A DNA stretch of 64,000 nucleotides from Daphnia pulex (Eukaryota > Arthropoda > Branchiopoda > Diplostraca > Daphniidae), in NCBI RefSeq assembly GCF_021134715.1, contig NC_060023.1, forward strand, positions 8,246,001 through 8,310,000, written 5' to 3'. Positions 1 to 64,000 of the stretch are shown here, one piece after another. Position 1 is the first letter of the stretch; each line of letters starts with the position of its first letter. The notes under the pieces were generated by a model, which saw only the letters and a list, made by a program, of their open reading frames with translations, did no database searches and was not told the DNA's origin. The translations under genes and the position numbers were made by a program.

Positions 1-389
1 ATTTTTGAATAAGATTCGTTAAGCTTTCGTTCGTCACTCACGTGTCAGCCTATATTGTTAGCAACTTTATCCTTTGAAGTATTATTACGTGACAAAATAA
101 TAAGGTTCGATAACTTTTTTCCGTGACGGGTGAAAGAATACGACAAAAATCACATTGGCCTACATATCTGAAGGTCTAATTAGCGATTGTTATCTAAGAA
201 ATCAATACGGGCATACGGCATAGGTCGATCGAAGATGATGACCTTCCATGATGGAGGAGACATCACATATTGAAGAAACCTACAATTGTTGTTATGCTAC
301 GGATGACAATATGTTTTCCCCGTAACCAGCAAGGACATGGCCTTGTGTTCAGCTGACACACAAATGTTATTTTCATGTTTGGTCACCGT

Positions 390-426
390 TATAAATTGTA
401 CGGTATACTAATCCAATCTCTCAGAT
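390..426 (+). promoter_or_regulatory. TATA box plus initiator of the cobalamin-binding-like gene
   Basis: A TATAAA hexamer at 390-395 is followed 31 bases later by TCAGATTC at 421, a good arthropod initiator. The first ATG of the downstream gene lies at 458, giving a 5' leader of about 37 bases. The spacing is typical of a focused core promoter. Nothing else gene-like is visible in 1-389. Confidence 0.55.
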
Positions 427-457
427 TCACTCAGACTCACTGCTGAGCTCCTGGACA

Positions 458-2415
458 ATGATGTTCCGTTTCAATATCGTCTCCATCCTTGTATTGCTGA
501 CGGGAATCCGGCTAGGACGTTGCCAAGGTAACCGTTGAGTATATTACTCTCCATAAATTTTTTCGCCATATAACATGCCCATTTTTCATTTTATTCAGTG
601 GCACTCTCCGATACGAATCAAGCGAGAAGTAAGGCGACGGAATGGTTATTGAAAGAATGGATCGAACCACGTCCTGGCGCTCCCACTCGGTTGACAGGTG
701 GATGGGATGATTCAAACACGATCCGCGTTCTTACGGCACTCCAGCTGGTTGACAATGGCTGGCTCTTCAATCCTGCCAATAAGGAAAAAGCAGAGTTGGC
801 CGTCAGGCAAATGAATAGCGAAATCCTTAACGGCCTAGTCAAGTAAGGTTCTTTTTATTTATCATACAATTTGACTGAAATTTAAAACACGGCTATTTTT
901 ATTCGTTTAAAAGGAGTGTAAATATGACGTTCTTGTCTGCCGAAGAAAGTTCCCATTACGTAAACGGATTACTTGCAACGTGTCAAAACCCAGAGGTTTG
1001 TTGAATCACTAATTGAATTAATTATCTTATTTTTGTAATACTCCTTGCTTTAATCAATACTTACTACATTGAATTTGTTTATGGCTGGTGGAAACAGAAC
1101 TTTTATGGTCACAATTTAGTGGCCATGTTGACTCGGAGGATGAATAGTATACCATCCGGATCCGGCACAAAGTATGGAAATCATTGTTTAGCTTTCTATT
1201 GTAATGAATTAAAAATTCTATTATAATCCCAATAAAGAAATGTAGGACAAGTCATTGCATCTGTTTTGGCGCTCTGTAATGCCGGTGCACCCATTCCACC
1301 GGCAGCCATCCAGCGTATCAACAGTGAACTTAAACCTACCTCAGGAAGTTGTTCATTCTGCGTAGAAGGGTATCGTTTGAGAAATTATTATATTTGTAAT
1401 TTTTTCTGGGTGAATTCTAAAGTTATCCGTGATTTGTCTATAGTTCTAGTATGGCTATTTTGGCGATGAAATGTTTGAGGGATCGGCCTGGACCCGTCGA
1501 CCAACTAGTGCAGGGTATCAGCACTCGTCAAATCGCTTACGTCAAGGGTAAACAAGATAAAGATGGAGGTTTCGACGATCTGATTTCTACCAGTCTCGCC
1601 GTACAGGTACGTGACAGCGCAAAATCTACTTTTAATCATATTTTCTGTTCCCATTTCTGTAACCTAATCCATTCAAAATTTGAACGGACTCAAATCTGTA
1701 GGCGGCTAATGCAGTAGGAACCGTAAATCTCCCCATAAATGTGGCTGCGGCTCTTAACTACATTCTTCAAGACCAAGATAAGGAAACAGGAAGTTTTGGT
1801 AACCCAGCTTTCACGTCAGTTGTTTTGCCAACCTTGATTGGGCGCTCAGCTCTTGATGTCCGCAACATAAATTGTCCTGGTTAGTCAAATCATTTCGATT
1901 CTTCATTAGTCTTATTATACTCAATCTGCTGCTGATGAAATTTACTTTATACCATGGGCGGAATAGCTCCTAGACCAGCAGGTAATCCCATCCGCAGCGG
2001 CCAGATAAGAACCCTTTTATCTATCGAAGATACCGTCTTCGCTCAAACGATCGTTGAGACTAAAGTAGATACTAACCCTGGTCAAACTATACTACAGATA
2101 ATGAATGAACAATCCGCCAAACACCCACGCGCCTTCAAGTAAATGAACAAAATTGATTTTTTTGAACAGGGAAAACATTATGTATAATTTTTATCATTTC
2201 TGAATTGGAACAGGTTCACGACGGAAGCTGCAAATGGGGGGACACAACTGACCGGATTAAACAGCGTAACTAATGACAGTAAAAACAACTGGTCATGGAG
2301 GGTGTTCCGGATTCCTCCAGGATCAAACCAGGCTCCTCAACCTGTTTCTACACTGGATAACGGATTGGGAACTAACGTACAGAATGGAGACAAAATTATC
2401 TTTCGTTTCGGATGA
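458..2415 (+). CDS. Secreted cobalamin-binding (transcobalamin/intrinsic factor)-like protein
   Basis: Nine exons join into about 427 residues: 458-527, 599-842, 914-995, 1098-1146, 1246-1369, 1444-1606, 1702-1879, 1967-2138 and 2214-2415. The protein starts with a signal peptide (hydrophobic SILVLLTG, then RCQ). The alpha-barrel part has the helical repeats of the eukaryotic cobalamin-binding family: VLALCNAG, SSMAILAMKC, STSLAVQ and LIGRSALD followed by NCP, where vertebrate members have LAILALC, TGAMATLALTC, STGLAMQ and YLD..C. The last two exons resemble the small C-terminal beta domain (DUF4430-like). Length matches the family (about 417-427). The fourth exon could instead end at 1171, but only the donor at 1147 keeps the frame into 1246. 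Ligand binding is inferred; invertebrate members are poorly characterised. Confidence 0.78.
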
Positions 2416-2571
2416 ACGTAAAATTGGAAACTTTCATTCGGATAGTGACTTAATTTCTCCTCGTCTGGAAAATTTTGCACTTTGTCTTCTTTGGGAATGG
2501 GCGAACATTTTTAAGTGAAATATCAATGAATTTAAGTATAAGAGAACTTCAAATTTGGTAATTTGAGAACA

Positions 2572-2577
2572 AATAAA
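2572..2577 (+). terminator. Polyadenylation signal AATAAA
   Basis: AATAAA lies 157 bases after the stop of the cobalamin-binding-like gene. It is only about 70 bases from the stop codon of the converging phosphatidylinositol synthase gene, so the two transcripts probably overlap or nearly touch at their 3' ends. Confidence 0.5.
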
Positions 2578-2648
2578 TAATTTTACGAAGACTATTTATG
2601 TTTTGTTATCTTAAAGGAAAGTTGGATTGACTAGGCAGTTGGGGGATA

Positions 2649-3482
2649 TTATTGCTTCTTATCGGATTCTTCCCTCTCTTTAATGTCAATGTATCCAAGA
2701 TTGCGCCAAGCCGAACCTCCTTGCATGATAGCAAGAATAAATTTCAGGACAGCCACGGGGAAGAGTAGAACGACCAAAATCTTGATAACGCTCATACCCA
2801 AAACTGAAAGAAACAAGATGAATTAATTTATGAGTTGGGATAGGGAAAAAATATAGTCTTACATGTGTAGCCATAGGTAAAATGGAGAAGATAGAGCATT
2901 GAATAGAAGAGCTCATTTCCAGCACACATGAAGAAGAGGAATGGTCTGGAAGTGTAGTAGAAACGCAACAAGGCATTCTCCTCTTCCCCAACATTTTTGT
3001 GGGATGTCTTGCCAAGAACATTGGAGGTGTGAAGATGAATCCAATGGCAGGAAACATCCACAATCATGACCAATTGAAATACAAATAGATAGCTTGGATA
3101 AAATGATCCTAAAGTAGCCAACAAACACATGGTCGCACAGCGATCTGTCAACATATCCAGCATAGCTCCAAATTTGGTACCTAGTAAAAAAAAAACATCA
3201 GTTACAACCATATTTTAGTAAACATTTTGCTGTCTATACTTTGATTAAGAATTCTTGCTGCATGCCCATCAAAAGCGTCAAGGAAACCACTGAGAATATA
3301 AAGTGAAGCGGCGAGGACATGACTGGTTGGCATAAAATACAAAGATCCGAGCCCCAAAACAACACGGGCGTATCCTGTAGAGATAACAAAATATGTTTAA
3401 ATGACTCAATTCTAGCATACAAGAAATCTAAGTTCTCACCAATTAAATTTGGAACAAACAGAAATATGTTATTGTCTGCCAT
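2649..3482 (-). CDS. CDIPT: CDP-diacylglycerol-inositol 3-phosphatidyltransferase (phosphatidylinositol synthase)
   Basis: Four exons, read downwards (3482-3440, 3374-3240, 3180-2863, 2803-2649), give 216 residues; vertebrate CDIPT has 213. The enzyme joins CDP-diacylglycerol and myo-inositol to make phosphatidylinositol in the ER membrane. The start NIFLFVPNLIGYARVV matches the family. The CDP-alcohol phosphatidyltransferase motif is complete across the exon 2/3 junction: DG-HA-AR, eight residues, G, three residues, D, three residues, D (DGHAAR...KFGAMLDMLTD). YYTSRP and CAGNELFY are also family signatures. Several hydrophobic segments fit a polytopic membrane protein. It ends with a Lys-rich tail. 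Junction phases are all consistent. The gene starts 343 bases from a divergent neighbour. Confidence 0.95.
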
Positions 3483-3825
3483 TTTCAACCAGTTTTCGCA
3501 GAGAAATAAGGAAGGAAAGTTTAAATTGGATTAACAATCTTATGACGTGAAAATTTGTAAAACTTTTTTTCGCCTGTCACCGTTAGTTCCAGTAATCGCC
3601 ATCAGGGGTCCATCCGCTTTCCGACGACGTCACAGCAAAAAATTATTATTAGTTAAAGAATTGTAGATGACGAAAGTGAAATTAAATATTGATAGCAGAA
3701 AAAATAAAATTTATTAAAATTTATTGTGCTACAATTAAGTGATCGTGCGTAATAATTGAAAAATTGAATTGAATCGGAATCTTCATCTCTCCCCAATCAT
3801 TAATCGATCACGAAAATTTATCAAA
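3483..3825. promoter_or_regulatory. Short divergent intergenic promoter
   Basis: 343 bases separate the start codons of the phosphatidylinositol synthase (-) and the long unidentified protein (+). The stretch includes GACGTCA-type and GACGTG cores (around 3542 and 3626) and AT-rich DNA but no clear TATA box, consistent with a shared housekeeping-type promoter. This is inferred from geometry only. Confidence 0.4.
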
Positions 3826-6800
3826 ATGGAGACTGAAAAGTTTCTTGCTGAAACATCAGCCAGTGGGCCTTCTCTACTACCAAATAACGCCAAAGTCAGG
3901 AATAAACTTCTAGCACCCAACAAAACCCAACTTCTAGCACTGAAACTGAACTCTCCCAACGGCCCAAAAAAACAACCTAAAAAGGTGATTACGCCTGACG
4001 AAATCTTCGTTTATGATGGTGGGCCGCATTTTGCCTATTCCGTCACTTCATCTTTTATTTCTAGACATTTGTTAGGAAATTGGCCAAAACTATGGGTAGC
4101 TGTGTAGATTTTTGTCTTAAGAAGTTTCTGTTCAAATGGGAGTTGTGCATGGGTCTCATTATCTTTAGTTCAAATTACAGTTAAATCATTTTGATATGAC
4201 TAACCACACCAGATGGGGCTGTGAAAGAGTAATGGATGGTTTTAATAAATGGCTGGTTATGTTCTTCCATATACAGGCAGAAGAAAAAGTCAGAATAGAT
4301 AACCTACAAGAATCAGAACTACAAGCTCTTCTGGACGAAGTGTTGCAGTACAGTGGAAAACGGGATGGGGAGAAAGGATCAGAACTCTTTCAAGTAAATA
4401 TGTTTATTTATAAACTTTGTCTAATTCAAAACATAACAAAAATTCTGTGTCTACACTCCAATTAATACTTCATGCTGTAAATAATTTTTTAGGCCTTATT
4501 AAGGGAGACCCAAGAATCTGGCGAAGAGAGTCCCCCTGCCTTCAGACCAACTCAGACCACATCAAACCCTGCTGTCCAGCAACGCAGACGAAGGTCAAGA
4601 AAGGAGACTAGTGTACCATTTTCTCATCAAACTACAGGAGTATCTTCTGTTCAGTCAAATACTGTGGCAGGAAGCAACAAAAAAGGAGGCTCATTGCAAA
4701 ATATTTCATCTCATAGCCAGAGGTTCTACTTTTGTGTGAAATAGTGCCTGTTTACTTGTGTTTGTAACCATCAAGTATTGTCTATAGTGAGTGGGGTAGC
4801 GTTCGTCGAAGAAAACGTCACGATACTTCAGACAGCGGATCGACTCTTGGAAGTCCACGTAAACGGGAAGGCGGGTCTTTACCCTGTGATGTAGCGAGAG
4901 GCTCGAACAAAACAGTCAAACCAGATGAATTAGTTTTGACGAGCACTGAAGATATCCATACCGAACCTTCTCGTTTGACTAATGATTGCGTCATCAACAT
5001 GGAAGGAATGATAGAATCCTCAGCTAATTTCTCTGAATTGGAAGATAAGTTTCCTGAACCGTGGAATAATCATCACATCCGAAGGACTGAACACTCAACA
5101 AGTACTCTAAAAGGTTGCTTGCAATAATGCCTTGATATATTTATTTTCCTGCTTTACAGGCGTCATAGAACCAATGGAGCAGGACATGGAAATCTGTCCG
5201 TCGGAAAACGTTGGAACAACCAAGAAACTCTTGTCGAAAAGCTCAAAAGAATACGGAACTATTCAATGCGAAGTTGATGCAGCCATCCCGTTTGTACCTT
5301 TTGACTCCACTGCCAATCAAGAAGTAAACAGATCCAACACTGTAAATGGTTCATTAGACGACGGTATTCCTCATCAGCGGCGAATTCATCGTCAAACCGG
5401 AGGTACAAAGTCTGAAAAATGAAATTTAGAATGGCTAGTAACATCACTCCGTCTCATCGCTTAAAGGTATCAGTGACTCGCGAATGGACGAGAACGGCAA
5501 TCCGTTCGGAAGTGTCAACGGTACCTCCATATCGCCTTTCATGCATCGGACGAGCCCTTCCGGGATAAGCACCACTAATTTAACGTCCGTGAACACTAGT
5601 AGTGGCTTTTCAACGTCCAAAGCAGGTCAGCGAAAGCAGAAGAAGAAAAATGGCAAAGACGAAAACGTTTTGTATGCCAAAGAGATTCCAGGTTTTGTCG
5701 GAAATCGCGTAAGTTGACCTGAGCACAGTGCCTTCTAAAAATAAATTTCTGAATGCCTTTGTTGTTTTTATCTGCAGAATGTCGATGAACTGCTCGAGTA
5801 TATAGAGTCGTCTGAGAGTAACGGCAAAAAGGCCTCAGACAAGAAAACTGGGCTTAAACACAACGGAACATTGGTTAAAGATTCGTCTTCCAAAGTGAAG
5901 CCAAAAGAGAAGAAAAGTTCGTCCAAATCACTCCATCGTCAAATGAATTCAAACCAAGCCGATTCAGAGGACTCGGATACTCCAGGAGGCGGTTCCATCA
6001 ATTCTCCTGTCGGAAAAGACGAAGATTTCGTTTTTAGAGCTAAAACAGTGGACGGCGTTGAAGAACTGGAAGCTGCCGTCGCGGCGGCGGCTGCCGACTT
6101 TCAGACCGTGACCAAAAAACAGCGTCGCAAGAAGCGTAACTCACTTTCTAACTCGACTACTGGCAGTAAAACCAAGGAGCTGCTAGAACAGTCACACATG
6201 AACCTGTTTTATAATGCTTCGTCGCCCTCAGTGATGATGCGTCCCCCTCGTCAACCACCAAGTATTTCAGCAGGCAGCCAAATTGCCATTCAAATAAGCG
6301 GAGGCACTGTCGGAAACGGACTTGGTGGTGGCAATGAAGCAGCAAAGAAATTGGTAGCGAGCGTACCACCATCTGAACCATCAGACTTGGATTCTGATGG
6401 AGGTGACAGTGTTCATTCCTTGCCCGTCCAGCCATCGGCGCCTCTCTTCCCTTACCCGCCCATGCATCAACAACCTCCGTCGTCGGCGCAGAACTCAATT
6501 TCGTACGCCGATATCATACGGTCGGAACAGCATCACGCCAAAAGTGATGTGGTGTTCCTTGCTGAGTCTAGTCAGCCTATCGATGTCAAACAACTCTGTG
6601 CCACCAGCCCAAATACTGCGATCCCAGCTGTCGGAACCAACCCATCAACCGCTCCTGCTCCTTTAACTGATCTTGTTGCCTCTGCCGCGACTTTTACTGC
6701 TGCGGCTAACGTGCCTTGCAACAGAGCAGCGCCCAGAGCATCCCTTTCAGGTTTGTCGCTCTCAAACCACCAACGTTTTAAATAGTAAAGAGCATTTTTA

Positions 6801-7442
6801 ATCTATTGTATTTTTCGTCATAATAGGAGTTCCTTTGAGGCGAGCTGCCTCTCTGCCGCCCACCTCACCTAGCGTCGAAACTCCACCAGTTGTGATCGTC
6901 GGATCCAGTTCCAGCACTCAGGTGGACGTAACATTTGGGTTTGAGTTAAATGAACAGCTGTTGGCTCTATCAATACAACCGTCCCCGCCATCTCAGCCGC
7001 CAAAGGAAACTCAGTCCAGCCTTCTCACTTCGCCAGAGGCATATACAGAACCGATTATGGTATCGTTCTCTCCAGAACCAAGGTCGGAGACCAAGCCAGA
7101 TCCCGAACTCTACCCGTCTTCTTCTACTCCTCTGTCGTCTTCTCCCGAGGCGGCCTCTACACCTACCGCAGTTGATTTTGCATCTCGTTATCGCGAACGA
7201 CCAGAACTGCTCAATCCTCCTCTTTCTCGACGATCGTACGAAATAGTTGATTTCATCAGTCAAGGTATATACCGACGCGTTTCTATTTGTCGTTGGTTTT
7301 TCTAATTATTATGTTTTATCTGCTTTAATTTGTAGCTTGGAAAAGAATTGAACGGAAGCTGGATGAACAGCAACAGCATAACATTGGCAGTAACGGGGGC
7401 CTGGCCCTTCAATCAAGTATTCGTGTGTATACTTTGGAGTGA
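3826..7442 (+). CDS. Long low-complexity, probably nuclear protein of unrecognised family
   Basis: Exons 3826-4095, 4277-4393, 4493-4722, 4788-5113, 5160-5402, 5467-5708, 5778-6750, 6827-7264 and 7336-7442 join in phase to about 981 residues. The ATG has a good context (AAAATGG). Most of the protein is Ser/Thr/Pro/Lys-rich and looks disordered. More ordered-looking islands are a charged helix (LQESELQALLDEVLQ), EWGSVRRKRHDTSDSG, EIPGFVGNRNVDELLEYIES, a basic cluster (KKQRRKKR, near residue 590) that could be a nuclear signal, SYADIIR (near 720), FGFELNEQLLALS (near 838) and the C-terminal helix IVDFISQAWKRIERKL. These islands probably mark a conserved family that I cannot name. Bases 4019-4075 could be an extra 57-base intron that stays open in frame. 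No enzymatic motif is seen. Confidence 0.72.
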
Positions 7443-8023
7443 AGTGAGGAGTTTGGATGATAAATCGGCATCCAGACTCGCTGCTAGGGATCGAGCGGCA
7501 AACTTTGTGATCGGAATCATACTTTTGTGTGAATATGTGACTGGTTCGTCAGACCAAACTTTAGTGCACCGTGTGCGCGCGTCCAGACGGGCTCCCTACA
7601 AACTGCAATCGCCTGTGAATCAGTGACGACGTCCAAAGCGAATCGCAGTGGACATGTCGACGTCGCCAGTGTGCGTGCTTGGTTGTGTGAGACTTTTTTT
7701 TTTAGTGTGTATGTATGTTCATTTGATTTTCTGTTGTTGATGTTCCAGCCGTCTAGTCGTGGAGGACGAAGGGTATCGTTTATCAAGAGAAGAAAAAAAA
7801 AAGAATCTTTTTAGATTATTTTCTCTTATGTGAGTTATTGCGAGACAAATGGTTAAGCCCCTCTCTCTCTCCCTCGTCTAATTGGCACATCCCGCTCCAT
7901 ACAGCTTCTAGCTTCTAATTTGATTGCGATCCTGCTCTCTTTAAATTCCTTTCGGTTTTCAGTAATTTCTCCAATGAGTTGATAATTGTTATTTGAACAC
8001 TTTCTTTTTCTTCGTTAAATAAA
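7443..8023 (+). terminator. 3' UTR with AATAAA signal
   Basis: After the stop at 7442 the sequence turns into T-rich, low-complexity DNA. AATAAA at 8018-8023 is the first good polyadenylation signal and is followed by A- and C-rich tracts. The open frames in this stretch show no coding character. Confidence 0.4.
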
Positions 8024-10422
8024 AACAAACAAAACAAAATAAAATAAAAAAAAAACGAAAACAAAAAGACTTTGTCCCCCCCCCTCCCAAAAAAAAACTC
8101 CATCGTCTTTGCACCCGTCCTTAATCTTCTATTTTTGGGGATCCGAGAGTGAGCCGTTTCTCTTTTGTCTTTTTTTCTCTATCTAGCCGTCTTCATCCCA
8201 GTCTGATTATTATTTTCATGTTCCAGTTTAACAGCGAACAGCGTCAATATGTCTGTTATGGAACTTGTCTGTTTTTCTTTCTTAATTTGTTTGCAAAAAA
8301 AAAAAAATATCAATTATGTGCATTTTTTATGTTTGAGATGGAATTTCCTTTCATGCAATGGTTTCTTTTTTGTTTGTTGGCTAATTTTTTTTTTTCATCG
8401 TGCTCACTCTTGTTTAATCCCATCCTCCCTCCCGTTGTATTCATGGTTTGTCGTGTGCTGGAACAGTAAAAGAATGCTAAAAACAATGTGTATTTCCAAA
8501 TTTAATTTATAGACGCCGACTGGAACGTGCAATCACGTTGATTGCTAGATTCTTCATTCTTGTCTAGAATATCATCCAACAGTCCTTTTAATCTTATCCA
8601 TCTGCTTTCAAAAATAGACCCACGGTGGGGTGTGGAATTGTTCGTTTTAGTATGAAAGTGACCCCTCCCACCTAAAAAAAAATAGAACCCGGAAGAAGGA
8701 GATACCGGGAACTTTTCAGTCTGTCTGGCTAAACCTGGAATAGATCGTTGCAAGTCTGTCCTGCTACAAACAAGGAGACTTGCACGCTCCTGTAGTTCAA
8801 ATGAAAACGAATTTATCAAGGCCACTGCGGCAAGAAGGGAAACATGGGAAACAAGCTTTGAGCATTATAATGGAATCATAATCTCAAAACTGTGTCATTT
8901 TTTGCCGTTCTAGTAAAACCTTATTTTTAAAAGAACCTTTTTTCGAATCGTGTAAATTTGTAGGGGTTTAGCTCATTATGAAATTTTGAAACCATAATAT
9001 CCTTCCGTTACAGATCAACAGCCACTCTGCCAGTCAACCACCACTTCCTCGCTCTAGAGATAAAGAGTTGCTTTTTAAACTAAAATTTTTCCTCTTGCTG
9101 AACACAATCGAAAATCAGTTTAACATGAAGTTCGCGAGTGAATTAGACTGAAATCTAGAATTTAGCATTTTGGTTTCAATCGGGAAAACCACGTATGGGG
9201 AAAGTAATCATAAGCTGTCTTTTTCAATATTGAAAAATAATTCCAATAGAATTTTCTCCGGTTTTATGGCTTTTACAGATTTAAAAGTAGAAGCTACTTC
9301 AATAATTTTTAGCCCGTTTCTTGTAATTTTTCTCCCTATGTTTTTTCTGCATAGACTTTCATGGGAAAAGCGGGAACGTTCCGCGCTGATTTGTTTAGTC
9401 TAGTGTTAAAAACTTAAAATAAGAAAATAACCTGGAATTTATATTTGGAAAACAAATTGATCAGGCTACTTTCGAGATTGACTGAGAATTTTTTTTCTCC
9501 GAAGAGCTTCTATGAACTTTTGTTTCAAAAGCATTTTATTCATGCTGCTATTTGTAAAAAAACATATTTTCAAACCGACGTTACGAGAAAGGTCCCAAAA
9601 TCCCACTAGGTGTCACTTTAGTCCAATAACAAGAATAGCTAAATAGTCTTTTTCTTTTTCAGTAAGGATTTAAGGTTTAGTTAAAATTAAACTCCCAAAG
9701 TCAGTTGTGTGGTGTGCGTAAACATAAAAAAAAAAAATTAGCAACTTACCGTTGATTCCGGTTGGACATTGCAGTCCTTGCGTCTTTTTCAAAAACCGCG
9801 GCCGGCACATCAGGACTTCGGAATTAAATTTAGGTTTTTTAACCAGAAAAAGTTGTATTCAGCTTTTGTGATCGACTGGGTCGACCTGGGCTTCGTCTAG
9901 GTTTTTGTCAACGGCTTTTCCTCTTTTTTCCTCGCTGGTCAACGATTGAGTAGAAATTGTGATTTCTTACTTGACGTCGGTAGGGTCGGTACTCGGTAGT
10001 CACAGGATTTTCATCAATTATAACTGATCTGATATTGTACCCGACTTTAATTTCTCATCGAGTCATTTTCTTGCATTGCCCAATATAGAAATTAGAATTA
10101 ATTCGTAATCGAATTTTTTCAATTAATTTTGTTCATTCTTAATAAATGTTGGAGGTGTATCTATTAGTTCAGTTGTCCAAATATGTCGCCTTTCGAAACA
10201 AGGCGCGATATGAAAAATTCTTTCTGCATTCCACATTCCCACTTATGCAAATGACAACTAGGATAATTAATTGGTAATGAGGGCTAATGCGGAACTCATC
10301 ATTCAAAAGGTCCCATTCACCAGCAAGTAAAAGTTAACCAACTAATAAATTACACAAACAATCGATTGCTTACACCACTTTATTTAGTGCACAGGTTAGA
10401 GTGATCCAGTTGATGAAGGGCC
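8024..10422. other. Non-coding gap, nothing identified
   Basis: About 2.4 kb of AT-rich DNA with homopolymer runs (A13 near 8296, A-runs near 8065 and 9727). Short open frames, for example 8502-8825 on the minus strand, lack recognisable motifs. I see no gene, repeat or structured RNA here. Confidence 0.4.
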
Positions 10423-10539
10423 ATGGCGTCGACTAGGAAGGACAAATCTTTACCTCCTCGTTTTCCGGCTTGGACTGTTGAATTGAATAATGGCGATCCT
10501 GTTGACACAGCACAACAGATCCTGTTACCTTTTCAGTGA
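10423..10539 (+). pseudogene. Broken 5' fragment of a gustatory receptor gene
   Basis: The 38 codons from the ATG at 10423 to a TGA at 10537 match the first exon of the receptor gene at 13270 almost base for base, including the upstream bases (TGAAG, GCC, ATGGCG). Shared residues include SLPP, FPAWTVELNN, PVD and LPFQ. The receptor frame ends where the intact gene continues with PLIVCLRFLGVELD; nothing downstream restores the transmembrane part. It reads as the remnant of a third tandem copy rather than a short functional gene. Confidence 0.75.
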
Positions 10540-11182
10540 AACTCAATTCCGTTGGATGCTGTCCCGAACGACCTTTGACAAAGTTTAGTGATTTTTTATC
10601 CTCCTTTTCGTCACAAGTCGCTACAAAACTACATTTTAAAAAATATATATATTTCGATAGTTTCGAAAAAACTCCCCCTCTAAGTAAATATTTTTGTTTT
10701 TCTTTTTGTCACTTCCAATTTTCTAGACCCCACCTCCCAATCGTCCCTAATAGTCACAAAAGTAGCCCCTCCCCGCCTCTAACATATTATAGCCACAATT
10801 TTTCGATATTTGTTACCGTCGGTGATTGACGTGATTGATTGGTTTATCACGTGAAATATTCACTGAGTCAAGACAACGGAAGGTCCGATAATTCTTATAC
10901 CTAATACGTTCTCATTATCTACTGTCTTTATCCGCAAACAAATTCCAGTTAAATGTTTTCTTATGACTGAAATACATTGACGTAATCATCCAAAGTGGAT
11001 CCACGTCAGGATGAGATCCAAGCAAACAAACACGGGAAATTGTTTCGTAAGCGACTGCTCGTTCCATTTATTCCCCGTGAATAAATTAACAACAGTATTA
11101 TAATATTGTAAAAGGTAATCCATTCACGACATTTGCTATACCGGAGTAACAAAATGATTTCCGCATTCAGTTGATGAGGACG
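10540..11182. other. Intergenic DNA upstream of the first intact receptor gene
   Basis: AT-rich sequence with pyrimidine tracts. An open frame at 10536-10829 is T-rich and has no receptor similarity. A promoter for the receptor gene should lie in the last few hundred bases, but I cannot point to a convincing core element. Confidence 0.3.
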
Positions 11183-12797
11183 ATGGCGTCGGTTATGACG
11201 GAGGAACCTTTACCTCCGAATATTCAGGATTGCTCCGTTGTAAGAAATAACGACGATCCCGTTGACGGAGGATATAAAAACCCTTTACCATTTCAACCGT
11301 TGGTCGTCTTTCTGCGTTTCTTGGGTGTCGAACTCGATCCTGCACTCCTGTACAAATCATCCAAGTGTTTTCGTTACCTGTTACTCGGACTGTGTTTCCT
11401 ACTGTTGAATGCGTTCTTTACCATTTTTACGGCGGTGAGTGAGCACAATTTCTTTGTCCAAATTTACAACATGGACACGCCGACCAATTCTTCGTCAGTC
11501 GAAAACAATTCGACGGTACCCTCAGTTTTCTTTTGGAACCTTATCGTCGATTACGTCAATTACGGTGTCCTTTCCGTCGGCGTTCACGCTTCTCTTTTAT
11601 TCTTTTCTCGACAAAAAGAATGGAAATTTCTCTGGGACAATGTCCAGCAGATATTACAACATCACAACGAGTTCAAAGGCATAAGGAAGTCCATTCGTCG
11701 TGTCACAATCGCCGGCCTTCTGATCGCTTGTTTGGTAATCCACAAAACAAATCTAATTATTATTACGCAACCATTATACAAGTTCAATTGTTTTTTTCGA
11801 CAGGAAACGTTAGGATTCATCAGCTGCTCCCTAGTTCTTATTGATTTTAACGAAGGATTGACATTAGAATTTTATTTCCGTCCAATCGCCAACTTTTCCT
11901 ACGTTTACGCGACTTGCGGTTTGCTGTTATTCGCCATCATCGGATGGACAGTGACGCTGGGATTCCGCAGTCTCCACCAGGAACTACTCAGCAACTGTCT
12001 GCTGACCACCTCTAACAATAACGGCTGCCCGGAAACGGTCTCTTTGGCTGAAAAAGAGGAACTGATTGAAATGTTGGCCAATTGGAAACAACTTCACGTT
12101 TTGTTAATCGACACTGTGGACGGAATCAACGATTGTCTCGGTCCTGTTCTACTCATTTGGGTGGCTCACATCTTTGTCGGTTTCATCGCCACTCCGTTTT
12201 ATATTCTCGATGGAATCCATTTCAACACTGGATCATTGAGTTCCACCTGGGTTTTGCTGATCATGAACTTTTGTCTCTTTTCCCAGCATCTTTTTCATTT
12301 GCTCATTATCACCGGAATTTCGAGTCGCATCTGGCACGAGGTTTTACATTAATTTAAATATTTTGTTATTCAAATTAATTTTTTTTCTTATTTAAGGCAG
12401 CTGCAAATGGGAAGTTATTACAGAAAGTGAATCTAAACGATGTCTACCATCTCCAAGACCAGGTATGATCTTAATTAGGCATGCACTTGCGCGATTGTTT
12501 TATTTACTGAAAACAGATTATGTAGAACACCAAACTAATATCCTAACTCCTATTTGTTATTTCTTTAAAAAAAGGTGAGCATGTTGACGACCGAAGTTTT
12601 CCTATCGCTGCCACGCATCACAGCCATGGAATACGGAGACTTGGATTTTTCGCTTATTCCTACCGTATAAGAGTTGAAACGAAGTTTGCTATGTATACTT
12701 AAAAAACAACCGTTCAAATTCAAATTCATTACAGGTGATCGGCACTTCTTTGACTTATTTGATAATATTGTGTCAGTTCCAATCGTCGGAGCAGTAA
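11183..12797 (+). CDS. Gustatory receptor (insect-type 7TM ligand-gated channel family)
   Basis: Exons 11183-11734, 11804-12340, 12397-12462, 12575-12664 and 12735-12797, all phase 0, give about 435 residues. The start was set by alignment with the paralogue at 13270; an in-frame ATG at 11174 is also possible. Hydrophobic segments fit seven transmembrane helices. The last exon holds TSLTYLIILCQF, the TYxxxxxQF signature of helix 7 in arthropod gustatory receptors, and the protein stops soon after. N-glycosylation sites (NSS, NNS) lie in the first extracellular loop. These receptors form cation channels in chemosensory neurons; the ligand is unknown. The first intron (11735-11803, 69 bases) has no stop and keeps frame. 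Confidence 0.87.
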
Positions 12798-13269
12798 CAA
12801 TAACTCATGGGCATACCTCGTCAGCAGAAATTGATCCATCTCACAATTTGAAGACTCCCTTTTTAGACCCAGCATTTCATACAAATGTCATTTCTATTTC
12901 AATTCTGGCTTATTGTTCTGAATAACGGCTGATCATAATGGCCAAGGCAATCCATTAGCATGTGCTAATAATGAGATCAATTGTTGTGAGCAAACATGAA
13001 TATTACAGTCTCGTTTGCTAAGATAAATTACGAATATCCGAAAATGTCACCCCATGCTGAGAAGATAATATAAACCCATTACTCAAAGTGCATCCAGCAC
13101 GTTCGAATTAATTATTAGCATCGATACAGGACGTACACCAGAAACATTTCAATAAGCGAATTGTCCGTCAAAAGGAAAAAGAAACAATTTCCAGAGTAAA
13201 TCGAATAAAAATGGACATTTTGTGCGTGTTTTATAAACTATGCTATCAACATTCAGTGGGTGAAGAGCC
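12798..13269. promoter_or_regulatory. Spacer and promoter region between the two receptor genes
   Basis: 472 bases of AT-rich DNA. The final bases before the second receptor start (CATTCAGTGGGTGAAG..CCATGG) resemble the equivalent positions in front of the first receptor and the broken copy, so the leader was duplicated with the genes. No confident core promoter motif is seen. Confidence 0.35.
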
Positions 13270-14837
13270 ATGGCGTCGGTTAGGACGGACGAATCTTTAC
13301 CTCCTGGTTTTCCGGCTTGGACTGTTGAATTGAATAATGCTGACGTTCCTGTTGACGAGGCACATGAAAACCCGTTGCCTTTCCAACCGTTGATCGTTTG
13401 TCTGCGATTCTTGGGTGTCGAACTCGATCCTGCAATCCTGAAAAAATCATCCAGGTGTTATCGTTACCAGTCCTTGTTGCTCGGACTAATTTTGCTTCTT
13501 TTGAATGGCCTCTGCAATATTTACATTCTGATTCTGAATCAACATCAGATGACTGAAAATCAAAATGAATCTGAGGTTTTATCGGTTATTCTGTCATCAG
13601 CTAATAACAACTATCAGCCAATAACAGAATCCAGCACAATGTCGTGGAATTTCATCATGGATTACGTCAACTATGTTTCCCTCGCTATCGGAGTTCACGC
13701 CTGCCTCTTCATTCTTTCTCGTCAACCAAAATGGGAATTGCTCTGGGACAATGTCCAGCAGACTTTGCAGCAGTTTAAAAACTGGAAGAAGACCATCCGT
13801 CGTGTCACAATCGCCGGTCTTTTCATTATTTTCTCGGTATTCAATCATATTTGTAGATAAATCACTGAAAGGTCTATTTTGTTTTTTCTTGTTAGGAAAT
13901 ATCGATCTATGTAGGCCTGTCCTTTCCCTTCGTGGAACTGACTGTGACTAATGACAAACAACTGTTCCGCGATTTATTTATTTGCTGCTTTGTAAACTTA
14001 TTTCTATTTTACGCGTTGTCTGGTCTGCTACTGTTTACCTTGATCGGCTGGACGGTGGCCATGGGATTCCGCAGCTTCGGCCAAGAACTAATTAGCAAGA
14101 GTTTGCTGACTAATACCAGCGATGATGACGCTTCGTTAGACGGCTTTCGTCTAATGATAATCAAGTGGAAAAAACTTCACATATTGTTAATCGACACTGT
14201 GGACGGAATCAACGATTGTTTCGGTCCGGTTCTTCTCATTTGGGTGTCTTATATCTTTGTCGGCTTCATCGCCTCTCTGTTTTACATTGCTGATGAAGTT
14301 TACTTTAATTCGACTTTGTCATATTCTAGCTGGGCCATGCTGATCATGAGCAGTGTCCAAGTGGCTCAGCATATTTTACATTTTCTAATTATCACCGGAG
14401 TACCGAATTGCATCCGTCGAGAGGTATACCGTATGTCCTTATACACAAATTGCGGGTAAATAATTTGAATTCCTTTTTTTTAAAGGCAATCAAATTGGGA
14501 AAGCTGCTAAAGCAAGTAAATCTATGCGACTCTCATCTTCAAGAACAGGTACGACGTAATAAAGTTTGTGTTTGTTGTATAATGGAATTGCAGGTTTTTA
14601 ATTTTAACAGGTGAACGTTTTGACGACCGAAGTGTCACTTTCCCTTCCTCGTATTACGGCTATGGAATTCGGCGACTTGAATTTGTCTCTGATCCCCAAG
14701 GTATTACATTATATTCAAAAAGCTGTGTACCGCAAAGAAATCGTAATTGTCAACATTTGAATTTGTCGCAGTTGATCGGTACTTCGTTGACTTATTTGAT
14801 TATATTATGCCAGTTCCGGTCGTTGGAAAAAAATTAA
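13270..14837 (+). CDS. Gustatory receptor, tandem paralogue
   Basis: Exons 13270-13836, 13896-14423, 14486-14548, 14611-14700 and 14772-14837 give 437 residues with the same five-exon, all phase-0 structure as the gene at 11183. Shared landmarks are LPFQPL, FLGVELDPA, YVNY, WDNVQQ, RRVTIAGL, LIDTVDGINDC.GPVLLIWV, LTTEV.LSLPRITAME and the final TSLTYLIILCQF. Divergence is highest in the first extracellular loop, as expected for receptors adapting to ligands. Its first intron (59 bases) contains a stop, unlike that of its paralogue. It is probably expressed in chemosensory neurons; this is family knowledge. Confidence 0.87.
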
Positions 14838-14899
14838 TCATTCAATCTCGTAAGTCTGTTTTGACATACGTATATAGTGTAATTAAACCATCAGAGTGA

Positions 14900-14905
14900 A
14901 ATAAA
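14900..14905 (+). terminator. Polyadenylation signal AATAAA of the second receptor gene
   Basis: AATAAA lies 63 bases after the stop codon at 14835-14837. It is the first such signal downstream and its position suits a short 3' UTR. Confidence 0.5.
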
Positions 14906-15192
14906 ACTGGACTCGCTCGGAATAGTCAACAGTGCTGTTGATTCCATTTGGCTCATCGTCAGCGACGATACACTGGGTAACATTGAGGTAGAAATTCTCG
15001 CTGTCTAAATGAGAATTTTCATATGGGTTTGTGACACGGTCATCCACGCGATAAAACGACGTAACCCTCAGGGCGAGGGGACACCCGACATTCCCATCGT
15101 GAAGACACTGTTATTCATCACCAGATTTGTTGTTTCTATAGGAAAAAAAAAATTATTTGATGTAACAACTCACCTGGTCGCACCTGGTTGAA

Positions 15193-15590
15193 TTAGAAGA
15201 AAAGCGGAGCACGACTCCAGCTTTTGCCGTGATGCAGATCCCGCGCGGAGTAATAAACGTCGTCTATGGGCATCATGGCGTCGTTTAAAGAGCTGCCAAT
15301 AGCGGGAGGATTGTGCTGCTGGGAAACAGCAAAGCCGATCCAGGCCGGTCCGAGGAAATACGGAGGATATTCATTCCACGGCCAATCCTGGAAAGCCATA
15401 TACCATTTACCATCTGATTGCAACAGAATCATGATTTCAAGTCTTTTTATACGAGTGCGTATTTTTATAAGGGATATACCTCGAGAGCAGGCCACAAGTT
15501 TCTAGCAGCCGAGCCAAACTTACACCGATTGGACTGGCGGTAGGTTTGAACGAAATGGGTTAAATTGTGCACGTTGACACGATTAGACTG
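15193..15590 (-). pseudogene. Fragment of a GT31 beta-1,3-galactosyltransferase-like gene
   Basis: Reading down the minus strand, one segment (about 15575-15480) encodes NVHNLTHFVQTYRQSN, like the part after the DDD motif of GT31 enzymes. A second segment (about 15422-15193) encodes KWYM..DWPWNEYPPYFLGPAW and PIDDVYY, like the YPPYxxGxxY and EDVY blocks of that family. The first segment ends in phase 0 at a GTATAT donor, whereas the second needs phase 1 after its best acceptor, so the frame does not join. The DDD motif, the catalytic N-terminal half and the signal anchor are missing. Weak further pieces may extend to 14890. I read it as a decayed gene, but missed exons are possible. Confidence 0.45.
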
Positions 15591-16376
15591 AATTCATTCG
15601 GACCGAATTATTCAATTGCTAAATAGTACACGAATAGATGAGAACCATTTTTCTATCCAACCTCTGGGGTTTGGGTTAACTTTGTTTCTGGAAGCATTAT
15701 AAAGGTTATCATATCTTGCCCTAACGGTAACGGTCACCAAATATGGCGGGAGTTTAAGCGCTGTGCCCGGTTTTGATGAAAAAGAAGGAGGGGTTCGATA
15801 TGCACACGCCGGTATACTTTCTGACAATGAACGCTGACAGCATAGAGAGACTGCTGTCTACATAATAGAAAGTTTCGTGTATATAAGAGCCGACACAGTG
15901 TCAACTGGCCACATATATATCCCATTGATCTGATATTTATTATCCGTACAACGCTTTTGGGTTCATTCACTCCGAGGGGGCCAGCAACGGTCTTGAGGAA
16001 GGTCATGACAGAGACATCCAGCGCTTCCATCCTTTATTATAAATATACCTACAATTATTACTTATGTTAACAATTTAAGGAATTGATTTTTTTTAAATGG
16101 CCCTAAAGTGAGAAACTATGTGGGAAAGGATGATTCAGCAGAAATTTTGTAGGACACGTTTGTCTATATGATTGTTTTACCATTTAAAGAAAAAGCAGTA
16201 GAAATTTCACCAAAATTTGAAGATATTTTATTTTTATTTTAAAGGGACGTGATTATAGTCTTATTCACAAAAAAGGCAACGAAAGTATTAAGTACAATTT
16301 TCAGTGAATTAAAATAATTAGGCTATTTTGTATTTCTTCGAATCTCCTGATTTTATTATACATATGCTGAATAGAA
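15591..16376. other. Intergenic DNA, no gene recognised
   Basis: AT-rich sequence between the galactosyltransferase fragment and the next minus-strand gene. Two overlapping open frames on the minus strand (15612-15827 and 15734-16030) have no family signature and no splice continuity. The 3' UTR of the gene at 16377 should lie in the upper part. Confidence 0.3.
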
Positions 16377-17686
16377 TTAACAGTATTCCCAGTCCTTGTG
16401 ATCTGGGGGTCGACATGCTTCCGGACACCTTTGAGCACCGACTTTCCCACCGATTCCCGCAGCAACAAAACAAGTGCCGTTGCGTCTTGTGGGGAACGGC
16501 AAAACTTTGATGGGCGACTTCTTGTTGAGTTTACCGTTTTGACAGTGGTAGCTGTCATGAGCCATCTGATTCAAAACAATAAAGCACGTCCAGTTATTGT
16601 TATACCAAATGGATATTAAACCGCAACGATACTTGGTTGCTTGCTTGGTTGTTACACATACCACGTCATATTGGGCTGAAGGCCAAAGGATCTTATCCAA
16701 CACCACTTGGTCTGTGCTTTTCCGCTGGTTTTGGCCAGCCAATATCATGGCTCTCGTCAATCCTTCGACGAGATCTCGGCGTTGGTGAAGTTTGGCACCC
16801 CACATTCCTGAATGAGCCAATTTCATTTTCTAAATTCGATTATTCCAGCACCAGTTTATTCCTTTTTAAATCATCAGCATATTCACATGAATAAACCTGC
16901 CAAAATGGTAGCACTGTGGAAAACGTGGTCCCTCATCAGATGGAAAGTGAAGTTGGACTCGAGCCACTGGTCAGCATCGAGTTCTCTCTGCCAGATGATG
17001 CCATCGATGTCCCTCGAAACGAAAATGTCCACATTGGGATCGAGCATCACCAAATAGCGGAACATTCGGCCGTTGAGGCCTCGAAGGAGATCGGGATCGA
17101 TGGGTGTCAGCGAGGTGAGGCTCCCAATCATCTCTGTTAGACTGCACAAGTCGATGTGATTGAATTGGCAGCTCAATTCAAACAGCTGGTCGTAAACGAC
17201 ATTTTCCGACTCACTTTGATTGTGAAAATTGTGGTAAATTCGGACAATCCAGCTGGGATAGGATTTCTCCGACGTCATGGAAATATTTCTTAACAACTTG
17301 AGGTAACGATCAGACACGGACACGTTTTCGTTCTTGCCAGTACCAAACAAGGAATAACTGATGACTTTCTGGTGGGCTCCGCGTGCGGATGAATCCGCAC
17401 TGCACCACCGGAATGGCCCGGCGGGATTTTCGTTAGCCACTTTATTGAACGTTCGGTTGCAACTGCGCTGAGACGTGATTTTCTCTGTCGTTGTTTCCAT
17501 CACTTCCGACACTGCACCGGTGCTGGCCATTGACGGCGGAACGGTTTCAGATTCAATTGAATTAACAGACACATTTTGAGGTGATGATAGTCCAACAAAT
17601 TGCCAAAAGAAAATCAAAAAAGCAAATGCGAAAAGGAAAAATCCTAAAAATAAATTTCGGGCGTTGAATTTGGCCAGTCTGATCAT
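16377..17686 (-). CDS. Type II membrane, glycosyltransferase-like protein (WGAKL/RDxDG family, function unknown)
   Basis: Three exons (17686-16897, 16807-16662, 16565-16377) give 374 residues. A short cytosolic N-terminus (MIRLAKFNARN) is followed by one hydrophobic segment near residues 12-32 and a Ser/Thr-rich stem, the plan of a Golgi type II enzyme. The luminal part has N-glycosylation sites (NVS, NIS, NQS, NFT), Cys residues, SRDIDGIIWQREL (an acidic metal-type motif similar to DxD), HLMRDH..H and GMWGAKL, then AHDSYHC and PFPTRR. This motif set recurs in animal proteins that I remember as uncharacterised or glycosyltransferase-like; the donor and acceptor are unknown. Phases are consistent at both junctions. 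The C-terminus is Cys-rich (CPEACRPPDHKDWEYC). Confidence 0.78.
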
Positions 17687-18829
17687 TTTCTATTCAAAAA
17701 TGAATAGCCTTGCCCAGCAGCGTTGTCACCCAACTGCTCCAAGTATGATCGCAGTACCAAATGAAGAATCATTGTTATCTTTCGTTCATCTGCGATAAGA
17801 ACAATAGTTGTTGTCGTTCAACTTTCCTTTATGTGTTGAGAGTCCTTTTCCCTTATCTGAAATCTCTAATAGGATCAATGTTCACTCGGTTTTACGTAGG
17901 TACGTATCGCAAAGACCATGGGAAATTGTCACACACATCACACATAGATTCCTAGAATTTATCGTAGTGGACCTTAACATTCAAATGTAATTTATTTCGG
18001 TGATTAACGAGGGCTGAGAATTTAGTGCTTGGGTACGCTTTTCATGGGGCGATTTTATTTTTATTTGAATGCCGGCTAGTTGTAAATTTGGCTATTTCAT
18101 TAAAAAATTAATTATTTGTAGGAATGCGTCAATAAGTGGACATCTTTCCTGCGTGTTGGAACAAAAATAAAATTTCGAGAAAAGAGTAAAGACAGGTTAT
18201 GTTGACAGAAAACTGTATTTTAATAATTCCGTGATACTCGATGGTAGTGGATGGTCTAATTGGGGATGCACGCAAAAATTGTCATTGGTGATGAGCTAAC
18301 TTCCCTATCCCAAACCGAGAGGGCAAGGAATAAAAGAAGGGAAAAATACGAAACTATTATTATAAAGAGTAATTGTTTGGCATTGATTATTTGATAATTG
18401 AATTGCAGCAGAAAGACTAGGCCAATTGACACGTTATTATTTGATTTTTTGTTTTGTTTACTGTAACATGATTGGCATCATCATCACAACACTCTAATCG
18501 CATCTATTACATAAGCAAAGGTCACCTCCATTTGAAAGCAAGGCAGCATAAGTTCATGGCAGTTTCATTTGTAATTAAAATTGACGCAGAAGATGCAAGC
18601 AAAAGATTTGGAAATCTTCCAATAATTCAAATCGAATGCTACTGAAGCTTATTAGATAAGCCGTCATCCACCGGGCGTATATGATACTTGCGTTATAATT
18701 ATTACGTCAGATTTTGTGCAAAACAAACGATCGCATGAATTAGAAAAAAAAATCGATGAACGAGAAATCTTCTATCCTGAAATATTTTGTGTTAGATTGT
18801 TTGCGCGTATTTTCCTTGTTTTCCAATCT
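17687..18829. other. Intergenic DNA
   Basis: About 1.1 kb of AT-rich sequence with no supported coding region. It should contain the promoter of the minus-strand gene ending at 17686 and the 3' end of paralogue A, but I see no decisive motif. Confidence 0.35.
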
Positions 18830-21800
18830 TTACATGATGACGCAAGGCATGGCACAGCAGACGGGAAGGCAGATGGGGATTACAGCAGCGCCACCGTACG
18901 CGCCTTTGGCACTCGACTCGGATTCGGACGCTTTGGCCGAATGTTTGGCGGCAAATTTCATTTTTCCTTTGGATCTGCCTCCCATTTTCTTTGATTTCTT
19001 TTCCAAGGTACGCGACTGTTTGCAGAATAATTTAAAAAAAATTAATCAACGGTATCGCATTGGCGGATTGAGCGGATTAATTACCAAAATTGGAACATCC
19101 TTCTTCGTGAACATTTTGTGATCAGGAGGATAATAAACGGGTGGTCCACTAGTGCCTTTCGTTGCTGGTCTTTTCGGTGTTTCTTTTACTATTAAAGGCT
19201 CGTCTTCTCCTTCTTTGACTTCCGGTTCGTCGGCCTTTAGGGGAAGTTGCGCAGTTGGAGAGGGAGAAAACACAATCGTTTGTGGATCGCCACGCGGAGT
19301 CGAAGTCAACGGCTACAAAGAAAATATGTTATGAGATGAATAGGAGTTTGTTTTTTTATAAATAATTTTCAGCTTACCCGAGTTGGACCGCCATTAAAGG
19401 TGGCCATAAGGTCGTCTAACTTTTTGGGCGGAGCTTGAAGCCCAGGATCAGGTGTTCCAAGTTTTCTGTTGGGCAGAGGTGAGCCAGTTCCCGACTGGTA
19501 AAGTTTCGGTTTGTTGGTCAATGGGTGAGTTGGTAAATTGCAGTAAGGCTCCGCAGGGCAATCACCAGCCAATCGAGGATAATCTAATAAAAATAAATAA
19601 ATTTAATTCTATGATACTCAAACATTTATTATTTTATAACGAATACCTGGATGAAAAGGTAAATTGCATAAAAGCTGAGGGTGTCCGGGTATGTTGCATT
19701 GTGGAGGCGAATTCAGTCCAATTTCACCGACATGGTCTGGAAAATTGGGATGTTTCGGAACATTGCACAGTAGAGCAGGGTGTCCAGGAACCGTGCATAT
19801 AGGCAGCGACAGCGGGCTGCTGTCGCCCATAAGAGTAGGGTAATCGTCATGGTAATGAACGTTGCAAATGATAGGCACAGGATCTGGAACTGGAGGTGAA
19901 GGTGACCGGGCAGTCAGAGGCGATGGTGTTGGTGAAGGGATTTGAACCTCCACGGTGGGTATAGGCGGGTGTCGGGGAACGTTGCATATCGGCACAGGTG
20001 GCACTTCACCTTCAGTCGTGTAGCCCGGGTAGTCAGGGTGGGTTTCAATTGAACAGAGCAGTTCAGGATGTGAAGGGATGAAACAATAAGGAGCGGCGTC
20101 TCGATCCTCTGGACCCATCAATTCCGGATATTGCGGATGCGTCTGGATGTTGCACAATCCAAAAGGATGACCGGGAACGTCACAGAACGGCTCAGTTTGA
20201 GGTTCAGTCAGTGACATATAATCTGGATATCCTGGATGTCCAGGTCTGAAAAATAAATAAGGTTGAAAAGTTAATTGCCATTTCCTAATTCTTTTCAATC
20301 AACTTCGACTTACATGTTACATTTTGATGGCAGTGGGATCGGGTCGTGCGGATGGCTAGGGATTGTGCAGACCAATCCAGCAACAGCCTCAGAGAATTCA
20401 GGCAATTCCGGATGAGTAAACTTTGGATAATCTGGATGTACACGGACATTGCAGAGCAGCATGGGATGTCCAGGAACAGTGCACAATGGTAAATCGTCAT
20501 TTGGTGTCGGAGTGTTGATATTGCCTTCGACTTGCACTGGCGGTTTGCTCGCCTTGAAGTCCGGAAAATCCGGATGTTCGGGGATGTTACATTTATCCAG
20601 GACATGACCGGGTACGTTACAGATAGTGTTGGGTTGTTGTCCAGTTGCCTTGGGGTTGCAATATTTCGGATAGTGCGGATGTCGGATGAAATTGCAAATG
20701 ACGCGCGGATGCCCCTTCGGGAGGTCAATGTTGCAGATGGGCTCGATCTCGGGCGGAGGACAGCGGGAGGCGTGTTTCGGATAATCGCTGTGTTTGGGCA
20801 TGTTGCACAACAATTCCGGATGCGAAGGAACGTTGCAGATCGACTCTTTGTCCGCCGGGGGGCAGCCAGTAGCGAAATTGGGGTAATCCGGGTGATGGGG
20901 ATAGTTGCATAAAATGGCCGGATGAACTTTGATGTTGCAAACGGGGTTCGTCGCCTGCGATCCTGTTGGACACGGAGGTGATGCGGCGTACAAAGGGAAA
21001 TTTGGGTGCCGCTCTGCGAATGGCAATTAAATATATGAGCAACAGAACCATTATAATAATAATAACAGAAACAAATTTTACCTAAATTACACATGGGCTG
21101 TGGATGCGACGAGACATTGCACAATAACCCTGCAGATTCGGGAATAATCCTAATATTGTACTTGGGAAAATCTTTGTGATCCTAGCGAAATAAAAATGCC
21201 AAGATGCTGATGACGGAACTGGAGAAACAAAGAAAACCAAAATACCGGGAAATTGCAGACGGGACTGTCGAGTTGCTTTTGAGTCATGGCTCCAGCAGCG
21301 GCACTCATGTGTTTGCTGTTGATGCGACTGTAATCGACCATCGTCGAATCCCCAGCCGTAGTGCTGCTAGTGCTACTACTAGACACCACTTGCTTCTTGC
21401 TACTGCTACTGCTGCTGCTGTAACTGTAAAATTCGCTAGTAGAACCCGAAGTCACTTTCTGATTCGACGATTGATTTCCTTCATTTCTTTCTTCATTTCC
21501 TTCGGCCAGTCGAACTGATTTCTTGACTTTGTTTTGTTCTTTCTTGTTGCTCGACAATAAATCGATGCAATCAGGGATCATCTGATTGCCGATATCGACC
21601 ACAACATTGTTTAAAGATGAATCAACCTTATCTCCGCCAGATCCAGAAGGTTTTTTCTCTTGGTGGCCAGTGGTAGACGTTTTAACAACTTGACTCTTTT
21701 TGACCACCGTTTCCACTTCACCACCGCCGCCGCCATTAGTTACATGTGAGGCTCCGCCTTTCTTGCTGCTACTGCTGGTCGTTTCCTCCTTGAAACTGTA

Positions 21801-23335
21801 CGTCACTCCTCGAGTGCTCCAGGCTTTGGCTCTCTGCATAGTTAATCATTTCCAATTTCCAATTATTGGTTTAATTATCTCGGATTATCTCGCAATGAGA
21901 GCTATTAAATTCGTTTAACAATTACATCGGAAACGGATGGAGGAGTAGCCTGGAAGGCTTCGGCATCATCCTCGGATGCGGCTGTTGCGGGCATTCCTAC
22001 GAGAAGAGAACTTTCGCCGTGTGTTTTGTTGGACGAGTGATACTCGCGGTATTCCCTCTGCTGCGAACTCGAACGACTGCCACTTCCGGACAACGCCTTT
22101 CCAAACGGTCCCTCCTATTTTTAATTAGATTCCGGAATGATACGCAAATCAATGAATAATGAACAAGTGACTTGAATCCTCACGTTGTAGGGTTCAATCG
22201 GATGTAATGGCTCTGGCGATTTGGATCTAGTAACTCTGGCGGATGAGGAAGCTTGCTCCGAGACGGCCGAAGTGTCAAATAAGCGACGGGCAACCGACGT
22301 CTGGGCAACGGCCTGTTCCGCTAGGTGTTGGTTAGCGGTTCCGCTGGTCCTGACAGATTTGCTGGACGATTGATGATGGACGGAAGTCGCGTAAACTGGC
22401 GAATCTTTGGCTGCAGCTGCTTCTACCTTGGGTGGCACCGTTTTCCTTTGAGGTGAAATACTCCGCTGGAGCTCATCCAGCATCCGATCTAAATAGAGAA
22501 AAAAGCATGTCCCCATTACAACGACAACAAACACAAAACTAAACGACGAGAAAAACCTTGAAAACGGTACGGAAATAGAAAATAGGTAGCTCTCCTTTTA
22601 CAGATGAGATTCAGGATAGAGAGAAATGAGGCTACGAGAAGTCAATAAACACTGCAAAAAAAAAAAGGTTGGGGAAAAGTAGATGGAAGAACTGCACAAC
22701 CAAACAGTAAATAGGACCAAACCAAACAACAACAGCAAAAAAAAAACGGGGGAAATCACCACGCCAGACCAAGAATAGAACACCAACAGTAGCAGAAATA
22801 CAGAAAAAGAAAAAATAATATAACCCAATATGATAATAGTGTAGGTTTCAATAACTACATGAGGTAAAATGCGTCAGGCAAACAACATATTCTCCGTATA
22901 TATTCTTTCCACCACCAAAGATCTGAAAGTGTTGAGAAGAGAAATGAAATTGGCCAAGATCCAAAAGGGGGAAAAAAGATGAAACCAAAGTCAAACCAAA
23001 AAGATAAAAACTAGTCAAAACAAATGAATCGGAAAAATATAAAGTGATGCTGAAGTATAGGAAGTTTTTTTCTTTTTGCTACGTATATTTGCCTCTGTCA
23101 ACACAAAGTTGTTCCTACCTAACTTTGTGTCCCATTCGGAGACGGGATACAGTGGCTGGTGAGGCTCTAAGGAGGAAACATTTTCTTCGACCGCAATTTG
23201 ATTATTGCTCGTCAACGACTGGTGTTGTTGTCCGGAAGAAGACTGCTGCTTGCTGCTGCTGCTGCTTCTTGTTACCGTCGTCGACGTCTGGGAAAACTGC
23301 TGGTGATGGTGGACGTCGCCCGTAGACGAGGCCAT
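18830..23335 (-). CDS. Paralogue A: long CNxxxHP-repeat protein with a C-terminal CVIM prenylation box
   Basis: Ten exons read downwards (23335-23119, 22488-22184, 22114-21926, 21833-21246, 21181-21082, 21013-20314, 20245-19647, 19583-19378, 19312-19085, 19015-18830) join to 1105 residues. Residues 1-430 are Ser/Gln/His-rich with islands PLYP-SEWD-KLG, DRMLDELQ-SISPQRK, QQREYREYHSSN, RAKAW and SPVCNFP. Residues 430-920 hold about twelve paired repeats, C-N-x3-H-P-x3-C-N-x3-H-P-x-Y/F-P, spaced by Pro-rich links; the regular C-x4-H-x4-C-x4-H order looks like a metal-binding knuckle. The tail is basic (GKMKFAAKH), then Cys-rich and ends CCAMPCVIM, a textbook CaaX farnesylation box. I do not recognise the family. 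A membrane-anchored, zinc-binding scaffold is my inference. A paralogue lies at 32688-36894. Confidence 0.83.
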
Positions 23336-24228
23336 CTTTATCGACGTCGCAGTTTTTCTTTCTCAATCAACCACTCAGCGACTCTAATATTATCTAATGG
23401 ATTGCACACACAGAAATATAACCTGCTCAGATCAACACAATCCAATTGACTGTATCGCATTTCAAGGCTGTCATCATCAATGCACATATATGTGAAAAGA
23501 ACGAGAATATATTAACAAGGTTGGACCCTCCTCCTTTATCGGGTGGGGCCGGGCGAGGAGGAGTACGAACGTGAGCCAACAAACAAACCCAAATGCGTCT
23601 TATTATTATAGTGTCCCGACCTTAAATCAAATGGGAAAATGGAATCAAACGTCAGATTGGGAATCTTTTTTTGGTAGTTTCCCATTTTTCAGGAGGTTTC
23701 AAGGAGTTTGCTCAAGTCCAGATGTGATTGGAATACGTTACGTACGTCAATCCGGATAGTTATACACGCTGCACGAAATCAATGCCTCCCCCCTTTGTGG
23801 AAAAAGAAATGGACATGCGAGACTCATTGCACACGAGACCTTGGACCTCCCATCAAGTTGACCCTCGCTGGATTGATTGGATCCGCTTCACGCAATGCCG
23901 GAATTCCTTGTTTCGGGTTCAAAAGTTATCAGCTGAGACCCAACTCGATGTCCATTCGTCATTTGGTTTGTTCACCTTGTCAGTGGAGTCTCGTGCCAAC
24001 CATCTTCCGTTTAAGGAAATGAAAAAAGATAACCAAAAGAACAAAAAAGATCCGATCACAAGTTCCTGCCTTATCAGTTGATCACTAAATCAAAAGAGCA
24101 AAAACTGTACAGATGCAAGAGAAACCCTTTAATGGAATAGAACCAAAAAATAAAAAGACGTTCGACCTTGGTCCAGTCACGAGAAACGCCTCTGCGCCTA
24201 CGTAATGTATGGCGGCTGGAAGCCTGAA
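23336..24228. other. First part of the upstream region of paralogue A
   Basis: No coding region is supported. By comparison with paralogue B this is probably intron between a non-coding first exon near 25.2-25.5 kb and the coding start at 23335. Open frames here lack motifs. Confidence 0.35.
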
Positions 24229-24266
24229 GCCGTGCCGCGAAATATCTCAACATTCAAACGAGTAAT
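24229..24266 (-). promoter_or_regulatory. Conserved upstream block 1 (copy A)
   Basis: About 38 bases starting GCCGTGCCGCGA and including CAACATTCAAA recur with a few changes at 37523-37560 in front of paralogue B. The flanks are not alignable, so the block is selectively kept or recently converted. It is non-coding in all frames. Confidence 0.6.
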
Positions 24267-24486
24267 TCTTTTTTTGTATTTTAACCCGCTCCACTGTGTA
24301 CTAAAGGAAAACGCGGTGGAAGCCAAACCAAAACAAAACAAAAAGAAGGGAAGCCGCCGAGGTTAAACAGAAGAGATCCCAAAAACACGTCGGGATTTCT
24401 ATTCTCATAGTTGGATCGGCGCAGCAGCGGGAGATGGGAGGGATGTGTGTTGTAATGGGCAACCGAGCAAACGGCGCTGCTCTGAC

Positions 24487-24504
24487 GCGATCTAATTTTA
24501 AACC
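24487..24504 (-). promoter_or_regulatory. Conserved upstream block 2 with MEF2-type site (copy A)
   Basis: The 18 bases GCGATCTAATTTTAAACC are identical at 37828-37845 upstream of paralogue B. They contain CTAATTTTAA, which fits the MEF2 consensus YTA(A/T)4TAR. A muscle or mesoderm role is a guess from the site alone. Confidence 0.55.
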
Positions 24505-25039
24505 AGGTGATGCATCAAGGCGCCTGATTCATTCTCGTTGCCTCGCCAGTCGAGTGTAGAGCTCAACTGCAACCAATAACACAAGACAGACACACACACA
24601 CAAAAACCCGAACGATCTAGATCATTTTCAGTTTGAAAAAGAGTCGAACAAAATAACAGGGCGGGATTTCACGTTTTCTTCCTCCTCAATTATATAATCT
24701 GACCCATAGTAAAGGGAAAAAAAAAAGAAACCCATCCATCAAGTGCAAACCTCCCCACCCACAACAACAACACAAAAAAGCGAGATGTACACCTAATGCA
24801 ATCTCATCCTTAAAAACGCGCAGACACAAAGAAATTTTTAAAGCCGAGGTAGAGTTGGAAACGATCATCATTTTACATTGGCCTACCGCGTGTTATTATA
24901 CGCTAGCGAGTAATAATCTGAAGAGAAAAAAAAATGAAGGGGGGGATTTCACTTTCTCTTTTCTCCTTCTTTTATGTTCGCGGCAGAGAGTCGGAGCGCG
25001 GATCTTTTTGGCTCTTGTTTGTGGCAGACGCGCAACCAG

Positions 25040-25064
25040 AGTCCAAGGCTATGACCAAAGATGG
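25040..25064 (-). promoter_or_regulatory. Conserved upstream block 3, 25 bases identical (copy A)
   Basis: Twenty-five bases beginning AGTCCAAGGCTATG and ending CAAAGATGG are identical to 38236-38260 upstream of paralogue B. It lies about 165 bases from the proposed splice donor of the non-coding first exon. It is the longest perfectly conserved non-coding stretch I noticed between the two genes. Confidence 0.65.
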
Positions 25065-25226
25065 CCCGTGTGCACTCTATCGGCTGCACTGCACACACAC
25101 AACAACAACATCAACCTTCTTTTCTTTTTACCCTTTCGACCAGGTAAATTCTCCAGGTAAAAATGGAATGAAACTGGTTTATAAGAAATGACATCAAAAT
25201 CAACAGAAAAAGATGACGTTCGATAC

Positions 25227-25505
25227 CTGACGGAAACGGTGTTGTCTCAAAATGGATCCAGTTCCGGTTGTGATGTCGATTTTGTTTGTTAATCCAGTTG
25301 TTGCGCTATTGATGGCGAGTCGGATCCGATTAACGACACTGGACGGTATTGTCAACAGTTGGCCAATACACGAGACAAATAAATTTGTGTTTTCCCCTTG
25401 GAGTTGGTGGAAAAAGGAGGTGCGTGTTTGCTGCTGCCAGCGAAGGCGAGAGACCAACTGCGACTGCCGACCCGATGCCAGACTCCTCCTCCTTTTTCTT
25501 TCTAT
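25227..25505 (-). promoter_or_regulatory. Proposed non-coding first exon and start region of paralogue A
   Basis: On the minus strand a donor (CAG, then GTATCG) at the lower edge and shared sequence such as CGGGTCGGCAGT (near 25470) are mirrored in copy B at 38474-38772. The shared pattern of a conserved stretch ending in a splice donor fits a 5' UTR exon spliced to the ATG exon at 23335. The transcription start is not determined. Confidence 0.4.
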
Positions 25506-28500
25506 ACATCGCCCGTTGTCGTCTGTTTAAGGAGTCGAAACGATAAAGGAAAGAATGAAAAAAGGGATAAAAATATTTTGAATCTAAAAGAATGAGAGAA
25601 AAAATATGTAAACAACATCCAACCCGAAATATCCAACAAGACTAAATTCAACCGATATGTGGCGGCCAGATGTGCTCCTCAACTGTTGTCAACTGGCTGC
25701 TCCCCAACGCCAGCAGGCCGTCTTGATTGAATAACTTCATTTACCTACAAAATATGATCGAGCCGGTCATGATGGAATTCCTGCACGAAGATCGATTGAG
25801 AAAAGGAACAAAAAAATAAAATACAAAAGAGCGGATTGTATCGGCATGTTAGAGACGGCGCCAGTTGTATTGGCTAATTCCATCGCCGCCCGTGTCGGTC
25901 GGCTCGACAACCGTCCGTCCAACAACATTAGCCAAACATGGACGTATCTACGAATAACCGTACGACGTTGGAGGCAAACGTCAAACAACAAGTACTGCGC
26001 CCATCTGTTTAACATCCGCAGCACTCACTCGTTTGACACTTGTTTGTCGTCAAAGAACAAAAGGATTACGCAATAAAAATCCTTCAAAAACTCTAAAGGA
26101 AAAATGTTTTAGGGCTGTGGCTGGTCCGGCCAACACCAAATCAAACATTCACACAAAAGCCTCAAAGCAACGCATGCAAGATGGGCAATAGTTAGCCAAT
26201 GCAAATTTGCAGACGAAAAGGTGTGGTCGAATGCATTTTAAACATTCGTTGGCACAGGTTTCTACCTTTCACGCTCCGTGGGATAGCACAAGGAACTTTC
26301 AGAAAGTCCACCGTTCGGTTATAATTATCAAACAGCACGAACGCGTAGTATGTGTGTCTGATGAATCTGGGGAATCATTCCGGCCATCCAGCCAACAGCA
26401 GCGAGGCGCATTCTATACAGCAGCGTCGTGATTCACGAACCATGCACGCCACCACGGTAGGATAACCGTTGGCGGTGTTGGATTTTCGTCTATTTCACTA
26501 ACTTTCGGAATTTTCCCCCCATCGAGCGATGGTTGAATATTATAAGAGCAGCTATAGATAGACGCCTTATAGAAACACCCACGGACAGTCTATCTGGGCA
26601 TAGGATGTAGGGCTTTTAAAAGTAACCGGTAAAAGTAGTTGACTCATCATCGTTGCGAAGTGGGGGGAAGGAAGCTGGATTCGTTTTTCTCTTGGAAATT
26701 TGCCCACCGCGCTTTTGTGATCTCCACTGCTTGCATTGGCTCCCTTACCCTTTGCAACCTACTCAAACGACCTCAATGGATAGGGGCCATTTTATGCACG
26801 GCAAAAAAAGAAATAACGAAAAAGTAAAATCGGGTTCTAAATTAGAACAAAACAACTTGTTGAAAAACAACAACTTCGAATGATTTGGGGGCTGTTGAAG
26901 GCAGCTGTGATTTCCGATCAAGTGGATACCAAGTTGGAATGTTAGTCTACGTCCAACCTATAAAAGGGGTGACACGGCGAAACAGCTGGTAATTAATTCC
27001 CATTCAAACAAGTTCAAATGTCAAGAGTAGTGCCGGCTAGCCGCAAAACACACGATCAAGTGATTTTCATTACATTATTGGCATTTTATACAGCACGAGC
27101 TTCGGGAGAAATTCAACAAGTCAAGAGTGGGATATAGCGGCCAAGGTCCGCTGCTGCGCTGTCAAGTGCTGCCGAATCAAAAAGTTTTTAAAAGGTGGCA
27201 AGGCCGTTGCATGCTAAACATCCAATCCGTGTCACGACCAATAACGCTCAGAAAAAGCGATAAAAAACCTATTAGCAAATGGAGAAGTAAAAAAGGAAGC
27301 TGCCGCTGCTGTTGCGTGGAATTCAATGGAAAAAGTGGGTCACGACACGAACAGCTTTTTTCGAGAATTTCAATAAATAAAGTCACACGATGGAAGAAAA
27401 AAAAGTCCTTATAAAATGAATGTTGACCATCAGCTGTTGAAGGAGGAATCAAAAGGCCCAACAATGTCACATTCAACAGGTGGCCGGCCGAGGATGGAAA
27501 GCGAAGGACGTTATAATTCTCTACGACCTTTTAAGTGTGGCCTTAACAGTTGGGCGACAAGGAAATCGTGACTGGGCATCATCAACATGTTTACGTTTCA
27601 GCGATTAACCAATTTAAAGACACATTTTAGGCCTATGATGGATAAATCGTTGATAAAAGAGACCTGCCATAACTCTGCAATTTAAAGCTCGCAACAACAC
27701 TACCCACTGAAAGAAACAAAATCAAAGTGAATTAGTATGCAGGGCCACTTGTATGACGTCATTTGATAAAAACGACAGGGAGAAAACTTGTTGGGCCATC
27801 ACCCAAAAGACGGGAAAAGAAGTGGGTATAGTAAATAATAAAAGAAGGGCGTTGTTTTCAGGTGACGCCCTCGAGACCTTGCACTAGCCGAACCCTATAA
27901 CAGTCTATGCCCATGTATGAATGCGTCCAGGCTCTTAATTTTCTCCCAAGGAAGGGGGAAACGCGGACACAAAAGTTGAAAAACCAACAGAGTTGACTCC
28001 AAGCGACAATTGACAACGCACCCGTTTTCTTCTAGTCAATAAAGAATTCCAAGAATCTGAATTACACAAACACATTGGGAAATAACGAAAGCTTATCGAT
28101 GCCAATTAAGTCGCTGTTATCCCAGCTGTTTTGACAATCCCGATTTGGACATTCTTTTCCTCTCGTGCAAAGCTGCAATCTCGCCATAAAAGGCAATGTC
28201 TTTCGTCTTATCTTTCCTTGTGGGCAACAAAACATAACAGTGCACGGTTCTTTGCCTGGTCGCCACCAGTTCGCTATAAAGTTATTGGCGCCGGCGTCTT
28301 CCCATTTTGCTCGTATACATACTGTCTTTGTTTCCCCTCCAGCTCCTTATACAGTATGATCAATCTCTACGACGCACTACAGGTGGAAAGGTAAAGAAAA
28401 AGAAGTTGGCCATCATATCCGCTGCCTAGCAACGATTTTACCAGATCCATTTAAAACAAAAACAATTTTCGTTGACGTCATGTTGAGTTGTCGTCACCGT

Positions 28501-28526
28501 CGTCGGCAATCCGCCAACGCGAGTAC
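25506..28526. other. Far upstream region of paralogue A
   Basis: Non-coding, with two further blocks shared with copy B: 26359-26440 (contains GTCGTGATTCACG, as at 39103-39115) and 28341-28372 (contains CTCCTTATACAGTA, as near 40997). Their order matches copy B. Between blocks I see purine-rich low-complexity DNA and no gene. Confidence 0.45.
28341..28372 (-). promoter_or_regulatory. Conserved upstream block 6 (copy A)
   Basis: A stretch with CTCCTTATACAGTA then GATCAATCTC recurs at 40994-41027 upstream of paralogue B. It is the outermost shared block that I found and sits about 5 kb from the coding start in A and 4.1 kb in B. Confidence 0.5.
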
Positions 28527-28640
28527 AAGAAACAAAAAACAAAACAAGACGGAAGGACACAAAAAGTAGCGAATTTCCGTTACCTTATTGGTTCCATGGG
28601 TTGAAATTATTTATCCGCGGTGAACTAAAGTAGATCCATA
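28527..28640 (+). repeat. Direct repeat flanking FBXL5, upstream copy
   Basis: About 110 bases containing GCGAATTTCC, TTACCTTATTGG, GTTGAAATTATTTA and GTGAACTAAAGT match 31928-32034 in the same orientation at roughly 80 percent. The two copies bracket FBXL5. It is either a short dispersed repeat or a scar of the rearrangement that placed FBXL5 between paralogues A and B. Confidence 0.65.
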
Positions 28641-29190
28641 CATGGAGTCATTATTAGTACGATCACTCCCATACAACAGCGGCCGGCAGCCATCTGCGTA
28701 ATAATCAATGAGACCACAGTCCATTTTTGTGACATTTTGGACAATCTATTATTACATGACGTCAATTCTTGGCCCGTGACATACGTAGAGACCCCGCGTA
28801 TCAAGCAAAGTGTTTTCTTGTTTCTATTCAATGGCCACTTTTGTCATTCATTTTAACGCCATATCTCACGGAGAATTCATTTTTATAAAACGGTTGCTTG
28901 GTTACAATAATAGAAAAAAAGGAAAAATAACAGGAAGTCTCTTTGTTCTCGGCGATTTGTAACGTGTGACGAGAGAACAGTTTCTTGAAATGTATGAAAG
29001 GAAAGAATTTGATCGATTTTTGGGGATAAGATTATTTGACGTATGCGTTTATCTTGCAATGCTGCTTTATTTACTTCGCCATTCTATTTTCTACGTCAGT
29101 CCACGTAAGAGACGAACAGCTGGGAGATATTCAATTGAATTCATTAAGATAATTTATTTATCAATAGTGTATTAGTGTCACTTTTCGAAA

Positions 29191-31178
29191 ATGGCTCCGA
29201 AATTCCCTGATGAGGTCAACGTCTTTTTGGTTCCACATTCTCGAATGAAGGATCTTGTCGGCAATTATATGGATCAGGTATCTTTTCCTTATTATTGTGT
29301 AGTGCTAATTAATTGTGTTTATTGTATGTGTCTACTGCTAGCTGTCTACAGCAGATTTTCGCAGCAATGGTGCCCTGGAACATCTACTTCCTCTGCTGGA
29401 GAACACCTTCAGCGAGTTTAAAAGTCACGAACACATTGAGAACCAGTACATTCTGGAACAGCTGAAGCAGAGGCTCAAATTGGTCAATGTCACCAGCACA
29501 TCTGTTTGCAATTGCCATGGAGACAGTCAACTAGTTGAGGTGATTTTCATTGCCAAATATTCAACTCTCATTTTTATCCTGACCCAACGTCTTTTGGGTA
29601 GATCCTCAACTTACTTCGTGATGGATACACCTGCACCAGCAAGCCCATCTCTGAGCGGATCAGTTTTGGTTCCCAGCTGCAGAAAGTTGTGTCGGATTTC
29701 ACCCAGCATTTCATCCCCCACATGCAGGAAGAAGAGGAAATCTTCCAGCCGCTTCTCATGAAGTACTTTGCCCACGAAGAGTTGCTGCAGCTCAAACAGC
29801 AGGTCATCCAGCAGCACGAGATCTGGAAGGAGAAGCTGGTGGCCCAAAAGGAAACGGCCGAGAACATGCTGGCCCTCCTCAATACGGTCGCATCAGAGGT
29901 CACCGATTACCGGTCGGGCAACGACGAAGAGTACCAAGAGACTCTGCAAACACTCGTGGAATTGACTTGCGAAAACTTGACGAAGAATAACAAGATCGAG
30001 AGGGAAAATGTTGTGGAAGCCGGCTTCGACAATCTCCCTCAAGAGATGATGCTCCACATCTTCTCCTACTTGAACCCGCTCGACAGGACCCGATGCGCCC
30101 AAGTTAGCAAACACTGGAATATGCTCATCTACTCGCCGCAATTGTGGAAGGTGATCTACCCGACCAACTGGGCCAAGGGCCACTACGATTTCCAGTACCG
30201 CGATCCCTACACCCTGGTGGAATCGGAATGGAAAAGCAAGTCCATGATGGAGGATAACGACGATTTAATGAGCGATTCCGAAGAACCTTTGTCATCCGAG
30301 GCCGAAAAGGAGATTCGATGCTACGAAAAGTGAGAAACAACAAAAATTGGGGGGAAAAACCATGAAATATTTTAAAATTTTATTTATTTTTTTTTTATTT
30401 TAAATGATTTCAGGTTTACTATGAACGCCTTGGTTCGTATTGGCGATGGTGTTCAACGTGTGGTGGTTGCAGGTGGTCTGAATTTGAGTAGCACCATCTT
30501 GCGTTCAATGTTGGTCCTTTGTCCCAATATCCAGCACCTCGACGCCAGTTACACCAACATCACCGACTTATCTTTCAAGGGGTTAGTTTGTGGGCACACA
30601 AAGTCCAAAGATTAAAATCAATAACACTTTTGATTGGCGTTATTAGATTGGCTTTGAAGAAAGCCTGCGTTCAATTGGAGCATTTGGATCTCACCGGCTG
30701 CCGCTACGTCACCGACGTTGGCCTGGAACGTCTAGGCAACTGTTTCAGGTCGGAACTGTCCGGAAGCTTTTACAATTCCAGATGCGGATCATGTTGTCAA
30801 TCGTGCAAAAGCTGCCCGAAATATTCTGATCCGGTGTCGTCCGCCTACAACAGCAATTCCAGTTTGGCGGAAGAGGACGTTTTTTCGCCTGGATTGCTGT
30901 ATTTGAGCTTATCCGGCTGCACGTCCGTCACCGACTTTGGACTGCAATCCTTGCTGGAAGTCACCATGGAGAAAGAGAGTCTGCACTACATGGACCTGAG
31001 TGGCTGTCCACTGATTTCAGGGCTGGGCCTCCAGATGATCACCGAGCATTCGTCCCGTCTACTGCCGGAAGATCTTTACTATTGCAATCGAATCCAGGAG
31101 GGGCCCTATCCGGACGAAGCCAACGGATGCCAGAATTTAGAGTGCCCGTTGAGAGGTTGTTGCTGCATCGATCAGTGA
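29191..31178 (+). CDS. FBXL5: F-box/LRR protein 5, iron-sensing ubiquitin ligase subunit
   Basis: Exons 29191-29277, 29342-29539, 29602-30329, 30414-30581 and 30647-31178 give 570 residues (human 691). FBXL5 is the substrate adaptor of an SCF ligase that degrades iron regulatory proteins when iron and oxygen are present. The N-terminal hemerythrin-like domain keeps the diiron ligand positions: PHSRMK, SHEHIENQYI, CNCHGD and PHMQEEEEIF. The F-box follows near 275 (LPQEMMLHIFSYLNP). LRRs include LEHLDLTGCRYVTDVGLE and LYLSLSGCTSVTDFGL. The C-terminus YYC..GPYPDEANGCQNLECPLRGCC keeps the four cysteines known to bind a [2Fe-2S] cluster in the human protein. The shorter length reflects a reduced linker between LRR blocks. 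It lies between the two CNxxxHP paralogues on the opposite strand. Confidence 0.96.
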
Positions 31179-31927
31179 AAAAATACTCTACGGATGTTGC
31201 GTTTCTTTTTGTTGTTCCGGTTTTTTGGGTTAATGAATTCCTAAAACAAGTTCGTTAGTGTGCCATTTGATTGTGATAATGATTTGGCATGTCGTTTCTT
31301 CCTTGTAGGATCGCTTGTTTAATTTACAGATTCGATTTTTTACGGTTTTTCATTCTATTTCTGGTCAAAGTTATTCACAAATAATCTGTCGATGGCTCGA
31401 TGCGGTTATATATAATTGATTGTCATCATGAATATTAGGTTGATAATACTCGAGAACCTCAAATGTTTTAAATTTCAAGTTTAGATATTACAACAGTTTC
31501 TAGGATCACACAAAACTGGTCTAAAAAAAAAGACAAAATCAAACATCGCTTATTCTCTCTTGGTTTATTGGCGTTCTTGATTTCCTTCTTCTTCAGAAAT
31601 ATATCAAAACATATTAATTAAAGTCATTTTAGCGACAGATATCGATCGGCGAATGTCATTATTGGCTATTTAGACCAGCTCCAACAGTTCTAGCAAATTC
31701 TTGATCCTTTCCCTTACGGAAAAATCTCATCAAACTATATGAGTAATCATATGTTTTTTAATGACAGAAATGATTTTTTAATAATTTTACATGATCTCAT
31801 ATATTTCTCATTAAATTGATGAAAATTTTCACCCTCATATTTATCATTAAAAATGTTTAAAATATTTTTTTCTCACTTTATGTGAGATATAACCCAATCC
31901 ATAGTAGGAAATCGTATCGTCCAACGA
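31179..31927. other. FBXL5 3' flank
   Basis: AT-rich DNA that should contain the FBXL5 3' UTR. No coding signal is seen. Confidence 0.35.
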
Positions 31928-32034
31928 GTACATGAAACAAAAAAAAAGGGAGCCGAAAAAAAATAGCGAATTTCCCTTACCTTATTGGTGCGATGAGTTG
32001 AAATTATTTACTTGCTGTGAACTAAAGTGGATCC
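31928..32034 (+). repeat. Direct repeat flanking FBXL5, downstream copy
   Basis: Second copy of the element at 28527-28640, same orientation, with GCGAATTTCC, TTACCTTATTGG, GTTGAAATTATTTA and GTGAACTAAAGT. Differences are scattered substitutions plus variation in the A-rich leading part. Confidence 0.65.
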
Positions 32035-32140
32035 TTCGACCACGATATAAAATCAAAGGTAGGCCTACACTCTCGCGCTATTTCAGTTTCTTGGAAGAAA
32101 CGGCGGGTGTTTAGTAAAGGGTCCCAAGATTTCCCGCCAG

Positions 32141-32220
32141 GTTACGTTGTTACGTTAAGTTAACGGAGCCAAAAAAGGGTCCGTTAACGCATGTTTTACG
32201 TTATCCGAGTTAAACGTAAC
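32141..32220. repeat. Imperfect inverted repeat (possible fold-back element)
   Basis: The left arm starts GTTACGTTGTTACGTTAAG and ends GTTAACGGA; the right arm starts TCCGTTAACG and ends GTTAAACGTAAC, separated by an A-rich loop. The arms pair best at their outer (GTTACGTT) and inner (GTTAACGGA) ends. It could be a small fold-back transposon remnant or a chance hairpin. Confidence 0.4.
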
Positions 32221-32687
32221 ATCACTAAGTAATAGTCCTTATAGTTTTAGCTAACAAAGTTAGGCGAACGGTCTGTTTGGTTTGATATCATGTTGCTTAA
32301 GAATTCGAGCGAAATAAAAAAGAAATAGCTAATTAATAGATGTTTATTAGGTTACATCAATAATCATATGCTGGATCATTATTTCATACATTATCTTTAT
32401 TTCTTTATTTCAACTTCTTAAAAGCCACCTAAACGTCACAAACGATGTTACCATCAATATATAAGCCAAAAGAACAATTCCCTGTGTATGTCTATTAGCT
32501 TAAAATCAGCAAAAATCCGATGAATAAATTCGGATACTGTCTAACGTAGATCATCGCTACGGAATCGCTTAAAAAGTTACATCAACTGTCGAGGAACTTC
32601 TTTGCCATGTTACTGCCAAATATTTTTTCCGCAATTTCATTATTATTTGTGTTAAATTTAATCTGTTTTAGTCGTTGTTTTAATTGT

Positions 32688-35600
32688 TTACATAATGACA
32701 CAGGGCATAGCACAACAGACGGGAAGGCAAATGGGAATGACGGCGGCACCACCAGCACCTGCCTTAAATTTGGTATCCGATTCAGAGCCGCCAGCAGAAT
32801 ATTTGGCAGAATACTTCATTTTGCCTTTGCCTCCACCTCCCATAGACATCGAATGCGATTGTTGCTAAAACAGATAAATTTGAATTAAGCCAAGAAACGA
32901 AATTCAAATCTGATTTTAAATAAGCTACCATTAGGAGTGGGGCATCAGGAGGTGTTTTCGTGAACATGTCGTTGGTTTCTGGTGGATAATAAACGGGAGG
33001 GCCGCTGGTACCGTTAGTGGCAGGTCTCTTGGGTGTTTCAGAGAATAAAGGCTCCTTGGGAACCAAAGTTGTTCCATTCGTTTCGTGAATAGGAGCAGAA
33101 AATGGCGTGGGATCGGCTGCCACACGAGGCGTCGACGTGAATGGCTGAAAGTTCCAATAATTGTTGTGTATTTGTCCATTCTTAATGAACAAGATCTTTA
33201 CCTGGTAGGGGCCACCGTTGAACGTATCCATCAAGTCGTCCAGTTTCTTGGGAGGCGATTGGAGGCCAGGATCCATTTCTGGGCGTCTGATTGTCGGCAG
33301 AGGAGAACCACCGATCCCTCGTTGGTACATTTTAGGTTTAATGGTTGTCGGTATAGCATAAGGACTGGCAAAAGGATCCTGCAGATTTGGAATCGGCGGA
33401 TTTCTCCTTACAGCCGGGTGTCGAGGAACATTACAGATGGGCTCTGAGGGCATTTCAGCTTCAGTCATGTAACCCGGGTAGTCGGGGTGAGTTTCAATTG
33501 AACAGAGCAGTTCAGGATGTGAAGGGATGAAACAATAAGGAGCGGCGTCTCGATCCTCTGGGCCCATCAATTCCGGATATTGCGGATGCGTCTGGATGTT
33601 GCACAATCCAAAAGGATGACCGGGAACGTCACAGAACGGCTCAGTTTGAGGTTCAGTCAGTGACATATAATCTGGATATCCTGGATGTCCAGGTCTTCAA
33701 CGATAAAATAAAAATATTTAAAATTCAGGCACTTTTCAAACGAACTATTAGTTATACGGTATGTGAAATTTACATGTTACACTTAGAAGGCATAGGACTT
33801 CGACCGTGTTGATGGCTGGGGATTGTGCAGACCAATCCAGCAACAGCCTCAGAGAATTCAGGCAATTCCGGATGAGTAAATTTTGGATAATCTGGATGTA
33901 CACGGACATTGCAGAGCAGCATTGGATGTCCAGGAACAGTGCACAATGGTAAATCGTCATTTGGTGTCGGAGTGTTAATATTGCCTTCGATTTGCACTGG
34001 CGGTTTCTTTGCCTTGAAGTCCGGAAAATCCGGATGTTCGGGGATGTTACATTTATCCAGGACATGACCGGGTACGTTACAGACAGTGTTGGGTTGTTGT
34101 CCAGTTGCCTTGGGGTTGCAATATTTCGGATAATGCGGATGTCGGATGAAATTGCAAATGACGCGCGGATGCCCCTTCGGGAGGTCAATGTTGCAGATGG
34201 GCTCGATCTCGGGCGGAGGACAGCGGGAGGCGTGTTTTGGATAATCGCTGTGTTTGGGCAAGTTGCACAACAATTCCGGATGCGAGGGAACGTTGCAGAT
34301 CGACTCTTTGTCCGCCGGGGGGCAGCCAGTAGCGAAATTGGGGTAATCCGGGTGATGGGGATAGTTGCATAAAATGGCCGGATGAACTTTGATGTTGCAA
34401 ACGGGAGTTGTTGCCTGTGATCCTGCTGGACACGGAGGTGATGCGGCGTACAAAGGGAAATTGGGGTGGCGCTCTATAAATGGCAATAAAATAGATGAGC
34501 AACTACCAATTTCAATAATAAGAAAATAAATTCACCTAAATTACACATGGGTTGTGGATGCTTTGCAACATTACACAAGAGCCCCGATGATTCGGGAATA
34601 ATCCGAAGATTGTACATTGGATAATCTTCGTGATCCTGATGAGATAAAATGTGAAACGGTTCAATGACAAAATGTGAAAACGTTTAATGTTAATTATTAC
34701 CGGAAAATTACAGATGGGGCTATTGAGCTGCTGTTGCGAGAGTGAATGAATTCCGGCGGCCCTCATCTGCCTTTGATTGATCCTTGTGTAATCAATGACG
34801 TGATGATGGTGAGTGGCAGACGCTAAACTAGACGAGCTGATTGACATGGATTGCATTCGATTATCGGCCCCCGTTGACTGGATCGGCATTTCGGCGGATT
34901 CGGAGGTGGCAGCTTTGCTGCTGCTACTGTAACTGTAAAACTGTTGTCGACTGCTGCTAGAGCTGAAACTATTACTTCCAACAGTTCCAGACTGCATCAC
35001 TACCGGGGCAGAAGCGCCAGATGATTGGACGTGTTGAGATTGATGCGTATGCGATTGGACCATCGTCCGGACGGATTGCTTTTCTCTGTTTTCCAACACT
35101 GGAGCCTGCTGCTGGGTTGACCTAGTGGCCATTTCGCTCACAATCATCAAATCTTGAAGTGCCGAATCAATTTCATCCGTTCCATATCCCAACGGTTGTT
35201 GACCATTGGAAGACGTTTTCACGAGTTGGCTCTTTTTGACGACCGTTTCCACCTCGCCATCGACTCCGGTACCACCGATCTTGCTAGTGCTGGTGGATTC
35301 CGACGCAAAGTTGTAAGCCACACCTCGACTACTCCAAGCTTTAGCTCTCTGCAAGGGAAAAAGAGAGTGAGTTGAAACAAAAAAATTGTAAACATGAGCT
35401 GTAAGATTTCATTTACATCCGAAACGGAGGTCGTGGCTCCTTGAAAGTCATCGTCGGATCGTCCGTCGTCGACTGACGTGGACGAAGGCATTCCCACAAG
35501 GACAGTTCCGCCGCCGTGAGTTTGGTTGGACGAGTGATACTCGCGGTATTCACGTTGCTGCTGGGAACTCTGCGACCGAACGCTGCTGATGCTGCCACCT

Positions 35601-36894
35601 CTCGACAAAGCTTTGCCGAACAGTCCGTCCTATATTTCAAACCAATCCATCAACTTTGATTCGGTTTTTTAATTTAGGATTGGACGGACTTACGTTGTAC
35701 GATCCCGTCTGAGGAATGTGTTGCTCCGGCGATTGGGACCTGGCGGCTCTGATGGAAGCAGGACTGGCCCCTTGATCCAGGGAATGATTGGACGCAATGG
35801 ATGAAGTGTCGAACACCCGACGGGAACTGGATGGTGTCGTCCGGTGATGTTCTTGATGCTGACTGGTGTTGCTGGAGCTCACAGTTTGCCTCGACGATTG
35901 GTGATGAGACCCGGAAGTAACGGAATAAGAAGATGACGTGTCTTTGGCTCCCACACTCCCAGCACTTCCTTCGATCCTGCTCGCAGAAGTCCCAGCTTTC
36001 CTCTGCGGCGAGATGCTCAGCTGGAGCTCATCCAGCATCCGATCTGCACGACAAACGACAGCGCAATCAACAACAGTCAACACAGGCAATCCAATTTTAA
36101 TTAAGATTGATGTATAGTTGTTTTAAAAAATGAGAACAGATGGTAGGTGAAAGTATGGAAAAGGTAATTTAACAGCGATAATACACAAAGAGAATTTGGG
36201 GATAGAAAAAAAAGAGGGTCAAATTGAAAGAGCAAAGAGACCGACAGACACATTCCAAGAATAGAACGTGACTCGATACAGAAAGAGCGCTATATAGCCA
36301 ACATACCGACGAACGGAGGGGACGAAAACAAACCAGTAACATATAATCAGTTAACGTACTTATTGCTATAACACTGGTATGTGTACACAAGGTTAGACAG
36401 GAGACAGGACGGACTCGAAGCGGATACTTGACGTTTCAACTAGAGCGTTATTTGCATAAACTAATTATACAAGTCGACACAGAAAGCGAGCTGCTTTCAC
36501 TTTCGAGAATTGGAACCCAACTGGCGAGAGATGTAGAAAAAGCAGCTTTGTAAAATCAGCCGGAAATGACGACTCGCCGAGTTAAAATGGAATGGATGGG
36601 TAAAGAGTTATTTTTAAAAATCGGAAGGGGGGGGGGGCAATCATTACGCCATAACCATCTAATCTTCGTATGATGAAAGAAAAAAGAAGCTAGCTAACCT
36701 AGCTTTTGATCCCATTCAGAGGCGGGGTATAACGGCTGATGAAGTTGTGCTCCGTGATCTTCTTCGACTTCGACTTCATCGTTATCATATCCGGAATAAT
36801 GTTGTTGGCTCCACGATTGCTGGTGGCGGCTGCTGCTGCTGTTGACCGACGATGTCGAATAATGGTGCTGCTGGATATCTCCCGACATCGCCAT
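32688..36894 (-). CDS. Paralogue B: CNxxxHP-repeat protein with a C-terminal CVIM prenylation box
   Basis: Nine exons read downwards (36894-36699, 36043-35694, 35629-35417, 35348-34701, 34635-34536, 34473-33774, 33694-33202, 33144-32929, 32864-32688) join to 1030 residues, with intron positions and phases matching paralogue A. The N-terminal islands (PLYP-SEWD-KLG, DRMLDELQ, QREYREYHSSN, RAKAW) and the repeat array are shared. B lacks the last three or so repeat pairs: where A has two exons (20245-19647 and 19583-19378), B has one shorter exon. The last exon ends AAVIPICLPVCCAMPCVIM, as in A, giving an identical CaaX box and upstream cysteines. The 700-base exon is almost identical in DNA to that of A, while the Ser-rich exons have diverged strongly. 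Family and function are unknown; inference is as for A. Confidence 0.83.
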
Positions 36895-37522
36895 CTTATA
36901 TTCGTGTCTCACCGCCTTTAGATTATTAAACGAAATGAAATAAAATAGCAATAACGAATATAATGTTAAAGACAAGAATAACGAAAAGCTAAACAAACAC
37001 AAAAACTAAAATTTGAGGGACCCCCTACGGCCTACGGAATGGTGGGTGATTCATTGTTTGCTCAAGAGCCGAAGCAAAAGATGATTGAGTTATTCATCAT
37101 CGTGTTTACTATCGACCATTAGCATAATCTCACAATCAAAGCTGCATACATAAAGAGCCAGTATTTTTCAATTATCGAAAAGTTAATGAGACAAAATCAT
37201 TAATCCCGATGACGCTATTGCATTTACATAGCCCACAGGTAATACAACGGCCCAGAGCAAACAAAAAGTCTCGGCAGCCAAAAAGAAAACCGCCCCAAAG
37301 GCCTATGCATATGGAAGATGTGATATAACTGGAGAAAGAGTTGGCTGCATTCAAATGAGTAATGAATAAGGTGCGGGTCAGCGCAGACGTCTGCTGTCTG
37401 CTGGCCTTGGACATCAATCACGTAGGCCGATGCAGGAAGGGCCTCTTATTATAATTCCGGAAAGAATCAAAATCACCTGCTGGCTTATTGTGTGTGCCTA
37501 TACATGAAGATTTGAATGAGAG

Positions 37523-37560
37523 GCCGTGCCGCGAATATTTCAACATTCAAATGAAGACGA
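37523..37560 (-). promoter_or_regulatory. Conserved upstream block 1 (copy B)
   Basis: Counterpart of 24229-24266, sharing GCCGTGCCGCGAA and CAACATTCAAA. Non-coding. Confidence 0.6.
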
Positions 37561-37827
37561 AAGACTTTTTTTGACGGTGCATTCTAACACAAACGAGAGG
37601 GCGAAATATTTCCGAAAACGGCAATTGAGTTGTATATTGACGATGGAATTTTTTTTTCCTCCTTATTTCCCCCCCACGTGAGAGGGGCAACCCATAGAAA
37701 ATGGGTCATCGCCTTGTCAAAAAAAAAAACTGGGAAACAAAGAAACGGCTGTGCTGCTGCGGCAAACGAAGAAGAAGAATATAACAGCGCGGCGCTCGTC
37801 GTGACGACGGAGAAAGATGCGAGGCAC

Positions 37828-37845
37828 GCGATCTAATTTTAAACC
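37828..37845 (-). promoter_or_regulatory. Conserved upstream block 2 with MEF2-type site (copy B)
   Basis: Identical over 18 bases to 24487-24504, including CTAATTTTAA. Confidence 0.55.
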
Positions 37846-38235
37846 GGGCGGGAGCGACGCGTTCGCGGGTTAATGTAACAGGCGGCACACACACAGACAC
37901 AGGGGTGAGGAGCAAGGTTTCTTCTTCGTAAAATATTCACATCTTCTTCAAATATCCATCAAAGAGAATAAAAAGGGAAACACCCTTTTTCCTTCCAACA
38001 AAATCTGAACGAAAATTTCAAAATATTTAGAAAAAACGGGTTCTCTCGATGATGGTCGTTTTGAATCGCCCACTTAAAACGGGAGTCTATCTGAAAGAGT
38101 CACAACCTATAACGTATATATACTATTATAGAGGCAAGGCCGTGGATACTAGATGCTTTCGCTCTCTCTTTGGGGTACGTTTTCTTCGCTGCCTCTCTCA
38201 CAGTTCAGACACACAGAGAAACAGAAGAGTCGGGC

Positions 38236-38260
38236 AGTCCAAGGCTATGACCAAAGATGG
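38236..38260 (-). promoter_or_regulatory. Conserved upstream block 3, 25 bases identical (copy B)
   Basis: Identical over 25 bases to 25040-25064. It lies about 215 bases from the proposed first-exon donor at 38474. Confidence 0.65.
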
Positions 38261-38473
38261 TCTGCACTGCCACGGGCACCGACCCGCTCTCTCTCTCTCC
38301 GTCTATCTACACACGTAGCGCAACAAAAAAATCGGGATATCTATGTGTACTTTTCTAGATATCGTTACAGAATATCGCATCGTGATGTAATCTCTGTTCT
38401 AGCTAATTATGACGAATTCTAAAAGGAGCGCTATAACATAATCGTTTTGATCTAATGATAGAAGCCTATTTAC

Positions 38474-38772
38474 CTGTTGCGGATCAACAGCTGTGTGAGA
38501 AAGGTGATGGTTATCCAGTGACCGGTGCTGATGTGTGACGGATGGATGATAGCGGAGAGGAGTCGGCTGGTTAAAAACGGACACTGATGGATTTATTGGC
38601 GAGAGCCGATGAAATTTTCCGTCCTGGTGGATATTAACAAACCAAATCGGCGAGCGCGCAACAGAAATTCGTGAGCGGATCGAAAGAGCGGGAGGAGAGT
38701 GAGCGCTGCAACCAGCACGAGGACGAGAGAGCAACTGCCGACCCGCCAACAGATTCCTTGTCCTTTTTCTAG
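38474..38772 (-). promoter_or_regulatory. Proposed non-coding first exon and start region of paralogue B
   Basis: Counterpart of 25227-25505. On the minus strand the lower edge is a donor (AACAG, then GTAAAT), and CGGGTCGGCAGTTG near 38735 is shared with copy A. The exon would splice to the ATG exon at 36894. Confidence 0.4.
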
Positions 38773-40993
38773 ACGTCGTTCACAGCAGCAGCTCCATGCA
38801 TCCAGCGCGTTCGTATACCTTGAGGAGGACGGAAAAACGAATGGAGATTGAGTAACATTTTTTGGAAGAGAGAAGATGCGCTTATTTGGCGTGTTTGATC
38901 ATCATCGAAACGAGTCTTTGTGGCGATAAACAAACGCCTTCAGTTATTAGTTCATCTACAACTATTCGTAATAAAATGGTTAATTTACCGTCCACAACGG
39001 AAACCTAAAAGCAGTAAGGGGCGCAGAACTAGGGCCTAGTTGTGTCTCAATAAAAATGTCCGATGAATCCCATCCAGTCCCGACACCAGCAGCATTCCGG
39101 CCGTCGTGATTCACGCTTCCATGACGGAATAATGTAATATACGTATTATAACCGCCGGCTGATACTCCCCACAAGCGGAGGCGGCTATACATAGAAATGG
39201 ACATCAGTTTCTCTCTCCTTTTATTCTTAACGCATTTTCATCTTCTTTAACATCAGTTCACTTTTGTGCCGAAGTTTGGGCAACTTGGCTGTTGACTCAT
39301 CATGACAAAAGGGACAGCTGCTCGATCCTAAACAGTTCAAAGAGAAACAATGTAGATGAAATAGCATATTATAACCGGCTGCGGTGAAATATTTTGGAGA
39401 CCTGTAATGTATGTATTGGGGATGGTTGGCGGCCAAAAGAAACTGGTCTGTGTGTCACCTAAATAACAAACTTAAATCAATAGGTAAATATTAGCATTAT
39501 TCGTGACATAAGGTCAACATATTAAATGATGGCGTTGCAAAAGTGCCACGCAAATGTGAAGGGGTTAAATGTCGGTTTTTCCTAATGGAAATAATCCACC
39601 CACTAGCGCTCATCGTGTCACGCAACATCATCCCATGTTTGGATGTTTTATCATTGAAAAAAAGAAACCCGAAAATGGCGAGGCAGGCGACAAACTTTTA
39701 TTGCCGGCGCAAATGCCTGTCGGGCAATTAAAAACCTGACCGATCAATCAAATGGCATTTGCAGTTGCTGACCAATATTGAAACATACAGTCGGCCAAGG
39801 TTTATTATATATCCAGCATTTGTCTGAAATTCTTGTCTCGGGATGTCAGTCAAATTGATTCCGACCGCGGCAAGGCCAACAGGTTGCCGAAACTCGGCAG
39901 TCTCAGAGAGATGACGGCCCACTTTTTCGACTCTTTCACAATCAAACAGACACGCGATTTTTTGTCAAGCATTTCTCGAGTGTTTTTTTCTTTTTTCGGG
40001 GCCGGAGAACGTGAACGTATGCAAGTGTGAACGATTGTTGAACACAGCATCAATAAGCGAATGAAAAGAGAAGGAAAGTGGGTCACGAGCTTATAGACGA
40101 CCTCCGACACAAAAACATTCAAAACAAAACGAAAACTATACGAACGGCAAAAAAGTTTGAAACTATTTCAAATCGGAAAGAAATGTAATTTGATAAAACA
40201 GAACAAGAAATGTGATTCTCTTTTGGATCTTATCAATGGGCCCTGAATATAGCAGCTGATCGAGAACAGGTTGGTCAACAAATTCAACCAGGTGAAAACT
40301 TAATAAAAAGAAAAAAGAAGATGAAAAATATAAAAACACCATCCGCAGCGTTCATTGTGAGATGGAATGTCAAGGACGTTCAACTTTGGTGGCCTTAAGC
40401 GACGAGTCGAGCGAGATCGTGACCAGCAAACGTCACTTTCATCACGTCAGTGTTTGTTTAAAAAACAAAACAAAACAACTTTTTCTTTTCTTTTGTTTTA
40501 AACATCTGAAATTGCCGTATTGTTTCGATTGTTAATCGCGCGAAAGTTGAAATCAGTGTGTTTTTCTTTCGTCGTTTAAACAAAACGACAAGAAAGGCGT
40601 TGGCACTTTTGTCGCGATGCGAGAGTTGACGCCCTCCTAAGTTCGTTTGGTTCGACGCATCCAAACAATTTTAAAAATGGCATCGACAGAAAATACCTGC
40701 AAACGGCGCCACCAGGTGTGTGCACAGCAAATACCGAAAGGTCTAAATAATAACGGCTCGGGAAAAAACAAATGATTAGCCAACAGGTTCGAATTCCAAG
40801 AGAAATGATTTCGGGATTTCCCATATTTGGACATTAGCCGTTTTGCCCATCTTCCTCTAGACTTTTTCGTATAGTGCAGTATCGACTCTATCGCCTTATT
40901 AGGTAATGTCCATAAAATCTCGTCTCTCCCTCGGAACAATCGCAGCAGCGGTTTCTTCTCTCTCGCTCTCAGTCTCAGTTATTTCGTCTCTCG
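38773..40993. other. Far upstream region of paralogue B
   Basis: Non-coding, apart from the conserved block at 39060-39118 (GTCGTGATTCACG at 39103-39115). The remaining sequence is A-rich low complexity without a supported gene. Confidence 0.4.
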
Positions 40994-41027
40994 CAACTCC
41001 TTATACAGTAAGGATCAATCTCAGCGC
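40994..41027 (-). promoter_or_regulatory. Conserved upstream block 6 (copy B)
   Basis: Counterpart of 28341-28372, sharing CTCCTTATACAGTA and GATCAATCTC. Confidence 0.5.
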
Positions 41028-42347
41028 ATGCAACCCATGCAATACAGGTGGGCGCAGACCGATAGCCACCCCATCATCTTGAGACGGAAGGCTGGATGAT
41101 GACGTCACGGTCGCTTCGGTACCGTATGTCGTCATCCAGGTAAAACACGGCCCACATCTTATTGGATGAAAATATAAGCCCATCACGGGAGAAAAAAAAG
41201 TGGCAGCTGTAGACAGGAAGGCCGCCCTTAAGACAAGAAGCGAAATGATTGCGACCAAATGAGCATTGCCTTATATATTGGCGATGCAAATTATTCGCAG
41301 CTCAGCTGTTTCGAAACAGCCAGCTATATCTTGAAACTTCTGTTAGTCATCAAGTGCTGCTCTAGAAAGAAAAAAAAAGGACAGAATAAATTAATTGCGC
41401 ACTAGATTTCGGGTTTGGCAATTTGATAAAAGAAAAATTTGACACCAAATCGCACCAAATATTTAAAAAAAAAATGTAAAAATATAGAAAAGGGAGTCGC
41501 AATTCCTAATTTATTAGTTTTGGGATTTTAGTTGGTATACCACCCATTCCTGATGGGCGTGGAGACTGAAGAGTCGTAAACCTAAAAAGAAAAGAGCTCG
41601 ATTGTAAATATAAATCACTAGCAAATAATAAATCACATACTGAGCGTTATTATCGTATAAAGAAAGGAGAGAATCGCCATCGTTCTCATTTTGGGTTGTG
41701 TGTGTAATAATTGTTTACGCATTAAGGTGTACAGGCTAAATCCAGAAAAAAAGAATGACAGATATAATTCGATCTAAACAAACAAAACAATACGCATTAT
41801 ACAGGCATTATATTACGCTACTAGATCACGATACTATTATATTTTCAATTGGACTCTATTATTGGAAAAATGGCACGATCTCCATGCAATGAGCTAACCA
41901 AAACGTGTCAAAAGTAACGAAATCAGGCACGATCTTCAAAAATTGACATCCTATCCGATAATTATTGCAAATGATCCGATACATCTAGTTAAACTCGTTA
42001 AACTTACTGACGATCGAAACAGTAGAAAATGAAGCACTCCAAAGACGTATGATTCAGTCGCTTACCTCAAGCTATCGAGACAAGGTATAGAATACTTCGA
42101 GTGAAAGATAATAAGGTACTGTACTGCCATTTCATTTTTAGTAAACCAATAAATGTTCTTATTCAAAGTAAATTATCATACACTTCTTAAATGTTGCAAC
42201 ACTCCCTCAACAGTATTTTGTATTTGCTGAACCACAAAGAACTTATTTAATTGTTTAAATTGCGTCACTTTTTAAAATGTCATTATTTTGGTTTTCCCCT
42301 TAGGTCAGACTTGTAAAAAACGAATCGACCAACCCCAAATAAAAAGA
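41028..42347. other. Intergenic DNA
   Basis: No gene, repeat or structured element that I can support. It should hold the promoter of the coiled-coil gene at its right end; no clear TATA box is visible there. Confidence 0.35.
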
Positions 42348-43401
42348 ATGAGTTGTTATACTTTGGTGGTTACCGTTACAATCTTGGTAATTGCATTTTC
42401 GCCGCCCAATCAATTTTCGGCTCTTTCAGCGAATACTTTTAAAAACCAACACCGCGCATCCGCCGAACGAATGGAGGCAACCGTAGGGACAATTGAATTA
42501 CAGGTAAATTAATTCAAATGAACTCGTTTCTGTTGTACCTTGTCATAACATTTAGAAAATGCAAGGAAATCGGGCCAGTATATAATCACGTTGCAATAAT
42601 TTTCGACGTCTAATTATTTCAAAGGCCCATCTCAAAGAATTGCGGGAAAAGCGGGAAATGGATGATGACGGGATCGACTTGAGCACAGAGGTTACGTACG
42701 TACGACCTCGGAGGCAAGCTCTGAAGCAGACTCCAATGATAAGTCTCTCGTCTGTTAAAAAGGATAGCTGTGGTATAGATCTTGACGTGTACGCACAACT
42801 AGATGACAAAAAGGAATTTGTGAAAAAAACAAGAACAGAGCGCAAAAGGATTGAACAATTACTTCTAAATGCAAAGGTCACGAAGGAAAGCAAGGAAGAA
42901 AATGACTTAAAACTACAAAAACTGGAAAGCGAAACAACAAAGCAAATTGAAATTCTTATGCAAGAGATCAATAATTTCACTGTTGAAGGGGACGCTCAAC
43001 TCCAATCTGAGAAGGATAAGACGAATAACGCAGTCTCAGTCCTGCAAACTGAAATCGATAATGTATTGAAAACGACTAAAAATACGGAAGATTTGTCTGA
43101 ATTGAGACTCCAAGTCGTTAGGACGACCAGCGATGTCAATGAACAACAAAAAATGAATGACGATATGAAGCAACAAAGAGATTTTGAAGAATCCCGAAAA
43201 CAGATTGCCGTACAACGATCTAATACCTGCGAGAAAGTGTCAACAGATGTGAGAGATATGCAGAACAATTTTGACAGAAACCAGGTTATACAGCTTAAAA
43301 GAAACGAAATTCGTAAAAATGATGAATTGCTTGGTAGTAAAAGGGACTGTTGTATGCAGAAAGGATGTGACGTATATGCCCTCCAATTACGTGTGGAATA
43401 A
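42348..43401 (+). CDS. Secreted coiled-coil protein, unrecognised
   Basis: Two exons (42348-42503 and 42625-43401, phase 0) give 310 residues. The start MSCYTLVVTVTILVIAF is a signal peptide. From about residue 110 to 290 the sequence is Lys/Glu/Gln-rich with regular hydrophobic spacing, for example TERKRIEQLLLNAK and LKLQKLESETTKQIEILMQE, which predicts a long coiled coil. The C-terminus is Cys-containing (KRDCCMQKGCDVYALQ). Only a few cysteines exist, so disulphide-linked oligomers are possible. I recognise no family; a lineage-specific extracellular structural protein is the simplest reading. It converges with gamma-glutamyl hydrolase. Confidence 0.7.
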
Positions 43402-43471
43402 GAACTTGTAATAAGAATCGGTTCTGTTAAATGATGCCAGCACGTCCCCCCCCCCAAAAAAACAAAAAAAA

Positions 43472-43477
43472 AATAAA
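43472..43477 (+). terminator. Polyadenylation signal AATAAA of the coiled-coil gene
   Basis: AATAAA occurs 71 bases after the stop codon, just after a C-run and A-run near 43446-43470. Confidence 0.5.
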
Positions 43478-44098
43478 CTTTAAGCTTAAACTTTTAAATT
43501 AGTTCTTATAGCTTAAATTTTTTTTCTCTCCATATTGGTTTGTATCATTCGTGCTGCTCGTGAAATTTGGAAATACATTGGATTTGGACAAAATGCAAAG
43601 TCTTAATTTTAAGATCTGAAATAAGATTCTCCTACAGAATACGAATTCACCATTTCTAAGCCTGTCCAGAATGTTCTAATGAATTACTTTACCTAGAATT
43701 TGCCATGCTGCTTGGATTGGTTATAATTTGTAAATTATACGTTGTTCAGTTGTTGCCTGGTTGAAGGGTTGAATACTTGAATTGTAAGTAAACTTCAGGT
43801 AAAGGTAAAGTGTCAACAGCGTCAATTATGCGAAATTTTCCAATTTATTTGAATTTTCAAGTTTTTCCTAAATTTTATTTGTATGATTATGTAATGTGTA
43901 TGGCATAAGAATGGCATTAATGTAAACGATGCGTTGATTCTATCGAGAGTATTTGGTTCCAACCTCAAAGTGGGGAATTTCTATAAGATATTGCTTAAAC
44001 ATTACAGACAGATGGGAGCCTAGGCAACAGGTTAATCATACAAGAATTGAAACACGGTCCATCAAGCGGTTGGAGCGGCGCACTAGAGTGTATAGGTT
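43478..44098. other. Convergent intergenic DNA
   Basis: AT-rich sequence between two converging genes. TTTATT near 43873, read on the minus strand as AATAAA, is a candidate signal for gamma-glutamyl hydrolase. Nothing else is seen. Confidence 0.35.
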
Positions 44099-45480
44099 TT
44101 AATCGAAAAAGTACGACTGGAGGAAGCTACTGGAGACGTTGCCTGTGTAGACTGGTAAGTAGTTGTAAATCAAGTAACTCTCCTCTTCACGTCTCGAAGA
44201 AAACCGATGTTGACTCTTACGAGCTGTTGATGAAATACACATTAATATTGATTATCAAATGGAAATGGAGGAAAAAAGGACAGTTATGATTACCTTGACT
44301 GACGAAGAAATCGGCGAAATACAGGCCGGCCTTGACTGCACCTGGCGAGTGCGGCACCGAAGTCAAATTGGCGCCCCATTCGTAGACGTTCTTCTCCGGA
44401 TGGAATTGCACGCCCCAAATGGGATAGTTGACGGCTTCGATGGTGGCCACAAACTCCAGACCGTTGTCATCCGTCGAGGTGGCCAGAGGTCTGTAAAATT
44501 TGTCCAGGTTCGACATCGTCAGGTTCTCTCTCGTCATGCACCAGTGATGAAAATTCGACGTCGATTTCTCCTTGCTCAGCGTTTTCAGTACGCCATCCGG
44601 CGCTCTTTGGTACAGGTGACTAGTAGAGGCATCTGACAATCGTAAAATTAAAGAATAATTCAACCTAGCTCTCTTTTAAAAATGTTTTGAATTCAAATTA
44701 CACCTGGAAGAAATTTTAGGGTCGAAGCTCGATTGTAAGATTCACAGGAAGTTAGGTAATTCCTTTTGGCTGCCGATAGATAGAGAAGCAATTCAAAGCC
44801 CAAACAGGTGCCCCATACCGGGAAGAAATCTCCGTTGTTGTTAGCCTCGATGGACAGATCGTATAATATGGAACCAGCTCTGCCGTAACCGGATGTTATC
44901 AGACTAGACCCACCACCAGGAATGAGCAATCTGTATTTTTAAAAAATGAATAATAATAAAAATAACTCTATTAAAATATTATTTTCAAATAAGAGGATTA
45001 ATACCCGTTGATGGAGTTAAAGATGACCTTGTAATAGGAATCCGGTTGATTGATTCTGCGTTTATTTTACGGTAGAGTTAAGTTTTAAAAAATGTTAAGT
45101 CATAAAATTTAAAAAAAAATACCTTATGGGGACAACTCGAGCACCCTGACCTTCCAACCATTTGACATATGACGCAGCAATGTAACTCACACTTTCCGGC
45201 GAAACGGAGGCCATGGACTTTGAAGGCTCTTGTGATAAGATTCCTACATAATTCAAATAGAATTTATTCTTGTCTCAGTCTCGCACGAGCCATAATGAAA
45301 GCAATATAGATTTCTTTTACCGATAATTGGGCGATTGTTGTTGACGTTGTACCGGATGCTGTTGGGATGGAGACGAGTAGTTCGTTGAACCGGAATACTC
45401 CTGGGGTTGGCGAGAACATCGACTGTCAATAAATATAGCACTAGAGCCGCCAACCCGAAATGAGAACACATTCCTGACAT
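44099..45480 (-). CDS. GGH: Gamma-glutamyl hydrolase
   Basis: Six exons read downwards (45480-45321, 45243-45123, 45055-45005, 44930-44704, 44632-44294, 44223-44099) give 340 residues; human GGH has 318. The enzyme trims polyglutamate tails from folates in the lysosome or outside the cell. It has a signal peptide ([15 protein letters not shown]), then [28 protein letters not shown], the nucleophile block [11 protein letters not shown] (catalytic Cys), [10 protein letters not shown], and GVQFHPEK (catalytic His) followed by YEW. The final exon was found by homology ([20 protein letters not shown]); without it the frame would read into the intron at 44293. N-glycosylation sites are present. It is a class I glutamine amidotransferase-like fold. 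Confidence 0.95.
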
Positions 45481-46099
45481 CTCGACACTTTGGGCAGCAG
45501 ACTCAGACTGCTGGAGCGCTGCAACACCGAAACAAATAACAACTGCTGAGTTGGCCGGTCAAAAAGTCAGAGTCTACCATTTAAAAAAAAATATATACTC
45601 GGTAGGATTGAATGTCTCGTGGGGTTTTGCATTTCATACGATTGTTTATCTTGGGAGAATGCACTGTATAATTTCTATGTCTGCGATATAGTGTCTGATT
45701 TGAATTGAATTTATTTACATCATATTCCCAATCGTCGGACAGCAATGTAGCAAGTCTTTTTCGATATTGGTCTAATGTAAATAGTCCAATGTCTCAACAG
45801 CAAGCATACTTACTAAAATGGCGCAACTAAATTTGAATGCCGTAAGTCGCGCAAGCCTCATTGGCTATCACACTGGGATGAAATTGCGTAAGAGTAAATT
45901 ATGGAAGAGACGATAAAATGTATGATATGTCCAAGTAGGCGAAATGACAAGTAAGTTCATTCAAAATATTGAAAAGTAGTGGTCTTACCAAATTGCATTG
46001 TCCAATATAAACACCGTCGTAGAAAAAATTAAAATTAAAAATGTAGAAATTAAGATAGCTGACAGGAAATTATAAGTGGGATTCTCCTTATTCTAATTA
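45481..46099. promoter_or_regulatory. Promoter side of GGH and 3' end of the CUB/protease-homologue gene
   Basis: A TATATA run near 45590-45597 lies about 110 bases before the GGH start and is a candidate TATA box (minus strand). The rest is AT-rich without a gene. Confidence 0.35.
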
Positions 46100-47260
46100 T
46101 TAAAATGTGGGTATGCCGGGGTTTGTCAACGTCATCATTGATATGGTCTTCCCATTAGACTGCCTAATAGTCGTTATTAAATCGCTGGCTTCGGGTATCT
46201 GTAATTTCCGTTCAAATTTCGTCATTTTGGCAGCCGATGATCGACATGCAATTGGAGGAACTACGCCCGCATCAGGAATCATATTTAATTGACTCCTGAC
46301 TCGAATGAAAACGTTGGGCTTGCTGTTCTTGCTCTCACAGTCGGCAGATATGTCGCTCTTACTGGCTATTGCAATCACAAACCACCTTCCGCACTCCTTA
46401 TTGTAGTAGTTCATCGGTCCCCCGACATCGCCCTATTTCAACGATACAATGTCCATTTTTTTAACGCTTTCAAATAACGAAAGTTGAAGGATAATTACAC
46501 TGCAAAAGCGACGGTGTTGTGATCCGTCGCCGCAAATGATTTTTTCACCGGAGAACGGGCCTATGCCGGCTTCTTGTTGGCATTGCTCATTGCTTCCAGT
46601 TGAAGATATGACCGTCGTAGTGGTTTTACGCAAAATGCGACTTATTGCAGCATCATCATAGTCACCCCATCCGGTAAGGACCACGGGATCGTCAACATGA
46701 TCTGGATCGTCTCCGAACGGTAGACACGCTGGCTGGACGTAATCTGATTAATAATTAAGCGGAATTAATTAGATTACATAAACAATTCAATAACATCAGT
46801 ATCTGCTTTAAAACTACTACTAATACACATCATGTAGACAATATAAATAACGGCTAGAAAAATTTATTACCGTTTAGCTCAACAGCATTGCCAAGGGTTA
46901 CGATGCTGAGATAAGCGCTGAGCGAATTATTCAATATGACATAGGAAGCGATTGAATTCCGTTGGGCGATTTGGCGGAAGCTGTCGCTGCTGTTCGCGTT
47001 CAAGTCATGAGCGCCCAGGGTAATGTTCAAAATATCAACAGCAAACAATTGGTTTTCAAAAAAGCCTCGAAAAAAGCAGTCGGATGTCGTCAGGATATGT
47101 CTATCACTGATTAGGGTTCCGCCGCAATGAAACACTTTTTTGGTCACGAAATTCTGAACGAGGATGTACACCATCCAGGGGAATTCGTTGGGCTTTGCTT
47201 CACTCCCTCCCACGATCCTCGACGTCGACGTAAATTTCGATCGACATCATTCAAAAGACG
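46100..47260 (-). pseudogene. Serine protease homologue module 4 (triad Asp/Tyr/Val) with an early stop
   Basis: The first exon reads SFE, then TGA (47247-47249) where the other modules have the Cys of ECGR, then CRSKF and RIVGGSEA, so the zymogen cleavage site is the most canonical of the four. TTSDCF replaces TAAHC (His to Asp), SAYLSIVTL replaces the Asp motif, and GDVGGPM has Val for Ser. The stop is a substitution, not an indel: spacing to neighbours is unchanged. Unless read through or skipped, it removes this module. Confidence 0.55.
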
Positions 47261-50200
47261 CTGCAAGTTTAAAATTACACAATAAAAAAAGATAATTAGT
47301 ATGTCATAATAATAAGTTACTTAGACTGCGGGCAGTTGTAGTGGGGATTTCCGTTACCGCAGCTGTAGGGTTAATCATCGGTGTTGTCTGTTTACTCTTT
47401 GCTCCAGTCGATTGGCATTCGATTGGACTAGAATCCACGCCCGTGTTACGACGGATCCAGTCGAGGTGGCTCCTCACGCGGGTGAACACGTCGGTTCTCT
47501 TGCTGTTCTGGCAGCTCGCAGAAGCGTCTCCTTTACCGGCTACTCCGATGATGAACCACCTGTCGCATTCTTGATTATAAAAATTCATCGGCTCCCCAGC
47601 GTCGTCCTATCACGAATCGACATTAATTGATTTTTCGCGGTGAATTTTTTACAATAAATTATTAAATATTTTACGTTGCAATAGAGACGATATCCTTCAC
47701 TACAAATGACCTTATCGCCAGAGAACGGACCCACTCCTGCCTGCTGTTGGCACGTTGAATTGGGGCCGGAAGAAGATATGACGGTTGTAATCGTTTTGCG
47801 CAAAACGGAACGTGAATTTGCGTCCCATCCGGTGAGGATGACGTTGTCATTCACGTGATCCGGATCGTCTCTTAATGGTAGACACGCCGGTCGAACGAAT
47901 TCTGTGTAAGAGCAATAGATGATAAAAAAAGAAATTTGAAATGGAAATTATCTTGGAAATGTTTTACCGTTTAGAATGGCAGGTTGGCTGAGAGTTATAA
48001 TGCAAATCCCGTTGCCTATTGGACTATCGGTACTGCTCAAGGCCTTGATGGCACTCCACTTGATCGTTTGACGAAATCGGTCGCTGCTGTTGGTACTCAT
48101 GTCGTGAGCGCCCAGGGTAACGTTCAAGATGCGGACTCCGAAAGTGTAATCCGCATTATAGAAACAGTGGCCGGCCGACAGGACATGGCGGTCGGTAATG
48201 AGAGTGCCCCCACAAGTAAATTGGTTGCCGCTAGTTTTATTCTGAAGGATGAAGTGAACCATCCACGGGAACTCGCTGGGCGTCGCCTCAGTTCCTCCAG
48301 CGATCCTCCAGGACGAAGTGAATTTGGTTCTCCCACATTCAAAAGGCGCTGCAACGGTGCAAGTTTGATGGCTGAGTGCATTATCTCAAATTAAAAATTC
48401 TAATCACGTTTAGAGATGGATGGCTCCGTTGTGGGGATCGTCGTCTTGGGAGATGGGCCTGTAGTTATGGCAGACTCGGCCACTGTCGTCCACTGACAAC
48501 TAAACCGGTCTGTTCCATTGAGAATAGCGGTGATGAACATTCTGCTGCCCTTTGAAGTGTAAACTCTGTTCACGATCGGATGGTACGTAAGAACGTTCGA
48601 TTCGTCGGCGAACTATAAGTTAATCAATAAGAAATTAAGTACAATTACTAACAGAATTACTAAAAGAAATAGTTTACCCGGCAGAAAATAAAAATGGTCA
48701 TAAAAATAAATAGACTCACTTTCAATAGACTGGAAGTAATTTTGAGTTGAATGTCCGTGCAAGATATTTGTACGACCTGGTCGGAAGGTGCGTTGATGGT
48801 GATCCAACACGTAATAGGTTCTGTTAAGAATCCAGCAAGGGGTTGAATGATCCCACTGGCTGCTGTTAAACTGGAGTCACAGACTGAAAAGGAATTTCGA
48901 TTATCCAACATTTGAAATTGAAGTATAAATGTCAATCAAATCACGTCTAAGGTTTGGTGTTGACGCTGATGTTGTTGTTGACACTGATGTTGGTGCTGCC
49001 GTAATTTCAGGTGTCATCGTGGGTGTCGCCGTCGTGGGCGTCTTCGTTAATTTGCATTGCGAGGGACTAACTATGCGCGTGAAAAGAAGAATCGAAAAAA
49101 GCTGACTCCTGACACGAGTAATTAGGTTGGGCTTGTTGCTGTTCTGACAGTTGACGGAAGCGTCTTCAATCCATCCTGTTATTCCGATAACAAACCACCT
49201 GTCACATTCCTTGTTGTAATAGTTCATCGGCCCTCCAGTGTCACCCTATTAGTTGATAAAATTGCATCCAGACGATAAAACCAAAAATGAATTGAATTAT
49301 TGTCGGTTATACAGAGCAATAGCGTTGAGATCCATCGCTGCAGATAATATTGTCACCGGAGAAAGGACCCAATCCTGCCTGTTGTTGGCACGTTCCATCG
49401 CTGCCAGACGATGATATGACAGTCGTAGTCGTTTTGCGCAAAACGGAATTCGAACCGGAAGCATTGTAGTCTCCCCATCCGGTAAGGACCACGGGCTCGT
49501 TCACGTGATCAGGATCGTCGTCGAACGGCAGACATGCCGGTTGAACGTAATCTGATGTACAAAAATGGGAATTATAATGTGTATGTTTTTCCATCACACT
49601 TTTAATTGTTATTATGATCACCATTTATAGTAACTGGATCTTTAAGGGTCATAATACTACAATAGTTGTCCATTAATGAGCTATTTAATCGAATGTATGA
49701 AGACATTGAACTCCAGTGAGCGATTTGGCGGAAACGATCGCTGCTGTTGGCGCTGAGGTCATGAGCGCCCAAAGTGATGCTCACAATATTAACGGTAAAC
49801 ATATTCGCGTCAAAAAAGCAGTAGGAAGACATCAGGATATGTAAGTCGCTGACAAGTGTGCCTCCACACGTGAAGTATTTCCCGCTTGTGTAATTGTAAA
49901 TGAGAAAATGCACCATCCACGGGAACTCGTTAGGTGCCGCCTCGGTCCCTCCCATGATCCTCGACTTCGACGTGAATTTAGAGCGGCCGCATTCAAAAGG
50001 TGCTGCCATATTCAAAGAAATATTTTAGTTTACAGCGTAGAAATGAGAATGTTGATATAATCGTATCTAACCAGGCGTTGTGGCAATGGGGATGGACGTC
50101 GTTGTAGGGATATTTGTCGTCATTGTGGGAGAAGTTGTCTCCTCCACCGTTTTTCCATCAGACTGTCTAGTCACAGTAATTATCATCGGCGATTGCGTCG

Positions 50201-52997
50201 TTGTGCTGGCCATCATCTCGGTTGTCTGTTCAACTGCTGGATCGGAAGATGTTCCCCCGTCTAGGGGTTGAATGGTTTCACTGATGGCTGCATTCGACCC
50301 ATCGAAGACGATAAGAAAGAAGTTTTTAATTATATAAGGAAATTTGATTATCCAATATTTTAAATTGTAGTGCAAGTAATCATATCACGTTTGAGGTTTG
50401 GTGTTATTGACGCTGCTGTCGGTGCTGCCGTAAACTCAGGCGTCGTCGTCGTTAATTTGCATTGTGAAGAAATAGCTCTTCTCATGAAAAGAGAAATATA
50501 GAAAAGCTGACTCGTGACACGATTAAATACGTTGGGCTTGTTGCTGTTCTGACAGTTGATTAAGGAGTCGACAATCCTTCCGCCTATTCCTGCTATTCCT
50601 ATAACGAACCACCTACCACATTCCCTGTCGTAATAGTACATCGGTCCTCCATTTTCACCCTACAAATTGATAAGAAAAATAAGCAATTTTGATTGAGATC
50701 AAATAAAAAATTCATGTTTGTCAGTTTTACAGAACAATAGCGTTGAGATCCGTTGGTGCAGATAAAGTTGAAACCCGAGAAAGGACCCAATCCTGCTTGT
50801 TGTTGGCACGTTCCATTGGTGCCGGACGAGGATATGACAGTCGTAGTCGTTTTGCGCAAAACGGAATACGAACCGGAAGCATTGTAGTCTCCCCATCCGG
50901 TAAGGACCACGGGCTCGTTCACGTGATCAGGATCGTCGTCGAGTGGCAAACATGCCGGTTGAACATAATCTGACGTACAAAAATGGAAATATGCAAATCA
51001 CCGGAGAAGACGGAAAGTGGAATTTTAGGTTATTCTTCGACCAATTTGTAATTGTCATTTCACCGTTTATGGTAACCGGTTCCATTAGGGTCACAATAGC
51101 AAAATAGCTGTCCAATACTGATGAGCTATTAAATTGAAAGTTGGAAGCGATTGAACTCCACTGAGCGATTTGGCGGAAGCGATCACTGCTGTTGGCGCTG
51201 AGATTATGAGCGCCTAAAGTGATGTTCACAATAGTAGCAAAACTTGATGTCACGTCAAAAAAGCAGTAGGACGAGGTCAGGATATGTATGTCGCTGACAA
51301 GTGTTCCTCCGCACGTGAAGTATTTCCCGCTTGTGTAATTAACAAGGAGAAAATGCACCATCCACGGGAACTCGTTAGGTGTCGCCTCGGTCTCCTCCAT
51401 GATCGTCGATTGCGACATGAATTTTGATCGGCCGCATTCATAAGGAGCTGCCATATTTCAAAAACCAAAAGGAAGTCATATTTTAATTTAGGTACAGTGT
51501 AAGATGATTAGAATATAGGGACAAAATCATTTCCAACCAGGCGTTGTGGTCACGGGGTTTGAATTAACTGTAGGGGTCGACATTCTGGGAGATGTTATCT
51601 CCTCCACCGTTTTCCCATCAGACTGTCTGGTCACAGTAATTATTATCTATCGGTGATTCCGTCGTTGTGCTGGTCATCATCTCGGCTGTCTCTTCAACTG
51701 CTGGATCGGAAGCTATTCCTCTGTCTAGGGGTTGAAAGGTTTCACGGATAGCTGCTGCATTCGACTCATTGAAGACAACAATCAAATAAGAAACAAGTTT
51801 TTAGTTAACACAAGCTAATAAATGAATTTTTGTGTGTGTGCATTATATGAAAGAAAATATGATCACATTTGAATGCCATCACGTTCTGTTGTGTTTTCGG
51901 TACTGAAGTCCACTTGCAATCGAACCAACAGGGTGAAGCGCAGCGTTGAGAATGAAACCGAATCGCATTGCCCCGGGAAGTATAAACTTTGTCTGCTGCA
52001 GGATTGAGACCGTGTTCATAACCGGAGACACCAAAAATCTGAAATTCATTTTTTTTTTAATGAATTTGGATCGGCAAGAAAATTTTGATTTGTCTTCAGT
52101 TGATTCAATTTGGATTGAAGAAATAATGAAATGGCTTAAAATTTGCACGCCCCTCTTTAGGTCAAAATGTTTTTGTTTTATCAAACTAGCGCGACGACCA
52201 TTTTGTTTTTCCTCTTTTTTCCTCACCCATCCCCCTGTTTCGAGAATGAAAATATGTTTTCAGGCGCCATCATGGATTTCCATCGCGCGGGTATTTTAAA
52301 AAAAGAAAGAACTTGAGTCTAGGGGCGGGAGAGAAAATGAAACGGTTAAAGTAGAGATATTCGTTCTCTTCCTTTCGCAAAGTGTACAAAACCTAATTTG
52401 CATATTTGTACAAGTAATTTGTTGGAGTAAAGGTGCAGGTACAAACACGAAGAATTTAGCCAAAAAAGGATAGAAGTGCACAACATATTCGAATGAATTG
52501 CAATAGACTCACTTGTAAGTTCTCGGTGCTATTAACGAAGTTGAGGACCGAACATGAAAACTGAATCAGCTGATCCGATGATGAGACGATGTTAAAATCA
52601 CAGTCTTTTTCTTTTGTTGAATTAGTTAACGGCTGAATGACTCCACTGGAGGCCTTTGTTTCTGTTTCACCACAGACTGTACAAAACAGTCAAATGATAT
52701 TGTCAATGATGTATGGTAAGTCAATAAACGTTTGATAATAAATAAAACGTTTAAACATAAATAATAACGACCTTTAAAAATTGGCAATTCTCCTGATTTC
52801 ACTGTTTCGTCCATCTCGTGTGTAACTGCGGATAGTGACTCGATTGCTAGTGATGGCATAACCGTTCCTTGGGCCTCCTGTTGCTTAAAATTCAAACATG
52901 ATCTATACACAAGTAAACAAATAATACACGGTGGTCTTACCATCGTGACGACAGCGAAACCAACAGTTATTAGCCCAAAATAGAAAAACAATTTCAT
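46100..52997 (-). CDS. Multidomain CUB / serine-protease-homologue array gene (possibly disrupted)
   Basis: Reading down the minus strand: signal exon (52997-52941, MKLFFYFGLITVGFAVV), a short exon (52883-52772), a CUB-like module, then four chymotrypsin-fold modules with a second CUB-like module between the second and third. Exons of neighbouring modules join mostly in phase 1 (exon ends such as AAA-C or G, next exon CT/CA/CG-CCT), arguing for one transcript rather than four genes. Linkers are Thr/Ser/Pro-rich and probably O-glycosylated. All four protease modules lack the catalytic serine, so the product would be a secreted, non-catalytic protein, like the clip-type serine protease homologues of arthropod immunity. 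Two problems: a 4-base insertion in the first linker (near 51640-51655) and an in-frame TGA at 47247-47249. Separate genes or partial decay remain possible. Confidence 0.65.
47321..48348 (-). other. Serine protease homologue module 3 (triad His/Gly/Ala)
   Basis: It starts PFECGRTKF, then RIAGGTEA. SAGHCF keeps the catalytic His. GNGICIITL lacks the Asp (Gly by alignment). DDAGEPM replaces GDSGGP, so Ser is Ala and the oxyanion glycines are also altered. It is the only module with the His left. Confidence 0.7.
48408..48883 (-). other. CUB-like module 2
   Basis: Exons from 48883 (LCDSSLTAASGIIQPL, then PSDQVVQISC) to 48408 (VNRVYTSKG, FSCQWTT). The entry and exit junctions are both phase 1, so the module is symmetric and can be inserted or lost without a frameshift. 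Confidence 0.5.
48945..50002 (-). other. Serine protease homologue module 2 (triad Tyr/Tyr/Thr)
   Basis: The first exon begins PFECGRSKF, then SRIMGGTEA (IVGG to IMGG). MSSYCF replaces TAAHC (His to Tyr). MDNYCSIMTL replaces the Asp motif. GDTGGPM replaces GDSGGP (Ser to Thr). WFVIGITGW and a Thr/Pro-rich tail follow. Modules 1 and 2 are the closest pair, sharing long stretches of DNA identity, and are a recent tandem duplication. Confidence 0.7.
50389..51447 (-). other. Serine protease homologue module 1 (triad Tyr/Tyr/Asn)
   Basis: Exons 51447-51064, 50969-50731 and 50659-50389. Trypsin landmarks are visible but altered: the activation site reads STIMEETEA instead of RIVGG; TSSYCF replaces TAAHC (His to Tyr); DSYFAIVTL replaces DIAL (Asp to Tyr by my alignment); GENGGP replaces GDSGGP (Ser to Asn). 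ACLP, VLTGWGDY, CQQQAG and the flanking cysteines are retained, so the fold is probably intact. Confidence 0.7.
51480..51770 (-). pseudogene. Linker exon before module 1, frameshifted relative to its duplicate
   Basis: This linker (IRETFQPL..., then TAEMMTSTTTESP) is a duplicate of the one at about 50067-50275 (ISETIQPL..., TTEMMASTTTQSP). Near 51645 it has four extra bases compared with the other copy (TTATCTATCGG against TCATCGG on the plus strand). This shifts the frame and brings a stop soon after. Either the exon is skipped or differently spliced, or the upstream CUB part no longer joins module 1. Confidence 0.5.
51883..52676 (-). other. CUB-like module 1
   Basis: Two exons (52676-52513 and 52038-51883). 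They start at VCGETE, contain SSGVIQPL and SSDQLIQFSC, and end with a Cys-rich part (YTSRGNAI, FDCKWTS). The layout matches module 2 at 48408-48883, with the same split point. Divergence from standard CUB domains is high, so the family call rests on the Cys pattern and length. Confidence 0.5.
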
Positions 52998-54282
52998 TTC
53001 TCGATGCAGCGCATAAGCCAGAGTTGCGCAGGGTTGGAACTGCCAGCAGCGAATGTGGCGTTTTGTATATATTTAATACGACTTCCAATAAACACGCATT
53101 AGTTCCAAAGAAGTGGATTCAAGTGTCCTACATCCTGCACATTCCACCCACAGCTGGTCACCAACTTGCTCCTGCTGCACTAGACATTAATGTTCATGTG
53201 GCATGTTGCAGTTTAGTTCATCCGAGCAGAACAAATCAGGTGTAGGAAATCCAATTTTCTTCTTCGAGCTGCACTGTGAGCCGTGCGATATCCAACGAAA
53301 TATGGCAGTGTAAAAAGTATAAGCGAACATGTCAAAGCCACGTCCGCGGCTTTTCAAAGGCTTTGCTCGGTTGTAATCTACAGATTGCTTAAAAGGATAT
53401 GGGATGTAGAGAGATTACCATCTCTGCTATATGCGAACGTAAAACAGAAGGAAAGACGACCCAAATTCTCACATCCTGCTTGATTCCCAAGTTCGTAAAA
53501 TAAAACCCAATGCAATATACGGACAGACAAGTCGACACAGAATTCACGCAACCATAATTGATTTAACTTAGCATAAAGGAAACATATGGGACGCATCTGT
53601 TGTGATGAAAAATGTTGAAAAATATTGTTATATGAAATTACAGACCAAAACAAATTTTATTAAAGTTTAGTGTGGGCCAAAGAGAAAACTTTAATTGATC
53701 TGATTTTACACAAGAGTTTGTCCGGAATTTTGTTGTTTGTCCGGATTGCCAGATTTTGGGCCTGTAGCATAGATAGCATAGGCCACCTGCCGTTAAGTTC
53801 AAATACTTTTACATCGGCTGTACGATGTCTCACAACTCTGACTCTTGTTGCTATTAAAATTTGTTATTTTAAAATTCACCAGTAAAATATAGAAACGTTT
53901 GTTCGATTTCGCGCAAGGCATTCGGACAATTGAAGTAAATCGAAAGTTGTAAGCCTACGGTGAGGAATGAAGAGAGCTAGGACAATGTATAGGGAGATGT
54001 GTGTAATGCATCGAGATAGCAATAAGAAATGGACAAAGTCAAAATTGGATTTCAAGAAAAAATCTTTCAAGGGGATGAAACAATAAAACCTGAAAATAAA
54101 AATTGAAATTCTGGAAGAAGGGGGAAAACATGAGAAGAAAGAGCTTGGCGCAGGCGAAATGGAATAGGTTATCTATCGGCAGCCATAAAGATCCTCCCTC
54201 ATCAGAAGATTCGCTCGTCGTACTATACTCCGTCAAGATATGAATGGGGGGGAGCACAGAATGAACAGTGTGGAATAATCGA
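52998..54282. promoter_or_regulatory. Upstream region of the CUB/protease-homologue gene
   Basis: A TATATA-containing stretch near 53056-53070 lies about 60-70 bases before the start at 52997 and is a possible TATA box (minus strand). The rest is AT-rich DNA without a supported gene; it also holds the 3' end of the calcyphosin-like gene. Confidence 0.35.
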
Positions 54283-57454
<3,172 letters not shown>

Positions 57455-60400
57455 TTTCGGGAGGGATGGCTGTGGCAGCAGCAGCAGCGATGGAAGCGAC
57501 GCCAGCGACGACGACGACGGACTTTCTCTTTTTCTATCCCACGACCGAGTTGCGGTTTTTTCCTTTCCACCCACGCAGAGAGCAACTCTCTTTTTTCCTT
57601 GATGTATAGAACGGCTTTTCGCTCTCTCTATCGCTCTTATCCTCCCGCACACGAGTGATTCAACCGATTCGAGATACACAAAACTGTTCTTCTGTTATGT
57701 AATGAAAACTGTCGCACTGGGGAATTAATAATTGGACAGCAAACGGCAATCAAGAATAAAGGTGACCATACTGTCCGTTGTCCTAGTGAATATAACTGGT
57801 AGCCTTCTTTTTGCTATCTGATGGGATTGGTCGTTTTTTAGTTGTTTGTTGATTCGTTCGTTCTTTTTCTTTTTTCTTTTCCGGTTCGGCTAGACCGGAG
57901 TCGGCGCGGTCGGGAGTTGTTGTTGCCACACACGGGTGGTATTCCCTTTTTCACTCCCGTATTTTTTTGGGGGCTACTTAAACTAATATAAGACTATTGC
58001 GTCAATTTGATTTGCTCGTCCGAATGGAATCTCTTACCGCAGCAGCGCTTCTTTTGTTGAATGTTGGCCATCCGGCGAATGTGTGTGCCGTAAAAAAATT
58101 GCTCAACACGAAATTCGGAACGGCAGACGGCCGTGAGACAAGCCATCAACTCACGCAAGGGGAAACACACAAATTGGAAATATGTAAGATTGGGGGGGCT
58201 ATTCGGCACTTCTTTTTTTGTCCTTCAAGAATACGGGCTCGTGAAAATCGTGGGGGGAATGACGACGAGTTTCCGGCCAAAAACCAACCCTCCCGGAACG
58301 GACGAGAAAAAGTTAAAAAACGCCGAAGAAAATTTGACCGTCAAGGCGCTTTCCACAATCTAGACTGTTGTGTTATTTTATATAACTCTCGTCAACAGCG
58401 ACGCAGTGTAGTAGACTCTAACACACATGTTTAAATATGTACCATAGGAAACGTCGCGGCGCAGCAACCGAAAACAATGTTTAGTACACACACACGGCGC
58501 AGCCCAGTACCAAACACATGGCCTTTGTCAAAAGGGAGTTGCCATAGCAACTGGCAGTCCTATGTGTGTGTGTACAGCAACTCCGCCTGTCTATACAAAC
58601 AGCAAGGTCTAGCGCAGAATAGTATAGACCATTTGGGAGCGGCTGACGGCCGCCAGTCCCAATCGTTCATTTATTTCCAAACGAAAGCCAGTTGTTTATT
58701 ATTACAAGTTAAAAATTGCTGTTGATATCTGAATGATGTAGCAACTAAACGAGGACGCATCGTCCCACAAACTGCCATGACTATCGTAATAGCCGACAAG
58801 TCCTTGGAAATGTTTTTCGTTTTGATTGCGGTTGTTGCAACCAACAGCAGAAGGAGGACTCGTCTTTTTCTTACCTGGCCGAACCATTTTTGAAAGGCCG
58901 AACGTCTAATATTCATTTTAAATATCGTTATTTATTTTTATTATTCGAGTTTTAATTTGTCGCCGATTTTTACCTTGTCGTCAGCGGCGTGTGTGTCCTT
59001 CGGCTTCAAAGGTGACGCTGGGCTTTTGGGTTGCCATCGACGATATCTTGCTGCTTTTACCTCGTCCTATATATTTCTGTGTGCATTATAACATGGACCG
59101 CACATGGTCACCGAGGTCCGACCGTGTCTGTATAATATATCGAACGCATCCCCGACATTGTAATAAACAGCCGGCCGGCCAAGAGTGACCCTGGCCCTTG
59201 CCAGGTGATTGATGACACACATCGGTATAGCGGCTACACCCCCCCTCGACAGTCAAAGTTTTGGAACGAAGCTGCTGTACATGTTTTGGAATATATAAAA
59301 AGAGTCAAATTCTACCGAAATCGGAAATAAAAAACAAGATAGGACGATGTAACCTTCAATTCTCTGTGTAAAACAATTCAGACTATGTGCACATTTATAA
59401 GAACGCTCTGCTGACTTTGGAATATAACAAACAGTTTTCATTTGCTATTATCTTTTATATAAACGGACCGTGAATCGATATGAAACTGTTTGATGTCGCA
59501 ATCTATTTTATTCTTTTCGATTATTCTTATTCCGTGACTGCGAGCAGTAATGCCAAAGTATATTCTTGGTAACATATGCAATAATGCGGAAAATATCAGA
59601 CAAGATATCAAATTGACGTGATGACGTGCTGGGTTCCGTGACTGACACTGTAATGGACATTCAATGGATTAGGTGTTGACTAGATAAATTGACACACTAT
59701 AAACAAATATGCATAGTGTAATTTAAAAAAGAAAATAAATAATACGCCAATTTGGCGCACTGCAATGACCACCAAATCGACCCGGGTTATAGTGAAGAAA
59801 GATGCAACGTTTTTCATATTTATGCAAATAAACGCACGAAACGCATTGGTCAAAATTTGAATGTGGCAAAGAGAAACAAACAATCTTATACTGTTTTGGC
59901 AGAAACTGTGTTGGGCTTTTCATCTTAAATTTGGAGGGCGCTAGACACTAGGCAAGAAAAAGCGAAAGACGCGAGAAGAAAGAATGGGGGTGATGGACTC
60001 ATTTAGACCCCTTGGACGATCTCCAACTCCCGTCAAACAGCTCGCACCTGATGCGGCGCATGCGCTAGTCACGTGAAAATGTCATTATACATTATTGCCT
60101 TTTGCCGAAAGTTGATTATGACAAGAGTTGCCAACTTTGGGGTGTAAGGGGAGGTCTTATTTGATTGTGTCGGATAATCAAAAAAAGTCAATTCATTTCA
60201 CGTCGCTCTTTCATTTAATAAGGGAAAAACCCTAAAGAGATACCCCAATAACTGTTAATGATTTTGGAATCCCCAGGTACTAGAATTCATTATTTGAAAC
60301 CCCTGCTGCCAATAAAATCATTTGTCGAGTTGATTGAGCTATAGGGGAATTTTGTTTGCCGGGTGGTTGATGCCTGTGATAAAATGTTGCCTCTATTATG

Positions 60401-61863
60401 ACAATGTCCTTCTCTCTTTTCATTAATAGATTAACAACTTTGAATGAAACAACAATCACCGCCGCTGGAAAAGCGACGCATTGCGTGCGCTCGGCCAACA
60501 ACATATTCGTGCGGATGTCATTTGTCACCCGAGTGTCGTCATTTCACATTGGTTATACTCGTCTGACAACGAAACTATGTTTAACGATTTCCAAATTGAA
60601 TCCAAAATTTTAAACGACATTGTAAAAAGTTGTTGTACAATGTAACTACAATTGAACATGTCCACTTCTCCGGCATCACATATCACCTGATACACGCCAA
60701 TTCAACAAACTGGGCAGATATGATTTGTGTTCACATCCGTTGGAAGACCTTTGATTCTTCTTCTTCTTTTGTGTTTTTGGTTGGGTCATACGATGCCGAC
60801 CAAAATAAAAAAACTAAAATCGAAAATTAATTCTTCCGAGGTGAACGACGGGGGCGCCGTGGATCGCTCGACCCATCAACCAGCAGCCCGTCGCCCGCCG
60901 GCCACGGTTATGAAAAAGAAAAACCGACAACAAACAATCAACCCAAAGGGACACGACGGGCAGATTGGAACGCAAAAGGCGAAGAGAACGCGGAAAAAGG
61001 AAAAAATATTTCAAACATCAAATAATAAAAATGAAAAAAACAAAAAATATAAAGAGCGCAGCTCGTCATTCCGCATCGCAGCTAGGCCATTCCGTTGATT
61101 TCTTTTTCTTTTAAAAAAAAGAAAATAAAAATAAAAACAAAGAAAGAACGACCCAGGTTTATTTATGGCAGGATAAAGCAGACGAAAGAACGCCAGGCAC
61201 GCCAGCACAGCCACACCAACATCGTCGTGCAGGCACACACGAACGTGTGTAGAGACGAAAGAAGAGACGAATACACGGAGACAAGAAGAAGAAGAAGAAG
61301 AAGACGAATGAAAAAAACAAAAGAGAGTCAAGAGAGAGAAACGACGAGAGTTCTCGACTGTCGGCTCCATTGGTGACCCAGATGGCACCGCGCTCACATC
61401 TCTCTTGCATCCGTTTTAGAGATCGAATTTGCCTGTGTGTCGCCCAGTGAATTTTCATCCATCTCTTCTCTGTGTATTTTTAAAAATATAAACCCCAATC
61501 TATACTAGTGACAGTGTGTCCAGAGGCGATTCAACACATTTCAATTAGACATTTGTGTGTGTGTGTTTGACTTTTCTGTCGGAAAAAAACAATCATCGGA
61601 ACCCCCCCCCCCCCCCCCCCTACGATTCCGGCGGACTACAAAGTTTATTTTTAGTCCAGCGCGTCTTGTGACATTGTGTGTCTGTTACATATTGCCAATC
61701 TCAAACTGATTCTATTTGAATGGCACCAAGTGATCCGTTTCATCCGCTCATTCTCTGGTTGGTTTGATTCGACAACATTTGATTGAGATTTAATTATTAG
61801 TGAACAAACAGCAATCCAGCTTTGTTCAGTGGCTGTTGTTGTTATCGTTTGGTCTGTCGCCAG
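57455..61863. other. Divergent upstream region of CAPSL and the SVEP1-like gene
   Basis: About 4.4 kb without a supported gene. It includes GA-rich and AGA-repeat DNA (61284-61306), a TG run near 61555 and a pure C19 tract at 61602-61620. A Lys-rich open frame from the ATG at 60791 (about 100 codons) has no motif and simple composition. Promoters for both flanking genes must lie here, but core elements are not clear. Confidence 0.35.
61602..61620 (+). repeat. Poly-C tract
   Basis: Nineteen consecutive C residues, about 245 bases upstream of the SVEP1-like start codon. Confidence 0.9.
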
Positions 61864-64000
61864 ATGATCAGATTGGTTCAAGCCGGCTGGTCGATCCTGG
61901 CCGGCCTGTTGCTGCTCCAGTCGCTCGACTGTTTAGCGGCCGCCCGCCAAGATGAGCAGCCGGCCACGTCCGGCTCGTCGTCGTCTTTGGCGGCCTTCAA
62001 GAGCGCGTCCATCGAGTACGAGCACTTTTTCAATCACGGCACGACGGCCAATCCCAAGAGCGGCCACCACAAGTTCAACAAGGATCAACTGGGCGGCGGC
62101 AAACTGGAAAACGAAGTCCTCAAGTCCAAAGTGGAGGTCCTGGGCGAGGTGTTGAAGCAGCGCGTCCAGGCCCTGCGTCACGTGCCTGGGCAGAAAGTCG
62201 AATTGGTTTTCCTGGTCGACTCGTCCGCCTCGGTCGGAGCCGAGAATTTCTTCAACGAATTGAAATTCGTCAAGAAACTCCTGGCCGATTTCACCGTGTC
62301 GGCCGACGCGGCCCGCGTGGCCGTCGTCACCTTCTCCTCCAAGAACCGCGTCGTCCGTCACATCGATCACGTCAGTCGGCTGGGACTGACCGGCCACCGG
62401 GAGCTCTCGGCGGACGGCGGTGGCGATCCTAGGCACAAGTGCCGTCTGCTGGAACAGGAGCTGCCGGCCATCGGCTACACGGGCGGAGGAACCTACACGT
62501 TGGGAGCTCTGCTGGAGGCCCAGTCGGTGCTGGAAGAGGCCCGGTCCGAGGCGGTCAAGGCCGTTTTCCTCATCACCGACGGCTACTCGAACGGCGGCGA
62601 TCCTCGGCCGGCCGCCAAGCGGCTGCGTGAGCAAGGCGTCCGCATTTTCACCTTCGGCATCCGCAACGGCAACGTCAAGGAGCTGTACGACATGGCCTCG
62701 GAGCCGGCCCAGGAGCACTCGTACATTGTTGACAGTTTTGAGGAGTTTGAAGCGCTGGCCAGACGGGCCTTGCACGAGGATTTGCAGACGGGCTCCTACC
62801 TGCCGCAGCGCAACCGATCGGCCTGCGACCGGCTGTGCAGGGACCAATCGGAATGTTGCCATCCGTCGGCCGAGTGCACCTGCGGCACCCACACCGGACA
62901 CTACGCCTGCCTCTGCCCGCCCGGACACTACGGAACCGGATTAAAAGACGATTGTCACCGTAATTATTATTTAAAATTTAATTTAATTTGATGCGCAAAT
63001 TTATTTAGACTTTAATTATTATTTTTAAAAATTAAATTTGGATGCGGAAATTTTTATTTTTATTTTGTGGGAGTCATTTAGATAGAAATAAGGTGAAATT
63101 ATTTATTTTAAATATAAGAGCAGACGAAAATGCGCCATTGAATTGAATGAATGCATTTGAGATTGGACGATTGTTTTGTTTTGTTTTGTCAACGAAAGGT
63201 TAGGGGAAAGCGACTGGATGGCACCAAAGTTATGGGGGGGTCTGTCTCTTGATGGTGGAAAACCTTTTTTATGTTTTTTGATTACTTATGCACGTCGCGT
63301 TATCCCACCGTCGTCTTCAACCCAAGACAAAAGGCGATTCATCTGCTTTTTCGGTCTTCTTTTCTTTTTCCCAAGTTGTGCCAAGATTTTGGTAATGCTC
63401 CGGCCGGCGCGCGCTCCATCCGCTTATTTGATTCCCAAATAGCATTGGCGACATGAAAAGAATAATAGTTGAGAGAAATCAAATGAAAACCCATAAAAGA
63501 AAAAAAACGAGACAGACCTTTTTAGGGATATTCATTCTATCACTTTGCCTTATTGGAATATCGTGTCGTCCTATTCTCTGCCCAGTCTGTGCTGTATACC
63601 GAATGGAATTTACGAATCGTTTCAAACATTTCATTGTCGCTGTTTCCATCCGGAATAATCGTCCAACCTTGAATTCAATTCAGATTTACTAGGCCTAATT
63701 ATATAATACCCAAAATTGACATTTAATTATAACCAAAATTCTGTTTGGGTTGACACAGCGTGTCCAGGTGGTACGTACCGAAGTGACGGCGGTCCAGGTG
63801 ACTTGCGCTCCTGCCGCCAATGTCCGGATGAGAATCACATCTCGCCGCCGGGCAGCACGTCGGAATCCCAGTGCCAATGCCCGCGCGGCTACGTGCCGTC
63901 AGAGGAGGACGGCGGCCGGACGTGCCAACTGCTGGCCTGCCCCAAGCTGGACCCGCCGGCCAACGGCTACTTTGTCAAGCAGTCGTGCAACAGCGTCTTC
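61864..64000 (+). CDS. SVEP1: SVEP1-like extracellular matrix protein (5' part, cut by the window end)
   Basis: Two exons are visible: 61864-62959 and 63759 to beyond 64000, joining in phase 1. A signal peptide (SILAGLLLLQSLDC) is followed by a linker and a von Willebrand A domain from about residue 110 to 295, with an intact MIDAS metal site: DSSAS, GGTYT and FLITDG. Then comes a Cys-rich EGF-type segment (CDRLCRDQSECC, ending CLCPPGHYGTG). Exon 2 encodes an ephrin-receptor-like Cys repeat (CPGGTYRSDG..CRQCP) and the start of a sushi domain (CPKLDPPANGYF). This order is that of SVEP1/polydom, a large adhesion protein that binds integrin alpha9 in vertebrates. The strong codon bias (G/C at third positions) differs from the neighbouring genes. 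The ATG at 61864 is the first in frame before the signal peptide. Confidence 0.85.
62960..63758 (+). other. First intron of the SVEP1-like gene
   Basis: An 800-base intron with GT at 62960 and ACACAG acceptor before 63759. Low-complexity AT-rich DNA; no gene inside is supported. Confidence 0.7.

Follow-up and report, generated by a model that had tools for sequence, protein, structure and literature searches.

Two paralogous genes encode proteins whose middle part is a long, regular array of cysteine and histidine units, 26 in one protein and 20 in the other against a maximum of 8 in shuffled sequence, and no family in the collections searched matches their architecture with a significant E-value. 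The genes, here called A and B, lie in a window of 64,000 nucleotides (C7:8246001-8310000); the genome totals 133,188,837 bases over 13 contigs. The Cys-His module may bind metal, and the two proteins could be prenylated, membrane-anchored cytosolic scaffolds with 10-13 metal-clasped loops, a tentative reading to which we give a little less than an even chance.

Gene models, conserved islands and C-terminal tail

The models of both genes were spliced using conserved motifs together with GT/AG sites and are predicted from the sequence. GT/AG sites are present at all nine introns of A and all eight of B, neither model contains an internal stop, and the two proteins are 69% identical in a whole-protein alignment. 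The coordinates given in the first-pass annotation are correct: A, which like B is on the minus strand, ends at 18830, and B starts at 36894.

18830..23335, minus strand: gene A, predicted spliced model of 10 coding exons, 1105 aa
23335-23119, 22488-22184, 22114-21926, 21833-21246, 21181-21082, minus strand: gene A, exons 1-5
21013-20314, 20245-19647, 19583-19378, 19312-19085, 19015-18830, minus strand: gene A, exons 6-10
32688..36894, minus strand: gene B, predicted spliced model of 9 coding exons, 1030 aa
36894-36699, 36043-35694, 35629-35417, 35348-34701, 34635-34536, minus strand: gene B, exons 1-5
34473-33774, 33694-33202, 33144-32929, 32864-32688, minus strand: gene B, exons 6-9

Between A and B lies an unrelated F-box/LRR gene on the plus strand, with open frames at 29689-30333 and 30519-31178; its F-box and leucine-rich repeat matches span 29689-31178, on the strand opposite to both paralogues. 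Elsewhere in the window, a 7tm chemosensory receptor-like frame just below the Pfam cut-off occupies 13932-14459 (plus strand), at least three consecutive trypsin-like open frames occupy 46857-51454 (minus strand), and a VWA-domain frame is found at 61822-62991 (plus strand, E 1.5e-33). None of these neighbouring frames was seen to be related to the Cys-His proteins.

A and B share one layout. The N-terminal part runs from a Ser/Gln/His-rich start through PLYPxSEWDxKLDRMLDELQxSISPQRK and QQREYREYHSSNxTHG to SVSDRAKAWSxRGVxYxF, the middle from GEVETVVKKSQxVKTS through a Ser-rich stretch and the Cys-His array to PPKKLDDLMxTFNGGP, and the C-terminal part from ETPKRPATxGTSGPPVYYPP through MGGxxKGKMK to the tail. 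The best conserved islands and the tail, as compared between the two genes, are the following.

22442..23155, minus strand: A, N-terminal island PLYPVSEWDTKLDRMLDELQRSISPQRK across intron 1, containing the LD-like LDRMLDEL; 25/28 aa in common with B, 11 silent changes
35997..36735, minus strand: B, counterpart of the N-terminal island across intron 1, from the A/B comparison
22016..22063, minus strand: A, island QQREYREYHSSNKTHG; 15/16 aa in common with B, 3 silent changes
35513..35560, minus strand: B, island QQREYREYHSSNQTHG, counterpart of the A island at 22016..22063
19384..19431, minus strand: A, second LD-like island PPKKLDDLMATFNGGP, C-terminal of the array; 15/16 aa in common with B, 11 silent changes
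33208..33255, minus strand: B, second LD-like island PPKKLDDLMDTFNGGP, from the A/B comparison
19124..19183, minus strand: A, island ETPKRPATKGTSGPPVYYPP (the GPPVYYPP island); 19/20 aa in common with B, 12 silent changes
32980..33039, minus strand: B, island ETPKRPATNGTSGPPVYYPP, counterpart of the A island at 19124..19183
18833..18895, minus strand: A, C-terminal tail GGAAVIPICLPVCCAMPCVIM with the CaaX box CVIM; 21/21 aa identical to B, 11 silent changes
32691..32753, minus strand: B, C-terminal tail, the identical 21 residues, from the A/B comparison

Weaker islands also exist, such as DYxRIN, with 8 of 14 residues kept and 3 silent changes. The islands and the tail, where they lie outside the homogenised tract described below, are under selection, their amino acids being kept despite silent changes. 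SEWD-KLG and DRMLDELQ had been listed as separate islands; they are actually one, interrupted by an intron, and read SEWDxKLDRMLDELQxSISPQRK when spliced, the G of KLG being an artefact of translation continuing into the intron. The YREYHSSN island is present in both proteins, as claimed.

The N-terminal islands were found at the first pass, but two LD-like motifs had been overlooked. Each protein carries two of them, one on either side of the array. A relaxed LD pattern, devised after the motifs were seen, matches twice per protein versus 0.05 times expected per shuffled protein; the strict consensus LDxLLxxL has no match in A or B. LD motifs are described as short helical segments with FAK FAT, vinculin and parvin as binding partners (PMC7703752). 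When the two LD-like islands were used as queries against the PDB, paxillin was not found; one island gave no match, and the other matched apolipoprotein A-IV (E 0.014) in several weak, scattered stretches.

Both proteins end in a C-terminal C-a-a-X sequence, CVIM, preceded by the cysteine cluster PICLPVCCAMP; the architecture had first been reported without this tail, which is common to A and B. CVIM is described as the CaaX box of KRas4B, and in yeast reporters it is reported to be fully modified by human FTase and also by GGTase-I (PMC11152559). In A and B, the CVIM cysteine is probably prenylated, with farnesyl favoured.

The Cys-His array and its register

The arrays occupy the following positions.

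19525..21257, minus strand: array of A with its introns, covering aa 430-919; 13 modules from 26 units
33418..34712, minus strand: array of B with its introns, covering aa 466-828; 10 modules from 20 units

C-x4-H is counted 25 times in A and 19 times in B, and one further unit per protein has the form C-x7-H (CNIDLPKGH), which completes the totals. When each array region (521 aa in A, 417 aa in B) was shuffled 20,000 times, C-x4-H reached a mean of 1.96 and a maximum of 8 for A, and a mean of 1.42 and a maximum of 7 for B; against these values, the repeat arrays noticed in the two paralogues at the first pass are real. C and H are kept in all 46 units of A and B, an invariance that is partly built in, since the units had been located by C and H.

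The units are of two types in strict alternation, b (CNxxxHPxYPxF) and a (CNVPxHPxLL). Distances from b to a in A are 18, 22, 18, 18, 19, 30, 22, 17, 17, 17, 17, 17 and 15 residues, and those in B equal the first ten of this series. The spacer from a to b is four residues in 10 of 12 steps in A and 8 of 9 in B; the exceptions are a spacer of 10 in one step of both proteins and a spacer of 34 in one step of A. Because both arrays open with b and close with a, a b-linker-a register uses every unit (13 + 10 modules), and the spacing argues for a module that is a loop, C-x4-H-x(15-30)-C-x4-H, rather than a tight a-b pair. The earlier description of ten to twelve paired units is only loosely true, as the strict form C-x4-H-x4-C-x4-H occurs nine times in A and seven times in B; the regular Cys/His units stand, but the tight register gives way to the looped one.

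The tight unit first drawn, in which a and the next b form a short zinc knuckle, is possible but unlikely as the metal site. The x4 spacer is steadier than the loop of 15-30 residues, and the a-b junction, C-x4-H-x4-C, is spaced like the final three ligands of the CCHC zinc knuckle (C-x2-C-x4-H-x4-C), but the initial C-x2-C of that knuckle is missing in A and B and the full pattern has no match. Under tight pairing, two units in both genes, the opening b and the closing a, also stay unpaired, and the series is interrupted twice in A and once in B. The tight unit is disfavoured since the a-to-b spacer stretches to 10 and 34 residues, yet all ligands are retained.

Across 16 aligned modules (13/13 of A and 3/10 of B), C1, H6, P10, C25 and H30 are invariant, while pairwise identity between the 13 modules of A has a median of 42% and a maximum of 58%. 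Given such divergent modules, the array is judged to be old and constrained to its C/H frame. Additional cysteines in the b-to-a linkers, five in the array region of A and four in that of B, fit no role in the metal-loop scheme. Proline makes up 107 of the 521 residues of the array region of A, and with this high content the array may stay unfolded, which counts against a view of folded loops.

Database searches and a putative scaffold

No significant relatives were found in the Pfam, NCBIfam, PDB, viral, phage and prokaryote collections; UniProt, InterPro and arthropod genomes lay outside the scope of the search. With whole proteins, Pfam gave no match for A and, for B, AAA_30 (E 0.024), below the cut-off and outside the array, and the Pfam profile comparison that had been proposed at the first pass gave no confident match to a described domain. 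NCBIfam, queried with the array of A only, and phages, searched by tblastn with exon 6 of A only, gave no match. In viral contigs, the full-protein alignment yielded 79 pattern stretches and the module alignment 46, with 0 confirmed in both; in genome contigs, the search yielded 41, with 0 confirmed. The signature strings of A and B had no match in the searched literature. 'Undescribed' therefore means absent from the collections searched, and orthologues are likely to be labelled 'uncharacterised protein' elsewhere; such proteins, similar at the N-terminus and with a CCAxPC tail, may exist in insects.

Several candidates from these searches were rejected. RUBY_RBDX (E 0.086) and KNOX1 (E 0.1), each matched by one module when 16 modules were run singly against Pfam, were taken as chance, as were the AAA_30 match of B, Proteasome chaperone 1 (E 0.45; PDB, array of B) and five Cas12k entries (E 0.31-0.32; PDB, module profile), a second module-profile search being without match. 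A short DNA pattern run against the own genome hit 431 places versus 259 for the reversed control and was too unspecific.

According to the scaffold reading, the C terminus would be prenylated at the CVIM cysteine, probably with farnesyl, and would hold the protein on a membrane, with the preceding cysteines perhaps palmitoylated. The middle part would form a flexible, proline-rich chain with 13 loops in A and 10 in B; in every loop, two C-x4-H pairs 15-30 residues apart would hold the single metal ion that closes it, with zinc the likeliest metal. With its short constant spacer, usually x4, the array would present a row of small rigid knobs for avidity binding of partners, and the LD-like helices on either side of it would recruit partners. 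We infer metal binding, prenylation, cellular location, partners and the pairing of units from the protein sequences. Metal is favoured over disulfides on account of the presumed cytosolic place and of the N-termini, in which no signal peptide was seen by eye.

A disordered Pro-rich linker that binds no metal is unlikely, though it accounts for several features. In such a linker, the short motifs CNxPxHP and HPxYP would bind partners as linear peptides, and the cysteines may be lipidated or redox-active. Pro-richness is strong, the linkers are variable, family and fold matches are absent, and a lipid anchor is likely in any case; however, linear motifs need no Cys and His at fixed distance, yet 46 of 46 units have both. 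A far-diverged version of a known zinc finger (LIM, CCHC or rubredoxin-like) is very improbable. One of the 16 modules touches RUBY_RBDX at the chance-level value given above, but C-x2-C and the LIM-half pattern are absent from A and B, and the C2H2, CCHC, CCCH, RING, CHHC and C2HC spacings, tested as patterns, have no match in either protein. Together with the lack of a significant match in Pfam or the PDB, this upholds the earlier claim that the repeat corresponds to no zinc finger that can be named. Hardly credible, too, is the view that A and B are structural proteins outside the cell with cross-links formed by Cys and His: secreted materials often contain repeats rich in Pro, His and Cys, but the N-termini carry no signal peptide by eye and the invariant CaaX tail is of a kind that acts in the cytosol.

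Among known systems, Prickle combines PET and LIM domains with a CaaX box. Like it, A and B have Cys/His modules and end in a prenylation box, but the Pfam scan of both, up to E 1, contained neither PET nor LIM. KRas4B, which shares the CVIM box, carries a poly-lysine stretch before it, whereas A and B have their cysteine cluster there. The proposed scaffold logic of LD-like helices with a row of Cys/His modules recalls the paxillin family (LD motif: PMC7703752). A and B differ from that family in lacking LIM domains and C-x2-C, in being LD-like only by the relaxed pattern and in their CaaX tail, and no sequence match was found.

The fuller proposal is a new metal-loop repeat in which two C-x4-H clasps, one metal and a Pro-rich loop varying from 15 to 30 residues make up the module. 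In this design, 10-13 loops would lie between two LD-like helices and a prenylated C terminus, as an independent counterpart of LIM scaffolds such as paxillin. We consider this proposal unlikely as a whole, although it keeps an appreciable share of the probability. If the module binds metal, it would be one outside Pfam-A whose long arrays contain hardly any secondary structure, and the variable loops between fixed clasps would amount to a natural display system. LIM arrays are the known solution for lipid-anchored scaffolds, and metal loops, if true, would be another. If it does not bind metal, the proteins still represent a repeat family that is uncharacterised and clearly subject to purifying selection.

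Duplication, homogenised tract and third copy

In the comparison of A with B, exons 1-4 and 8-10 (A numbering) have dN of 0.28-0.48 and dS of at least 1.0 or saturated, which identifies the pair as an old duplication. Values are lower in exon 5 (dS 0.68, dN 0.12), exon 7 (dS 0.32, dN 0.07) and exon 6 (dS 0.156, dN 0.022), and purifying selection acts on exon 6. The near-identical tract and the one large difference in module content are located as follows.

19960..21030, minus strand: A, tract near-identical to B (exon 6 and early exon 7), from block identity; limits approximate
33409-34490, minus strand: B side of the near-identical tract, from block identity
B 33202-33694 versus A 19378-20245, minus strand: module/intron difference, B without three modules and one intron

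In alignment blocks of 100 columns, identity is 89-100% across exon 6 and 99-100% in the two opening blocks of exon 7, most values being 96-100%, whereas the block that contains the intron between exons 6 and 7 is 60% identical. This intron (A 20313-20246; 68 bases in A, 79 in B) is diverged and lies outside the homogenisation. The array was probably homogenised between the old paralogues by gene conversion; homogenisation limited to exons and sparing an intron is unusual, and odd for plain gene conversion; it would be accounted for if the intron changed afterwards or if the events were separate. The first pass was right about two paralogues but had overlooked the homogenised array. Modules 11-13 are absent from B as whole modules, together with one intron, and no half modules occur. 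A pair in which one member lacks exactly three modules, with a homogenised array, allows both the boundary and the function of the module to be tested.

A search of the own genome with the plain proteins matched at least the window and one place on C5, a partial third copy.

C5:1664449-1666026 (L004 1395-2972): partial third copy, with a stop in exon 7

One b unit of this copy lacks its His (CNIQTLP), so that one of its five complete units is broken versus none of the 46 in A and B, a small number that carries little weight. The copy is 96.6% identical to B over exons 7-9 and 91.9% identical to intron 6 and early exon 7 of A. It is a broken mosaic, with an A-like intron 6 followed by B-like exons 7-9 and 3' flank.
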